From assembly GCA_014730275.1 (NCBI GenBank), contig WJIL01000077.1, positions 1-45,629 on the forward strand: a stretch of DNA of 45,629 bases. Direction: 5' to 3'. This DNA comes from Candidatus Lokiarchaeota archaeon (GTDB lineage Archaea; Asgardarchaeota; Thorarchaeia; Thorarchaeales; Thorarchaeaceae). The position numbers and the translations under genes are program-made. Under the pieces are notes generated by a model. It was not told the origin of the DNA. It saw only the letters and a program-made list of their open reading frames with translations, and did no database searches. Shown piece after piece: positions 1-45,629 of this stretch. Positions within the stretch are counted from its first letter, which is position 1. Each line of letters opens with the position of its first letter.

Positions 1-128
1 CCTCGAAAACCCGCAACAGTGGAGTTGACGCCAATGAGTCTGACTTTTATTACTACTACAGGTTCTCTCGGGAACTTTGCGAGGATAACGGTGTTCCTAT
101 CGAAGAGCTCAACATACTCGGTTGCTGA
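1..128 (+). CDS. 3' end of an unrecognised protein (partial)
   Basis: The frame beginning at base 3 is open from the window edge to a TGA at 126-128 and encodes the last 41 residues of a protein, ending in RELCEDNGVPIEELNILGC. The composition (charged, with a Tyr-Tyr-Tyr run) looks like a folded soluble C-terminus, and the competing minus-strand frame has a low-complexity, proline and serine-rich translation. I do not recognise the family. The 5' end lies outside the window, so neither start nor function can be given. Confidence 0.45.
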   Translation, partial: SKTRNSGVDANESDFYYYYRFSRELCEDNGVPIEELNILGC

Positions 129-465
129 AGCAACCAAGTGCCCCTAGGTGAAATCTCTTCAACACTTCCTGTCCTGCCAGCTCCCTCCTGGTGAGGAGCT
201 CCAGATCCTTTGTTCTTCTGCATAGGGTATACCTTCCAAGGGACTCTCAGCGGCATTTGCCGAGAGAAGTCTCTATTCTGAGGCAAAGGCAAGACCCTCG
301 ACCTCCGTGTACCGTGGAAAGGTACCCACTGAAGAGTTGTGAGATAATTCAGCTATAATAATGTTATGTGATTAATTGCTCGAATCCATCTTTGATTATG
401 TCGTCATTTGTTCGTTGCTGCGGTTTAGCAAACAATATTATTCAAACTCGCGTAGTAAAATCTGA
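129..465. other. Gene-poor gap with GC-richer, hairpin-rich part (about 150-330)
   Basis: No convincing reading frame is present. The first 200 bases are clearly GC-richer than the AT-rich stretch that follows (331-465), and they contain three short hairpins: AGCTCC with GGAGCT around a 10-base loop near 179-200, CGGC-ATTT-GCCG near 250-262, and GTACC with GGTAC near 310-326. This pattern would fit a structured non-coding RNA on either strand, but I could not match it to RNase P RNA, SRP RNA or a tRNA. A 78-codon minus-strand frame crosses the area but overlaps the preceding gene and looks non-coding. Confidence 0.3.
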
Positions 466-474
466 TTGAACAAG

Positions 475-708
475 ATGCGGACCAGCGTGAATGAAAGAAT
501 CGAATACATGAAATCGAGGAATGCCAAGTACCTCATTGGCGACTCGACTATCAGAGAATCAAGAATTTCTCCTGTTGTTGATGATAGATTCTCTTCAACA
601 AGCACGGAAAATGGTTGTTCACAAGATTCAGAACTTCGGGTACCGCTTTCGTATCGTATCTGGTCTTGGCTGAAAACACATCTTCACCCTATACTATTGG
701 ATGAATAG
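475..708 (+). CDS. Small hypothetical protein (doubtful)
   Basis: This is a 77-residue frame from ATG 475 to a TAG at 706-708; an in-frame TTG at 466 would add three residues. The product begins MRTSVNERIEYMKSRNAK, is serine-rich in the middle and ends with an amphipathic stretch (YRIWSWLKTHLHPILLDE). No Shine-Dalgarno sequence, domain or membrane segment was recognised. It sits alone between the structured gap and the PhzF gene. It may be a genuine small orphan gene or a chance frame. Confidence 0.25.
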   Translation: MRTSVNERIEYMKSRNAKYLIGDSTIRESRISPVVDDRFSSTSTENGCSQDSELRVPLSYRIWSWLKTHLHPILLDE

Positions 709-809
709 GCCCTCCATCATCTTCCCGAATTGAGACTCTTCCAATATGGGATTGATGGAATTGTTAATTAGTATCCCGACTAACAGATTTTCAAGGAGCC
801 TGCTAGAAG

Positions 810-1724
810 ATGCCTCACGAATACGAGCTTGATGTCGTGCATGCCGATGCGTTTACGGATGTACCGTATGGTGGTAATCCAGCAACAGTCATTCTGGGTG
901 CTGATAAACTGAGTCGGGACACGATGCATAAGATATCAACTGAGTTCAACGTGCGGGAGACTGTATTTGTATCAGACTCTGATGTTGCAGACTATCGTTT
1001 CAGATACATGACACCAGACCGGGAAATCAATTTCTCAGGGCACGCTACGGTGGCTGCCTTTCATGCACTGCTGAGTGAAGGTGTCGCGGAGACAACCAAT
1101 CAAATCACTATGTTCACGCTTGAGACAAATACAGGCGTGTTTGAGGTAGAAGCCGTACGGGATGAACGCTCTCAAGTATACGAAATCCAGATTACACATC
1201 AACCACCGCAGTTCCTGACCACCTATGATCCAAAGGATTACGCTAATGCACTCGGTCTGACTCTGGCCGATATCATGGCTCCAAAACCAGTTCAAACCGT
1301 CTCTACGGGAACACCGCACCTGATGATTCCTGTCAGCACATATAGATCTCTTGAACGAATTCGCCCAGATTGGAATGCTCTTGAGGAAATGCGAAGAGAT
1401 TCCGACTATGTATCTATCCAAGTCTTCAGTCGTGATACACGGGAGGAAACCTCTGATGCCCATGCTCGGCATTTTGCGCCTGGCTTGGGAGTTCCTGAAG
1501 ACCCAGTAAGTGGTTCCGCAGCAGGCGGCATGGCCTCGTACATGGTACGGTATGGGATGATGGATTCATCAAACCCCGTCACAAGCATAGTTATCGAACA
1601 AGGTGACTTCTTGGGCCGTCCTGGAAAAATCTATGTAGAAATCAGAGGAAACGAAGACAAAATCGAACAGGTCAAGGTAAGTGGTAAGGCTGTAACCGTC
1701 TTACGGGGCAAACTGTATATCTAG
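810..1724 (+). CDS. PhzF-family isomerase/epimerase
   Basis: The 304-residue product has the usual length and the hallmarks of the PhzF / diaminopimelate-epimerase-fold family. These are an N-terminal DAFTDVPYGGNPATVIL block, the catalytic glutamate in NVRETVFV (about Glu50), the NFSGHATVAAFHALL block, GTPHLMIPV at mid-protein and EDPVSGSAAGGMASYM near the C-terminus. PhzF proteins form two pseudo-symmetric halves with the active site between them and catalyse proton-shuffling isomerisations. PhzF itself acts in phenazine synthesis, but most homologues have no known substrate and no other phenazine genes are nearby. ATG 810 is preceded by AAGGAG. The neighbouring gene is convergent, so it is probably monocistronic. 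Family is sure; substrate is unknown. Confidence 0.9.
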   Translation: MPHEYELDVVHADAFTDVPYGGNPATVILGADKLSRDTMHKISTEFNVRETVFVSDSDVADYRFRYMTPDREINFSGHATVAAFHALLSEGVAETTNQITMFTLETNTGVFEVEAVRDERSQVYEIQITHQPPQFLTTYDPKDYANALGLTLADIMAPKPVQTVSTGTPHLMIPVSTYRSLERIRPDWNALEEMRRDSDYVSIQVFSRDTREETSDAHARHFAPGLGVPEDPVSGSAAGGMASYMVRYGMMDSSNPVTSIVIEQGDFLGRPGKIYVEIRGNEDKIEQVKVSGKAVTVLRGKLYI

Positions 1725-1773
1725 TTGCATGGCTTAGGGCTTGCTGGCGTCTAACTAGCTCATTCTAATCTAA

Positions 1774-3228
1774 CTACTCGCTACGCCCACGGAATTTGAG
1801 GAGACCTAACTGATTAGCGATCACAACTATTCCAATGAGAGTTACTACTGCTACTGCTCCGGGAATCAAAGGCGAAATAGCTGGCGAGGTTGGTATCGGT
1901 GACTCATAGAAGCTATAATCATACGCCTCTGTCTTGATGCATTCTCCACTTCTATCGGTGAGAGCAAATCTCACTTGCATGGATTCATTCTCTCCGGTTC
2001 CCGGCGCGGGAATCTTGGTTACAGCAGTAAATGACCCCATAGCACTTTCCTCCATAGCTACTTCATGCCAATCTGTGGGATCATTTCGCCAAAGCAAGTG
2101 GCAATTTTCGACGAATTCAGCATTCTCAATATTGGCTATCAGTTCTAGCCCGTCATCTGTATGAGTTATGTTAATCTCTTCAAGGGATGGCTTGTCAAGT
2201 GTAGATATATTGACTGTTTCGGAGGCACAGATGATATCTTCGTATGAATCATACGAATTGGTCTCTCCGCCTACAAATGCACTGGCAGTTACTGTGATAT
2301 TATCAAATGCACTTTGATTCTCTTGAGTTACACTCCACTGAGCTGAGGCAATCCCGTGCTGATCAAATTCAATGGACACCTCCTTTGTTCCTGAAGTTAG
2401 TTCCCATCCATTTGGGAGACTTAATTTGGTTGAGCAGTCCCGAAGAATTGATTGGGCTTGTCTCAGGTCATTGTCAATTCCAGTCGTGATTGTGGTATTA
2501 ACCGCATACTGGGACGGATTCAACGCACTCTCTTCCACATCTATACTGATTTCCCAGTCTGATACCACTTGCAGCCAGTATCCGCTGTAAGACCACCATT
2601 CGTTGATGAAATCATCATAAGGAAGTGTCCAGTTCACTCCGAGAGTAGCATTGTAACCCATGGGGTCTGCGAAATAAAGTGTCTCCGATACATCATCATA
2701 TCCCCGTAGAACTCTATAATGCCCGTAACTATGTGCAACAGTATACCACATCAGCAATATGGGAGTTTGGTCCTGAATCAGTAAACATCTGAGCAAATCC
2801 ATTTCATCTTCTTCGTATTGGCGCGTACCAACTGAATCGCTCCCACAAGGCTTGAGCGAATAGCCCTGAAGACTTGCGTTATCAAGCGCTGTGCTCATAT
2901 TGCTGAAGTGCGCTGCTCTGACCATGTCTCCTGTCCATGTGCCACCATGTGATGCTTTCATATTTGCTGCCTGCTGAATCTCTCTCTCATCGATTGTCCA
3001 TCCATGCTTTGCAAAAACCATTTTTAGGCAAGCAGGTCCGCATGATAGGCTGTGTTCTTGATGAAACCAGGGCACCTCAACTGCATAATAGTCTGGTATA
3101 TGACAACTGGGATCGATTTTCTCTAGTTTGAACTCTCCAGTAGATTCTGTTGGAACAGAGGAAATACTAGGTGTTAGGACAACGAGAATCACTACTGCCA
3201 ATAGAAATAGGGAGGAATTCCTTCTCAT
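1774..3228 (-). CDS. Secreted, tail-anchored C39-like peptidase-fold protein
   Basis: A 484-residue predicted cell-surface protein. The N-terminus is a signal peptide (MRRNSSLFLLAVVILVVL...). Residues about 50-210 match the peptidase C39-like/papain-like fold: WFHQEHSLSCGPACLKMVF carries the candidate nucleophile Cys after the Gln of the oxyanion hole, and SYGHYRVLRGYDD with FADPMG supplies the His and Asp. The middle and C-terminal parts look like beta-sandwich domains with potential N-glycosylation sequons, followed by a single transmembrane helix (PGAVAVVTLIGIVVIANQ) and a short basic tail. Anchoring by a C-terminal helix recurs at 5285-7156, 7314-8348 and 43.8 kb. C39 relatives cleave double-glycine leaders inside ABC exporters; here there is no exporter, so an extracellular protease or inactive binding role is inferred. 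An AT-rich TATA-like stretch lies about 35 bases upstream. Confidence 0.75.
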   Translation of the reverse strand: MRRNSSLFLLAVVILVVLTPSISSVPTESTGEFKLEKIDPSCHIPDYYAVEVPWFHQEHSLSCGPACLKMVFAKHGWTIDEREIQQAANMKASHGGTWTGDMVRAAHFSNMSTALDNASLQGYSLKPCGSDSVGTRQYEEDEMDLLRCLLIQDQTPILLMWYTVAHSYGHYRVLRGYDDVSETLYFADPMGYNATLGVNWTLPYDDFINEWWSYSGYWLQVVSDWEISIDVEESALNPSQYAVNTTITTGIDNDLRQAQSILRDCSTKLSLPNGWELTSGTKEVSIEFDQHGIASAQWSVTQENQSAFDNITVTASAFVGGETNSYDSYEDIICASETVNISTLDKPSLEEINITHTDDGLELIANIENAEFVENCHLLWRNDPTDWHEVAMEESAMGSFTAVTKIPAPGTGENESMQVRFALTDRSGECIKTEAYDYSFYESPIPTSPAISPLIPGAVAVVTLIGIVVIANQLGLLKFRGRSE

Positions 3229-3421
3229 ACTAGGTTATGGTTGCCTAAACAGCAAAATAAACCTAATCTTGAATACTTGTTCGTTGGTATTAATCAGGTT
3301 TCGACGACTCTAATCTCTGAAAGGGGACTAAGCTTAGTGTTGTAATGTAGTTCGACAGATTGAGAAATGCTAAAAAGGAGGAGTTATCAGAACCCAGAGT
3401 AGCAAGTCCGGAGGAGTGACC

Positions 3422-4504
3422 TTGACAGGATATCAAGAAATTGTGGATGCCGAATATGAACTGGTTAACGAAGCCCTTGAAGAGTATCTAGACTCACGAA
3501 TCGAAGAGGTTAGTAGGCTTGGTGACGTTCACCGGAAGTACTACGGTCACGTGAAGGAATACATGATGCGGGGCGGTAAGCGGCTACGACCAATTCTAGT
3601 TTCTACCGGTTACAAGGCGATCAAGGAACGAAACGAGGTAGAGAATCTCTACCTTGCGGCCTGCTCTGTAGAGTTTCTACACAACGGTTCCCTTCTCCAT
3701 GATGATCTCATCGATAATGACGAAACTCGGCGAGGCGGTCCCACCTTTCATTCCCTCTATCGTGATTGGTACAAGAACAAGGTAAAGGATATCGAGAAGA
3801 AGGCTCAGCATTTTGGTATGACAATGGCAATAATAGGTGGTGATTCCCTGCTCAACATAGGCGCCCAGACAATAACCGCAGCGAATCTCCCTTCTGAAGT
3901 AAGTACGAAATGTTTGCATTATTATCAGACAGCGTATCAAGGATTGGTTGATGGGGTACTTCTGGAAATGCATATGGTCGGAAGTCATAATCCTTCACCC
4001 GAAACGTATCTTGAAATGATTCGTCTGAAGACTGCCATTCTTTTCGAGAATTCCCTTCTTATAGGTGCAGCAATTGCAGGAGCCACGGATTCACAGATGA
4101 ACGCCCTTAGTGAATTTGGGGTGAGGGTTGGCCAAGCTTTTCAAATTCAAGATGATATCTTGGGTTCGTTTGGAGATGAAGAAGTAACAGGCAAACCAAC
4201 AGAAGGCGATATACGTGAAGGTAAGCGGACCATGCTCGTGCTAGAGGCGTTTCGAAGAGCAGAACCAGATACAAGAGAACGTTTAGAGGAGCTTCTAGGA
4301 ACACCCGACATGTCTTCAGAAGAAGTTCAGGAAGTCAAAGACATATTCGTTGATACCGGCGCTCTGGAAGCAGCAAAAGTACGAATGAATGAGCTTCTGG
4401 ATTCAGGACAGGATGCGCTTGATAGTGCGACTCCAGCTTTTGATAAAGACTACAAGAATTTCTTTATCGAGCTATCAGAGTTTCTGGTTCAACGAAGATA
4501 CTAG
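3422..4504 (+). CDS. Polyprenyl (geranylgeranyl-type) diphosphate synthase
   Basis: Class I trans-prenyltransferase that condenses isopentenyl diphosphate with allylic diphosphates, giving the C20 or longer chains used for archaeal ether lipids. It shows GGKRLRPIL (diphosphate-binding Arg), the first aspartate-rich motif in LLHDDLIDNDETRRGGPTFH and the second in QIQDDILGSFGDEEVTGKP, with the downstream KRTMLVLEA. Length (about 360) is slightly longer than typical. The frame can start at GTG 3416, but GGAGGA (3410-3415) abuts that codon, so TTG 3422, six bases further on, is the better start. The bases around the second motif leave room for long chains; chain length cannot be read with confidence. 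The gene is single, convergent with 4509-5159 with a 4-base gap. Confidence 0.9.
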   Translation: MTGYQEIVDAEYELVNEALEEYLDSRIEEVSRLGDVHRKYYGHVKEYMMRGGKRLRPILVSTGYKAIKERNEVENLYLAACSVEFLHNGSLLHDDLIDNDETRRGGPTFHSLYRDWYKNKVKDIEKKAQHFGMTMAIIGGDSLLNIGAQTITAANLPSEVSTKCLHYYQTAYQGLVDGVLLEMHMVGSHNPSPETYLEMIRLKTAILFENSLLIGAAIAGATDSQMNALSEFGVRVGQAFQIQDDILGSFGDEEVTGKPTEGDIREGKRTMLVLEAFRRAEPDTRERLEELLGTPDMSSEEVQEVKDIFVDTGALEAAKVRMNELLDSGQDALDSATPAFDKDYKNFFIELSEFLVQRRY

Positions 4505-4508
4505 CCAC

Positions 4509-5159
4509 TTACCTCTCAGCCAACATACATTCGGCTATTCGAAAAGCTGGTAGCATGACGTCCTCTCCTTTCGACATAAGTAACTCCTTCATTGGTTCAT
4601 AGAGCGTCGGCAAATGAATTCTCACATAATCAAGAAAAGCCCTGGGTGAGTTGGCAAGCGCCCGACGCATTTTCTCCGTCTCTTGCCGCAATGTGGTTTT
4701 CTTGTCAAGTCGAAATTTACCCCCCGAACTAAGCTTCTCTTGTAGCTGGGACAGTATCTGGTCGGCAATTTCGCGTGATTCACTGACAACCTTTTCCTCC
4801 CCGCTAGGTGTAGTCCTTGCTTTTGATTGATAGCTCTTACCCCTAGAAATCGTCTCTCTAACTTCTCTCGGGGTTAAATCTTGCTGAATTTCGTCAAGTA
4901 CGACCATTTTCCTCCAACATTTTCTACCGTGAAAAATTACCGGTTTGACATATCCTTTGGCATGCATTTCCTGAAGATGTTTTCTGAACATATCCATGGT
5001 CATGAGGGACTGCTTTCCTGATATGAGCAGAACTTTCTGGAACAACGTTTCTTCGAATTCAATAATGGCTGAGCCAAACGACAATATGATAGCTTCTTCG
5101 ATTTCGCCATTATGAAGTTCGGAATGACCACTCACTGACAAGTAAGGCACCCTGTCCAA
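4509..5159 (-). CDS. Uncharacterised protein, possible winged-helix type
   Basis: This 216-residue product is not recognised. Residues about 18-85 (IEEAIILSFGSAIIEFEETL to VKPVIFHGRKCWRK) alternate helices with a short beta hairpin and could form a winged helix-turn-helix, which would suit a regulator; this is only an impression. A basic, Ser/Thr-rich linker follows (about 95-130), then a helical C-terminus. It starts at TTG 5159 because a stop codon lies immediately upstream in frame; GGAGGAG lies about 16 bases before it, which is rather far. There are no signal peptide or membrane segments. The terminator-like hairpin at 5224-5265 separates it from the gene upstream on the same strand. Confidence 0.6.
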   Translation of the reverse strand: MDRVPYLSVSGHSELHNGEIEEAIILSFGSAIIEFEETLFQKVLLISGKQSLMTMDMFRKHLQEMHAKGYVKPVIFHGRKCWRKMVVLDEIQQDLTPREVRETISRGKSYQSKARTTPSGEEKVVSESREIADQILSQLQEKLSSGGKFRLDKKTTLRQETEKMRRALANSPRAFLDYVRIHLPTLYEPMKELLMSKGEDVMLPAFRIAECMLAER

Positions 5160-5220
5160 CTATATCTCATATATACTCCTCCGGAAAGCATATGAACATT
5201 TGGAGAGGGGTAAAAAATTG

Positions 5221-5265
5221 AAAAAAGCGCTAGATGTATCGGTTTTTACGTAGATCTAGCGCTTT
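5221..5265 (-). terminator. Strong terminator-like hairpin
   Basis: A perfect 12-base-pair inverted repeat (AAAGCGCTAGAT at 5224-5235 and its complement at 5254-5265) surrounds an 18-base loop. Read on the minus strand, the stem is followed by a run of T residues and a second T-rich stretch, which fits intrinsic termination after the gene ending at 5285. A dyad this long could also bind a regulator of the downstream gene that starts at 5159, about 65 bases away. Confidence 0.65.
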
Positions 5266-5284
5266 CTTTTGTCAATGCACTACC

Positions 5285-7156
5285 TTACTTCTTGTAGATG
5301 ACAAATGCTACGCCAACGATTACAACAACAGCCAAAATCCCCAAGTAAACGTAGGTTGGAATGCCAACCTCTGGCGCATCTGGTTGAGGGACATCTAACC
5401 ATTCTATTGTGAAACCAGTTCTAATGGCTCGATTATCTGCCATGTCATAGGCCATTATAGTAACGGTAACATTACCTTGGTTTGGCGCAGAAATCGTGGT
5501 AGAGTATTCATTGCCATCTGCGGTGACCGATAATGACTCACCGTCAATTACGAGCGAGACGTTCTCTATACCGCTTGGATCAGATACAGTGAAGCTGAAT
5601 GTTACGTTCTCATCATCTTGGGGGGACTCAGGTGACCATGATATATCACTAATTCTTGGTCCGATTTCATCTTCATTCGAAATCTCTCCGGCTGCCTCTC
5701 CTATTCCCCAAGACAGGAAGTTCTCAAGCAACTGGATATTGCTAAACAAAGCCGTTTTTCCGTAATCAAAGTCACTGAAGAATGTAGTACCTGCCACTAG
5801 TAGCTTTGATGAACCGATTTCTTCCACTGCTGCTAACGGAATCTGATTTCCGTTTTCACCATCTTGTGTCATATCATACGCAACAGAGATACTGGGAGGA
5901 TGCTGGTTTGTCTGATATGCTGTAGAATCAGCATATACTATGGGGAGTGGAGGCCCATCTTCAAGGAAGTACAGACTTGCAGGAGAAAACATCGTAATGG
6001 CGCCAACAGAGCGAGTTAGATTGGCCGTTTCGCTTGGTGGTGGGATGTCATAGATATCATTGTACCATGCTTGATACGTTCCTTCCATGTAGACATTGTC
6101 GTCGTTGATTCTGATAGATGATCCAATGGCTTCCAAGATTTGATTGGGTCTGGCATTGTCAACATCCTCGTCGAAATCACCTCTGCCAGTCAACAGAATT
6201 GACTTATTTCCAGTTTCTGTCCAGTTGGAAATCGCCGAAAGCTCTTCGCTTGTATAGGCATCAAGACCGCATGTGGCTATGAGCAAATCTACGTCTGCCA
6301 AGGCACTTGTTGTGAATGCATCTTCTTGAATTCTCATTTCGAATCCGTTTCGCGCTAGGGTTTGATTCACAGATGTGAGCTCGGATTCATCACCAGCTCC
6401 AGTGTAGTCGTTTGAATGCGCGAAGTCAATCATAGCTACATGTTCGAGAGTATATGTTACTTCAGGTGCATCACAATACATGCTAAGTGTGTAGAACAGT
6501 GAAAGACACCCATTTATGGCCATAGACAAACATTCCTCTGTCAAGCTCTTGATTTCGGGGTTATCAAGAGCCCTCGAATCATTATTGTCATAAGCATCTC
6601 GGATGGTATCGTAGTACTGATGCGAGAACGTAGCGCAGTCGACAACTAGCTGAGAAACGTTCGAGATTTCATATTCTCCAGGTTGTTCAATCTCAAGATC
6701 TCCGAGGTTCTCATTGATATCTCGTTCGTAACCAACATGCCCTGGCCAATATTCATCGGTATGCACAGGAATACAGGGGTCACTGAAGTAGTGAGTCATA
6801 ACTCCAACGGCGAAGAAACCGTCCTCCCAATTGCCTGAAGTGAAATTGTTCTTGGCAAATTCGAACCATGTTTGGGCAGCTTCTGGGGCATCGTATTCGC
6901 CTGTTTCTGGATAGTATAGATGATTGTCCCAGTCTTGCCAAGCTTGATCTGGGGTTGTAGAACCAGACAGAACTTCCGGTGCATAGTATTCGTATGCCTC
7001 GGCCCAGCTATCGTTACTGATTCCGTTCATTGCTTCTGAGACCATGAACATGTGTGTTGTTATTCCCCATGCATCAGCCTTCTTTGGTGGTGTGAAAGTC
7101 ATGACTGATAACATCGGTAACATCAATATGATTAGTAGAGCAACACCCTTTCGCAT
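5285..7156 (-). CDS. Secreted zinc phospholipase C/P1-nuclease-like protein with GATase-like and Ig-like domains, tail-anchored
   Basis: A 623-residue surface protein. The signal peptide ends at ADA, leaving Trp30 as the mature N-terminus, as in Bacillus cereus phospholipase C, whose Trp1 ligates zinc. Other candidate ligands follow: His35, Asp75/His79, His122-Asp126-His132 in THYFSDPCIPVH, and His140/Glu144. The 4, 6 and 4-residue spacings match His118-Asp122-His128 and His142-Glu146 of that enzyme. Residues about 240-480 resemble a DUF4350/class I glutamine-amidotransferase-like flavodoxin fold, as in the next gene upstream. Residues about 495-590 form an Ig-like beta-sandwich, then a transmembrane helix and KK tail. 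Hydrolysis of a phosphoester (phospholipid or nucleic acid) outside the cell is inferred; substrate unknown. The gene has its own promoter-like TATA sequence at 7178-7190. Confidence 0.8.
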   Translation of the reverse strand: MRKGVALLIILMLPMLSVMTFTPPKKADAWGITTHMFMVSEAMNGISNDSWAEAYEYYAPEVLSGSTTPDQAWQDWDNHLYYPETGEYDAPEAAQTWFEFAKNNFTSGNWEDGFFAVGVMTHYFSDPCIPVHTDEYWPGHVGYERDINENLGDLEIEQPGEYEISNVSQLVVDCATFSHQYYDTIRDAYDNNDSRALDNPEIKSLTEECLSMAINGCLSLFYTLSMYCDAPEVTYTLEHVAMIDFAHSNDYTGAGDESELTSVNQTLARNGFEMRIQEDAFTTSALADVDLLIATCGLDAYTSEELSAISNWTETGNKSILLTGRGDFDEDVDNARPNQILEAIGSSIRINDDNVYMEGTYQAWYNDIYDIPPPSETANLTRSVGAITMFSPASLYFLEDGPPLPIVYADSTAYQTNQHPPSISVAYDMTQDGENGNQIPLAAVEEIGSSKLLVAGTTFFSDFDYGKTALFSNIQLLENFLSWGIGEAAGEISNEDEIGPRISDISWSPESPQDDENVTFSFTVSDPSGIENVSLVIDGESLSVTADGNEYSTTISAPNQGNVTVTIMAYDMADNRAIRTGFTIEWLDVPQPDAPEVGIPTYVYLGILAVVVIVGVAFVIYKK

Positions 7157-7175
7157 AACTGTACGAGTAAGTCTT

Positions 7176-7190
7176 GGCTATTAAAAACTA
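7176..7190 (-). promoter_or_regulatory. TATA-like promoter element for the zinc-PLC-like gene
   Basis: On the minus strand this reads TAGTTTTTAATAGCC, centred about 27 bases before the ATG at 7156. That is the archaeal TATA-to-start distance, so the message would be leaderless or nearly so; no Shine-Dalgarno sequence precedes the ATG, which agrees. Confidence 0.4.
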
Positions 7191-7313
7191 CTCAAAATCA
7201 TTATGCGGTGCTTGAAATAACAAAGCTCCACATACGAATGTTGATGAAACTGCAAAAAAAATTAGTACAAGAAGCAGCATTGGCAAAGCCAAAGCTACCT
7301 CTTGATTATTGTT

Positions 7314-8348
7314 CTATCTTCTCTTCATTACGACGGCAATGATGATTACGACAACTGCAACGACACCAATAATACCGCCAATCAGAAGCCAGTCCATTTG
7401 TGCTGGAGGCGTCCAACCGATGGCATTTAGGATGAGATTGTATCCGTCCATGGTGATGTCGTAGTACTCTGCAGTGTACATTGGCTGATAGTCGCCGTAC
7501 ATTGATGCCCCACTTACTATGAGGATTCCGTTACCGGCTTCACCTGCATTGACTTCCAATGCTGTGGCAACAAGGGGACCTTCGTCACCGTTTTCGTGGC
7601 CATAAGGTGCAATCAAGTCAGCATCGGTTATGTAGGCTGCATCTCCGTAGTAGCTAAGTGGATAGACGTTCTCTATGTCGGTCTCTTCAAGTGCAACTGC
7701 ATCTTCGCCCGCTGTAGCTGAGGTGCTTCCATAAAGGCAGGTAGGACCATGCATCATTACCTTTGAGACACCATCTACGATGTCAGCAACATAGGGATCA
7801 TCGCTGGTCTCGTTGGCAACAACACGATAGGAAGCTTCACAGTTGGATTCAGGATCTTCAACTGAAGTTGGCTCTGGATAGATGTGAGAGCCGACAGCCT
7901 CAAGCATCGCGCTCATGTTGGCGTTGATGTAGCTAGCACCACCGTAGTCTGAGTCTGATCCAACCCAAAGGAACTTGTTGCCAGCGTTGAACCAATCTGC
8001 AACCGCATTAATCTCTGACTGAGCGAATCCTTCTTGCTCACCGTAAATGCCGGCTACCATAAGGGCATCCGCATCAGATAAGACTGAATCATTCAGTCCT
8101 CCGAAGGCCCAGACGACTTCCCAGCCCATGTCGGTCAGATTGTTCCGAAGGTGCCAATCTTGACCCGGGTGGGTTTCATTTCCAGCTATGTAGTCACTGT
8201 ACTGTCCATGACTATAGTCAAAGACGATTTTGCCAGCATCCTGTGCTTTCACTTTTGCAGGCATGAAACCTACAGCAAGATAAGGCACAAAAATGGCGGC
8301 GATGAACAATACCGTAACCATCTTTCTAGTATTCTGTCCAAGTATCAT
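7314..8348 (-). CDS. Secreted tail-anchored DUF4350/GATase-like protein
   Basis: The 344-residue product has a signal peptide (about residues 1-35, ending near KVKAQ) and a C-terminal transmembrane helix (LIGGIIGVVAVVVIIIAVV) with a KRR stop-transfer tail. The ectodomain (FDYSHGQYSDYI..., DADALMVAGIYG, ADWFNAGNKFLWVG) has the alternating strand/helix pattern of DUF4350-like class I amidotransferase folds, but lacks the usual catalytic Cys triad, so a binding or scaffold role is more likely than catalysis. The middle part of the neighbouring 623-residue protein is related in pattern (asp-leu-leu-ile...WTETGNKSILLTG). An AGGAGG sequence lies about 11 bases before the ATG at 8348. The two genes are on the same strand with 157 bases between them and probably act together on the cell surface. 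Confidence 0.7.
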   Translation of the reverse strand: MILGQNTRKMVTVLFIAAIFVPYLAVGFMPAKVKAQDAGKIVFDYSHGQYSDYIAGNETHPGQDWHLRNNLTDMGWEVVWAFGGLNDSVLSDADALMVAGIYGEQEGFAQSEINAVADWFNAGNKFLWVGSDSDYGGASYINANMSAMLEAVGSHIYPEPTSVEDPESNCEASYRVVANETSDDPYVADIVDGVSKVMMHGPTCLYGSTSATAGEDAVALEETDIENVYPLSYYGDAAYITDADLIAPYGHENGDEGPLVATALEVNAGEAGNGILIVSGASMYGDYQPMYTAEYYDITMDGYNLILNAIGWTPPAQMDWLLIGGIIGVVAVVVIIIAVVMKRR

Positions 8349-8570
8349 ACTTGTGTTCTCCTCCTTCTGTACTTCAATTACTGTTGAAGCTCAGAACGGG
8401 CATATCGTTTCTTGCCCGTCCATGTATTTAGGCTTTTAGTAGCTTTGCCTAATATTCAGGTAATATCGTATTTCCCTCCAATATATATTCTATCCCCATT
8501 CAATTGTTCTCCTTGCCAAAGACTTAATATCCTCATTCAGTGACTTGAAGCTAGAAGCATACTCAGTAGA

Positions 8571-8600
8571 GCTTCTCATGCATGAATGATAGAGAGAAGC
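8571..8600 (+). repeat. Inverted repeat upstream of the ABC importer operon
   Basis: GCTTCTC (8571-8577) and GAGAAGC (8594-8600) form a 7-base inverted repeat with a 16-base spacer, about 60 bases upstream of the binding-protein start. Further upstream, around 8479-8494, a TATATAT sequence could be the promoter. The repeat is a candidate operator or leader hairpin; no regulator is identifiable. Confidence 0.3.
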
Positions 8601-8662
8601 CAAAAAATGCTCAATGGTGAATTCCGATGGCCTCTGGAGCAGAACTAGAAAAAGGACGGAAC

Positions 8663-10057
8663 ATGAAGACGATTGCGCTCGCGGTTATTGTGATTGCTAT
8701 CGTAGGGGCAGGAGCGGTGTTCTTTATCTTAAATCAAGGAGCACCTGAAGAACAAGGTATAGCTCTTACGATACTTACACGACATGATACAGCAATACAT
8801 ACCGCTTATGAAGAAGCCTTTCTTGCTTCTGACATTGCCGAAGAATATGGTATCACCGATTTGAAGTGGAAAACACAAGCACCTCAATTTTGGGACGATG
8901 TGGTAGAAGCAGGTGGTGTTGATGTGTTATGGGGCGGTGGACCTACACTCTTCGATCAAATGCAGAGAGACGAGTATCTCAAGCCGCTTACAAGTGACTA
9001 CATGCAGGAAGTACTTGACAGAGTTCCTGACACTATTGCTGGCGCTGCGATGAAGCGGAAAAACGATGAAAATGAAACAATTTGGGTTGCAGCAGCGATT
9101 TCCTCATTTGGGTTCACAGTAAATCATAATTTCCTAGATGAGTACGAGTTGCCCACACCAAACAACTGGACTCACCTTTCCAAGCCTATATGGGGGAGTC
9201 TTCTTCCCACCGCTACAATCGCAATGGGTAACGCACCAAAGACCACATCCAATACCAGGATCTACGAGATTATCACTCAAGGTATGGGTTGGGATGAGGG
9301 TTGGACTACTATGGCTCGAATGGCAGGTAGCGCTAGGCTCTATCAAGGATCTGTAGAGACTCAGGCCGCCGCTGAAAACGGAGATGTTGGTGTATCCATG
9401 TCTATCGACTTCTATGGTTATACAACACAGGCCAACAACCCCGACTGTGAGTACATCCTCCCTGAAGGCGAATCGATTGTGAACGGTGACCCAATTGCTA
9501 TATCGCACAATACCGAGCATCTGAATGCCTCTCGAGCATTCTTGGATTACGTTCTCTCAGCAGAAGGACAATCACTCTGGTTGAGTGAAGGAATCCGGAG
9601 AATGCCTGTACTTGAGTCAGCTTTTCAAACCGAGCTCGGGCAAGAAAACACCGGCTTGTACACGTTATTCAATCAGACCCTAGAAAATGAAGGCATTGAG
9701 TTCAACGAGACTCTGTCGGTCAATATAAACACGGCTTTCACCGCCTATTTCGAGGCCGTATTCAACGACCCTCATGACGAGCTTGTGGACACATGGAAAG
9801 CGATTGTTGATGCCTACTACGCTGAGGATATCACTCTAGAACAGCTCAATCAACTGGCAGCTCAGATGGGTGAGCCGGTTACGGTGAACGTAGATGGCGA
9901 TGACCACAAGTTCACTACCGATTACGCCGAAGAGATAAACGAACAGATGATCTACGATTCTGAGTTCTACGACTCTATGCAACAGTTGTGGAGAGACGCA
10001 GCAATAGACCAGTATTCACAGGTCCTGTCCGATTTGAACTCTATGATTGGTTCCTAG
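8663..10057 (+). CDS. ABC transporter extracellular substrate-binding protein (iron/thiamine type)
   Basis: A 464-residue cluster-D type solute-binding protein (476 if ATG 8627 is used). ATG 8663 is chosen because MKTIALAVIVIAIVGAGAVFF then forms a normal signal anchor with a short n-region, and AAGGA lies upstream. The mature part starts LTILTRHDTAIH and shows the FbpA/ThiB-like pattern: VDVLWGGGPTLFDQM, IWVAAAISSFGFTVNHNFL, ENGDVGVSMSIDFYGY and AFLDYVLSAEGQSLWL. Related proteins bind ferric iron, 2-aminoethylphosphonate, thiamine or sugar phosphates; the ligand cannot be assigned here. The protein is probably membrane-anchored by its uncleaved N-terminus. Gene order binding protein, permease, ATPase makes a complete importer. 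The C-terminal third (from about residue 310) is longer than in bacterial FbpA. Confidence 0.85.
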   Translation: MKTIALAVIVIAIVGAGAVFFILNQGAPEEQGIALTILTRHDTAIHTAYEEAFLASDIAEEYGITDLKWKTQAPQFWDDVVEAGGVDVLWGGGPTLFDQMQRDEYLKPLTSDYMQEVLDRVPDTIAGAAMKRKNDENETIWVAAAISSFGFTVNHNFLDEYELPTPNNWTHLSKPIWGSLLPTATIAMGNAPKTTSNTRIYEIITQGMGWDEGWTTMARMAGSARLYQGSVETQAAAENGDVGVSMSIDFYGYTTQANNPDCEYILPEGESIVNGDPIAISHNTEHLNASRAFLDYVLSAEGQSLWLSEGIRRMPVLESAFQTELGQENTGLYTLFNQTLENEGIEFNETLSVNINTAFTAYFEAVFNDPHDELVDTWKAIVDAYYAEDITLEQLNQLAAQMGEPVTVNVDGDDHKFTTDYAEEINEQMIYDSEFYDSMQQLWRDAAIDQYSQVLSDLNSMIGS

Positions 10058-10089
10058 AAACAAGTATCAAGCATGAAGGAAGTGAACGA

Positions 10090-12141
10090 GTGACAGAAAC
10101 GGATGAGATACAGAGAGAAGCTGATGTGTCTGAGCTAAAGGAACCACGACATCCACTCGTTAACTTCCTTTACTCATTTTTTGGGGGGATAGCAGGATTT
10201 TTTGTTTCAATAGGTACCAGAATCAAGGGCTTCTTTGTTTCCCTTCGAAATGGAATTGTTCGAATTGGTCGATTTCTAAAGAATCCACGCGAAAATGCAA
10301 GCTCTTTGAAAGAAGGGCTTTCAGAGACAATTAGTAGTGGCTGGAGTAGATTCCGAAGAGAGATGGATCCACTTTCGATAGTCCAGCTCGTTGCTATTGT
10401 AGCTGTATTTGGTATTTTTCTCGTGGCACCTCTGCTGAGTGTTGTCTGGGGTACATTCTTCACTGAGGATGGTTTCACACTCGATATAATCCTCAATTTG
10501 TTTACAAATGCCTCATTTGTCCCTCAATGGCGACCAGAGGATTTCAACATCATTCAATACAATCCCGAAGCTGGTATTCGGTATATCTACGGGATTGAAA
10601 TGGGCGTCATTTTGAATTCTGTATACTCCGCCGTTATAGTCACTGGAATAGCTGTTATTCTAGGGACTGGTTTTGCGTTCCTTGTGGCACGCTACGATTT
10701 CACAGGCAAGGGCATCCTTCGAACTATCCTCCTATTTCCAATGCTTTCAACCCCCTTTATTGGCGCTATAGGAATCAAGTGGTTCCTTGGAGCAAATGGT
10801 GTTCTCAACAATACGGCATATCAACTGTTCTCTTTCTTTGGGCTGACTTGGACCAGACTCGAATTCAGAGGAATAGCCGCCATTATTATTGTACAGGGGC
10901 TCTCATTCTTTTCGCTTGTTTATCTCAATGCATATTCCTCTTTCATGGGGATTGATCCATCCCTTGAGGAACAGGCTGAGAATCTGGGGGCATCAGGTTT
11001 TCAACTCTTTAGAACAGTAACTCTTCCTTTAGCAATGCCCGGTATTCAGGCTGGAGCCATACTTACCTTCATCCTCAGCATCGAAGACTTAGGAACCCCC
11101 ATTGTATATGCGGAAGATCCTCAAGCTCAAAGAGTTTTAGCCTATCAAGTTTTTGACAGTATAGCCGCTGAATCGGGATCTATCAATCCCCTCGGCCCCG
11201 CTATTGGCATGTTACTCCTAGTTTTTGCTTTGGTTGGTTTCCTAGCGATTCGGAAATATGCTAGTCTGCGCAGCTATACCTCTGCAAGCAAGGGTGGTCA
11301 GTGGAATCCTCGAACACGAACTTTGAGCAAGAAGACTACCGCCTTATTGTACATAATTCTAATACCCGTTCTCTTCTATGCGTTGATTCCACAAATCAGT
11401 GTCATACTTCTTTCCGTATCCAAGTATCAATCAGCCTCTATCATTCCTGTTTTCACATTGTCTCACTATAACGTCTTGGGGGATCCAAGTATTCAAAATG
11501 CAATACTTAGGACTCTTGGATACGCCGGTCTTGCGACAATCTTTATCGTATTACTTGGTGTTTCTGCGGCCTATATCATCTCCAGACGGGATATTCCTGG
11601 GCGTACCGCACTAGATTTATTGGTTACCTCACCAATTGCTTTACCAGGTATTGTTATTGCGACTGGCTACTTCACGTTGTTCTACAACACTCCCATTTTC
11701 CCCATGGACTATCCCATGATTCTGATTATTATTGCGTATACTGTTCGGAAATTTCCGTTTACAGTACGAGCTGCATATGCTGGGTTACAACAGACTCCAG
11801 AACGACTGGAAGAAGCTTCCATGAGTGTGGGAGCAAACAAAAACCAAACCTTTGCAAAAATCGTCATTCCTCTAATCGGCGTGAGTGTACTGGCTGGTTC
11901 ATTGTTATCCTTCGTATATTCGGTTAGTGAAGTAAGTACAAGTATTCTTCTAGGTTCAGCAAATTACTATCAGGCACCTTTGACATATTGGGTCAAAGAT
12001 GTTAGGGCCGGTTTACCTCCCTTATATGGTCGAGGGCCGGCTGCTGTGTTAGGTGTACTTATGATGGCACTACAAATGGCAGTAATAGCTATTACCAACG
12101 CGGTTCTCAAGACAAGAGCATCCGCAATGACAGGCATCTAG
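10090..12141 (+). CDS. ABC transporter permease, two fused BPD domains
   Basis: About 683 residues forming both transmembrane halves of the importer in a single chain, as in the FbpB/ThiP (COG1178) family. Each half has an ABC-ATPase docking EAA loop: EEQAENLGASGFQLFRTVTL in the first and LEEASMSVGANKNQTFAKIV in the second. The N-terminal 80 residues are hydrophilic with a first amphipathic or membrane segment and are longer than usual. The open frame reaches back to 9988 inside the previous gene, but GTG 10090, preceded by GAAGGAAG, is the likely start and leaves a 32-base gap after the binding-protein gene. About 12 transmembrane helices are expected. The ATPase gene follows after 10 bases. 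Confidence 0.9.
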   Translation: MTETDEIQREADVSELKEPRHPLVNFLYSFFGGIAGFFVSIGTRIKGFFVSLRNGIVRIGRFLKNPRENASSLKEGLSETISSGWSRFRREMDPLSIVQLVAIVAVFGIFLVAPLLSVVWGTFFTEDGFTLDIILNLFTNASFVPQWRPEDFNIIQYNPEAGIRYIYGIEMGVILNSVYSAVIVTGIAVILGTGFAFLVARYDFTGKGILRTILLFPMLSTPFIGAIGIKWFLGANGVLNNTAYQLFSFFGLTWTRLEFRGIAAIIIVQGLSFFSLVYLNAYSSFMGIDPSLEEQAENLGASGFQLFRTVTLPLAMPGIQAGAILTFILSIEDLGTPIVYAEDPQAQRVLAYQVFDSIAAESGSINPLGPAIGMLLLVFALVGFLAIRKYASLRSYTSASKGGQWNPRTRTLSKKTTALLYIILIPVLFYALIPQISVILLSVSKYQSASIIPVFTLSHYNVLGDPSIQNAILRTLGYAGLATIFIVLLGVSAAYIISRRDIPGRTALDLLVTSPIALPGIVIATGYFTLFYNTPIFPMDYPMILIIIAYTVRKFPFTVRAAYAGLQQTPERLEEASMSVGANKNQTFAKIVIPLIGVSVLAGSLLSFVYSVSEVSTSILLGSANYYQAPLTYWVKDVRAGLPPLYGRGPAAVLGVLMMALQMAVIAITNAVLKTRASAMTGI

Positions 12142-12151
12142 GTGTAACAAG

Positions 12152-13306
12152 ATGGTATCAATCAGACTCGACAATCTTCGCAAAACCTTTGGAAACGTTA
12201 TTGCGACTGATGACGTGAATATTACGCTTGAAGACGGGAAACTTTCTACTCTCTTAGGTCCATCTGGCTGTGGAAAGACCACTCTACTTCGACTCATCGC
12301 TGGCTTTCTAGAGCCTGACCGAGGAGAAATCTACTTCGATAACGAAGAAATGACAGATATCCCTCCGTATGAGCGCAAAACCGGCATGGTTTTCCAGAAC
12401 TACGCGCTTTGGCCCCATATGTCAGTTTTTGATAACATTGCATATGGCCTCAAAATGAAGCGGATTGATGGAATGCGATACACAAAGGATGCGATAAAGG
12501 ATCGAGTAGAAGCAGCCTTGGAGCTTGTACATATGGAAGGCCTAGGTGATAGAAACCCTCACCAACTCAGTGGAGGTCAACAGCAACGAGTAGCTCTGGC
12601 ACGAGCATTGGTTATAGAACCTGACGTACTTCTTCTTGATGAGCCACTATCAAATCTTGATGCAAAATTGAGAAATGAGATGCGACAAGAGATTATTAGA
12701 ATCCAGCGAGAGCTTGGCATAACAACGGTTTACGTAACCCATGATCAGGTAGAAGCGTTGAGCATCTCAGATATGGTGGCCGTCATTAGCGAAGGGTATA
12801 TCCAGCAATACGGAACACCTCGTGAAATCTACCATCATCCCCAGACCGTATTTGTTGCCGACTTTATTGGCAAGTGTACCTTCCTTGATGGAACGATTGA
12901 ATCAATGAACGAGTACATACGGGTTAAACTTCCTGATGGCCAAATTGTATCCGGCGAAACAACAATCCCTGAGTATCCGTTTGAAATCGGTGAGAAGGTT
13001 AGATGTGCGGTTCGACCTGAGGATCTTATTCTCGAACAATCTGATCCCCGGGATAACAAGGTAGAAGGGAAAGTAAGTGAAGTCATATACATTGGCAGCG
13101 ATGTCGAGGTGCATTTCGAAGTTGGAGATATATCGGCTGTTGCCTTGCTACCCCCCGAAACAAGCCGAGACCGTGGAGAACGCATAACACTCTATGCTCC
13201 TCGACCGGATGTGATGGTTCTGCCATTGGGTGGAGTTGAGGCTTTGAGAAAGGTTCCTGATCATCCACTCATTGCACGTCATCAGAGTGCTGAAGCGAGT
13301 GCCTGA
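12152..13306 (+). CDS. ABC transporter ATPase with TOBE domain (FbpC/PotA type)
   Basis: The 384-residue protein energises the importer encoded by the two preceding genes. It carries Walker A GPSGCGKTT, the Q-loop in MVFQNYALWPHM, the signature LSGGQQQRVALARAL, Walker B VLLLDEPLSNLDAKLR and the switch His in YVTHDQVEAL. The last 130 residues form an OB-fold TOBE-like regulatory region (VRCAVRPEDLIL, DVEVHFEVGD), typical of the CUT1/iron/spermidine class. It ends at TGA 13304-13306, overlapping the end of the opposite tgtA gene by 38 bases. The neighbourhood gives no ligand clue. Confidence 0.92.
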   Translation: MVSIRLDNLRKTFGNVIATDDVNITLEDGKLSTLLGPSGCGKTTLLRLIAGFLEPDRGEIYFDNEEMTDIPPYERKTGMVFQNYALWPHMSVFDNIAYGLKMKRIDGMRYTKDAIKDRVEAALELVHMEGLGDRNPHQLSGGQQQRVALARALVIEPDVLLLDEPLSNLDAKLRNEMRQEIIRIQRELGITTVYVTHDQVEALSISDMVAVISEGYIQQYGTPREIYHHPQTVFVADFIGKCTFLDGTIESMNEYIRVKLPDGQIVSGETTIPEYPFEIGEKVRCAVRPEDLILEQSDPRDNKVEGKVSEVIYIGSDVEVHFEVGDISAVALLPPETSRDRGERITLYAPRPDVMVLPLGGVEALRKVPDHPLIARHQSAEASA

Positions 13307-15317
13307 TATCTACAGCAACCCCTCTGCTAAAATCAAGCATTCCCTTTCCTGTAAGATTGGATTTTCCAGTTCCAACCAGCCTTCCAGATGTATTTGTTAC
13401 TACAACTTCTTCACCAGCTCCTAGTTTATCATTCGCATTCTCAACGAACTTCGCTAGAGCTGAACGACCCTTTGCCACAAATTCCGCAGCTTCATCCTCC
13501 ATTACAACAATGTACTTCTCATCTAACCCATGTTCAAGGAGCCATTTCCCCCCCTCGAATGTGGGAGCCAGTAGTCCAGTTGTTGGAACCACGGTAAACA
13601 TAATCGTATTCGATTTGTAAGCGTGTCTGATTTTTCCTGTGCTTCCTGAGAAGGAGAAATGCCAATCTTTTCCTTCTATTAGGAAATCAAATCCAATATT
13701 CCATTGGAACTTTGATAGGGCGTTTAATTTTCGTTTGGCCCAATCTGTATCCTTCTGTTTTTCTCGGAGGATTTCTACAGCTTCGGCAATATTTTCGATT
13801 ATCCGAATTGATTCTTGATGTGGTATCGCTTCCTTGAGATTGGATGTAGGTGCGTCTCGATCTAACCAGAATACATTCCTCCTCTTGATTTGTCCCAAAA
13901 AGTGTGTGAGCCTTATTCTGGCTGCTGAAAGAACAGTGTCGATTTCTTTTGTCGGAAATACGCTCTGTTGAGCTGGGTAGACATGTTCAAGCTCCCAAGG
14001 AATGACTCCAATCGGAGTCACAAATGCGAGAATTGAGGCCGTAGGTAGTGCCTCCTTGATTGCTTCAGTTAAATCTGGAAATGATTCTGAAAATGGTCTC
14101 TCCCCAAGAGATGGGACCAACATAAGAGAATCAGTATTGCGATACGGATAGGAGGAAACAAGCTGATTATGGAACTTCACGAATGCAGGATGGCGAGCAG
14201 ATTCAGCCCCTGTGAAGAACACGGAGCTTGAGGCACCAAGAGGATAATGAGGAAGGAATTGACTCTGATAATCTAACATAATCTGAAGTCCTTGATACAA
14301 TTCTGGATGCCCCCGCGCGCGAATAGCTGCAAGTTCGAAAAGTTTTCCATCAGCTATGGCCTGTCGAACCCTTCGCATCTCAGCTGCAGCGACATAGAGA
14401 TTGTGTTTTGAAAGCATAATCTCTCTCTCTTCATCTGGTAGGGATTCAAGTTCCTGCTGTGTGGTTTGAGAACAAATAGGACACGAACAGGGCAGTTCTC
14501 TAAGTTGATGAAGATGTACCGTTCCTGTGGGAAGCATCATTCTATCTGACTGGGCGAATTTCGCGTAAGAAGCGGAGTCAAATAGGTCACACCCCAATAA
14601 TGCCGCAAGAGCAAAGAACATCGGGTGTCCACATCCAAAAAGATGCACGGGTCTATTAAGAGGGAGAACACTCTTTGCTGCCAAGGTGGCTCTAACTATA
14701 TCCGCATACCGGTATGATTCCATAAGTGGAACAACACCACCAACCGGGTGAATATCTAGGTCTAGTGAGCCCATCTGCTTAGCGGACCGTTTCCTAAGGT
14801 CGCTATAGATACCCCCTTGTATTGTGCCCGCCAGTAGCATGTCTCCCTTCTCTCCAACTGATTTCTTAGCTCTTTCAAAGGATATCTCTGCGTTCTTTTC
14901 GACTTTTGATTTACCTACATCGGGCTCTGAAAACACATCGAGTATGGTTCCCATGTCGGCACCAATGTCTCTTTGAAATCTGACAATTTCGAGCGGTTCT
15001 ATATGGTCTTCAGGTAACTTATGGAAATACATCTGAAAAGTACCTGAATCAGTCATGATTGGGCCATCGAAGTCCAGCAGCGAATGTACGCCATCTCGTA
15101 GAGCGCCCTCGCGAAGATTATCCTTGGAATGAATGATAAACGAATTAGTGATTACCATTTGGAATCCATATTTGTCGACAAGATCCTGAACAGGAATCGC
15201 TTTCCGGTCTGGGTGAACTACTGGCATTAGCAGGGGTGTTCTCACATCACCATGTTCTGTACTAAGTACACCAAGCCTTGCAAGACCTTCTTTTGATCTG
15301 ACTTCAAATATGTTCAT
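13269..15317 (-). CDS. tgtA: Archaeal tRNA-guanine (15) transglycosylase
   Basis: ArcTGT swaps guanine 15 in the D-loop of tRNA for preQ0, the first committed tRNA step of archaeosine synthesis. The 682-residue product begins MNIFEVRSKEGLARLGVL; the frame stays open 43 codons further upstream, but ATG 15317 matches the family start and avoids running into the divergent hflX gene. Catalytic Asp90 lies in MTDSGTFQMYF, the second active-site aspartate in CDLFDSASYAKFAQ, and the zinc site is CSCPIC plus a following Cys/His in KHNLYVAAAEMRRV. The C-terminal portion contains the PUA RNA-binding domain (GAGEEVVVTNTSGRLVGTG). This is a full-length, two-part enzyme rather than the split version seen in some archaea. 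It shares a 110-base divergent promoter region with hflX. Confidence 0.93.
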   Translation of the reverse strand: MNIFEVRSKEGLARLGVLSTEHGDVRTPLLMPVVHPDRKAIPVQDLVDKYGFQMVITNSFIIHSKDNLREGALRDGVHSLLDFDGPIMTDSGTFQMYFHKLPEDHIEPLEIVRFQRDIGADMGTILDVFSEPDVGKSKVEKNAEISFERAKKSVGEKGDMLLAGTIQGGIYSDLRKRSAKQMGSLDLDIHPVGGVVPLMESYRYADIVRATLAAKSVLPLNRPVHLFGCGHPMFFALAALLGCDLFDSASYAKFAQSDRMMLPTGTVHLHQLRELPCSCPICSQTTQQELESLPDEEREIMLSKHNLYVAAAEMRRVRQAIADGKLFELAAIRARGHPELYQGLQIMLDYQSQFLPHYPLGASSSVFFTGAESARHPAFVKFHNQLVSSYPYRNTDSLMLVPSLGERPFSESFPDLTEAIKEALPTASILAFVTPIGVIPWELEHVYPAQQSVFPTKEIDTVLSAARIRLTHFLGQIKRRNVFWLDRDAPTSNLKEAIPHQESIRIIENIAEAVEILREKQKDTDWAKRKLNALSKFQWNIGFDFLIEGKDWHFSFSGSTGKIRHAYKSNTIMFTVVPTTGLLAPTFEGGKWLLEHGLDEKYIVVMEDEAAEFVAKGRSALAKFVENANDKLGAGEEVVVTNTSGRLVGTGKSNLTGKGMLDFSRGVAVDIRHSLQHSDDVQ

Positions 15318-15427
15318 GACTCTTCTTGTCTTCTGAGCGTTTGTTCCCCATGAAGGTTTTGTTTGAACGAATATGGGAGCTTGCGTGATGAAACTGTTTA
15401 AGAAATCAAACTGAACCTGAACACATA

Positions 15428-16711
15428 ATGAAACCCCTTTCAGCACTACTCGTCCAACGCCGAGAATATGGTGAACCTAGTCTCTTAGATGAATTTGAAT
15501 CAATAGCCACATCTGCAGGTTATGACGTAGTTGGAGAATTTGACATAATTGGTGCTGAACATGGTAGATTTGGTATTAGCATAGGAAAAGCAGACGAGAT
15601 AGACGAATGGATTCGAGTTCACGAACCAGCTTTCGTGCTATTTTCACCCCATCTCAAATCAACTCAGATGTTTCGTCTCATGGAAAAATGGGATGTTGAA
15701 GTACGAGATCGTCCACAGGTCATTTTAGAGATATTTTCAAGACATGCTCAGACAAGACAAGCAAAGCTCCAGATTGAACAGGCCCGACTGGAATACGAAC
15801 TCCCTTTCATGAAGCACCAAGCACGAATGCGTCTTCAACGTGAACACACAGGAGATAGACCTACGGCGCAACAAATTGGTGCTGGGGAGGATATTCTGAA
15901 TCTGAGGTTGAATCAGATACAGAATCGTTTGGCGAAAATACGCGAGAAACTCGATAAGATTTCTGATGTCCAAAAACTCAAGAAAAAACGGAGAAATGAC
16001 TTGGGCTTTGCAGAGGTGACCTTGGCAGGCTACACTAATGCTGGCAAGAGCACATTGCATGCCAAGCTAACGGATTCTAATGCGGAAATTGCTGATGAAC
16101 TTTTCACTACGCTTTCCACGAAAGCATCAAGAATCTCTATACCTGGCAGAGATGTTGTCCTGACAGATTCAGTCGGTTTCATAAGTGACCTTCCCCCCAA
16201 GTTGTTTCAGGCATTCGATACTACACTCATGGAAATAACGGATGCTGATGTGATTGTGCTTGTGGTCGATGCTTCAGATTCGCTTGCTGAGATGGAAAGA
16301 AAAATTCGAACCTGCATGGAAACCTTTGGCAGGATTGGAGTAAATTCGATACCTATTGTGGCGGCGCTCAATAAGATTGACTTGGTTCCCGATAAAATAC
16401 GCAATCATAGGAAGGCAGTCCTTGAATCAAGTTTTGAGCAAGTCATCCCAATATCTGCTAAGAACGAGAAACATCTTGATGTTCTACTGAGGGCAGTTCA
16501 AAATGCATTGCCTGAACTGCACAAGTATAGCCTTTCTGTTCCAAATAACGACAAATCTATGTCATTTATCAGTTGGCTCCACGATGTTGGCGAAGTCGAG
16601 AACCAATCATTTGAGGGTGACACCATAAGACTACAGGCAAGCATTACACCGAAGAATGCAAAACAGATGATGAACAACCTCCCCGGTGGCAAGGCTGAAC
16701 GTCTCAACTAG
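15428..16711 (+). CDS. hflX: GTPase HflX
   Basis: The 427-residue protein belongs to the Obg/HflX group of ribosome-associated GTPases, which bind large subunits and help split or rescue ribosomes. The N-terminal HflX domain (about 1-110) is followed by a long coiled coil with QIGAGEDILNLRLNQIQNRL, the counterpart of the family's GxGExxxE motif. The G domain has G1 LAGYTNAGKST (about residue 200), G3 DSVGFISDLP, G4 ALNKIDLV and G5 PISAKN. The C-terminal 90 residues are a small alpha/beta domain. ATG 15428 follows a short AT-rich leader. The next gene is a different pathway and starts about 75 bases downstream. Confidence 0.93.
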   Translation: MKPLSALLVQRREYGEPSLLDEFESIATSAGYDVVGEFDIIGAEHGRFGISIGKADEIDEWIRVHEPAFVLFSPHLKSTQMFRLMEKWDVEVRDRPQVILEIFSRHAQTRQAKLQIEQARLEYELPFMKHQARMRLQREHTGDRPTAQQIGAGEDILNLRLNQIQNRLAKIREKLDKISDVQKLKKKRRNDLGFAEVTLAGYTNAGKSTLHAKLTDSNAEIADELFTTLSTKASRISIPGRDVVLTDSVGFISDLPPKLFQAFDTTLMEITDADVIVLVVDASDSLAEMERKIRTCMETFGRIGVNSIPIVAALNKIDLVPDKIRNHRKAVLESSFEQVIPISAKNEKHLDVLLRAVQNALPELHKYSLSVPNNDKSMSFISWLHDVGEVENQSFEGDTIRLQASITPKNAKQMMNNLPGGKAERLN

Positions 16712-16784
16712 TTTTGTGTTATGCATCCAAGGTCATCTTTTTAGCATCAGATTATTCATGGAGATTATTCTTGGACTTGGTAGA

Positions 16785-17456
16785 ATGATAGTAATGGAGC
16801 TCAAAAGCAAAGAAGACATCCTCGAGATGCTCGAGGGGTATGAAAAGATAGTCCTCTTTGGCGATTCTGGCTGTGCGCAGATGTGTGATGTGGGTGGTAT
16901 ACTACAGCTGGAGGACATGACTGATTTTCTTGCGGATCATGGGAAAGACGTGCTTGGATATGTGTTTGTAGAAGGTGGTCTTTGTGACGAGTTCGCAACC
17001 AAGCAAGAACTTGAAAAACACAAGAACATGCTGGAAGAAGCCGACGCTTTTCTTGTTCAGGCCTGCGGCGTCGCAACTCAGAATTTGACAGAGATGGTGC
17101 CTGAGAAAATATCGTTGCCTGCTGTTGATTCTGATTTCTTAGGAACTATGCCTGAACGATTCCATCACGATGAGCGGTGCTCGATGTGTGGTGAGTGCGT
17201 TCTTGATCTTACTGGCGGAATCTGTCCAATTACTCGCTGTGCAAAAGGGCTCCTCAATGGTCCCTGTGGCGGCTCAATGGATGGTATGTGTGAGCGCGAT
17301 GAAGATACTGAATGTGCGTGGCAGTTGATTTATGATAGACTTAGAGAGATAGATAAACTCGACAACATTAAGCGGATTTGGGAAATGAAGGATTGGTCCA
17401 AGAAACATGGTCCTAAAACCATTGTTCATGAAGCCAAGGACGCTCTATTCCAGTAA
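16785..17456 (+). CDS. metV: MTHFR C-terminal-domain protein, MetV-like
   Basis: A 223-residue iron-sulphur/zinc cysteine protein of the methylene-tetrahydrofolate reductase C-terminal domain family. The N-terminal half is an alpha/beta domain with a cysteine pair (FGDSGCAQMCDVGGILQL) and a later LVQACGVAT. The C-terminal half carries the diagnostic cysteine block RCSMCGECVLDLTGGICP followed by ITRCAKGLLNGPCGG. In acetogens MetV is the small partner of MetF in methylene-tetrahydrofolate reduction. Here the metF gene follows at once, supporting that pairing. The open frame extends to 16686 inside hflX, but no start there is plausible; ATG 16785 or 16794 (MELKSKEDIL) is chosen by where the conserved domain begins. 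It opens the C1 cluster. Confidence 0.82.
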   Translation: MIVMELKSKEDILEMLEGYEKIVLFGDSGCAQMCDVGGILQLEDMTDFLADHGKDVLGYVFVEGGLCDEFATKQELEKHKNMLEEADAFLVQACGVATQNLTEMVPEKISLPAVDSDFLGTMPERFHHDERCSMCGECVLDLTGGICPITRCAKGLLNGPCGGSMDGMCERDEDTECAWQLIYDRLREIDKLDNIKRIWEMKDWSKKHGPKTIVHEAKDALFQ

Positions 17457-17541
17457 TCCCTTTTTTTCGAGACAACCAAAGCAAATATCTATCTCCCTTG
17501 TTCGTTTGCCTTACACCTGTACAGAGGAGATTCAAATTCTA

Positions 17542-18474
17542 GTGCAAACGCATCTCAGTAGATTGCTTGAAGACAATAGGTTTGTCGTCACAGCTGAAGT
17601 TGGACCACCGCATGGTGCAGATGAACAGCTTTTGATAGACCGGGTGCTACACGTGAAAGACTACTGTGATGCCCTGAATCTTACTGACAATGTTCGCGGT
17701 ATTCCAACCATGAGCAGTATGGTGTGCAGTCATTTCGTTCGAGATTGTGGCATTGAGCCTGTTATGCAGATGTCAGCACGAGATAGAAATCGCATTCTCT
17801 TTGAGAGTGAACTTTATGGTGCATATGCCCTTGGCATTAGAAATGTCTGCTTCATGACCGGTGATCATTCTTTGCTTGGATCTCATCCTGAAGCCAAGAT
17901 GGTTTATGATTTAGATTCAATTCAGGCACTACAGCTAGCGAGTCATCTCATGAGCGGAAACGACCTTGCCGGTGATACACTAGAGGGCACACCTCATTTC
18001 TATCTTGGTGCAACTTTCAATCCTTATGCTGATCCTATCGAATTACAATCTTGGCGGGTCAATAAGAAGCATAAAGCAGGAGCTCGTTTCTTCCAGACAC
18101 AAGCCATATACGGTGTATCTCGTTTTGAGAGATTCATGAACAGATTGGATGTTGATGCCATTAAGACACTTGCAGGGATTATTCCGTTGAAGGGCCCAAG
18201 GATGGCCCGATTCATGAATCGTAAGATACCAGGTATCAAAATTCCTGAAACCATGATTCGGCGACTGGTTGATGCTGGGGATGGGTTAAGCGGAAACGAA
18301 AAACGAGGGGTGGTCAGATCAGAAGGTATCAGAATCGCACTAGAGACCATAGAGAAGGTTCGAGCTATCGATGGTGTTGATGGTATTCATATCATGGGTG
18401 TGGGATGGGAAGAAAGCATACCTACCCTAGTAAAAGAAGCTGGTCTCTATCCGAGGCCAAAGAAAGGTGAGTAA
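17542..18474 (+). CDS. metF: Methylene-tetrahydrofolate (or -methanopterin) reductase, MetF family
   Basis: A roughly 310-residue flavin-dependent TIM-barrel of the MTHFR family, predicted to reduce the methylene group to methyl on its pterin carrier. Recognisable blocks are FVVTAEVGPPHGADEQLL, CDALNLTDNVRGIPTMSS, the LGIRNVCFMTGDH substrate/FAD block, LGATFNPYADP and ARFFQTQAIYGVSRF. GTG 17542, preceded by GAGGAGA, is the likely start; the longer frame from 17407 would overlap metV and has an unlikely sequence. In most archaea with tetrahydromethanopterin the F420-dependent Mer does this step, so MetF beside MtrA/MtrH homologues is noteworthy. Whether the carrier is folate or methanopterin cannot be read from the sequence. 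It ends two bases before the first mtrH-like gene. Confidence 0.85.
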   Translation: MQTHLSRLLEDNRFVVTAEVGPPHGADEQLLIDRVLHVKDYCDALNLTDNVRGIPTMSSMVCSHFVRDCGIEPVMQMSARDRNRILFESELYGAYALGIRNVCFMTGDHSLLGSHPEAKMVYDLDSIQALQLASHLMSGNDLAGDTLEGTPHFYLGATFNPYADPIELQSWRVNKKHKAGARFFQTQAIYGVSRFERFMNRLDVDAIKTLAGIIPLKGPRMARFMNRKIPGIKIPETMIRRLVDAGDGLSGNEKRGVVRSEGIRIALETIEKVRAIDGVDGIHIMGVGWEESIPTLVKEAGLYPRPKKGE

Positions 18475-18476
18475 CC

Positions 18477-19394
18477 ATGTTTGTTTTCAAAAAGGAGCAG
18501 AAGGCATTCGATTTCGGAGGAATTCACATTGGTGGTAATCCCGGCGAGAATCCAACGGTCGCAATTGGTGGCCTTTTCTTTCGAGGTCAGAGAGTTGTAA
18601 AGAGTAGCAAAAAGGGCCGTTTCGATGAGGTTCTGGCGAAAGAATGGATTGAGAGAGCCAAGGATATGGAGCAGAAGACCGGTCATCCATTTCTGATTCA
18701 GATTTACGGGCGAACTGCTACTGCCATGGAGAATCATCTTTCATGGCTTGTTGAGAACTACGATGGTCCTTTCATGTTCGAGTCAACCAGTTCTAAGGCA
18801 CGAAAGCGAGGGATTGAATATTGTGATGGACAGGACCTTGAGAATCGAGCGATTTACAATAGCATCAATCTCTCAATGAAGGATGATGAAAAGAAACTAC
18901 TAGAAGATAGTTCTCTCCATATGGCCGTTGTTTTGGGTTGGTCCCCCCGAGCAACCACCTTGAAAGAACGAATGGAAGTCATTGAAACGATGCTTGATGA
19001 AGCAACTGACATGGGCATCGATAAAATGGTGGTGGATCCCGCAACGATGCCGGTAGGTGCTGGGTACGGTCTCGATTACAGAACCATAATTGCAATCAAA
19101 TCAGAGTTAGGTTTGCCTACCTGTCTTGGCCCCCACAATGCACCTTCAGCATGGAAATTCCTTCGACGTCCAGAGCTGGACAACCCGGAAACTCACCTTG
19201 CAGCAATAGTCGCTTCAACAACCGCAGCTCAGGTGTTAGCAACGGACTGTATCATGTATGGTTCAATGGCTCGAACAGAAGCGGTCTATACGGCTTTTGC
19301 ACTTATCGGTAATGCAATTGCATCTGCTGCCGCTGAATCACATCGTGCTCTTGGCCTAGATTCTGATATTTTCGAACCAACTTCATTTGAATAG
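18477..19394 (+). CDS. mtrH: MtrH-family methyltransferase, copy 1
   Basis: This 305-residue TIM-barrel protein belongs to the family of the H subunit of tetrahydromethanopterin S-methyltransferase, which moves the methyl group between methyl-pterin and a corrinoid protein. The family also includes bacterial corrinoid:tetrahydrofolate methyltransferases such as MtgA. The typical start MFVFKKEQ, the IGGNPGENPTVAIGGLFF block, FMFESTSSKARKRGIEYC, VDPATMPVGAGYG and GPHNAPSAWKFL are all present. ATG 18477 lies two bases after the metF stop, with AAGGTGAG before it. It diverges strongly from copy 2 at 20108, so the pair probably serves different methyl donors or acceptors. It is not evidence for methanogenesis by itself. 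Confidence 0.88.
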   Translation: MFVFKKEQKAFDFGGIHIGGNPGENPTVAIGGLFFRGQRVVKSSKKGRFDEVLAKEWIERAKDMEQKTGHPFLIQIYGRTATAMENHLSWLVENYDGPFMFESTSSKARKRGIEYCDGQDLENRAIYNSINLSMKDDEKKLLEDSSLHMAVVLGWSPRATTLKERMEVIETMLDEATDMGIDKMVVDPATMPVGAGYGLDYRTIIAIKSELGLPTCLGPHNAPSAWKFLRRPELDNPETHLAAIVASTTAAQVLATDCIMYGSMARTEAVYTAFALIGNAIASAAAESHRALGLDSDIFEPTSFE

Positions 19395-19397
19395 GTT

Positions 19398-20105
19398 GTG
19401 AAAACTGTGCCTGATGAAAAACAAAACAAATCTTGGCCTCCTATTCCAGGCGATTACACTGTTGACAATCCCGATTTGTCTGTGGCTATTTGTACACTTG
19501 GCAAGAAAATTGCGGTACCGCCGCCCTACGCGATAGCTGGAACATGCAAGACAGAGAATATCGGAATCGAACGCATGATTGCAAATGTAGTTTCGAATCC
19601 CAATATTCGCTTTTTCATTATGGTTGGGCCGGAGGTTCCAGGACACCGTACCGGCTCTACCCTTCGTTGTCTGTGCGAGAATGGCCTGGATGAGACTACG
19701 CACAAAATTCTGGGAGCCCCAGGTGCTATTCCCTATATTGAGAATGTACCCTCGGAAGCTGTTGAGCGTTTCAGGAATCAGGTAGAGCTTATTGATATGA
19801 TGGGAAACTCGAATGTCAACGATATTGCTACCAAGATCCAGAACCTGTTATCACAATCCCACGAATCCTATCAGGCGGAACCGCTGTGGATTGATTTTGA
19901 AGTGCGTGATAGTGGTACGAAAGCAATAGGTCCAACTGCATCAGTTGGAGTTCTACCGGAGTTTGGAGTATCTCTAGATCCTTCGACTTCTCTTGTTACT
20001 CATCAACATTCCCAAGCCAAGATTTCGTTACACCCGATTGAAGTCAGCATTGAAATTCAAGATAGTGATACTGGAACTGTTCTCGTTGGAAAGGAGATTG
20101 AGTGA
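19398..20105 (+). CDS. mtrA: Soluble MtrA-like corrinoid protein
   Basis: A 235-residue homologue of the corrinoid-carrying A subunit of tetrahydromethanopterin S-methyltransferase. The block WPPIPGDYTVDNPDLSVAI, the CKTENIGIERMIANVVSNPN stretch and GAIPYIENVP are family hallmarks. His83 in VGPEVPGHRTGS lines up with the known cobalt-ligating His84 of methanogen MtrA. The methanogen enzyme ends in a membrane helix; here there is none. Instead, from about residue 155 there is an unfamiliar 80-residue beta-rich tail (EPLWIDFEVRDSGTKAIGP...). It could resemble DUF4346-like domains, which I cannot verify. GTG 19398 follows the previous stop by three bases. Flanked on both sides by MtrH homologues, it is the likely soluble methyl carrier. 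Confidence 0.85.
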   Translation: MKTVPDEKQNKSWPPIPGDYTVDNPDLSVAICTLGKKIAVPPPYAIAGTCKTENIGIERMIANVVSNPNIRFFIMVGPEVPGHRTGSTLRCLCENGLDETTHKILGAPGAIPYIENVPSEAVERFRNQVELIDMMGNSNVNDIATKIQNLLSQSHESYQAEPLWIDFEVRDSGTKAIGPTASVGVLPEFGVSLDPSTSLVTHQHSQAKISLHPIEVSIEIQDSDTGTVLVGKEIE

Positions 20106-20107
20106 AA

Positions 20108-21034
20108 ATGTTCATTTTTGAAAAAGAGCAATACGTCTATGACATCGCAAATGTCCGCATCGGTGGGATGCCAGGTGAGAACCCCACGGTTCTGGCTGGA
20201 ACAATCTTCTACAGTGGGGACCAGATTGTTGAGAATCCACACAAGGGGATCTTCGATCGATCAGAGGCGGAAACTCGCATCAAGACACAAGAAGAAATGT
20301 CTGACAAAACTGGGAATCCAGCCCTAGTGCATATCTTTTCGGAATCTTCCGATGCGGCAGAGGAATACATCGATTTTGTATCCTCCGTTACAGATTCTCC
20401 ATTTCTCATAGATTCTACAGAATCAGATGTGCGCATACGAGGTCTTCGCCATGCGCAGGAAGTCGGGTTACTGGACAAAGTGGTCTATAATTCACTCAAT
20501 ATCTCTGTAACAAGTGAGGAAATCGAATCTCTCAAGAAAATTGGCCCTGACTCCGCTATCATACTTGCTTTCAATCCACAGGATTCTTCAATTGCTGGGC
20601 GTCGAGCCGTCTTGGAGGAGGGAGCAGGAGACTTGGAGAACGGATTACTTACCTTGAGCCGGGAAATTGGCATTGACAAACCTCTTATCGATACTGCAAC
20701 TACCACCATGGGTTCTGGGGCGGGTTCAGCTGCTGCTTTTACTTTTGTCTCCAAAGCAACTTTCGGTCACCCTACTGGCTCCGGAATGCATAATGCTCCA
20801 TCATCATGGCACTGGATAAAGGAACAGGATGAGGAGATTTACAGAACATGTGATGCTGCATCCAATCTAATCGGCCAAATCCTAGGTGCTGATTATCTGC
20901 TATATGGACCAATCGAGAATGCTGAAAGCGTGTTTCCAGTGGTTGCAATGGGTGATATTTTCGCAGCTGAAGCTTTGAGTAATGAATTTGGAATAGAAGC
21001 TACTGAAAACCACCCGTTCAGGAAGCTACTGTGA
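20108..21034 (+). CDS. mtrH: MtrH-family methyltransferase, copy 2
   Basis: A second, 308-residue MtrH homologue. ATG 20108 is chosen because MFIFEKEQYVYDIANVRIGG lines up with the start of copy 1 and AAGGAG lies ten bases upstream; GTG 20102 is also possible and overlaps the mtrA stop. It keeps the family blocks RIGGMPGENPTVLAGTIFY, PFLIDSTESDVRIRGLRHA, IDTATTTMGSGAGSAAAF and GMHNAPSSWHW. It is closer to the classic MtrH pattern at the N-terminus (GTIFYSGDQIV) than copy 1. The duplicate with MtrA between the two copies suggests a relay in which one copy loads and the other unloads the corrinoid; this is inference. Confidence 0.87.
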   Translation: MFIFEKEQYVYDIANVRIGGMPGENPTVLAGTIFYSGDQIVENPHKGIFDRSEAETRIKTQEEMSDKTGNPALVHIFSESSDAAEEYIDFVSSVTDSPFLIDSTESDVRIRGLRHAQEVGLLDKVVYNSLNISVTSEEIESLKKIGPDSAIILAFNPQDSSIAGRRAVLEEGAGDLENGLLTLSREIGIDKPLIDTATTTMGSGAGSAAAFTFVSKATFGHPTGSGMHNAPSSWHWIKEQDEEIYRTCDAASNLIGQILGADYLLYGPIENAESVFPVVAMGDIFAAEALSNEFGIEATENHPFRKLL

Positions 21035-21050
21035 TTAGAAGGTACTTGTG

Positions 21051-22493
21051 ATGTCCGGTAAGTTCCGACGAGTTACACCGCGATCTCTTACTGTTTCTTC
21101 CATCCGCATGGGCGACTTCTATACCGTAGCATCCGTAGAACTCGGAAATACCACCTCCAAGTGCATATTAGTGAGCACAAACTTGAACACCGCTGAAATA
21201 TTTGAAATCGAAAAGGAAGTTGCATTCACGCGTACCGTTCGTTCTCCCCAAGATGATGAAGAGACCTTTGGGCGAACGCTTGTAGGTGTGGACTTGACTC
21301 ATGAATCTGTTAAGGAATTCATCTCCGATTTGCTTAAGGGAGTCATCAAAAAAGCCAGAATCAGACTTCAAGAGGACCTACATTTCGTCGTTCGTTCTAC
21401 TGGGGTAACTGCTGGTTTTGCAAAACCTGAAGACGTCGGGAAAATGGTCAAGGCACTTGCGGAGGGGTGTATTGAAGCCGGTGTTCCAACCAATAGAATG
21501 ACTGCTGCACTCTCTCCTGACAACCTTCCGCCTGGGATACGTGATTTCACATGGTTGAAGAAGGTCTATTTTGATGGTGCTGTTGCAAGCTGTCTTCCAC
21601 CTGCGGAAGCATCTATCGTGGCAAATGAGATGGAAGGGGAGCTCGTAACAGCCGGTCTCAAAGGTGCAGCAAAGAGTACCGATGTTGATTTTAGGAATCC
21701 TGTGTTGACGCTAGATTTCGGAACAACCTTGGCAGGAAGAGCGACGGATGACCGATATCCATATGCAAGAACCATTGGTTCTTTCGCTGGTCTAGCCGGA
21801 GCCATTCCCGATGCCTTGGCAAGAACTGTCCCATCTGTTGATTCTCTGAGTGGTTGTGTCCTCGATTTGCCTGTAGTTAGATCTGAGAATTATGGTACTA
21901 TACATGACCATGTAGAAGAAGCTCACAAGCTAATCAAAGTTGAACGTGTGCCCGAAGGTGTCAAACGATATGGTACTGTTCCTGTGAATCCAGCTGCAGC
22001 CAAAGATGGAGACGTGATCCTCATAGGGGTTGATGTGGGTGTGAATGCGTCACAACTACACAAGCTTAGCGGCATTGGTCAAGAAGCCTTCCAAGAGAAT
22101 GGAGTCTCAGGGCTCTTAGCGCTGATTGATGCTGTCCAAGTTCATTTGGTTCAACGACTCCTGACTGTAGCAGAAACCAAAGGTCTGATTCTGCCGTCGA
22201 CCTCATTGGGCCTGACTGGAAGAGCTGTTGTTACAGGAAGAAAACCGGAGATTCTTGCAGAGAACCTGAAGCTGGCAGATGGTACACTTTGGACCGAAAA
22301 TCACGATCTACTCGTTGTGGATGACGGACTTGCTCTTGGAGCTGCTGTCGCAGCGAGATGCATGAATTCAATGGGTACACGAAGCAATCCTATGGGTGGT
22401 AGAAAAGGAGATGCTTGTATAATGGGTGCCAGAATGAAATTACAGAGTAACAACAAGAACTCACACGAGAATCCTACAAAGGATAGCGAATAG
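21051..22493 (+). CDS. Methanogenesis marker protein 14 homologue
   Basis: A 480-residue protein of the methanogenesis marker 14 family, until recently regarded as confined to methanogens. Very distinctive stretches are FYTVASVELGNTTSKCILVS, DEETFGRTLVGVDLTHESV, DLHFVVRSTGVTAGFAKPED, YFDGAVASCLPPAEASIVAN, VLTLDFGTTLAGRATDD and PYARTIGSFAGLAGAIPDAL. The two glycine-threonine phosphate-binding blocks (ELGNTTSKC and DFGTTLAGR) suggest an actin/hexokinase (ASKHA) fold, as in the reductive activators of corrinoid proteins such as RamA. An ATP-dependent corrinoid-reactivation role next to MtrA is therefore attractive but unproven. ATG 21051 follows the mtrH stop by 16 bases; a terminator hairpin begins right after its stop codon. 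Confidence 0.85.
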   Translation: MSGKFRRVTPRSLTVSSIRMGDFYTVASVELGNTTSKCILVSTNLNTAEIFEIEKEVAFTRTVRSPQDDEETFGRTLVGVDLTHESVKEFISDLLKGVIKKARIRLQEDLHFVVRSTGVTAGFAKPEDVGKMVKALAEGCIEAGVPTNRMTAALSPDNLPPGIRDFTWLKKVYFDGAVASCLPPAEASIVANEMEGELVTAGLKGAAKSTDVDFRNPVLTLDFGTTLAGRATDDRYPYARTIGSFAGLAGAIPDALARTVPSVDSLSGCVLDLPVVRSENYGTIHDHVEEAHKLIKVERVPEGVKRYGTVPVNPAAAKDGDVILIGVDVGVNASQLHKLSGIGQEAFQENGVSGLLALIDAVQVHLVQRLLTVAETKGLILPSTSLGLTGRAVVTGRKPEILAENLKLADGTLWTENHDLLVVDDGLALGAAVAARCMNSMGTRSNPMGGRKGDACIMGARMKLQSNNKNSHENPTKDSE

Positions 22494-22522
22494 GTCTGCT
22501 TTCAGCAGACTTTATTTTGTTC
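22494..22522 (+). terminator. Terminator hairpin closing the C1/methyl-transfer operon
   Basis: GTCTGC (22494-22499), a five-base loop and GCAGAC (22505-22510) form a perfect stem followed by TTTATTTTGTTC. It starts immediately after the TAG stop of the marker-14 gene, so transcription of the metV-to-marker-14 operon probably ends here. Confidence 0.7.
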
Positions 22523-22539
22523 ATTCTCACCTCGCTTAA

Positions 22540-23337
22540 ATGGTGGCTCTCTTGCTGGTACTCCCAATACGAACGAAAATTATCTCTGAAGATGATCATC
22601 TTCTTGATGTGCTGCTGGATGGCCTAGAAAAACAAGGTCTGGAATTAAGGGATAATGACATTCTCGGCATAGCAGAAACACCCTTGGGAACCACTGAAGG
22701 GCAGGTGGTCTCTTTGGAAGATATCGATGTTTCTCAGCAGGCACAAGAGTTGGCTGGTCGTCACAACATCGTGCCAGAAGTGGCAGAGCTTGTTGTTAGA
22801 GAAGCCGATGAAATACTTGGCGGTATTCCTCATGTTCTGTTGACTATCAAGAACAACACACTCATGGCAAACGCTGGGGTTGACAAATCAAATGTACCTG
22901 ACGGATATGCATCTCTGCTTCCTGCAAATCCTCGCCATAGCTCCGAGCTTCTCAGGAACGAGATTCGAAAGCGGTTTGGTGTTACAGTTGGGGTCATGGT
23001 AATTGACAGCAGAACACAGCCCCTACGTCTAGGCAACATAGGTATGGCCTTGGCAGTTGCAGGGTTTGAACCAGTTGCTGATGATAGGGGACGACAAGAT
23101 TTGTTTGGAAATGTATTGAGAATCACACGTAGAGGTGTAGCAGATAACCTTGCTTCTGCTTGCACTGCAGTTATGGGAGAATCTGACGAGTCAACGCCGG
23201 CCGCTCTTATCCGCGATGCACCTGTTACCTTTGTAGACAGATCATTTGACTCATCAGAAATGTGGATTTCGCCAAAGGAGTGCATGTACATGGCGATTTT
23301 CGAGCAATGGCGGGCCAGAAGCGATACTGACTCCTAA
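22540..23337 (+). CDS. CofE-like F420-0:gamma-glutamyl ligase family protein
   Basis: The 265-residue product fits the CofE family (COG1478), which adds glutamate to coenzyme F420-0 using GTP. Visible family blocks are LPIRTKIISEDDHLLDVLLD, VVREADEILGGIPHVLLTIK, NAGVDKSNVPDGYASLLPAN, VGVMVIDSRTQPLRLGNIGMA, and DDRGRQDLFGNVLRITRRG with VADNLASACTAVMGE. Several family subclades exist; the substrate could be F420 or another C1-type cofactor needing a glutamate tail. The location directly after the MtrA/MtrH/marker-14 operon hints at cofactor synthesis for C1 metabolism. It starts at ATG 22540 with no good Shine-Dalgarno sequence, downstream of the terminator hairpin, so it probably has its own promoter. 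Confidence 0.78.
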   Translation: MVALLLVLPIRTKIISEDDHLLDVLLDGLEKQGLELRDNDILGIAETPLGTTEGQVVSLEDIDVSQQAQELAGRHNIVPEVAELVVREADEILGGIPHVLLTIKNNTLMANAGVDKSNVPDGYASLLPANPRHSSELLRNEIRKRFGVTVGVMVIDSRTQPLRLGNIGMALAVAGFEPVADDRGRQDLFGNVLRITRRGVADNLASACTAVMGESDESTPAALIRDAPVTFVDRSFDSSEMWISPKECMYMAIFEQWRARSDTDS

Positions 23338-23383
23338 GGTAGATTAAGGAGCTATACTGACTGCTTCTATGTTGTCCTAGAAG

Positions 23384-23393
23384 CTTATTTAAG
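23384..23393 (+). promoter_or_regulatory. TATA-like element upstream of larC
   Basis: CTTATTTAAG resembles an archaeal TATA box. It would place transcription start near 23415, leaving a leader of about 95 bases before ATG 23511, where GGAGG is a suitable ribosome-binding site. Confidence 0.35.
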
Positions 23394-23510
23394 AGAGACA
23401 GAACCATTACGTCAATTGTGCTTCCCGCGAAGCTCCTAATCTAAAGAGCCAAAAGGTAATCCACATGCATGCCACACAAACAGATTCAGGGGCTCGGAGG
23501 CTAGAACAAG

Positions 23511-24884
23511 ATGGCAAAGAGAGACGTTCTATTTGACGGTGCAACCGCTGGCGCATCTGGTGATATGATACTATCCGCTCTTATTGATTTACTGGGGGAT
23601 AAACAAGCACTTGATCCAGTTGCAGCGGGACTTCTGATTTACGATCCAACTCTCCGCGTTACTTTCAACGAACGGCAATTTGAAGATGCATCCGGGTTGG
23701 AAATGGATGTATTGCTGGATGAGGACATGACATTAGAGCCACAGGCCCTGAGAAACGTACTAGCAACTATGTCCAGAGAGGTCGAGCTTTCAGACAAAGC
23801 TGCAGAACTGGCTCGAAACTCCTTAGAGGCTCTTTTCAGAGCGGAAAGTCGGGCACATGATGAAGACATCTCGGATATACATCTACATGAGCTTGGATCT
23901 GTTGATACTATTCTTGATATTGTAGGTACAGCCTATCTTTTGGACAAGGCCGACCTTCTTGAGGATTCGAGACTACTGGTAACGAATTTAGCAGTTGGTT
24001 CTGGAACAATCACCACTGCTCATGGGGAACTCGACGTACCTGTTCCAGCAGTTTCAGAAATAATCGAGGAATTTGACATACCCTTCCACGCTGGACCTGC
24101 CAAAACTGAAGTTTTGACTCCAACAGCCGCCGCCATCTTGGGCACGATTGCTGACCAATTTGTTGAATCTGCGCAAGGTTTTGAGGTTGAGGAGGAGGCA
24201 TTTGGTTTTGGCTCCCGGGATCTGGGTGAGATACCCAATGTTTTGCGGGTTGCAGTTGGAAATGCCTCAGGAATAGAGCCAGAAGTGAAAAAAGAAGAGC
24301 CTGCGGAACCCGAAGAAGTCGCTGAAGCAGAGCCTGTTGAAGAAGTTGTGACACCTGCACCAAAACCGGAAGCTCAACCAACTAAGGAAGAAGTGGATTT
24401 GGATGTAGATGAGGGCTGGGGGCGTGACGAAGTGATTGTTATAGAGACTAATGTAGATGACACCGATGGGGAATCTATAGGAACGCTTTTCGAGTTTCTT
24501 TTAGATGAGAATCTTGCCTATGACGCGGTCATAATTCCTGCTTATGGTAAGAAAAACCGACCATGTTTTGTTGTCAAGGTGATTACAACTCAGGAAAACA
24601 TGAAAGAGGCTGCACGAGTCATAATACGTCACCTAGGAACTCTGGGCATTCGCTACACTTCATGGAATAGAATCAAGGCAGCCCGTGAGACTATTGTTTG
24701 TCAACTACAAATCGAGGACAAAGAATACATGGTTCGTGTTAAGGTATCGCGTGCAGCAAATGGAACTGTAGTCAATATCAAACCTGAAGCCGATGATGTG
24801 TTGAAGGTTTCGAGAGAAACAGGTATCCCGATTCGAGAGCTAAAACCCAGAATAGCCATGCAAGCTCATGCCATTACTGAATGA
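23511..24884 (+). CDS. larC: LarC-like nickel-insertion protein (nickel-pincer cofactor synthesis)
   Basis: The 457-residue protein fits the LarC/DUF111 family, the CTP-dependent cyclometallase that inserts nickel into the pincer nucleotide made by LarB and LarE. The N-terminal part starts LFDGATAGASGDMILSALID; HLHELGSVDTILDIVG, TNLAVGSGTITTAHGEL and VLTPTAAAILGTI follow. The C-terminal part has ETNVDDTDGESIGTLFEFLL and KKNRPCFVVKVI. Residues about 255-300 are a Glu/Pro/Ala-rich linker joining the two halves, which in Lactiplantibacillus are joined by programmed frameshifting; here they lie in a single frame. larB, larE and a racemase are not in the window. It ends overlapping the opposite polymerase gene by 11 bases. 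Confidence 0.88.
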   Translation: MAKRDVLFDGATAGASGDMILSALIDLLGDKQALDPVAAGLLIYDPTLRVTFNERQFEDASGLEMDVLLDEDMTLEPQALRNVLATMSREVELSDKAAELARNSLEALFRAESRAHDEDISDIHLHELGSVDTILDIVGTAYLLDKADLLEDSRLLVTNLAVGSGTITTAHGELDVPVPAVSEIIEEFDIPFHAGPAKTEVLTPTAAAILGTIADQFVESAQGFEVEEEAFGFGSRDLGEIPNVLRVAVGNASGIEPEVKKEEPAEPEEVAEAEPVEEVVTPAPKPEAQPTKEEVDLDVDEGWGRDEVIVIETNVDDTDGESIGTLFEFLLDENLAYDAVIIPAYGKKNRPCFVVKVITTQENMKEAARVIIRHLGTLGIRYTSWNRIKAARETIVCQLQIEDKEYMVRVKVSRAANGTVVNIKPEADDVLKVSRETGIPIRELKPRIAMQAHAITE

Positions 24885-24898
24885 TGGCATGTTTCTTT
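24867..24898 (+). terminator. Inverted repeat at the larC/polB convergent ends
   Basis: CATGCCAT (24867-24874) and ATGGCATG (24884-24891) form a perfect 8-base stem around nine bases that contain the larC stop; the polB stop abuts the left arm. TTTCTTTG follows on the plus strand. It probably terminates larC, and may act in both directions. Confidence 0.45.
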
Positions 24899-27153
24899 GA
24901 AAACAAACGATCCTCGGGCACCTGCTCACTTGAATTGATGTATTTGGCAGGAATGAGGCTTTCGAATGACCTTAGGCAAAGTTTGGCATACGCATCGGAA
25001 TCATATTGCATGGAATCATCAATAAGCTCTACCGCCTTAACCCGTCTCAGGGGATTTTTTGTATCAGATTCTATCAGTACGTATCTTACCTTTTGCCCGG
25101 CATGCAAATCCTTTCCCATTTCTACTAACTGTTTTGCTGCTACTGCTGCTCTTGATGTTGTTTGATATTCATCTGGTTCGCGGCTCAGGCGAGAATTGAG
25201 CACCAAATCGCGCATGTCTACATCTCCTGCTTTTAGTTCTGTAATGTAATCTTGGCAAACCCCAAAAGCTTCAGGAATCAATTCTAGAAACTCGTTCTTG
25301 TTCTGTGCTTGTGCGAGAACTCGAATCATTGCATTCTGACAGTCTCCTACATAGAGACAGGTGTCACGACGTCTTACTTCGATTCCTCTTGTTTTGATAC
25401 TCCCATTTCTGAAAAGGCCATAATACCGATTCAATGGGGCGATGGATGGGTTTACGTGTGAAGATGGAATAACAAACCACCTGTAAACCCCCTTCGGTGA
25501 CATGGAGATATCCACAGTATCTGTCACCCCTTTACAGAATTCTTGGATTTTTTCGAATTCCATCTCCTTTTCTGAAGTGAGCCAGAGTGAGTCAACAATT
25601 CCATGGATTATTTCGAAATCATATGCCTCCCCAATCTCCTGTGTCCTCAGCAACAACTCTCGTGCGAAAGCTGTAACAGCAGTATGAGCCTCCACTCTTC
25701 CGAAGCGAGCATTCTTGAAACCAAGGTATCCAAAACAGGACACAAGTATACCTTTCAATGTGTTCTGCATTAGTCTGTATTTGTTTGCTTCTTCCCCCTC
25801 TTTGATGAGCTTCTTGAACGCATTTCGTTTTTGAATAACAAGTTCCAGAGACTCTGCTACCAAACCTCTTCTTCGTTCACATATACGGAAACTTACCCCT
25901 GGTATATCTAAGCAGTATTTCTGATTGTATGGGCATTCGTTTCGCATACATATAGTCTCGGGACTGATATTTCGAGTAACCATAAGTGTCGGGTACATCG
26001 ATGAAAAATCACACTCAGCTACGTTTTCATAGATACCCGGTTTGGGTTGGAACACCAATCCCCCTCGATCAATAGCTGCTAGGTCATTAACCGATTTAAG
26101 AAACTCAGGATTCTTCTTTATGGGTGGTATCAGTAGCCCCCTCTTATAGGCGTTATAATATTGGACGGCTGCATTCACACTCCCAATTGACATTCGTGCA
26201 ACCCTCTGAGGTCGTGCAAAGGCCAGCCTACACCCCTCAGCAACTCCTTCTATTCCGGTTGGTGAGTAGTACATGCTTTCGTTCCGGTCGATGTGGATTC
26301 TACCATTGAACATCACTGGCCTTCCGGACCTGTAGACGACTCTGTTGTATTGCCAAAACGATTCCGGATTCCGCTCCTTCACTCTCAAAGGGGTTCCGTC
26401 TCTTGAAAAAACAAGTTCCACATCGTGAATTCGCGCCCTGAGACTCAAGTATCTGAAGAGATCCTCATCGCCCCCTCTTGTGATAATCACATCGGGATTT
26501 ATTTCATCGATTGTTCGTTGCAGCTCCAGCAGTGCTTCTTTTTCATTTGTCCCTTCAATCACCTTGGAATTTCCTTGGTTCATGATTTTGATGTGATGGA
26601 TAGGGTCTTCCATTCGTGGAAAAAGGCGCTTCGTACTAACAGATACTTCGATTCCAATTTCCTCTAGTTCAGGAGTATGGTAGTGAATTGCTTCTCGGTC
26701 GTCCCTGTTCTTCAGTTCGATAATTTCGCCGTTCTTGAGTTCATACCCTACTCGTCCAAACGGAAACACTTCCCGGGCGATGAAACACTGCTGAACTGGA
26801 TCGATATCAGCATGGAATACGGTAGCTCCTGGAAGCTTCTCCAAGTCATTTGCCACCTTCCAGTGTGAACCCGGCTTGGTAAATACTTGCACTACTTCTT
26901 CTTTCGTCTCATCGTACACGCTGAGGCACCGTTTGACGAGCTTCGTGTCTACTACTTCTGGATGCTCAGCTGTTGCTTGGAGAACTTCACAATCTTCCCA
27001 CTCATGATTTTCTAGCAAATCTGTATCGACAAATAATGATGACTTGAAACTGGGATACGGATACCCTCGTGTTTCTCCATTGGACTTGATCCAGAGGACA
27101 AGCTCCTTGCTTTCCCTGTCAATGCTACCATCGAGAAGCCACCCCAGCTCCAT
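24874..27153 (-). CDS. polB2: Family B DNA polymerase, PolB2-like with altered motif C
   Basis: A 759-residue family B polymerase. Motif A is intact (CDFSSMYPTLM, about residue 382) and motif B is recognisable (TLKGILVSCFGYLGF). Motif C reads HGIVDSLW near residue 516 instead of YGDTDS, so the first of the two catalytic aspartates is isoleucine. The exonuclease motifs are also weak: FHADIDPVQQC for Exo I and ITRGGDEDLF where Exo II should have a Tyr/Asn-Asp pattern. These changes characterise the archaeal PolB2 group, long considered inactivated although weak activity has been reported for a Sulfolobus member. A role in translesion synthesis or as a structural factor is possible. A small partner gene precedes it by 11 bases in the same operon. 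Confidence 0.85.
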   Translation of the reverse strand: MELGWLLDGSIDRESKELVLWIKSNGETRGYPYPSFKSSLFVDTDLLENHEWEDCEVLQATAEHPEVVDTKLVKRCLSVYDETKEEVVQVFTKPGSHWKVANDLEKLPGATVFHADIDPVQQCFIAREVFPFGRVGYELKNGEIIELKNRDDREAIHYHTPELEEIGIEVSVSTKRLFPRMEDPIHHIKIMNQGNSKVIEGTNEKEALLELQRTIDEINPDVIITRGGDEDLFRYLSLRARIHDVELVFSRDGTPLRVKERNPESFWQYNRVVYRSGRPVMFNGRIHIDRNESMYYSPTGIEGVAEGCRLAFARPQRVARMSIGSVNAAVQYYNAYKRGLLIPPIKKNPEFLKSVNDLAAIDRGGLVFQPKPGIYENVAECDFSSMYPTLMVTRNISPETICMRNECPYNQKYCLDIPGVSFRICERRRGLVAESLELVIQKRNAFKKLIKEGEEANKYRLMQNTLKGILVSCFGYLGFKNARFGRVEAHTAVTAFARELLLRTQEIGEAYDFEIIHGIVDSLWLTSEKEMEFEKIQEFCKGVTDTVDISMSPKGVYRWFVIPSSHVNPSIAPLNRYYGLFRNGSIKTRGIEVRRRDTCLYVGDCQNAMIRVLAQAQNKNEFLELIPEAFGVCQDYITELKAGDVDMRDLVLNSRLSREPDEYQTTSRAAVAAKQLVEMGKDLHAGQKVRYVLIESDTKNPLRRVKAVELIDDSMQYDSDAYAKLCLRSFESLIPAKYINSSEQVPEDRLFSKKHAIIQ

Positions 27154-27164
27154 TATGCCCTCTC

Positions 27165-27425
27165 CTATCCATCTTTCAGTGCTTGGATTTTATCACGGAG
27201 TGTATCAATTTCTTTCATAGCTTCCATCATGGTCGCCATGAACACAACTTCAGTGACCCTAGGAACTGGAACCATTGTTCCCGCATCTGCGTATTCCCTG
27301 GCATAGTTGAATATACGATCTAGATACTCCCTATGCGCCGGCTTGAGGGTGCGTCTGAAATTCTTCCATCTTGCTTGTTCAGAATCCACAGCGTCTCGAA
27401 AGGTCTTGACCGTTCTGCCACACAT
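27165..27425 (-). CDS. Small protein upstream of polB2
   Basis: This 86-residue, charged protein starts MCGRTVKTFRDAVDSEQARW and ends with a helix (EAMKEIDTLRDKIQALKD). It has YLDRIFNYAREYADAG and VPRVTEVVFMATMMEAMKEI. I recall similar small proteins, starting with an MGRT-like motif, in other archaea (haloarchaea in particular), but I cannot verify the family or that they adjoin polB2. It lies 11 bases upstream of polB2 on the same strand, so the two are very probably co-transcribed, and it may be a polymerase accessory factor. It is a confident gene by position and composition; its function is inferred only from the neighbour. Confidence 0.7.
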   Translation of the reverse strand: MCGRTVKTFRDAVDSEQARWKNFRRTLKPAHREYLDRIFNYAREYADAGTMVPVPRVTEVVFMATMMEAMKEIDTLRDKIQALKDG

Positions 27426-27708
27426 AATGATCTTCTCAATCTATCAGCTTGATTACAGCAAGTGGTACCGCGGAGCCTAAACTGGGTGCCGTAGAAACTT
27501 TATGATCCGGACATTGTGGTGTTTGTGGAACCTATTGTTCCGTTATTTCGGATACCCGATGGGTGGACTGGTTCCCGAAAGTAAAACCCGCTTTCATCAA
27601 CACAAAGATCACCCAGTATCCCTTTTGACTGATACCAACAAAAATAGCGCTGCGGGACTGACGGAAAAACTAAATGCTTGTTTCCGATGATACGTCTGTG
27701 ATTGGAAC
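27426..27708. other. Intergenic region upstream of polB2 operon and small membrane gene
   Basis: No supported gene. A 62-codon frame at 27502-27690 has an unlikely composition. Short dyads such as CTTG-ATTACAG-CAAG near 27446-27460 are present, but nothing matches a tRNA or a C/D guide RNA convincingly. The region must hold divergent promoters for the two neighbours. Confidence 0.4.
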
Positions 27709-27873
27709 ATGACTTTTGCTGGAGATAGAACCAATAATGAAGAGGAGATGCTACATAATCTGAGAAAAATCAGTAATCACCTAGAAAACATCGAGCGAGG
27801 TATCTTCTTGTTTTTCTCGGTCAATCTGATTGGGTTTACTCTCGTTCTCATTGGACTCCTCCGGCTTTTCTGA
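27709..27873 (+). CDS. Small single-pass membrane protein (54 residues)
   Basis: Found by hand translation: ATG 27709 to TGA 27871-27873. The N-terminal half is an amphipathic, charged helix (NNEEEMLHNLRKISNHLENI), followed by one hydrophobic segment (GIFLFFSVNLIGFTLVLIGL) and a two-residue LRLF-type end. This heptad-plus-helix layout is common in small bacterial and archaeal membrane proteins. It sits 65 bases before the Ras-like GTPase gene on the same strand and could be co-transcribed. No Shine-Dalgarno sequence precedes it. A possible role as a membrane tether for a neighbouring protein is speculation. Confidence 0.45.
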   Translation: MTFAGDRTNNEEEMLHNLRKISNHLENIERGIFLFFSVNLIGFTLVLIGLLRLF

Positions 27874-27938
27874 CATATTTATTCGGGTTACACTAAAATA
27901 GCCGAAGGTTATGAGAGCATATAGCAAAACAACCGATT

Positions 27939-28547
27939 ATGCCCCAGATAATTCCTCAGAAGGCGGTGTTCAAGTATATGGTCAAAGCGGTATTCAAAGT
28001 TGTTTTAATGGGTGATGGCTCAGTGGGCAAGACAAGTCTCCGGCGCACCTACATGGGAGAAGGCTTCAAAGCAAACTACAATATAACCATAGGTGCAGAC
28101 TTCGCGGTAAAGAAGATGCAACTCGAGGGTGGCCATGATGTGCGTATACAAATATGGGATCTTGCTGGGCAGGAGCACTTCAGAAATGTCCGTTCAACAT
28201 TCTATCGAGGAGCCATGGGGGCACTTGCAGTCTATTCGGTTGTAGAACGGCTATCCTTCGATCATATTCCTGAATGGGTGGACGAATGCTTCGAGAACGC
28301 CGGCAAGAAGATTCCTATCGTGCTTATTGGTAACAAGATTGACCTGCGAGAGAAATTTGAGGGGAACCCCTCCATGCAGGAAGCCATGGTCACGACTGAT
28401 GAAGGTGAATCACTTGCTGAGAGAATTTCAGACAACAATGGTATTCATACATCTTTCATAGAGACATCCGCGAAGACGGGTGCCAATGTAGATGCTGCTT
28501 TTCTTGAGCTTGCAATCAAAATTCTTGAAAGCGGCGATATGATGTAA
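27939..28547 (+). CDS. Ras/Rab-like small GTPase 1
   Basis: A 202-residue Ras-superfamily GTPase. G1 is GDGSVGKTS, G2 the Thr in NITIGADFAVK, G3 WDLAGQEHF, G4 GNKIDL and G5 ETSAKTG. It is Rab-like in G2/G3 (IGADF, WDLAGQE), with a Gln at the catalytic position. No C-terminal prenylation cysteine is present, so membrane attachment, if any, must be through partners. There is an insertion between G4 and G5 (EGNPSMQEAMVTTDEGESLA). The ATG at 27978 (MVKAVFKVVLMG) is an alternative start; AAGGCGG precedes it. Asgard archaea encode many such GTPases. The next gene is convergent with a hairpin between. Confidence 0.92.
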   Translation: MPQIIPQKAVFKYMVKAVFKVVLMGDGSVGKTSLRRTYMGEGFKANYNITIGADFAVKKMQLEGGHDVRIQIWDLAGQEHFRNVRSTFYRGAMGALAVYSVVERLSFDHIPEWVDECFENAGKKIPIVLIGNKIDLREKFEGNPSMQEAMVTTDEGESLAERISDNNGIHTSFIETSAKTGANVDAAFLELAIKILESGDMM

Positions 28548-28566
28548 TTCAACAGGAATCTTGCTG

Positions 28567-29766
28567 TTACGAAGCGGATTCAACTTGTTGATGTACCGCT
28601 TCGTAGATTCTACTGGCTGCGATGTGGAGGAGTTCCTCCTCGTCAGAGTGCACTTCTATTCTCACTTTGGTCTTTGACTCATCTGTTTTCCCAACTAGTG
28701 TTAAGTGAATGACTACTCGTGTTTGATTGAAGATGCTCTCCGCTGCTCCAATCAACAATGCTCTCATCATACCGTCTCTCTCTGAAGATTCTTCCCTAAC
28801 TAGATGTAGATTCTTCTCTTTGAATATCCGTTTTAGTAATCTGAAGAGACTTCTTGGATTGAACCTAAGGACATGTTCTCTGCTCCATGGTTTCATCTCC
28901 ATTCTGGCGACGCTGAATTCCCTTGAGGTCAAATCCAAGGGTTTCATCTGGGAATAGAGCGATCTGACAAGGCAATTTCCCGACTTGGCGGACACCTCCT
29001 GACCGAGATGGTTTTTCATGACAACGGCGATTACCATTTCCCCTTCTACGTAGTTCGCCACCTTCTTGAAATCGAATCTGATTCTAGCTTCTTCTGAAGG
29101 GGATAAGTCTCCTACTTGAGCCGCCCTATCGCTTTCGAGTTTGAGACCATCTGATGGATATGTCAGGAGTGAAACGTTCGTATCCTCTACTCTTTGTTTC
29201 CCCTCGTTCGTAAGCCTGACAAGGAGAGATATTCCCTCATCCTCTTCTTGGCATTTGCTTTGAACATCAATATAGCTGACCGTCCTAACTGGCAACTCAT
29301 TTGTGAATAGGTCCGGTCTCCTTGCTGCCGCATAGAGTACATCTTGTGTCTCTTTCTCTCCGCTTACGGTTTCGGCTTGATTCACGTATTCTAGTATTGA
29401 CTTGACCCTTTCATCCGTTAGTTTCTCTTCGGGTATTTCGCTCCGTGAGACTTCTACCCCGATAGCATGTAACATTCCTACAGCTGCCGTACAAACAACT
29501 GGTGTGATATCATACAATGCAATCTCTAGTGCTTCTTGTGCTTCTTGACCAAACTCGGCAAGTTTACAAACCGACAGCAATCTGAGTTCATCATCGCCCA
29601 CAAGAGCTGCATCCTTACAAGCTTGTAGTGTTTGAAGCTCTGCAAGCGCATTGTTCAATTCCTCTCCTCTGGGCCGGAGGAATCTCTTGACATTGTCCTT
29701 CACATACCGGAGAGCCTCTATTCCTTTCAGCTTTTGCAGCAATGACTCCCCTTCTTGACTCTCCAT
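28567..29766 (-). CDS. HEAT-repeat protein with beta-sandwich and possible appendage-like C-terminus
   Basis: A 399-residue protein (410 with ATG 29799). Residues about 20-100 contain alpha-helical pairs typical of HEAT/armadillo repeats (ALAELQTLQACKDAAL, SVCKLAEFGQEAQEALEIA, ITPVVCTAAVGMLHAIGV). Residues about 170-265 look like an Ig-type beta-sandwich (GISLLVRLTNEGKQRVEDT, NVSLLTYPSDGLKL, LSPSEEARIRFDF, EGEMVIAVVMKN). The last 130 residues are alpha/beta (VVIHLTLVGKTDESKTKVRI followed by EVHSDEEELLHIAASRI). A solenoid followed by a sandwich and a platform-like domain is the arrangement of eukaryotic adaptor/coatomer subunits; at this level it is only a resemblance and needs structure prediction. 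No signal peptide or transmembrane segment. It lies between two small GTPase genes. Confidence 0.6.
   Translation of the reverse strand: MESQEGESLLQKLKGIEALRYVKDNVKRFLRPRGEELNNALAELQTLQACKDAALVGDDELRLLSVCKLAEFGQEAQEALEIALYDITPVVCTAAVGMLHAIGVEVSRSEIPEEKLTDERVKSILEYVNQAETVSGEKETQDVLYAAARRPDLFTNELPVRTVSYIDVQSKCQEEDEGISLLVRLTNEGKQRVEDTNVSLLTYPSDGLKLESDRAAQVGDLSPSEEARIRFDFKKVANYVEGEMVIAVVMKNHLGQEVSAKSGNCLVRSLYSQMKPLDLTSREFSVARMEMKPWSREHVLRFNPRSLFRLLKRIFKEKNLHLVREESSERDGMMRALLIGAAESIFNQTRVVIHLTLVGKTDESKTKVRIEVHSDEEELLHIAASRIYEAVHQQVESAS
28568..28605. repeat. Two-tier inverted repeat at a convergent gene junction
   Basis: TACGAAGCGG (28568-28577) pairs perfectly with CCGCTTCGTA (28596-28605), and inside it TCAAC (28580-28584) pairs with GTTGA (28587-28591). 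The structure lies in the last codons of the HEAT-repeat gene and just past the end of the GTPase gene at 28547. It may end plus-strand transcription; there is no T run after it. Confidence 0.4.
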
Positions 29767-29938
29767 GGTATAGTCCCCATAGTAAAGAATGTGATGCATT
29801 CGATTTAACGCTTACTGATTTCCTATGATACTGATGTGAAAGCTAGGAAATATGCGAATATACCTTGGCTTGGTTTTGGCTGGCTTCAGAACACTTTAGT
29901 ACACCTCTAATGCATTCCCGTAATGTCTCCTCAATGAG

Positions 29939-31072
29939 GTGAATACACTGCCCCGGGACAAAAAGCCACTTTTCCTTCAACAGCAGACCCTGAAACCAAG
30001 AGCTGAAGAATCTTCTGAAATAACTCGACGGTTTGCAATGAATGATGTTGGACGGTTGCTTGCTGCTGGAATGCAAGATCGCACCATACGAATTATGTCT
30101 GCTGATGATTGTGAAGAGGTTCAATGTCTGCAAGACGACTACCTATGTACTTCTCTTGCTTTCAGTCCGCGAGGTGATATCATTGCTTCTGGATCGGTTG
30201 AACGTATCGTTAAAATCTGGGATATCAAGACAGGGGAGTGTCTAAAGACATTCGAAGGTCACGAGTATCCTGTGCTTTCTCTTTCATTCTCGCCGAGTGG
30301 AGATCGGCTTGTTTCGAGCAGTGGCGATACAACGCTTATCATATGGGATATTGATAACCGCGAGAAAATTCATCAGATGGAAGGTCATACTCTCTACGTG
30401 CTTTCATGTGATTGGGATCCTGGTGGCAACAGAATCGCCTCGGGAAGTGTTGATGCACTCATATGCTTATGGGATGCAAACAGTGGTAAGAAAATCCAGA
30501 CGATTGAACAACATAGGACTGCAGTGCATAAAGTTCGTTTCTCACCTAGTGGGGAAACTCTGGCTTCTGGTAGTTCCGATTTAACAATCAAGCTTTGGAA
30601 CGGGAATCCCAAAATAGAGCTTGATGAAACTCTTCGAGGGCATTCGGCTGAAGTTCGAGCTTTAGCGTTCAGCTCGGACGGTGAGTATCTGGCTTCTGGT
30701 TCAAGCGATAAGGAAATTGTTGTTTGGTCTATGGACGATCGTACTATCAAAGGTAATACTTCAACCGACGGAGAAATTGACGGGCTTGAGTGGTATCCAA
30801 ATGAGAAGACCTTTGTGAGTTCAGATGGTACCGGGGCTATTATTCGATGGAATCTCAAATTGCTACGCGCGGTTATTAGTCCCTTTGAGGAGTTGCTAGA
30901 AGAAATCAAGGCCGATGAGGATGGAAGTAGAAGGGATGAACTGATTGAGAAGTTTCGGAATCTACAGTCCCGCTATGATGAAGAAACATTGAAGGCTAAG
31001 CGTGTTTTCTACGCTGTTTGGAAATGTAAGAGAGCTCTGGGTCTCTTAAAAGGGAAACCCCGGAAACGCTGA
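29939..31072 (+). CDS. Seven-bladed WD40 beta-propeller protein
   Basis: The 377-residue protein contains about seven WD40 repeats. Each has a Ser-Gly or Gly-Ser turn and a Trp-Asp or similar end: TIRIMSAD, VERIVKIWDIK, DTTLIIWDID, DALICLWDAN, DLTIKLWNGN, DKEIVVWSMD and GAIIRWNLK. This makes a single propeller (about residues 35-305), the usual scaffold for protein-protein interactions. The C-terminal 70 residues form a charged coiled coil (FEELLEEIKADEDGSRRDEL) with a basic end (KGKPRKR). GTG 29939 is the first start; ATG near 30038 would lose the first blade. WD40 proteins are rare in archaea outside Asgards. It is flanked by GTPase genes and the HEAT protein. Confidence 0.85.
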   Translation: MNTLPRDKKPLFLQQQTLKPRAEESSEITRRFAMNDVGRLLAAGMQDRTIRIMSADDCEEVQCLQDDYLCTSLAFSPRGDIIASGSVERIVKIWDIKTGECLKTFEGHEYPVLSLSFSPSGDRLVSSSGDTTLIIWDIDNREKIHQMEGHTLYVLSCDWDPGGNRIASGSVDALICLWDANSGKKIQTIEQHRTAVHKVRFSPSGETLASGSSDLTIKLWNGNPKIELDETLRGHSAEVRALAFSSDGEYLASGSSDKEIVVWSMDDRTIKGNTSTDGEIDGLEWYPNEKTFVSSDGTGAIIRWNLKLLRAVISPFEELLEEIKADEDGSRRDELIEKFRNLQSRYDEETLKAKRVFYAVWKCKRALGLLKGKPRKR

Positions 31073-31090
31073 GAATGAGCCCGTCCTATA

Positions 31091-31645
31091 CTACATCACT
31101 TCGTCGTCTTTCTTCCTCACACTGTCAATCATAAGCCTGCAAAGTTCAGTATAGGCCTTTTCCACATTCTCGCCTGTCAAGGCACTGGATTCAACATACA
31201 GAAAGCCTAACTCATCGGCGTATTCTTTCCCTTCCTCAGTACCGACGACTCTGCTTTCTTCAAGATCTACTTTGTTTGCAACAACAATCATCGGTATTGG
31301 ATTTCCTATAGCCTTGAAGCATTCGTTTTTCCAGTTCTCAATATTCAAGAAAGTACGGCGGCGAGTGACATCATAAACCAATAGGCCTCCTCTCGCCCCT
31401 CTATAGAATCCTTCTCGCACGACCGAGTATCGTGGCTGACCAGCCAAATCCCAAATTTGAAGCGTTACATTGCTATCTCTTTCCGGAAGTCTGGTTCTTT
31501 TGATAGCGAAATCACTGCCGATGGTGTGCTTATAATCTGATTCAAAGCGTTCCTGGGTGTAACGGATAGTAAGTGCCGTTTTGCCCACCGCACCATCTCC
31601 TAGCATGACGGTTTTGAATCTGTATTCTGCAGGCATGTGACTCAT
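31091..31645 (-). CDS. Ras/Rab-like small GTPase 2
   Basis: A 184-residue GTPase with G1 GDGAVGKTA, G2 KHTIGSDFAIKR, G3 WDLAGQPRY, G4 ANKVDL and G5 ESSALTGEN. It resembles GTPase 1 but lacks its long insertion, and like it has no C-terminal cysteine. The Gln in WDLAGQ suggests normal GTP hydrolysis. ATG 31645 (MSH) or 31636 (MPAEYRF) is the start. It is divergent from the Roadblock gene, sharing a 170-base promoter region, and convergent with the WD40 gene with an 18-base gap. The arrangement is reminiscent of MglA with MglB in bacteria. Confidence 0.93.
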   Translation of the reverse strand: MSHMPAEYRFKTVMLGDGAVGKTALTIRYTQERFESDYKHTIGSDFAIKRTRLPERDSNVTLQIWDLAGQPRYSVVREGFYRGARGGLLVYDVTRRRTFLNIENWKNECFKAIGNPIPMIVVANKVDLEESRVVGTEEGKEYADELGFLYVESSALTGENVEKAYTELCRLMIDSVRKKDDEVM

Positions 31646-31756
31646 TCCCTAGCGTACTCTTAAGAACTACATCAGACCTTAAAATCTATCCTCTTGCTAC
31701 TCCAGTTACTTGCCGTAATGAATCTTGATATTTTCTGTCTTCTGTACGTCCTTGTT

Positions 31757-31770
31757 CGAAAATATATATA
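31757..31770 (+). promoter_or_regulatory. TATA box before the Roadblock operon
   Basis: CGAAAATATATATA with its purine-rich 5' side fits an archaeal BRE plus TATA element. The start of transcription would be near 31795, giving a 20-base leader to ATG 31817. The genes from 31817 to 34070 are closely spaced and could be one transcript. Confidence 0.6.
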
Positions 31771-31816
31771 GGGATGAGTTGCAATCAGAGATTTAGCATG
31801 CTGGCTGGTGCAAACT

Positions 31817-32197
31817 ATGGAACGGCCCGATTACTCTGCTCTAGAGGAAATTCTTGAAGACATGAATCGTGAAGGCGGATTTTATGCCAGTATACTGGCC
31901 AGAGACGATGGTCTCTTGATCGCCTCCGCAACCGCCCCGAATATCGATAACAATGTAATAGCTGCTATGTCCGGATATGTGGCTTCCACAGTCGAACGCA
32001 TGCGGAAAGAGCTTTCTCTTGGTGAACTGAACGATATAAACGTGAGATGCTCTGCTGGGAAGGCTGTTTTTAAGAAACTCAACCTTGAGGAACAGGATGA
32101 CCTCGTTTTAGCGGCTGTTATGCCGCGTACAGTTCGATATCATTTGCGTCCGCTAGGTAAAGGTGGAACAAGAATTAAGAACGTCCTAGAGAAGTGA
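31817..32197 (+). CDS. Roadblock/LC7-domain protein (MglB-like)
   Basis: A 126-residue single-domain Roadblock protein (129 with GTG 31808). It has the usual alternating pattern: helix YSALEEILEDMNREGGFYAS, strands ILARDDGLLIASATAP, helix NVIAAMSGYVASTVERMRK, then NVRCSAGKAVFKK and DDLVLAAVMP strands. In bacteria MglB is the GTPase-activating protein for the Ras-like MglA; in eukaryotes the fold forms Ragulator and dynein light chains. Asgard archaea have many copies. The divergent neighbour is a Ras-like GTPase, making it a candidate regulator of that protein (inference). It ends 18 bases before the thioredoxin-fold gene. Confidence 0.85.
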   Translation: MERPDYSALEEILEDMNREGGFYASILARDDGLLIASATAPNIDNNVIAAMSGYVASTVERMRKELSLGELNDINVRCSAGKAVFKKLNLEEQDDLVLAAVMPRTVRYHLRPLGKGGTRIKNVLEK

Positions 32198-32215
32198 CAA
32201 CCACAAAAGATTCAA

Positions 32216-32596
32216 TTGGTTCAGCATAAAGAACATCACACCGTCGCTTATATTCAGGAGTGCAGTCGATTGGGCGAACAAGCGAAGAGTGCAAATGATT
32301 CAGAAGGAGAACCCTCAACCCCTGTTGAGATTGTCCTATTCAAATCAGATGATTGTGCCTTTTGCCCAAGAGCTGAAGAGGTAGTGCGCGAGGCAATTGC
32401 TGATTTCAGCTCAGAATCCTTTGAAATACGGATTATCGACGTGAAAAAGAATCCTGAGGCGGCTGAGGAATACGGAGTGTTTGCCCTGCCAACAATAATG
32501 ATTGGTGGGACAAGCGTGACTGGAATTCCGGAACCTGAGATCATAATGAAAATGGTGCTGGGGGCTAAGGTCTCTATGAGAGGTGCTAGTAAATGA
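32216..32596 (+). CDS. Thioredoxin/glutaredoxin-fold protein
   Basis: The 126-residue product has a redox site CAFCPRAEEVV in VEIVLFKSDDCAFCPRAE and the cis-proline in ALPTIMIGGTSV, with VTGIPEPEIIMKMV at the C-terminus. This is a compact glutaredoxin-like domain starting about residue 37, preceded by a hydrophilic extension. TTG 32216 is the only upstream start, without a good ribosome-binding site; a later internal start is conceivable. The stop overlaps the ATG of the next gene by four bases (ATGA), a classic translational coupling. Why a thioredoxin lies in a cluster of signalling ATPases is unclear; redox control of the KaiC-like ATPases is one possibility. Confidence 0.8.
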   Translation: MVQHKEHHTVAYIQECSRLGEQAKSANDSEGEPSTPVEIVLFKSDDCAFCPRAEEVVREAIADFSSESFEIRIIDVKKNPEAAEEYGVFALPTIMIGGTSVTGIPEPEIIMKMVLGAKVSMRGASK

Positions 32597-33339
32597 GTGA
32601 CTTTGAAATTGAGCGGGTAAAAACAGGCATACCAGGCCTGGATGAATTAATCGAGGGTGGTTTCCCGAAAGGAGATACCATTTTGATTGCTGGTAAAGCT
32701 GGAACTGGAAAGACTATCCTAGCAAATCAATTCCTCTACAATGGCGCAACTGAATATGAGGAACCAGGTGTTCTCGTTACGTTGGAAGAAACACCACAGA
32801 TGATTCGACGGAACATGAAACGCTTCGGCATGGATTTACAAGAATTAGAAGATAATGAGATGTTATCAATCGTTGATTTGTCACCTTCAAAGGAGCGTTC
32901 TCCCGTACCAGTGGGAGAATACCCCAGCTTCGATCTCTCAGGATTGGAGGCCATAATACTGAATCACATTGAGAAAGTGAATGCCAAACGCGTTGTGATT
33001 GACACCCTCTCCATTATGGCATACAAATTCAAGAGCCGAGACATCCTCCGCGAAGAATTCTTCAAACTATGTGCAGCAATCACCCGCACTGGAGCAACAC
33101 TTCTTCTTACAAGTGAGATTCCCGCTCATCACGGTGGTTTGGGTGTCTTTGATATTGAGGCATTCTTAGCTTCTGGCGTAATAGTCCTCTACTATGAGAA
33201 AGTAAGTGACACCTCAAGATCTCGATCAATAGAAGTACTCAAGCTAAGAGGTTCCAAGCACAGCTCACGCATACACTCAATGCGGATTACAGATGAGGGT
33301 ATCAGAGTATGGCCTGGTGAAATTGCCGGTCAAGGGTAA
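32593..33339 (+). CDS. KaiC-like RecA-superfamily ATPase 1
   Basis: A 248-residue single-domain KaiC/RAD55 type ATPase. It starts ERVKTGIPGLDELIEGGFPK, with Walker A GKAGTGKTILANQFL, the catalytic Glu pair in VLVTLEETPQMIRRNM and Walker B KRVVIDTLSIMAY. The C-terminal part is the KaiC-like regulatory sequence SRSRSIEVLKLRGSKHSSRI with RITDEGIRVW. These archaeal proteins are thought to act as ATP-dependent switches in signalling rather than in recombination. It is translationally coupled to the thioredoxin gene and followed by a second, more divergent copy 11 bases later. Confidence 0.88.
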   Translation: MSDFEIERVKTGIPGLDELIEGGFPKGDTILIAGKAGTGKTILANQFLYNGATEYEEPGVLVTLEETPQMIRRNMKRFGMDLQELEDNEMLSIVDLSPSKERSPVPVGEYPSFDLSGLEAIILNHIEKVNAKRVVIDTLSIMAYKFKSRDILREEFFKLCAAITRTGATLLLTSEIPAHHGGLGVFDIEAFLASGVIVLYYEKVSDTSRSRSIEVLKLRGSKHSSRIHSMRITDEGIRVWPGEIAGQG

Positions 33340-33350
33340 GGTGGTAATAG

Positions 33351-34070
33351 ATGAAGAAAGAAGTAATCGACGCTTGTGACACTGAACCAACAACAGTAAA
33401 GCCGATGATTGGAGACCTAGTCCGGTTCGGCCAGCTCACACAGGTCTCGTACATGCTTCTTGGCCCTATAGGTTCTGGAAAAACTACTTACGCGGAGGCT
33501 TTCTTGGCTCAAGGTTTGAGTTTGGGTTTTCCTGGCGTCTTTGTTACTACAGATGTATCACCACGTGTCATCAGAAATGACATGAGCCGACACGGGTGGC
33601 CGGTGGAAGAATGTGAGAACAACGGACAATTGGTCTTCATCGATGGTTATTCAGAAAGAATGGGCGCCCCAAAGACGGGTAGGGCTCATACATTATCCAA
33701 GGTAGATGATATCAGCGAACTAGGCATTGTTCTTTCTGAGGTTCTAGATGATTTGGTGTGTGCAAGAGTGATTGTTGACAGCCTCTCAACGCTCATCCTG
33801 AACTCATCGGCTACTAAAATGCCCGGCTCTGTGCAGAGGATAAGCGGAAGAGTTACCCAAAATTCGCACAGCATTATGTTCATCTTAGAAGAAGGCGTCC
33901 ATGACGAGAAAACGTATGCTACTTTCTCGTATCTTGTGGACGCGGTTCTCAGGTTCAGAGTCGATGAATCTGGTGATCGCCCAGTTCATCAAGTCCGCAT
34001 GGAGAGGATGCGAGGAACGGACACTTCCAGACAATGGCACGACTTCGTTATGGAGAATCCTGAAGAATGA
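33351..34070 (+). CDS. KaiC-like RecA-superfamily ATPase 2 (divergent)
   Basis: A 239-residue RecA-fold protein. Walker A is GPIGSGKTTYAEAFL and Walker B RVIVDSLSTLIL. It lacks the tandem Glu of copy 1 (VTTDVSPRVIRNDM replaces the LEETP block), so ATP hydrolysis may be impaired and the protein could be a regulatory partner of copy 1. The C-terminal portion keeps FSYLVDAVLRFRV and DRPVHQVRMERMRGTDTS. It follows copy 1 after 11 bases with a GGTGGTAATAG leader carrying a weak ribosome-binding site. Co-expression with copy 1 is very likely. Confidence 0.8.
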   Translation: MKKEVIDACDTEPTTVKPMIGDLVRFGQLTQVSYMLLGPIGSGKTTYAEAFLAQGLSLGFPGVFVTTDVSPRVIRNDMSRHGWPVEECENNGQLVFIDGYSERMGAPKTGRAHTLSKVDDISELGIVLSEVLDDLVCARVIVDSLSTLILNSSATKMPGSVQRISGRVTQNSHSIMFILEEGVHDEKTYATFSYLVDAVLRFRVDESGDRPVHQVRMERMRGTDTSRQWHDFVMENPEE

Positions 34071-34146
34071 TTACTCGAAGAGGCTTCTGTGAAGACTTTT
34101 AACAACTTAGTGACCGTTTCGATATGAAATCAGTAGGTAGCACATC

Positions 34147-36441
34147 ATGGAGACCAGATTGGAGGTAACTATCAGGGATATTTTATGCGCTTCAGTTTCC
34201 CTAGATGATGGTTTATCCGCAATCCAAAGTCTGTCAATCGACGGCTCGATTGATAAGGAACTTGCTTTTGATATTGCTAGGGCAATTGAAGAAATAATCC
34301 TACGAAATCCAGAGGTAGCCAACTCAAAACTGACAGAAATCATTGTTAAATTAGCTTTCGAAGAAAATCGAATGCTACCTCAAATGCTTAGTCTTCTTGA
34401 TACGAGGTACACCCACAGTGCCAGAAGAGCAGCAATAGAACTGGAACCAGATTTGGAATCGATTCCCGTTCTACTAGATCTTCTCGGTGAGCTATCTCAT
34501 GGAATTGACCGGGCTCTACGACTGAATCTACGCCCATTGGTTCCGTTCCTGGTAGATGAAATGGTTCAGACAATGGAATCTATTTGGTCCAAGCAACATC
34601 GTCCATCCACTCACCTTGCTCTTCATGAAGTACACGAATTGACTACCTATTTGGTTGAAGCTGGCTTCTTTGAAGGTGCAGAAGCTTTACTCAATCGATT
34701 AATCGAAATGGCTGATGACATTGATTTGCAGACACTCTATTTCGAAGCCTCACTAGATGAGGCTGGAGTTCTTACGGAACTGGGCCTTTATGATCAATCA
34801 AGAGAAATCCTTGCTGAATTAAGACCACGAATTCGTGCTTCTGGCGATTCGGTGCGGCTTGCGGCTCTTACTCTTCAATTGGCTATCAATGAGACCCGTG
34901 ATGACGAAGTTGCATACAAGAGAGCTCGATCATTGGCTGACAAGGCTGCTGATATGTTCGGTAGTATTCTCGACACCGACGAGGTGAACAAAGATGGGCT
35001 TGTTTTGGCTCACCTTGTTATTGGGTCGAGCATTTTGGCTAATGGTTGGAGAGAAGGCATCTCTGATGCTATAGAGCGATTGGAGAAATCCTTGAATCTA
35101 TTGGAAGGCATTCCTAATCGAACACCGGCTCAATCGAATCTCATGTACCGCTGCTTGTGCAGCCTGGGTTTTGCATATGGTATGATTGATCGCGAAATTC
35201 GAGTTTCGGATGGTCTTACATATCTGAATCGTGGAAAAGAGATTCTAGATGAAACCAGCATGACTGCTTCGGAAGCCAAGGCGGAGCGCGCAGCGTGTAA
35301 CAATGCTATTGGATGGATATGTCTTACTTCAGATTCGGACGAATTCAGAAATACCGGACTAAAAGCGTTTGAAGAGTCCTTGGAGGCTCGTCAGGAGCTT
35401 CTTAAAGCTGATAAAACTCCTGATATAACATTGCTTGGTACCCGAATGGGTCTTGCTCTATCAAAGATACGGATACCAAGCAGGAATTCCGAAATTCCCT
35501 TAGAGAATATTCGAGAAACACTTCTGGAGTACATACAGCTTTTCCCCGTTGATACAAGAAGCTTTGTTGAGGTCGCTATTTCCGTCTACAACCTTGTGTT
35601 GCTCAGCTTCAGACATGATATTGACCTCCCAGAGCGATTGATACGCCTTCTTGATGACATAGACATGATGTTGTCCGACGCGAGAGCAACTAGTGATTCA
35701 CCGTTCATACATGGCGAGGCCCTTACAGTTCCTTACGCAAGCAAATCATGGACGACTCTATACGACCGGGCAGAGAACATTGCTAATAGAGTTCCGGAGC
35801 TAAACAAGGCTGCTAATATGCTCAAAGCGGCTGCTACTGCTAAAATTAACCTCCAAATTCTAAATCGCCAGCGAGTTGTCAAGATTCGTAATCCAATTGA
35901 ATCTCAAACCATGGAATCGGATGCACTCTTAGCTCAGTATTGGAAAGGGCAGACAGCTCTTGCTAATGCGCTAAAGACATATTTTGAAAACAAAGATTAC
36001 TCTGAGCTGGCTACAGGTCTCCATAAAGCAGCACGAGAACTGAGTATTGTGGAAACGATTGATCCTGACTATGACGGCTCGGAGTCTTTCATCAAGGGGA
36101 CAGCTCAATCCTTAGCAGCATTACTAGAGCGGTTCTCTCAGGCACTTGAGAGCGGATACGGGGCTGTGATTAAAGGACCAGCTGGAGGAAGCCTCGATAT
36201 TAAACAAGGGAAATATGACTTTCTGCTACCTGAAGACTGGATTGGCTTAGTGCGAATCTCCGAGTCCTACCTAGAATTGATTGAGGAAATGGAATCCGTT
36301 CACGCACAGCCATATCTTAACGCGGTATTTTCAAACATGTCCCGAGCACTACAGATGATGGATCGAATATCCATGGCTGATAGACGTGTGTTGTCTATGC
36401 TCGGAAGGGTGATGAATGAACGCTACTACCTACGGAGCTAG
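34147..36441 (+). CDS. Large alpha-solenoid (TPR-like) protein
   Basis: The 764-residue protein is almost entirely helical with no signal peptide or transmembrane region. Helix pairs of about 34-40 residues recur, for instance AGFFEGAEALLNRLIEMADD, ASLDEAGVLTELGLYDQSRE and RAACNNAIGWICLTSDSDE, in agreement with tetratricopeptide-like repeats. Its last 200 residues (LLERFSQALESGYGAVIKGP...) look like a separate helical domain. I do not recognise a named family. TPR solenoids serve as scaffolds; here it follows the KaiC/Roadblock/GTPase cluster, so a role as a platform for those proteins is an inference. It ends overlapping the opposite EF-2 paralogue by 4 bases. Confidence 0.7.
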   Translation: METRLEVTIRDILCASVSLDDGLSAIQSLSIDGSIDKELAFDIARAIEEIILRNPEVANSKLTEIIVKLAFEENRMLPQMLSLLDTRYTHSARRAAIELEPDLESIPVLLDLLGELSHGIDRALRLNLRPLVPFLVDEMVQTMESIWSKQHRPSTHLALHEVHELTTYLVEAGFFEGAEALLNRLIEMADDIDLQTLYFEASLDEAGVLTELGLYDQSREILAELRPRIRASGDSVRLAALTLQLAINETRDDEVAYKRARSLADKAADMFGSILDTDEVNKDGLVLAHLVIGSSILANGWREGISDAIERLEKSLNLLEGIPNRTPAQSNLMYRCLCSLGFAYGMIDREIRVSDGLTYLNRGKEILDETSMTASEAKAERAACNNAIGWICLTSDSDEFRNTGLKAFEESLEARQELLKADKTPDITLLGTRMGLALSKIRIPSRNSEIPLENIRETLLEYIQLFPVDTRSFVEVAISVYNLVLLSFRHDIDLPERLIRLLDDIDMMLSDARATSDSPFIHGEALTVPYASKSWTTLYDRAENIANRVPELNKAANMLKAAATAKINLQILNRQRVVKIRNPIESQTMESDALLAQYWKGQTALANALKTYFENKDYSELATGLHKAARELSIVETIDPDYDGSESFIKGTAQSLAALLERFSQALESGYGAVIKGPAGGSLDIKQGKYDFLLPEDWIGLVRISESYLELIEEMESVHAQPYLNAVFSNMSRALQMMDRISMADRRVLSMLGRVMNERYYLRS

Positions 36442-38510
36442 ATTCTTCTGTAGTCTCCACTTTCAGCTCCCCACGTAGCCCATCCCGATGTTGCTGTTCT
36501 CATTTCATCAGCCAGTCCAAATGATTCTCGTACTGGAATCTCTGCCTCTATTTTGTAGAGATGACGTTCTGATTCCATCTCCAAGATTTCCCCCTTCCGT
36601 TTGGCAAGGATTTTGCTTAGTGTGCCTATGTAATCCTCAGGAGCTGTAATCTCAAGATGTAACCATGGCTCAAGCACAACGGGCTCGTCGCTCATTATGC
36701 TCTTTCGCAATGCTTGAATCATAGGTTGTGTGATGTCTCTCCAGGAGGTTTCAGGTTTCTCGAATCGAATATCTGCCTCTCTTATCACTACCAAAAGATG
36801 TCTCATCCGTTCTCCCTGAACCGGTCCGCTCTGTTTCACTGTACGGAATCCCTCAATCACCCATTCAGCCTCTTCCGTATGTGGTTCAATCTTCTTTGTC
36901 TGATCTACTAGATAACACATTGACTGCGGATCAGCATCTAGGATTTCACCCTCGATATCTGGTCGACCACTCTCTTGGAGGAGCTTTGCCTGAACCGTGA
37001 AAGAACTAGATTCGGCACCCCCTGCTGATTCAGGCTTCCCGTCTTCAGTTAGCTGTTCCTTGAGTAGAACCATTGGTTGACCTAAGCGAACTTGTACCCC
37101 TTTCCGTTCAAGTTTCTCAACACTTATTTCAACGTGCAATTCGCCGGCACCCGAAAGGAGCATCTCGCCTGTCTCAGGATTAACCTGGAATTCAAGCGCG
37201 GGGTCAGTTTCGACAAACTCTTTGATTGGCTCTTTGATTTCACTCAACTGAGACAGAATCTTTGGTTCTATGGTATAGGTTACCACAGGCTCCGTGGGAT
37301 ACTGAAGCTCGCTAATTGGCTGGGCATCTTCATAGCCAGGCTCGACCAATGTGTCTCCAATGGAAAGCGGTTCAATGCCTGTCAAAAATGCGAGATTTCC
37401 AGCTGGAACTTCATCCAGTCCTACGCGCGTCTTTGACATCAAAAGCCCTGTAAGAAGCGTTTTCTCGGTATCTCCCGTTCGCAAGTTGGTCAATTCCTGT
37501 CGATTTCTCAAGATCCCTGAAAAAACTCGTACCACTGCTACAAGACCTGCATGTCTATCTCTCTGAGTATTGCTCACAGCCAGAATGCAGGGTCCATCTC
37601 TATTGCAATCATACAGACTCTTGCCATATTCGGTGTCTGATTGTCCCCCCCAGATTCGAGGCATTCTCTCTTTCTGTGCTTCCTTTGGATTTGGTACTAT
37701 GTGAACAACCGAATCAAGGGTGGTTTCTGCAACTGGATACCTCTTAGATAACTCATCTTCGTTTTCGTTTCTGTAGGCCTCTACAATCTCCTTGAGAAGT
37801 TCAAGAAACGCCTCTTCCATGGTTTCCCTGTCTGCTGACTCACCAGCTCGACTTCGTAGGACTTCTATGCCAATACCCCATTTATCTAGGGCAGACCCCA
37901 CACAAAGAGAGTTTCGAGCAAAAGAAACCTGCCATTTATCCAGCAGATCATCATCGATGTATTTACCAAGCATTCCGTTGAATTCCATGACAACTCGCTT
38001 GATTTGTTCAGCTACTTGTTCTGCATTCAGCTTACGCTCGGTAATCAGTCGGTCAATCTTATTGAGGAACAGCATCGGTCGAACTACTTCCTCAATAGCC
38101 TGCCTTGTCACAGTCTCCGTTTGAACCATTACTCCCTCGATGACATCAACTACCACAATTGCCCCATCTGTGAGTCTAAGCCCTCTGGTAACATGGCTTG
38201 AGAAATCAATGTGACCTGGAGTATCTACTAAATGGATTAGATATTCTTGGTCTTCTCTGTCATGAATGAGCGAGATTCCTGACGACTTAATGGTTATACC
38301 CCGCTCCTGTTCAATCATATCATAATCCAATAATTTTGCAGAAGCAGCTACATCTTTGGAGAGAAGGCCAGAAGCGGCAATAAGCGAATCTGTTAGGGTT
38401 GTCTTTCCATGGTCAATATGCGCGATTACAGTACAGTTTCTAATATTCTCTATATTATTGACCAGTGGAGAAACTCTTTCCTCGACAAATTTCTTGTACA
38501 GATGAGACAA
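36438..38510 (-). CDS. EF-2 paralogue lacking the diphthamide loop (aEF-2p type)
   Basis: A 690-residue translational GTPase of the EF-2 family. G1 is AHIDHGKTT, G2 the RGITI block, G3 DTPGH, G4 LNKIDRL and G5 GSALDKWG. Domain order G, II, III, IV and V is intact and GPVQGERMR starts domain IV. The loop that in canonical EF-2 holds the diphthamide-modified His (with IHRG... sequence) is replaced by FEKPETSWRDITQPM near residues 580-592, so there is no histidine to modify. Several Asgard lineages encode such a paralogue beside the normal EF-2. It may have a specialised ribosome role, rather than general translocation. It starts at TTG 38510, six bases after the acetyltransferase stop. Confidence 0.88.
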   Translation of the reverse strand: MSHLYKKFVEERVSPLVNNIENIRNCTVIAHIDHGKTTLTDSLIAASGLLSKDVAASAKLLDYDMIEQERGITIKSSGISLIHDREDQEYLIHLVDTPGHIDFSSHVTRGLRLTDGAIVVVDVIEGVMVQTETVTRQAIEEVVRPMLFLNKIDRLITERKLNAEQVAEQIKRVVMEFNGMLGKYIDDDLLDKWQVSFARNSLCVGSALDKWGIGIEVLRSRAGESADRETMEEAFLELLKEIVEAYRNENEDELSKRYPVAETTLDSVVHIVPNPKEAQKERMPRIWGGQSDTEYGKSLYDCNRDGPCILAVSNTQRDRHAGLVAVVRVFSGILRNRQELTNLRTGDTEKTLLTGLLMSKTRVGLDEVPAGNLAFLTGIEPLSIGDTLVEPGYEDAQPISELQYPTEPVVTYTIEPKILSQLSEIKEPIKEFVETDPALEFQVNPETGEMLLSGAGELHVEISVEKLERKGVQVRLGQPMVLLKEQLTEDGKPESAGGAESSSFTVQAKLLQESGRPDIEGEILDADPQSMCYLVDQTKKIEPHTEEAEWVIEGFRTVKQSGPVQGERMRHLLVVIREADIRFEKPETSWRDITQPMIQALRKSIMSDEPVVLEPWLHLEITAPEDYIGTLSKILAKRKGEILEMESERHLYKIEAEIPVRESFGLADEMRTATSGWATWGAESGDYRRI

Positions 38511-38516
38511 TTGCGA

Positions 38517-39119
38517 CTACCTAACCTTCATTTCATAATCAGCTGCCGGAATAATGGTTTCTTGATTGCACTCGGCGCACCGGAAGATGACTTCATCAGC
38601 ATTCTTCTCTATTTCATCATGGAGCGGCTGACCACAGATACAGACGAATCCAACTAATCGTGCTGGATTCCCCATCACCAATCCATGAGCTGGAATATCC
38701 TTCGTAACGACAGAGCCACTCCCGACCATGCAATACTCGCCCAGTATCGTATTGCAGATAATGACAGCATGAGCTCCAATTGAAGCACCCTCCTTGACAA
38801 GAGTTTCACAAACTTCCCATGATTCGCTGAATGCACGCGGATACAGATCATTGGTAAATGTCATGTGCGGTCCACAGAACACATCATCTTCTATTTTGAC
38901 GCCCTTGTAAACAGACACGCCATTCTGAATTTTGACGTTGTCGCCTATCTCAACATCGGCGTCGATGTATACTCCCTTCCCCAGATTACAGGCTTTTCCA
39001 AGCTTGGCTGTCCCCCGAACATGAGCGAAGTGCCATATCTTGGTGCCTTCGCCAATTTGCGCTCCATCGTCTACAACCGCTAGTGGGTGTGCATAGTACT
39101 CTTCTGTCATGTCGCTCAT
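38517..39119 (-). CDS. Left-handed beta-helix acyltransferase (WbpD/WlbB-like)
   Basis: About 200 residues with clear hexapeptide repeats forming a left-handed beta helix: DGAQIGEGTKIWHFAHVRG, GKACNLGKGVYIDADVEIG, DNVKIQNGVSVYKGVKIED, DVFCGPHMTFTNDLYPRAF. The layout resembles the N-acetyltransferases of UDP-2-acetamido-3-amino-glucuronate synthesis and related surface-sugar pathways; the sugar is unproven. The C-terminal portion has an unusual cysteine pair (VCICGQPLHDEIEKNAD and IFRCAEC), a probable zinc ribbon. The frame can start at TTG 39140; ATG 39119 or the ATG at 39110 (MTEEYYAH) is more natural. It is the middle gene of a three-gene operon with an Lrp regulator and the EF-2 paralogue. 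Confidence 0.82.
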   Translation of the reverse strand: MSDMTEEYYAHPLAVVDDGAQIGEGTKIWHFAHVRGTAKLGKACNLGKGVYIDADVEIGDNVKIQNGVSVYKGVKIEDDVFCGPHMTFTNDLYPRAFSESWEVCETLVKEGASIGAHAVIICNTILGEYCMVGSGSVVTKDIPAHGLVMGNPARLVGFVCICGQPLHDEIEKNADEVIFRCAECNQETIIPAADYEMKVR

Positions 39120-39150
39120 CTCAGAACTCGAGGATTTCAAGAGTTAACTC

Positions 39151-39741
39151 TTACTCTTTGTTCTTCGATTGAATCCACAGATTCCCTTTGTAAGCTGATG
39201 TCTTAGGGCAGCCAACACATCTATCAATTTTGTATCGTTTACATTCCGGACAATGCCTGCCACAGGGTGATTTGTCTCCATTGTCTCGATTGGGGGCAAG
39301 ATCGATGGACAAATACTCCGGCACGATTGGAGCATTTCCGAGCCATGTTTCGGTATTTCTAATACCCTCCTCTGTGGCCATACTGCAGGTTCCAACCATG
39401 GATTCCATACTCCAGGTATCTTCTGCAATCATTACCGCAAACAGGTTGTATCTTCCAGTCACGGGTGCGAGCATCAACAGCCTGGGACAGTCACCATATT
39501 TCTCGGCTATTCCATCAGCAACCTCCATATTTCGGGTTTCCAGACCCATGAAGACGATTTTGATGTCAAGTGATTCTGCCCGGACTCCAGCTGAGATTTG
39601 CACCGAATCTTCTTCTCTTAGCTTGTTCAATCTCTTGCCAATGGCGACGTGGGACATCCCCAGCTCTTTGCCTATATCTGTAAGGCTCTTCCGACCATCT
39701 TGCTGTAGAATATGAATCAGTTCTCTGTCCTTGTCGTCCAT
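39151..39741 (-). CDS. Lrp/AsnC-family transcription regulator with C-terminal cysteine cluster
   Basis: A 196-residue regulator. The first 50 residues form a winged helix-turn-helix (MDDKDRELIHILQQDGRKS, TDIGKELGMSHVAIGKRLNK), followed by a RAM-like effector-binding domain. Residues about 160-180 carry an unusual cysteine group, CGRHCPECKRYKIDRC VGC, with spacing C-x3-C-x2-C-x7-C-x2-C, resembling the DUF3795-like zinc motif. Such a motif is absent from classical Lrp proteins and suggests sensing of metal or redox state. It is first in the operon with the acetyltransferase and EF-2 paralogue, and ends 31 bases before the likely acetyltransferase start. Effector and targets are unknown. Confidence 0.85.
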   Translation of the reverse strand: MDDKDRELIHILQQDGRKSLTDIGKELGMSHVAIGKRLNKLREEDSVQISAGVRAESLDIKIVFMGLETRNMEVADGIAEKYGDCPRLLMLAPVTGRYNLFAVMIAEDTWSMESMVGTCSMATEEGIRNTETWLGNAPIVPEYLSIDLAPNRDNGDKSPCGRHCPECKRYKIDRCVGCPKTSAYKGNLWIQSKNKE

Positions 39742-39872
39742 TTTTTCATTCTCCAGTATTCCATTGACGAAGTTACGGGCAAATACTAGCAGGACTACTT
39801 ATTACTTGATGAAATAGTATTTGAATGAACCTCAACGCCTGCTGTAGGTTTGGTTCTGAAGCGGTCACTAGA

Positions 39873-40499
39873 CTAAATGAGGGATTCAGCACTTTTCCAG
39901 TCATGCTTGTAAATATGCGCATTAACTGAGAGCGTTGTTATTCTGCCTGTATCCATATTGACTTGTTCTGCCACGTGCTTGAGTAGCTCTGTCAATGCGT
40001 AGAAATTCGCTGGCCAAGCTCCGTACATGTCATTGCTACGAATAGTCACAGAGAGGTCTAGATTTCCATCTCTTCTCATGAACACAAAATGGTTCAGACA
40101 AGGCACTTCATCAGCGTTGTCATCTTTTCGAGGATCCCACGTTGTAGCGACTGCCCTCCTGCTATTTGGATTTGCCTGGATTTTCTTTACAATGTAGTCC
40201 AGCTGATTGATTTTTTCATCACCCCACGCATTCAATCGCTCTCCATAGGTATATTCGAAATCAAGGCGATCTGGATTGAGAAGCTGTGTAGCATACTTCT
40301 CTTGTAACACCTTCTGACTAAATGGATAGTCTGGACTTACTCTCTCAGCAAACGGCTGGAGGATGTGAATCATTACGTTGTCTAACCAGCGGGTTTTCAA
40401 ATCCCGTTCACCAACACGTGTCAGTCCGTTCTTCATGATTTTCGGGATTATCCTCTTCCAAGCTTCAACAGCTGTTGTAGCCCGTATGTATGTCGCCAT
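39873..40499 (-). CDS. thyA: Thymidylate synthase, ThyA type (archaeal)
   Basis: The 208-residue product is a short archaeal ThyA homologue; the bacterial enzyme is about 264-316 residues. It methylates dUMP to dTMP using methylene-tetrahydrofolate or an archaeal counterpart. The catalytic Cys is in PCLNHFVFMRRDG (about residue 134) and the nucleotide-binding stretch is RSNDMYGAWPANFYALTELL, with NAHIYKHDW near the end. ATG 40499 begins a domain-like N-terminus (YIRATTAVEAWKRIIPKIMK). The nearby anaerobic ribonucleotide reductase makes deoxynucleotide supply a local theme. Upstream, no clear TATA box was found. Confidence 0.88.
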   Translation of the reverse strand: MATYIRATTAVEAWKRIIPKIMKNGLTRVGERDLKTRWLDNVMIHILQPFAERVSPDYPFSQKVLQEKYATQLLNPDRLDFEYTYGERLNAWGDEKINQLDYIVKKIQANPNSRRAVATTWDPRKDDNADEVPCLNHFVFMRRDGNLDLSVTIRSNDMYGAWPANFYALTELLKHVAEQVNMDTGRITTLSVNAHIYKHDWKSAESLI

Positions 40500-40932
40500 A
40501 ATATTTCACAACTCGGAATCGCAACCAAGATGAGCCACAGAGATTTCTTCCAATTGATTCCCCGCAGCTGCGTGGCTCGGTGATGTGCAATCTTTTCTTT
40601 CTTTTCACTTACCCCTTTGTTATTACCTGAGTCATCGATTAGCTTTCCATTCCGCGCGAAATGGTGAATCTTCTTCGTTCCCAAGAGCGGAGATGTTTAC
40701 TAGAAATCTGTTCAATTGGGTATATCATATGACAACACAAATCGATGATTGTTCGGATGAAATTAGAACAGTCATTCTAGGAGATTAAATTGTTACCGAA
40801 AAATAGACGAGTGGAATAACATGTCTTGTCCGAAATACGATAGAATGGCTTTAGAACGCCTCCGGGGATGTGAGAACTCTTTTATTCTTACCACCTCCTT
40901 ACATCTCAACCACGCTTGAGTGGAGTGTTGAG
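40500..40932. other. Divergent intergenic region thyA/glutaredoxin-nrdD
   Basis: No supported gene. Competing short frames on both strands (for example 40448-40684 minus and 40585-40788 plus) have low-complexity or unlikely translations. The right-hand end holds a T-rich TATA-like stretch near 40879-40889 and an inverted repeat described separately, so it probably contains the promoters of thyA and of the glutaredoxin-nrdD operon. Confidence 0.4.
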
Positions 40933-40936
40933 ATGT
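40901..40936 (+). promoter_or_regulatory. Inverted repeat covering the glutaredoxin start codon
   Basis: ACATCTCAAC (40901-40910) and GTTGAGATGT (40927-40936) pair perfectly over 10 bases with a 16-base loop. The right arm contains the ATG at 40933-40935 that starts the glutaredoxin-like gene of the nrdD operon. As RNA it would mask the start codon; as DNA it could be an operator near the start of transcription. Both are testable. Confidence 0.4.
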
Positions 40937-41235
40937 CGCCGGGAGAGAATACTCGAACTGAGAAGATTTTGTACCTCGTAACCCAGCCGGGTTGCGTCAA
41001 TTGTCCTGCAGCAAAAGCAGTAGTTGAAGAAGCGTTTGAGGATACAGACATACCAGTGGAGACGATCAATCTCCAAGAAATGGACGATGACCTTGAATTC
41101 CGCCTTTTGGAGGAACAAGTGTTCATCGCCTCAACACCAAGCATCATCGTAGACAATGGTGGAGACTTGAAGCTGCTATACAGTGGCGAAGTGCCTACAG
41201 TGGATGGCATTCGTAGAGAATTAGGAGTTGCATGA
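40933..41235 (+). CDS. Glutaredoxin-like protein of the nrdD operon
   Basis: About 100 residues: a thioredoxin-fold protein with redox pair CVNCPAAKAVVEEAF and cis-proline in ASTPSIIVDNGG. The open frame begins at GTG 40870, but ATG 40933 starts the conserved fold closely (MSPGENTRTEKILYLVTQPG) and is likelier. It is similar in size and pattern to the 32216-32596 protein. Its stop overlaps the beginning of nrdD, so it is translationally coupled. A job as the electron donor or as a disulphide reductant of the anaerobic reductase is strongly suggested by this linkage. Confidence 0.85.
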   Translation: MSPGENTRTEKILYLVTQPGCVNCPAAKAVVEEAFEDTDIPVETINLQEMDDDLEFRLLEEQVFIASTPSIIVDNGGDLKLLYSGEVPTVDGIRRELGVA

Positions 41236-43384
41236 GAGCTTGACTGATATCAATGAAGCAGTAGCAAAAAATATTGAAGAAATAGCGGCACGTGAAGAGA
41301 AACTACCGAGCGTTCGTACGACTAGTGGAACGATTGAGGATTTTGATGCTGAGAGAATTATCAATAGTCTTCATCGTGAAGCCGGGTTGACACATGCGGA
41401 TGCTCAGCTCGTTGCTGTCAAGGTTATGGATAGAATAGCTGCTTCAGGAATCAAGTTTCTTTCTGGCCCTTTGATTCGTGAGATGTGTAACAGTGTGCTG
41501 GCAGAATTGGGCTTGGAAGAAGAACGTATCCGGTATACCCGTGTGGGAATCCCGATGTGGGACGTGAATCAGCTCATCCACGATACCGGAGATCACACGT
41601 CTAATGCAAACCTGATGAGGAATCCTGAGACCATTGCCAAACTGGTTCACGATAACGTGATGGAGCAGCACACCTTCCTCTCTATACCTCCCCACCTAGC
41701 AGATGCTCATCTAAGTGGTGACATCTACATCAAGGATCGGGAGTACTTCTCTACACGTGACTACTGCGCCACGTGGGATCTTCGCCAAGTGCTCAAGCTT
41801 GGTATTGCGCCTGATGGGCTTGGCGGGATGCATTCTTCACAAGCGGGTCCCGCCGTCCATCTTCCAGTGGCAATCAATCATTCCGCTATATGGCTTGCAG
41901 CAGCCCAAAGTTCCTTTGCTGGCGGTCAAGGGTATTTCTTCTTCAACACTTTCTTGGCACCGTTCTGTCAAGGGAAATCATACAAAGAAATCAAGCAGGC
42001 TGCTCAACAACTTATCTTCACACTAACACAGCAGTATGTTGCTCGCGGAGGTCAAGTCATCTTCTCCAGTATCGACCTCACACCAGGCATACCCAAAATC
42101 ATGAAGGATGTGCCGGCTGTTTTGCCTGGCGGGAGAATTAGCAACTTGGCTTATGGCGATTTCGAAGAAGAAGCCAACCAGTTCTTCAACGCCTTCATGG
42201 AAGTCATGATTAAAGGGGATGCAAACGGAAAAGGCTTCAATTTTCCAAAACCAAATATCGTTCTCCGCGAAGAATTCATGAAGCCTGAATATGACGACTC
42301 GTGGCGTCTCGTGGGTGAACTTACGGCGAAACACGGAAGTCCCTATTTCGAGAACTATTTGAACTGGAGGAGCGGTATCGAGGCTGGATGCAGCAGCTGT
42401 TGCTCTCATCTCTGGACTGCGAGCAGCGATGAGGAGATGGAGGAATTCCTTACAGGCAACATGGTTTTTGGCGCATCACAAATGGTCACGCCAAATATTC
42501 CCCGCGCTGCATGGCTCGGCCGGAAGGATGAAGACCGATTCTTTGAGAAACTGGACGAGTTTATTGATCTCTGCAAGGAGGTTATGCTTGAGAAGAAACA
42601 CTGCATGGACCGGCTTATTGACAGCGGCAGTGTACCATTCTATACCCAACCCAAACCTAATGGTGATCCACTCATCAATATGGAAGATCGCGAATTCCTG
42701 TTAGGAACGGTTGGTTTCGAAGAAATGGTCCATATCATGACAGGGCACCATTTGCACGAGCGCGAGGGCACCAAATTCGGTATCAAGGTTCTCAAACACC
42801 TCAAGAAACGGGCACGTGAGTTCCAAGAGGATTACGGACTCAGTTTCAATGTTACACGGACTCCCGCGGAGAGTGCAGCTGGTCGATTGGCTCGAAAGGA
42901 CTATCGGCAGTTCAAGGGAATCCGACCGTATCTCAAGGGCGATCATCCAAGCGTCTACTATACAAACTCAACCACTTTGTATGTTGGAGCCGACATTCCT
43001 CTAAGTAAACGAATCAAGAAAGAAGGCATGTTTCATCCATACATGGATGGCGGTGCGCTAACACACGTCTACTTGGGTGAGAAGAACCCTGATCCCGACG
43101 CTCTCTGGGCACTCACTCGCAAAATCGCTGAAGAAACACTCAATTCATACTGGTCCTTTACCAAGGATATCCTTGCCTGCCCATCTTGCTTCCACCAGGA
43201 AGGCATCGACTGGCGCAACGCTAAGTTCTCCTCTGTTGAGGACCTGAATCGTATCCCCTGTCCAAAGTGTGGATATATCGGGGTGGATATCATCAGCCGG
43301 ATTACCGGGTATCTACAGTCGTTTTCAAGTTGGAATAACTCCAAGAGACAGGAATTCCTAGATAGGCACCGATATGCCGTATAA
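41228..43384 (+). CDS. nrdD: Anaerobic ribonucleoside-triphosphate reductase, catalytic subunit
   Basis: A 718-residue class III reductase that reduces ribonucleotides using a glycyl radical. The N-terminal ATP-cone (VRTTSGTIEDFDAERIINSL) is followed by the ten-stranded barrel with RSGIEAGCSSCCSHLWT. The C-terminal zinc site is CPSCFHQEG with CPKCGYIGVD, and the radical loop is RITGYLQSFSSW. ATP-cone and zinc-rich terminus show a normal, full-length enzyme; the activase nrdG is not adjacent in the window. Start codon is uncertain: TTG 41228 lies directly after AGGAG, whereas TTG 41240 is also possible. It is translationally coupled to the glutaredoxin-like gene. Confidence 0.93.
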   Translation: MHESLTDINEAVAKNIEEIAAREEKLPSVRTTSGTIEDFDAERIINSLHREAGLTHADAQLVAVKVMDRIAASGIKFLSGPLIREMCNSVLAELGLEEERIRYTRVGIPMWDVNQLIHDTGDHTSNANLMRNPETIAKLVHDNVMEQHTFLSIPPHLADAHLSGDIYIKDREYFSTRDYCATWDLRQVLKLGIAPDGLGGMHSSQAGPAVHLPVAINHSAIWLAAAQSSFAGGQGYFFFNTFLAPFCQGKSYKEIKQAAQQLIFTLTQQYVARGGQVIFSSIDLTPGIPKIMKDVPAVLPGGRISNLAYGDFEEEANQFFNAFMEVMIKGDANGKGFNFPKPNIVLREEFMKPEYDDSWRLVGELTAKHGSPYFENYLNWRSGIEAGCSSCCSHLWTASSDEEMEEFLTGNMVFGASQMVTPNIPRAAWLGRKDEDRFFEKLDEFIDLCKEVMLEKKHCMDRLIDSGSVPFYTQPKPNGDPLINMEDREFLLGTVGFEEMVHIMTGHHLHEREGTKFGIKVLKHLKKRAREFQEDYGLSFNVTRTPAESAAGRLARKDYRQFKGIRPYLKGDHPSVYYTNSTTLYVGADIPLSKRIKKEGMFHPYMDGGALTHVYLGEKNPDPDALWALTRKIAEETLNSYWSFTKDILACPSCFHQEGIDWRNAKFSSVEDLNRIPCPKCGYIGVDIISRITGYLQSFSSWNNSKRQEFLDRHRYAV

Positions 43385-43519
43385 TCTGATTAAGAGGGTT
43401 GTATGGGGTTATAGTTACTTCTCGTGATTCTTGGCGTCACCACCTAAGCAGATCATCTAAGGTGTATCCGATGAAATATGTAGTTGACCCACTGTATGAC
43501 CGAACAGAAATTCCACAGT

Positions 43520-43867
43520 GATTCAATCAAGCCCAGAAAAAACTAGAGATTTCCCGTATGCACCATATTCGACAACTAGGATTCTGCATCTACATATGCT
43601 CAATCATGGGCTCCTCCTACAGCTGGAAACACTGAAACATACGCTGTGGTTGGCCTTGAAGAAGACGAAACGTATTGGTTTGCTATTATTGCCTACGATG
43701 ATGTGGGGAACTATGGTGAGGTCTCAAATATCGCCTATGGCACTACTACCATTCCTACTCTGCCAGATACTGGTCTTGTATTGGGTCTCGCTATCGGAGA
43801 TCTTGCAGGCGCAGGCGGAGCCATAGTTCTGATCGTCTGGTTCATCAGGAAACGACATGGAATTTAG
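43520..43867 (+). pseudogene. Frameshifted remnant of a fibronectin-III surface protein
   Basis: The frame ending at 43867 reads, from just after a TAG at 43577-43579, DSASTYAQSWAPPTAGNTET and VVGLEEDETYWFAIIAYDD, the C-terminal half of a fibronectin type III domain, then a proline linker and a transmembrane helix (LVLGLAIGDLAGAGGAIVLI, RKRHGI tail). The matching first half (YAPYSTTRI) lies in a different frame just upstream, so a one-base shift near 43575-43582 breaks the gene. Nothing recognisable precedes about 43520. It is therefore the residue of a larger tail-anchored surface protein, similar in design to the intact ones at 1774 and 5285. A sequencing error is possible. Confidence 0.65.
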
Positions 43868-43889
43868 CTTCCAAAAAATTCCAGTGATG

Positions 43890-43920
43890 GGGAGAGATCC
43901 AGCCGGCTGGGGTTTCTCCC
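43890..43920 (+). terminator. Hairpin after the pseudogene
   Basis: GGGAGA (43890-43895) and TCTCCC (43915-43920) enclose the 12-base palindrome CCAGCCGGCTGG (43899-43910), and TCATTTCGCTTTCC follows. It looks like a leftover terminator of the decayed gene. Confidence 0.45.
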
Positions 43921-44063
43921 TCATTTCGCTTTCCAATCATGCATTTGGGCAGAATGATGCTCTGGACCATTGCGAATATTCTCACTAGAAAGACTAACAT
44001 AATCTCGTTTCAATCGAAATGCCATATTCACTTATAGATACATGAATTCCGGAGAGGGAATCT

Positions 44064-45413
44064 TTGGACCGACCGAGTGCAGAAACAGTAGCTAACAACA
44101 TTTTGGATAACGTAGGCATAGATCAATCAGCGCATGTAGAAAAACACACACCCCGCGCTGGTAAAATGAAACCGTCTCTACAGGTTAACGAAGAGGGGAC
44201 CATCATTGTCAAAGCAACCCATGAATCGGAGGTTCGACGCCTTGTCGGTAGATATGCAGCCAAAAGCCAATGGCCTTTCTACAAATGGCTTGGTGCAGCT
44301 CATCCGTATCTATTGACAGTGATTGCTGTCTTTTCTATGGCTACAATTTTCATCATTCAAGTTCTACTCCTCCAGTCGCTGCCAGCTCTATCTATTCCAC
44401 TCTTTCTTGTGTCTGATACCATAATAGCTGCATTGGTTGTAGTTTTCTCCTACTTGTCATTATTCCGATTCACAAAATGGAAACGCGAACTGGCTGAATA
44501 TATGAAGGATATTAACGCTCTAAATGAGTATGATGGTACGTTGTACGACCCCTCTTCCGTTATCTCGAATATAGTATGGAGCGCATTGTGCCTTACTGGT
44601 TTTGGAATATTCATCCTGCAATACGGTATTCTCGTTCTAGACATGGATATCTTCCCGCCACTTGTCATTTACTTAGGGATCATTCCTGCAGCTCCTGTGA
44701 TATTCATCAATGTCTTTCGGAACATCGGAGAGAATCATTGCTTCGATTATATTGAGAGAGAAAATGATGAACTGAGGGATTTCACTGCATTTGAAATTGA
44801 AACTGCACAGCAACTGAAAGAACTCCTAATGCAGGAGACAAGCTCTCTGGGGGTTGAAGACTCTTTTCTGGACAATGCGGATTATGGTGAATTCGACCCA
44901 GACCTCACTTACAGAGAGATTCCTTTTCCACACTGTAGAATGTTCCATACTTATACTGACGAAACTGGGCTCAATTTTCAAATTTGGGACATGAACGCTG
45001 CAGCCGCAAAGCGTCTCATTGTCTCACGTGTACGTAGGGCAGCGACACCTTATTTCCACGAGGTCAGTCTTCGGCGAAGGCTATCAGCACTTGGAAAATT
45101 CCTTTTTCTTATATTCCTGTTTCCTATTATGGCCCTGTTGACCATTCCTTTCGGTACTCAGTTTATTCATCCCCTGTTACTCGTTGTGGCTGTCATTCTT
45201 GCATGGAGCACATGGAGGGATTATATTTTACATAGTGAGGCTCAACAATCCTATAGAAATCTGCTCACAAAATCCGAATACATGACAGATTATGATACGA
45301 GATACTACTACAATGAGCAGTTTCGAATCATGACGCGGGTTGATATTGGGCTCTTCATTGCCTTTCTGATTATGGCCGTTCTTGTAGAGTCCATTCTCTT
45401 CCTTGTGATATAA
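44064..45413 (+). CDS. Uncharacterised multi-pass membrane protein
   Basis: This 449-residue protein starts at TTG 44064 behind GGAGAGGG. The first 80 residues are hydrophilic. There are about eight membrane helices in pairs: ATIFIIQVLLLQSLPALSIP / IIAALVVVFSYLSLF, VWSALCLTGFGIFILQYGIL / PPLVIYLGIIPAAPVIFIN, FLFLIFLFPIMALLTIPF / PLLLVVAVILAWSTW, and VDIGLFIAFLIMAVLVESIL. A cytosolic or extracellular stretch of about 110 residues (230-340) separates the middle pairs. I do not recognise the family and see no catalytic motif. It stands alone between the pseudogene and a convergent exporter gene. Confidence 0.75.
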   Translation: MDRPSAETVANNILDNVGIDQSAHVEKHTPRAGKMKPSLQVNEEGTIIVKATHESEVRRLVGRYAAKSQWPFYKWLGAAHPYLLTVIAVFSMATIFIIQVLLLQSLPALSIPLFLVSDTIIAALVVVFSYLSLFRFTKWKRELAEYMKDINALNEYDGTLYDPSSVISNIVWSALCLTGFGIFILQYGILVLDMDIFPPLVIYLGIIPAAPVIFINVFRNIGENHCFDYIERENDELRDFTAFEIETAQQLKELLMQETSSLGVEDSFLDNADYGEFDPDLTYREIPFPHCRMFHTYTDETGLNFQIWDMNAAAAKRLIVSRVRRAATPYFHEVSLRRRLSALGKFLFLIFLFPIMALLTIPFGTQFIHPLLLVVAVILAWSTWRDYILHSEAQQSYRNLLTKSEYMTDYDTRYYYNEQFRIMTRVDIGLFIAFLIMAVLVESILFLVI

Positions 45414-45473
45414 ACAAGGCGGCAGCCTAGGTAATACTATTGCTAAGACCCGTCATACTATGGCCTTTGCTTC

Positions 45474-45629
45474 TCAGAACCCTATCACGAGAGGAACGAG
45501 AATGGGTACAAGACCCGTAAGCACAACACCACTCACAAATGCCGGTATCACCAATTCATCTCCAGCAGTTTTCTTGATGATTGGTAGGCCGATATCCATA
45601 GTGGTTGCTCCTCCCGGAGCTATGCTTGC
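45474..45629 (-). CDS. LysO-family (DUF340-like) exporter, 3' end (partial)
   Basis: Reading the minus strand from the window edge to a TGA at 45474-45476 gives 51 residues: APGGATTMDIGLPIIKKTAG, then GDELVIPAFVSGVVL and TGLVPILVPLVIGF. The GGATTMDxGLPII block and the closing hydrophobic segment resemble the C-terminus of LysO (formerly DUF340), which exports lysine and related amino acids. The first portion lies beyond the window. The gene converges with the membrane-protein gene with a 60-base gap. The assignment rests on a short tail, so it is tentative. Confidence 0.65.
   Translation of the reverse strand, partial: ASIAPGGATTMDIGLPIIKKTAGDELVIPAFVSGVVLTGLVPILVPLVIGF

Follow-up and report, generated by a model that had tools for sequence, protein, structure and literature searches.

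A conserved Thorarchaeia operon of MetV, MetF, two MtrH paralogues, MtrA and methanogen marker 14, a candidate soluble methyl-transfer hub

A thorarchaeial contig carries a compact operon in which the genes for MetV and MetF are followed by those for two MtrH paralogues, an MtrA without its membrane helix, and the methanogen marker 14 protein. We give about an even chance to the reading that this operon encodes a soluble methyl-transfer hub built from Mtr parts and equipped with its own B12 reactivase. In the proposed scheme, MetF and MetV would interconvert methylene- and methyl-tetrahydropterin, and MtrH2 and, separately, MtrH1 would move methyl between N5 of the pterin and the corrinoid cobalt, as Co(I), of soluble MtrA. 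After accidental oxidation of the cobalt to Co(II) on MtrA, marker 14 would restore the carrier at the expense of ATP; RACo restores the corrinoid iron-sulphur protein after cobalt oxidation. Methyl-MtrA would exchange its methyl with methyltransferases of the MtaA/CmuA family (URO-D superfamily) and their B12 partner proteins, so that the hub would couple the H4MPT/folate pool with thiols or methylated compounds, and MetVF would supply the redox step.

The original prediction regarded a bacterial-style MetF beside archaeal MtrA/MtrH as unusual; the combination is real, but the core of the operon had been described in 2022, as MtrAH plus a marker in Thorarchaeia that have none of the other Mtr subunits (PMC9635834). 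What we add is the linkage to MetF/MetV, an invariant change in MtrH1, a RACo-like predicted fold for marker 14, and the retention of the operon without CO dehydrogenase/acetyl-CoA synthase (CODH/ACS) across much of the family; these four points, as well as any paper treating MetF, MetV, MtrH and archaea together, were not found in the literature searched, whose scope stopped short of supplements and most subscription journals, and the four may have been published elsewhere. If the hub reading is true, a methanogen marker protein gains a function and Mtr reactivation becomes testable in a culturable methanogen, and parts of the energy-converting complex of methanogens would serve as a soluble hub, independent of acetyl-CoA synthesis, in the Asgard archaea, which among archaea are the nearest relatives of eukaryotes.

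Gene order and conservation of the operon

The window, i.e. the whole stretch of 45,629 nucleotides that was analysed, comes from a genome of the Thorarchaeia (Asgard) of 3.64 Mb and 99.5% completeness. The order MetV, MetF, MtrH1, MtrA, MtrH2, marker 14 runs from 16785 to 22493 entirely on the + strand (Table 1), as the original prediction of six genes on one strand had it, and all six reading frames are intact. The gaps, described there as mostly 2–16 bases, fit at the other junctions (2, 3, −4 or +2, and 13 bases, from MetF onwards) but not between MetV and MetF, which lie about 85 bases apart. MetV begins with M-I-V-M, matching its relatives, and MetF begins at a GTG with GAGGAG shortly 5’ of it; a profile search confirmed both members of the pair, PF02219 and its PF12225 partner. 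Both MtrH copies that a search of the genome returned lie inside the operon; MtrB–G, which the original prediction described as missing from the operon, belong to the subunits reported as absent from Thorarchaeia (PMC9635834). The hairpin and T run said to close the operon are also present, as GTCTGCT-TTC-AGCAGAC followed by the tail TTTATTTTG; with nine terminator-like sites in the region against 4.9 expected, the hairpin pattern by itself is weak evidence of termination.

Table 1 Features of the operon and its downstream neighbours in the window
Feature	Position	Strand	Profile match	Remarks
MetV	16785..17456	+	PF12225, 117 bits	223 aa; iron-sulphur partner of MetF
MetF	17542..18474	+	PF02219, 108 bits	methylene-tetrahydropterin reductase
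MtrH1	18477..19394	+	PF02007, 234 bits	divergent Thorarchaeia-only MtrH paralogue
MtrA	19398..20105	+	PF04208, 184 bits	soluble corrinoid carrier (predicted)
MtrH2	20102..21034 (or ATG 20108)	+	PF02007, 370 bits	canonical-type MtrH
Marker 14 (DUF2114)	21048..22493	+	TIGR03285, 574 bits (cut-off 274)	
Hairpin and T-rich tail	22492..22522	+		7-bp perfect stem; likely transcript end
CofE-type F420-0:glutamate ligase	22540..23337	+		conserved neighbour; possibly outside the operon
LarC-type nickel-insertion protein	23511..24884	+		conserved neighbour

The gene order, which the original prediction had proposed to look for in other genomes, was compared across loci from the same family. Leaving out loci cut by contig ends, the MtrH1-MtrA-MtrH2-marker 14 block occurs in the same order in 32 of 32 relatives and is therefore not due to chance. 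Of 30 relatives, 29 have MetF immediately before MtrH1; the remaining one, G186, lacks it. Marker 14 is carried by 44 of the 228 genomes of the phylum, 43 of them from the same family and one from another. Inserts found beside MetF in some relatives were considered as electron partners and set aside, since by reading they resemble solute-binding proteins.

MtrA and its two MtrH neighbours

Methanogen MtrA holds its cobamide through an axial His, a Glu that holds this His, and a GAIP(Y/F)xEN motif (PMC4915002). All three elements, with the Glu hydrogen-bonded to the His, are kept in 28/28 copies of the operon MtrA; in the window they are His83 (His84 of methanogens), Glu53 and GAIPYIEN. The C-terminal membrane helix is missing, with a peak hydropathy of 1.07 compared to 2.4–2.8 in methanogen MtrA, and a beta-rich tail takes its place at residues about 170–235 in a low-confidence model. 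Against TIGR01111 the protein scores 173 bits, under the cut-off of 249. These features support MtrA as a soluble carrier with predicted cobamide binding, and with it the earlier proposal of a soluble, membrane-independent unit in which a MetF branch and a corrinoid carrier are coupled.

The pterin ligands of MtrH are Asp102, Asn128, Asp195 and Asn229 (PMC10998594). MtrH2 keeps the last three in 29/29 copies and Asp102 in 28/29, and with 386 bits against TIGR01114 (cut-off 271) it belongs to the equivalog. MtrH1, at 229 bits, falls below the same cut-off and within the broad family PF02007; it has Glu in place of Asp102 in 31/31 copies, while Asn128, Asp195 and Asn229 are kept. In the tree, MtrH1 forms a single Thorarchaeia-only clade on a long stem. 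A separate acquisition of MtrH1 was considered and dropped, since the test does not reject that this long-branched paralogue and MtrH2 share an origin (p-AU 0.51).

The pair of paralogues suggests an alternative that we consider rather unlikely, in which MtrH1 and MtrH2 differ in their pterin, folate or methanopterin, and MtrA shuttles methyl between the two pools. Two conserved MtrH paralogues do flank a single MtrA in 32/32 untruncated loci, the invariant Asp102-to-Glu change of MtrH1 sits in the pterin site, and enzymes of both the folate and the methanopterin branch have been reported in Thorarchaeota (PMC6737245). However, sequence does not tell which pterin an MtrH uses, the pair would also be explained by a heterodimer of MtrH1 and MtrH2 given that MtrH functions as a dimer (PMC12774963), and exchange by itself, without a methyl sink, explains little. 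The exchanger is compatible with the methyl hub as a special case of it.

Candidate methyl sinks

A search for McrA (PF02249) had no match in the genome, in line with the original description of the operon as one without Mcr. MttB is absent from the source genome and its one congener by genome search, which rules out MttB-linked methylotrophy for these two genomes. The use of methylated compounds, one of the roles first suggested for the operon, thus loses the MttB route and could then run only through MtaA/CmuA-type enzymes, which are present: the source genome encodes five URO-D/MtaA/CmuA-family proteins, and B12-binding proteins adjoin some of their genes. Most of the family's genomes encode one URO-D class that, by reading, has H-x-H and a distal Cys; in NCBIfam this class is nearest to the MtaA/MtbA-type models, below their cut-offs. 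With CODH/ACS, Mcr, MetH-type and PF01717 sinks ruled out within the scopes given here and below, we propose MtaA/CmuA-family enzymes as the partners of methyl-MtrA. The operon contains no MtaA-type gene, and we therefore infer this partnership only from the rest of the genome; the direction in which methyl would flow and the acceptor that it would reach are parts of the same proposal.

Methionine synthesis offers a different outlet, which we think unlikely: a homocysteine methyltransferase would accept the methyl of methyl-MtrA, just as methanogen MesA is predicted to take its methyl from MtrA (Price et al. 2021, PMC7857596). A MetH-/BHMT-type enzyme (PF02574) was found in none of the 47 genomes, a gap that a corrinoid route would fill; the URO-D-superfamily protein, with its H-x-H and distal Cys, is at hand in most of them, and its ORF is also the source of the weak PF01717 match in five genomes. 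Against this, PF01717 gave no match over its cut-off in any of the 47 genomes and none in the source genome, so that a PF01717 methionine synthase was rejected, within a search that misses the Methanosarcina acetivorans control and hence does not cover MesC. Moreover, the best score of the URO-D protein is MtaA/MtbA-like, and the spacing of its metal site, counted by hand, is unlike that given for MesC.

The original prediction also had the unit possibly feeding CODH/ACS. As a methyl sink in the source genome this is refuted because CdhD/CdhE are absent: PF03599 has no match in the 99.5% complete genome, where a gene in the missing fraction or of excess divergence would go unseen. Across the family, convincing CdhD/E matches were found in 19 of 47 Thorarchaeia genomes and not in the other 28, a count that includes the source genome among the latter and sets aside a weak C-terminal match in G184. 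MetV is present in 21 of the 47, nearly all without CdhDE: 20 genomes have MetV only, 18 CdhDE only, one has both and eight have neither. By Fisher’s test, p is 5e-6 over the 47 genomes, 0.0015 over the 22 that are at least 90% complete and 1.0 over the 11 that are at least 95% complete; when the tree is taken into account, MetV varies in only about four of eight independent contrasts, and CdhDE then nearly always changes the other way (sign test, p 0.125). The avoidance between MetV and CdhDE is therefore suggestive only, and the tree-based value and the Fisher value at ≥95% completeness speak against treating exclusivity as established.

As a general reason for the operon, we hold feeding of CODH/ACS to be very unlikely. 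Many of the 19 CdhD/E-bearing genomes carry the same core block, and Mch is nearly universal; it is present in the source genome, and the methanopterin branch therefore exists there at least partly. However, the block is retained where CdhDE is missing, which argues against CODH/ACS as its general purpose: besides the source genome, CdhD/E are absent from G182, G195 and G222 (96–98% complete, in few contigs), and nearly all operons that include MetV come from genomes lacking CdhDE. The absence of cdh from one Thorarchaeota genome, Baja_Thor, has been published independently (PMC6737245). Thorarchaeia lineages are said to retain the Wood-Ljungdahl pathway (Adam et al. 2022, PMC9635834), in contrast to the 28/47 genomes without convincing CdhDE here.

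The missing Mcr and the reported lack of other Mtr subunits (PMC9635834) would fit an operon that is only a functionless, decaying leftover of methanogenesis. This reading was already disfavoured and is hardly credible given that gene order and ligand residues are conserved across the sampled genera and that the operon reads through intact in the window.

Marker 14 and comparison with known systems

No solved structure related in sequence to marker 14 was found. Its predicted model is confident (pLDDT 84.6), and a Foldseek search with it returned ASKHA-fold matches, with RACo or the complex of RACo and corrinoid protein (3zyy, 4c1n) at ranks 2, 4, 6 and 8 (E 1.8e-7 to 3.4e-6), Qri7 level with or slightly above RACo, and sugar kinases close (TM about 0.3–0.4). 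The ASKHA phosphate motifs ELGNTT and DFGTT are conserved, and marker 14 is thus predicted to be an ASKHA-fold ATPase. As RACo is one among many ASKHA matches, the fold alone is no proof of reactivation; we propose that marker 14 may reactivate MtrA because of the predicted fold together with gene order. Marker 14 resembles RACo, the activator of the corrinoid iron-sulphur protein, in its predicted ASKHA fold and in the linkage of its gene to that of a methyl-carrying corrinoid protein, but sequence similarity was not detected between them, and the window protein has no CxxC and only DUF2114 in Pfam, so that the RACo-type iron-sulphur domain is absent. As for gene order, marker 14 lies downstream of MtrH2 in Thorarchaeia. 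Of 50 methanogen loci, 32, mainly from Methanobacteriales, have it downstream of mtrH and in the same orientation; the linkage was not seen in the Methanococcales loci and some others. A wider claim has two parts: marker 14 would use ATP to reactivate MtrA in both methanogens and Thorarchaeia, and MtrH1-MtrA-MtrH2 would be a corrinoid exchanger of two methyl-pterin pools without CODH/ACS or Mcr. Taken as a whole, this claim appears quite improbable.

DUF2114 was not found in the literature searched, within the scope given above. The marker m26 of PMC9635834 is presumably marker 14. Adam et al. 2022 link m26 to Mtr and describe its presence in Thorarchaeia, together with canonical-type MtrAH without other Mtr subunits; MetF/MetV, the MtrH1 paralogue and the RACo-like fold were not found in the main text (PMC9635834). 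Atabeyarchaeia and Freyarchaeia, in the available part of their account (PMC11291895), likewise have Mtr parts without Mcr, as MtrA/MtrH and MtrAH fusions, and the authors call it uncertain where the methyl group ends up; they differ in that Mtr is fused or divergent and near MttB-type genes and that the genomes are described as dependent on the Wood-Ljungdahl pathway, and a marker 14 operon was not found in that part.

The canonical MtrA-H complex (N5-methyl-H4MPT:coenzyme M methyltransferase) shares with the operon the cobamide site of MtrA (His84, Glu54, GAIPYxEN), the pterin site of MtrH and, in Methanobacteriales, marker 14 downstream of mtrH, whereas the operon lacks the membrane helix of MtrA, has a second MtrH, includes MetF/MetV and comes without Mcr. 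In the MtgA system of Desulfitobacterium, the partner is the B12-binding protein MtgC and not MtrA. MtgA (PDB 6sj8 and relatives) carries out the same MtrH-family transfer of methyl between a corrinoid protein and tetrahydropterin with the same four pterin ligands, but its score against MtrH2 is far lower than that of methanogen MtrH.

URO-D-superfamily proteins elsewhere in the genome

Within the genome of the window, a URO-D-superfamily protein encoded on contig C24 (locus L196) is a candidate partner of the soluble MtrA. This protein is present in most Thorarchaeia, where its type frequently shares a contig with Mch. A second locus, L197, carries an MtbC/MtgC-like corrinoid protein flanked by two MtaA/CmuA-family proteins, and the genes adjoining this cluster look like Hdr-type redox proteins. 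At a third locus, L198, a further URO-D-family protein lies near a large ORF that appears to encode a glycyl-radical enzyme.

Coordinates of features in the window and in further loci of its genome
Location	Feature	Positions
L196 (contig C24)	URO-D-superfamily protein	1868-2905
L197 (contig C102)	MtaA/CmuA-family and corrinoid protein cluster	886-11540
L198 (contig C9)	Large ORF and nearby URO-D-family protein	4378-6723 and 9177-10322
Window	ORF, 410 aa	28567-29799
Window	WD40-repeat protein	29939-31072
Window	ORF, 764 aa	34147-36441

Gene neighborhoods in relatives

The link between MtrH, the CofE-type ligase and marker 14 also exists outside Thorarchaeia, since a contig from a different Asgard family (L055, genome G180) starts inside MtrH, after which it carries a CofE-type ligase, with marker 14 (~47% identity) next in order. 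In some relatives (loci L034, L035, L060, L043, L047 and L062), one or two large proteins, which on reading of their sequences resemble the extracellular solute-binding type, are inserted between MetV or HflX and MetF.

Other ORFs of the window

Two long ORFs of the window had no Pfam match. The WD40-repeat protein matches numerous beta-propeller families of eukaryotes, scoring 302 bits against the WDR3 model.
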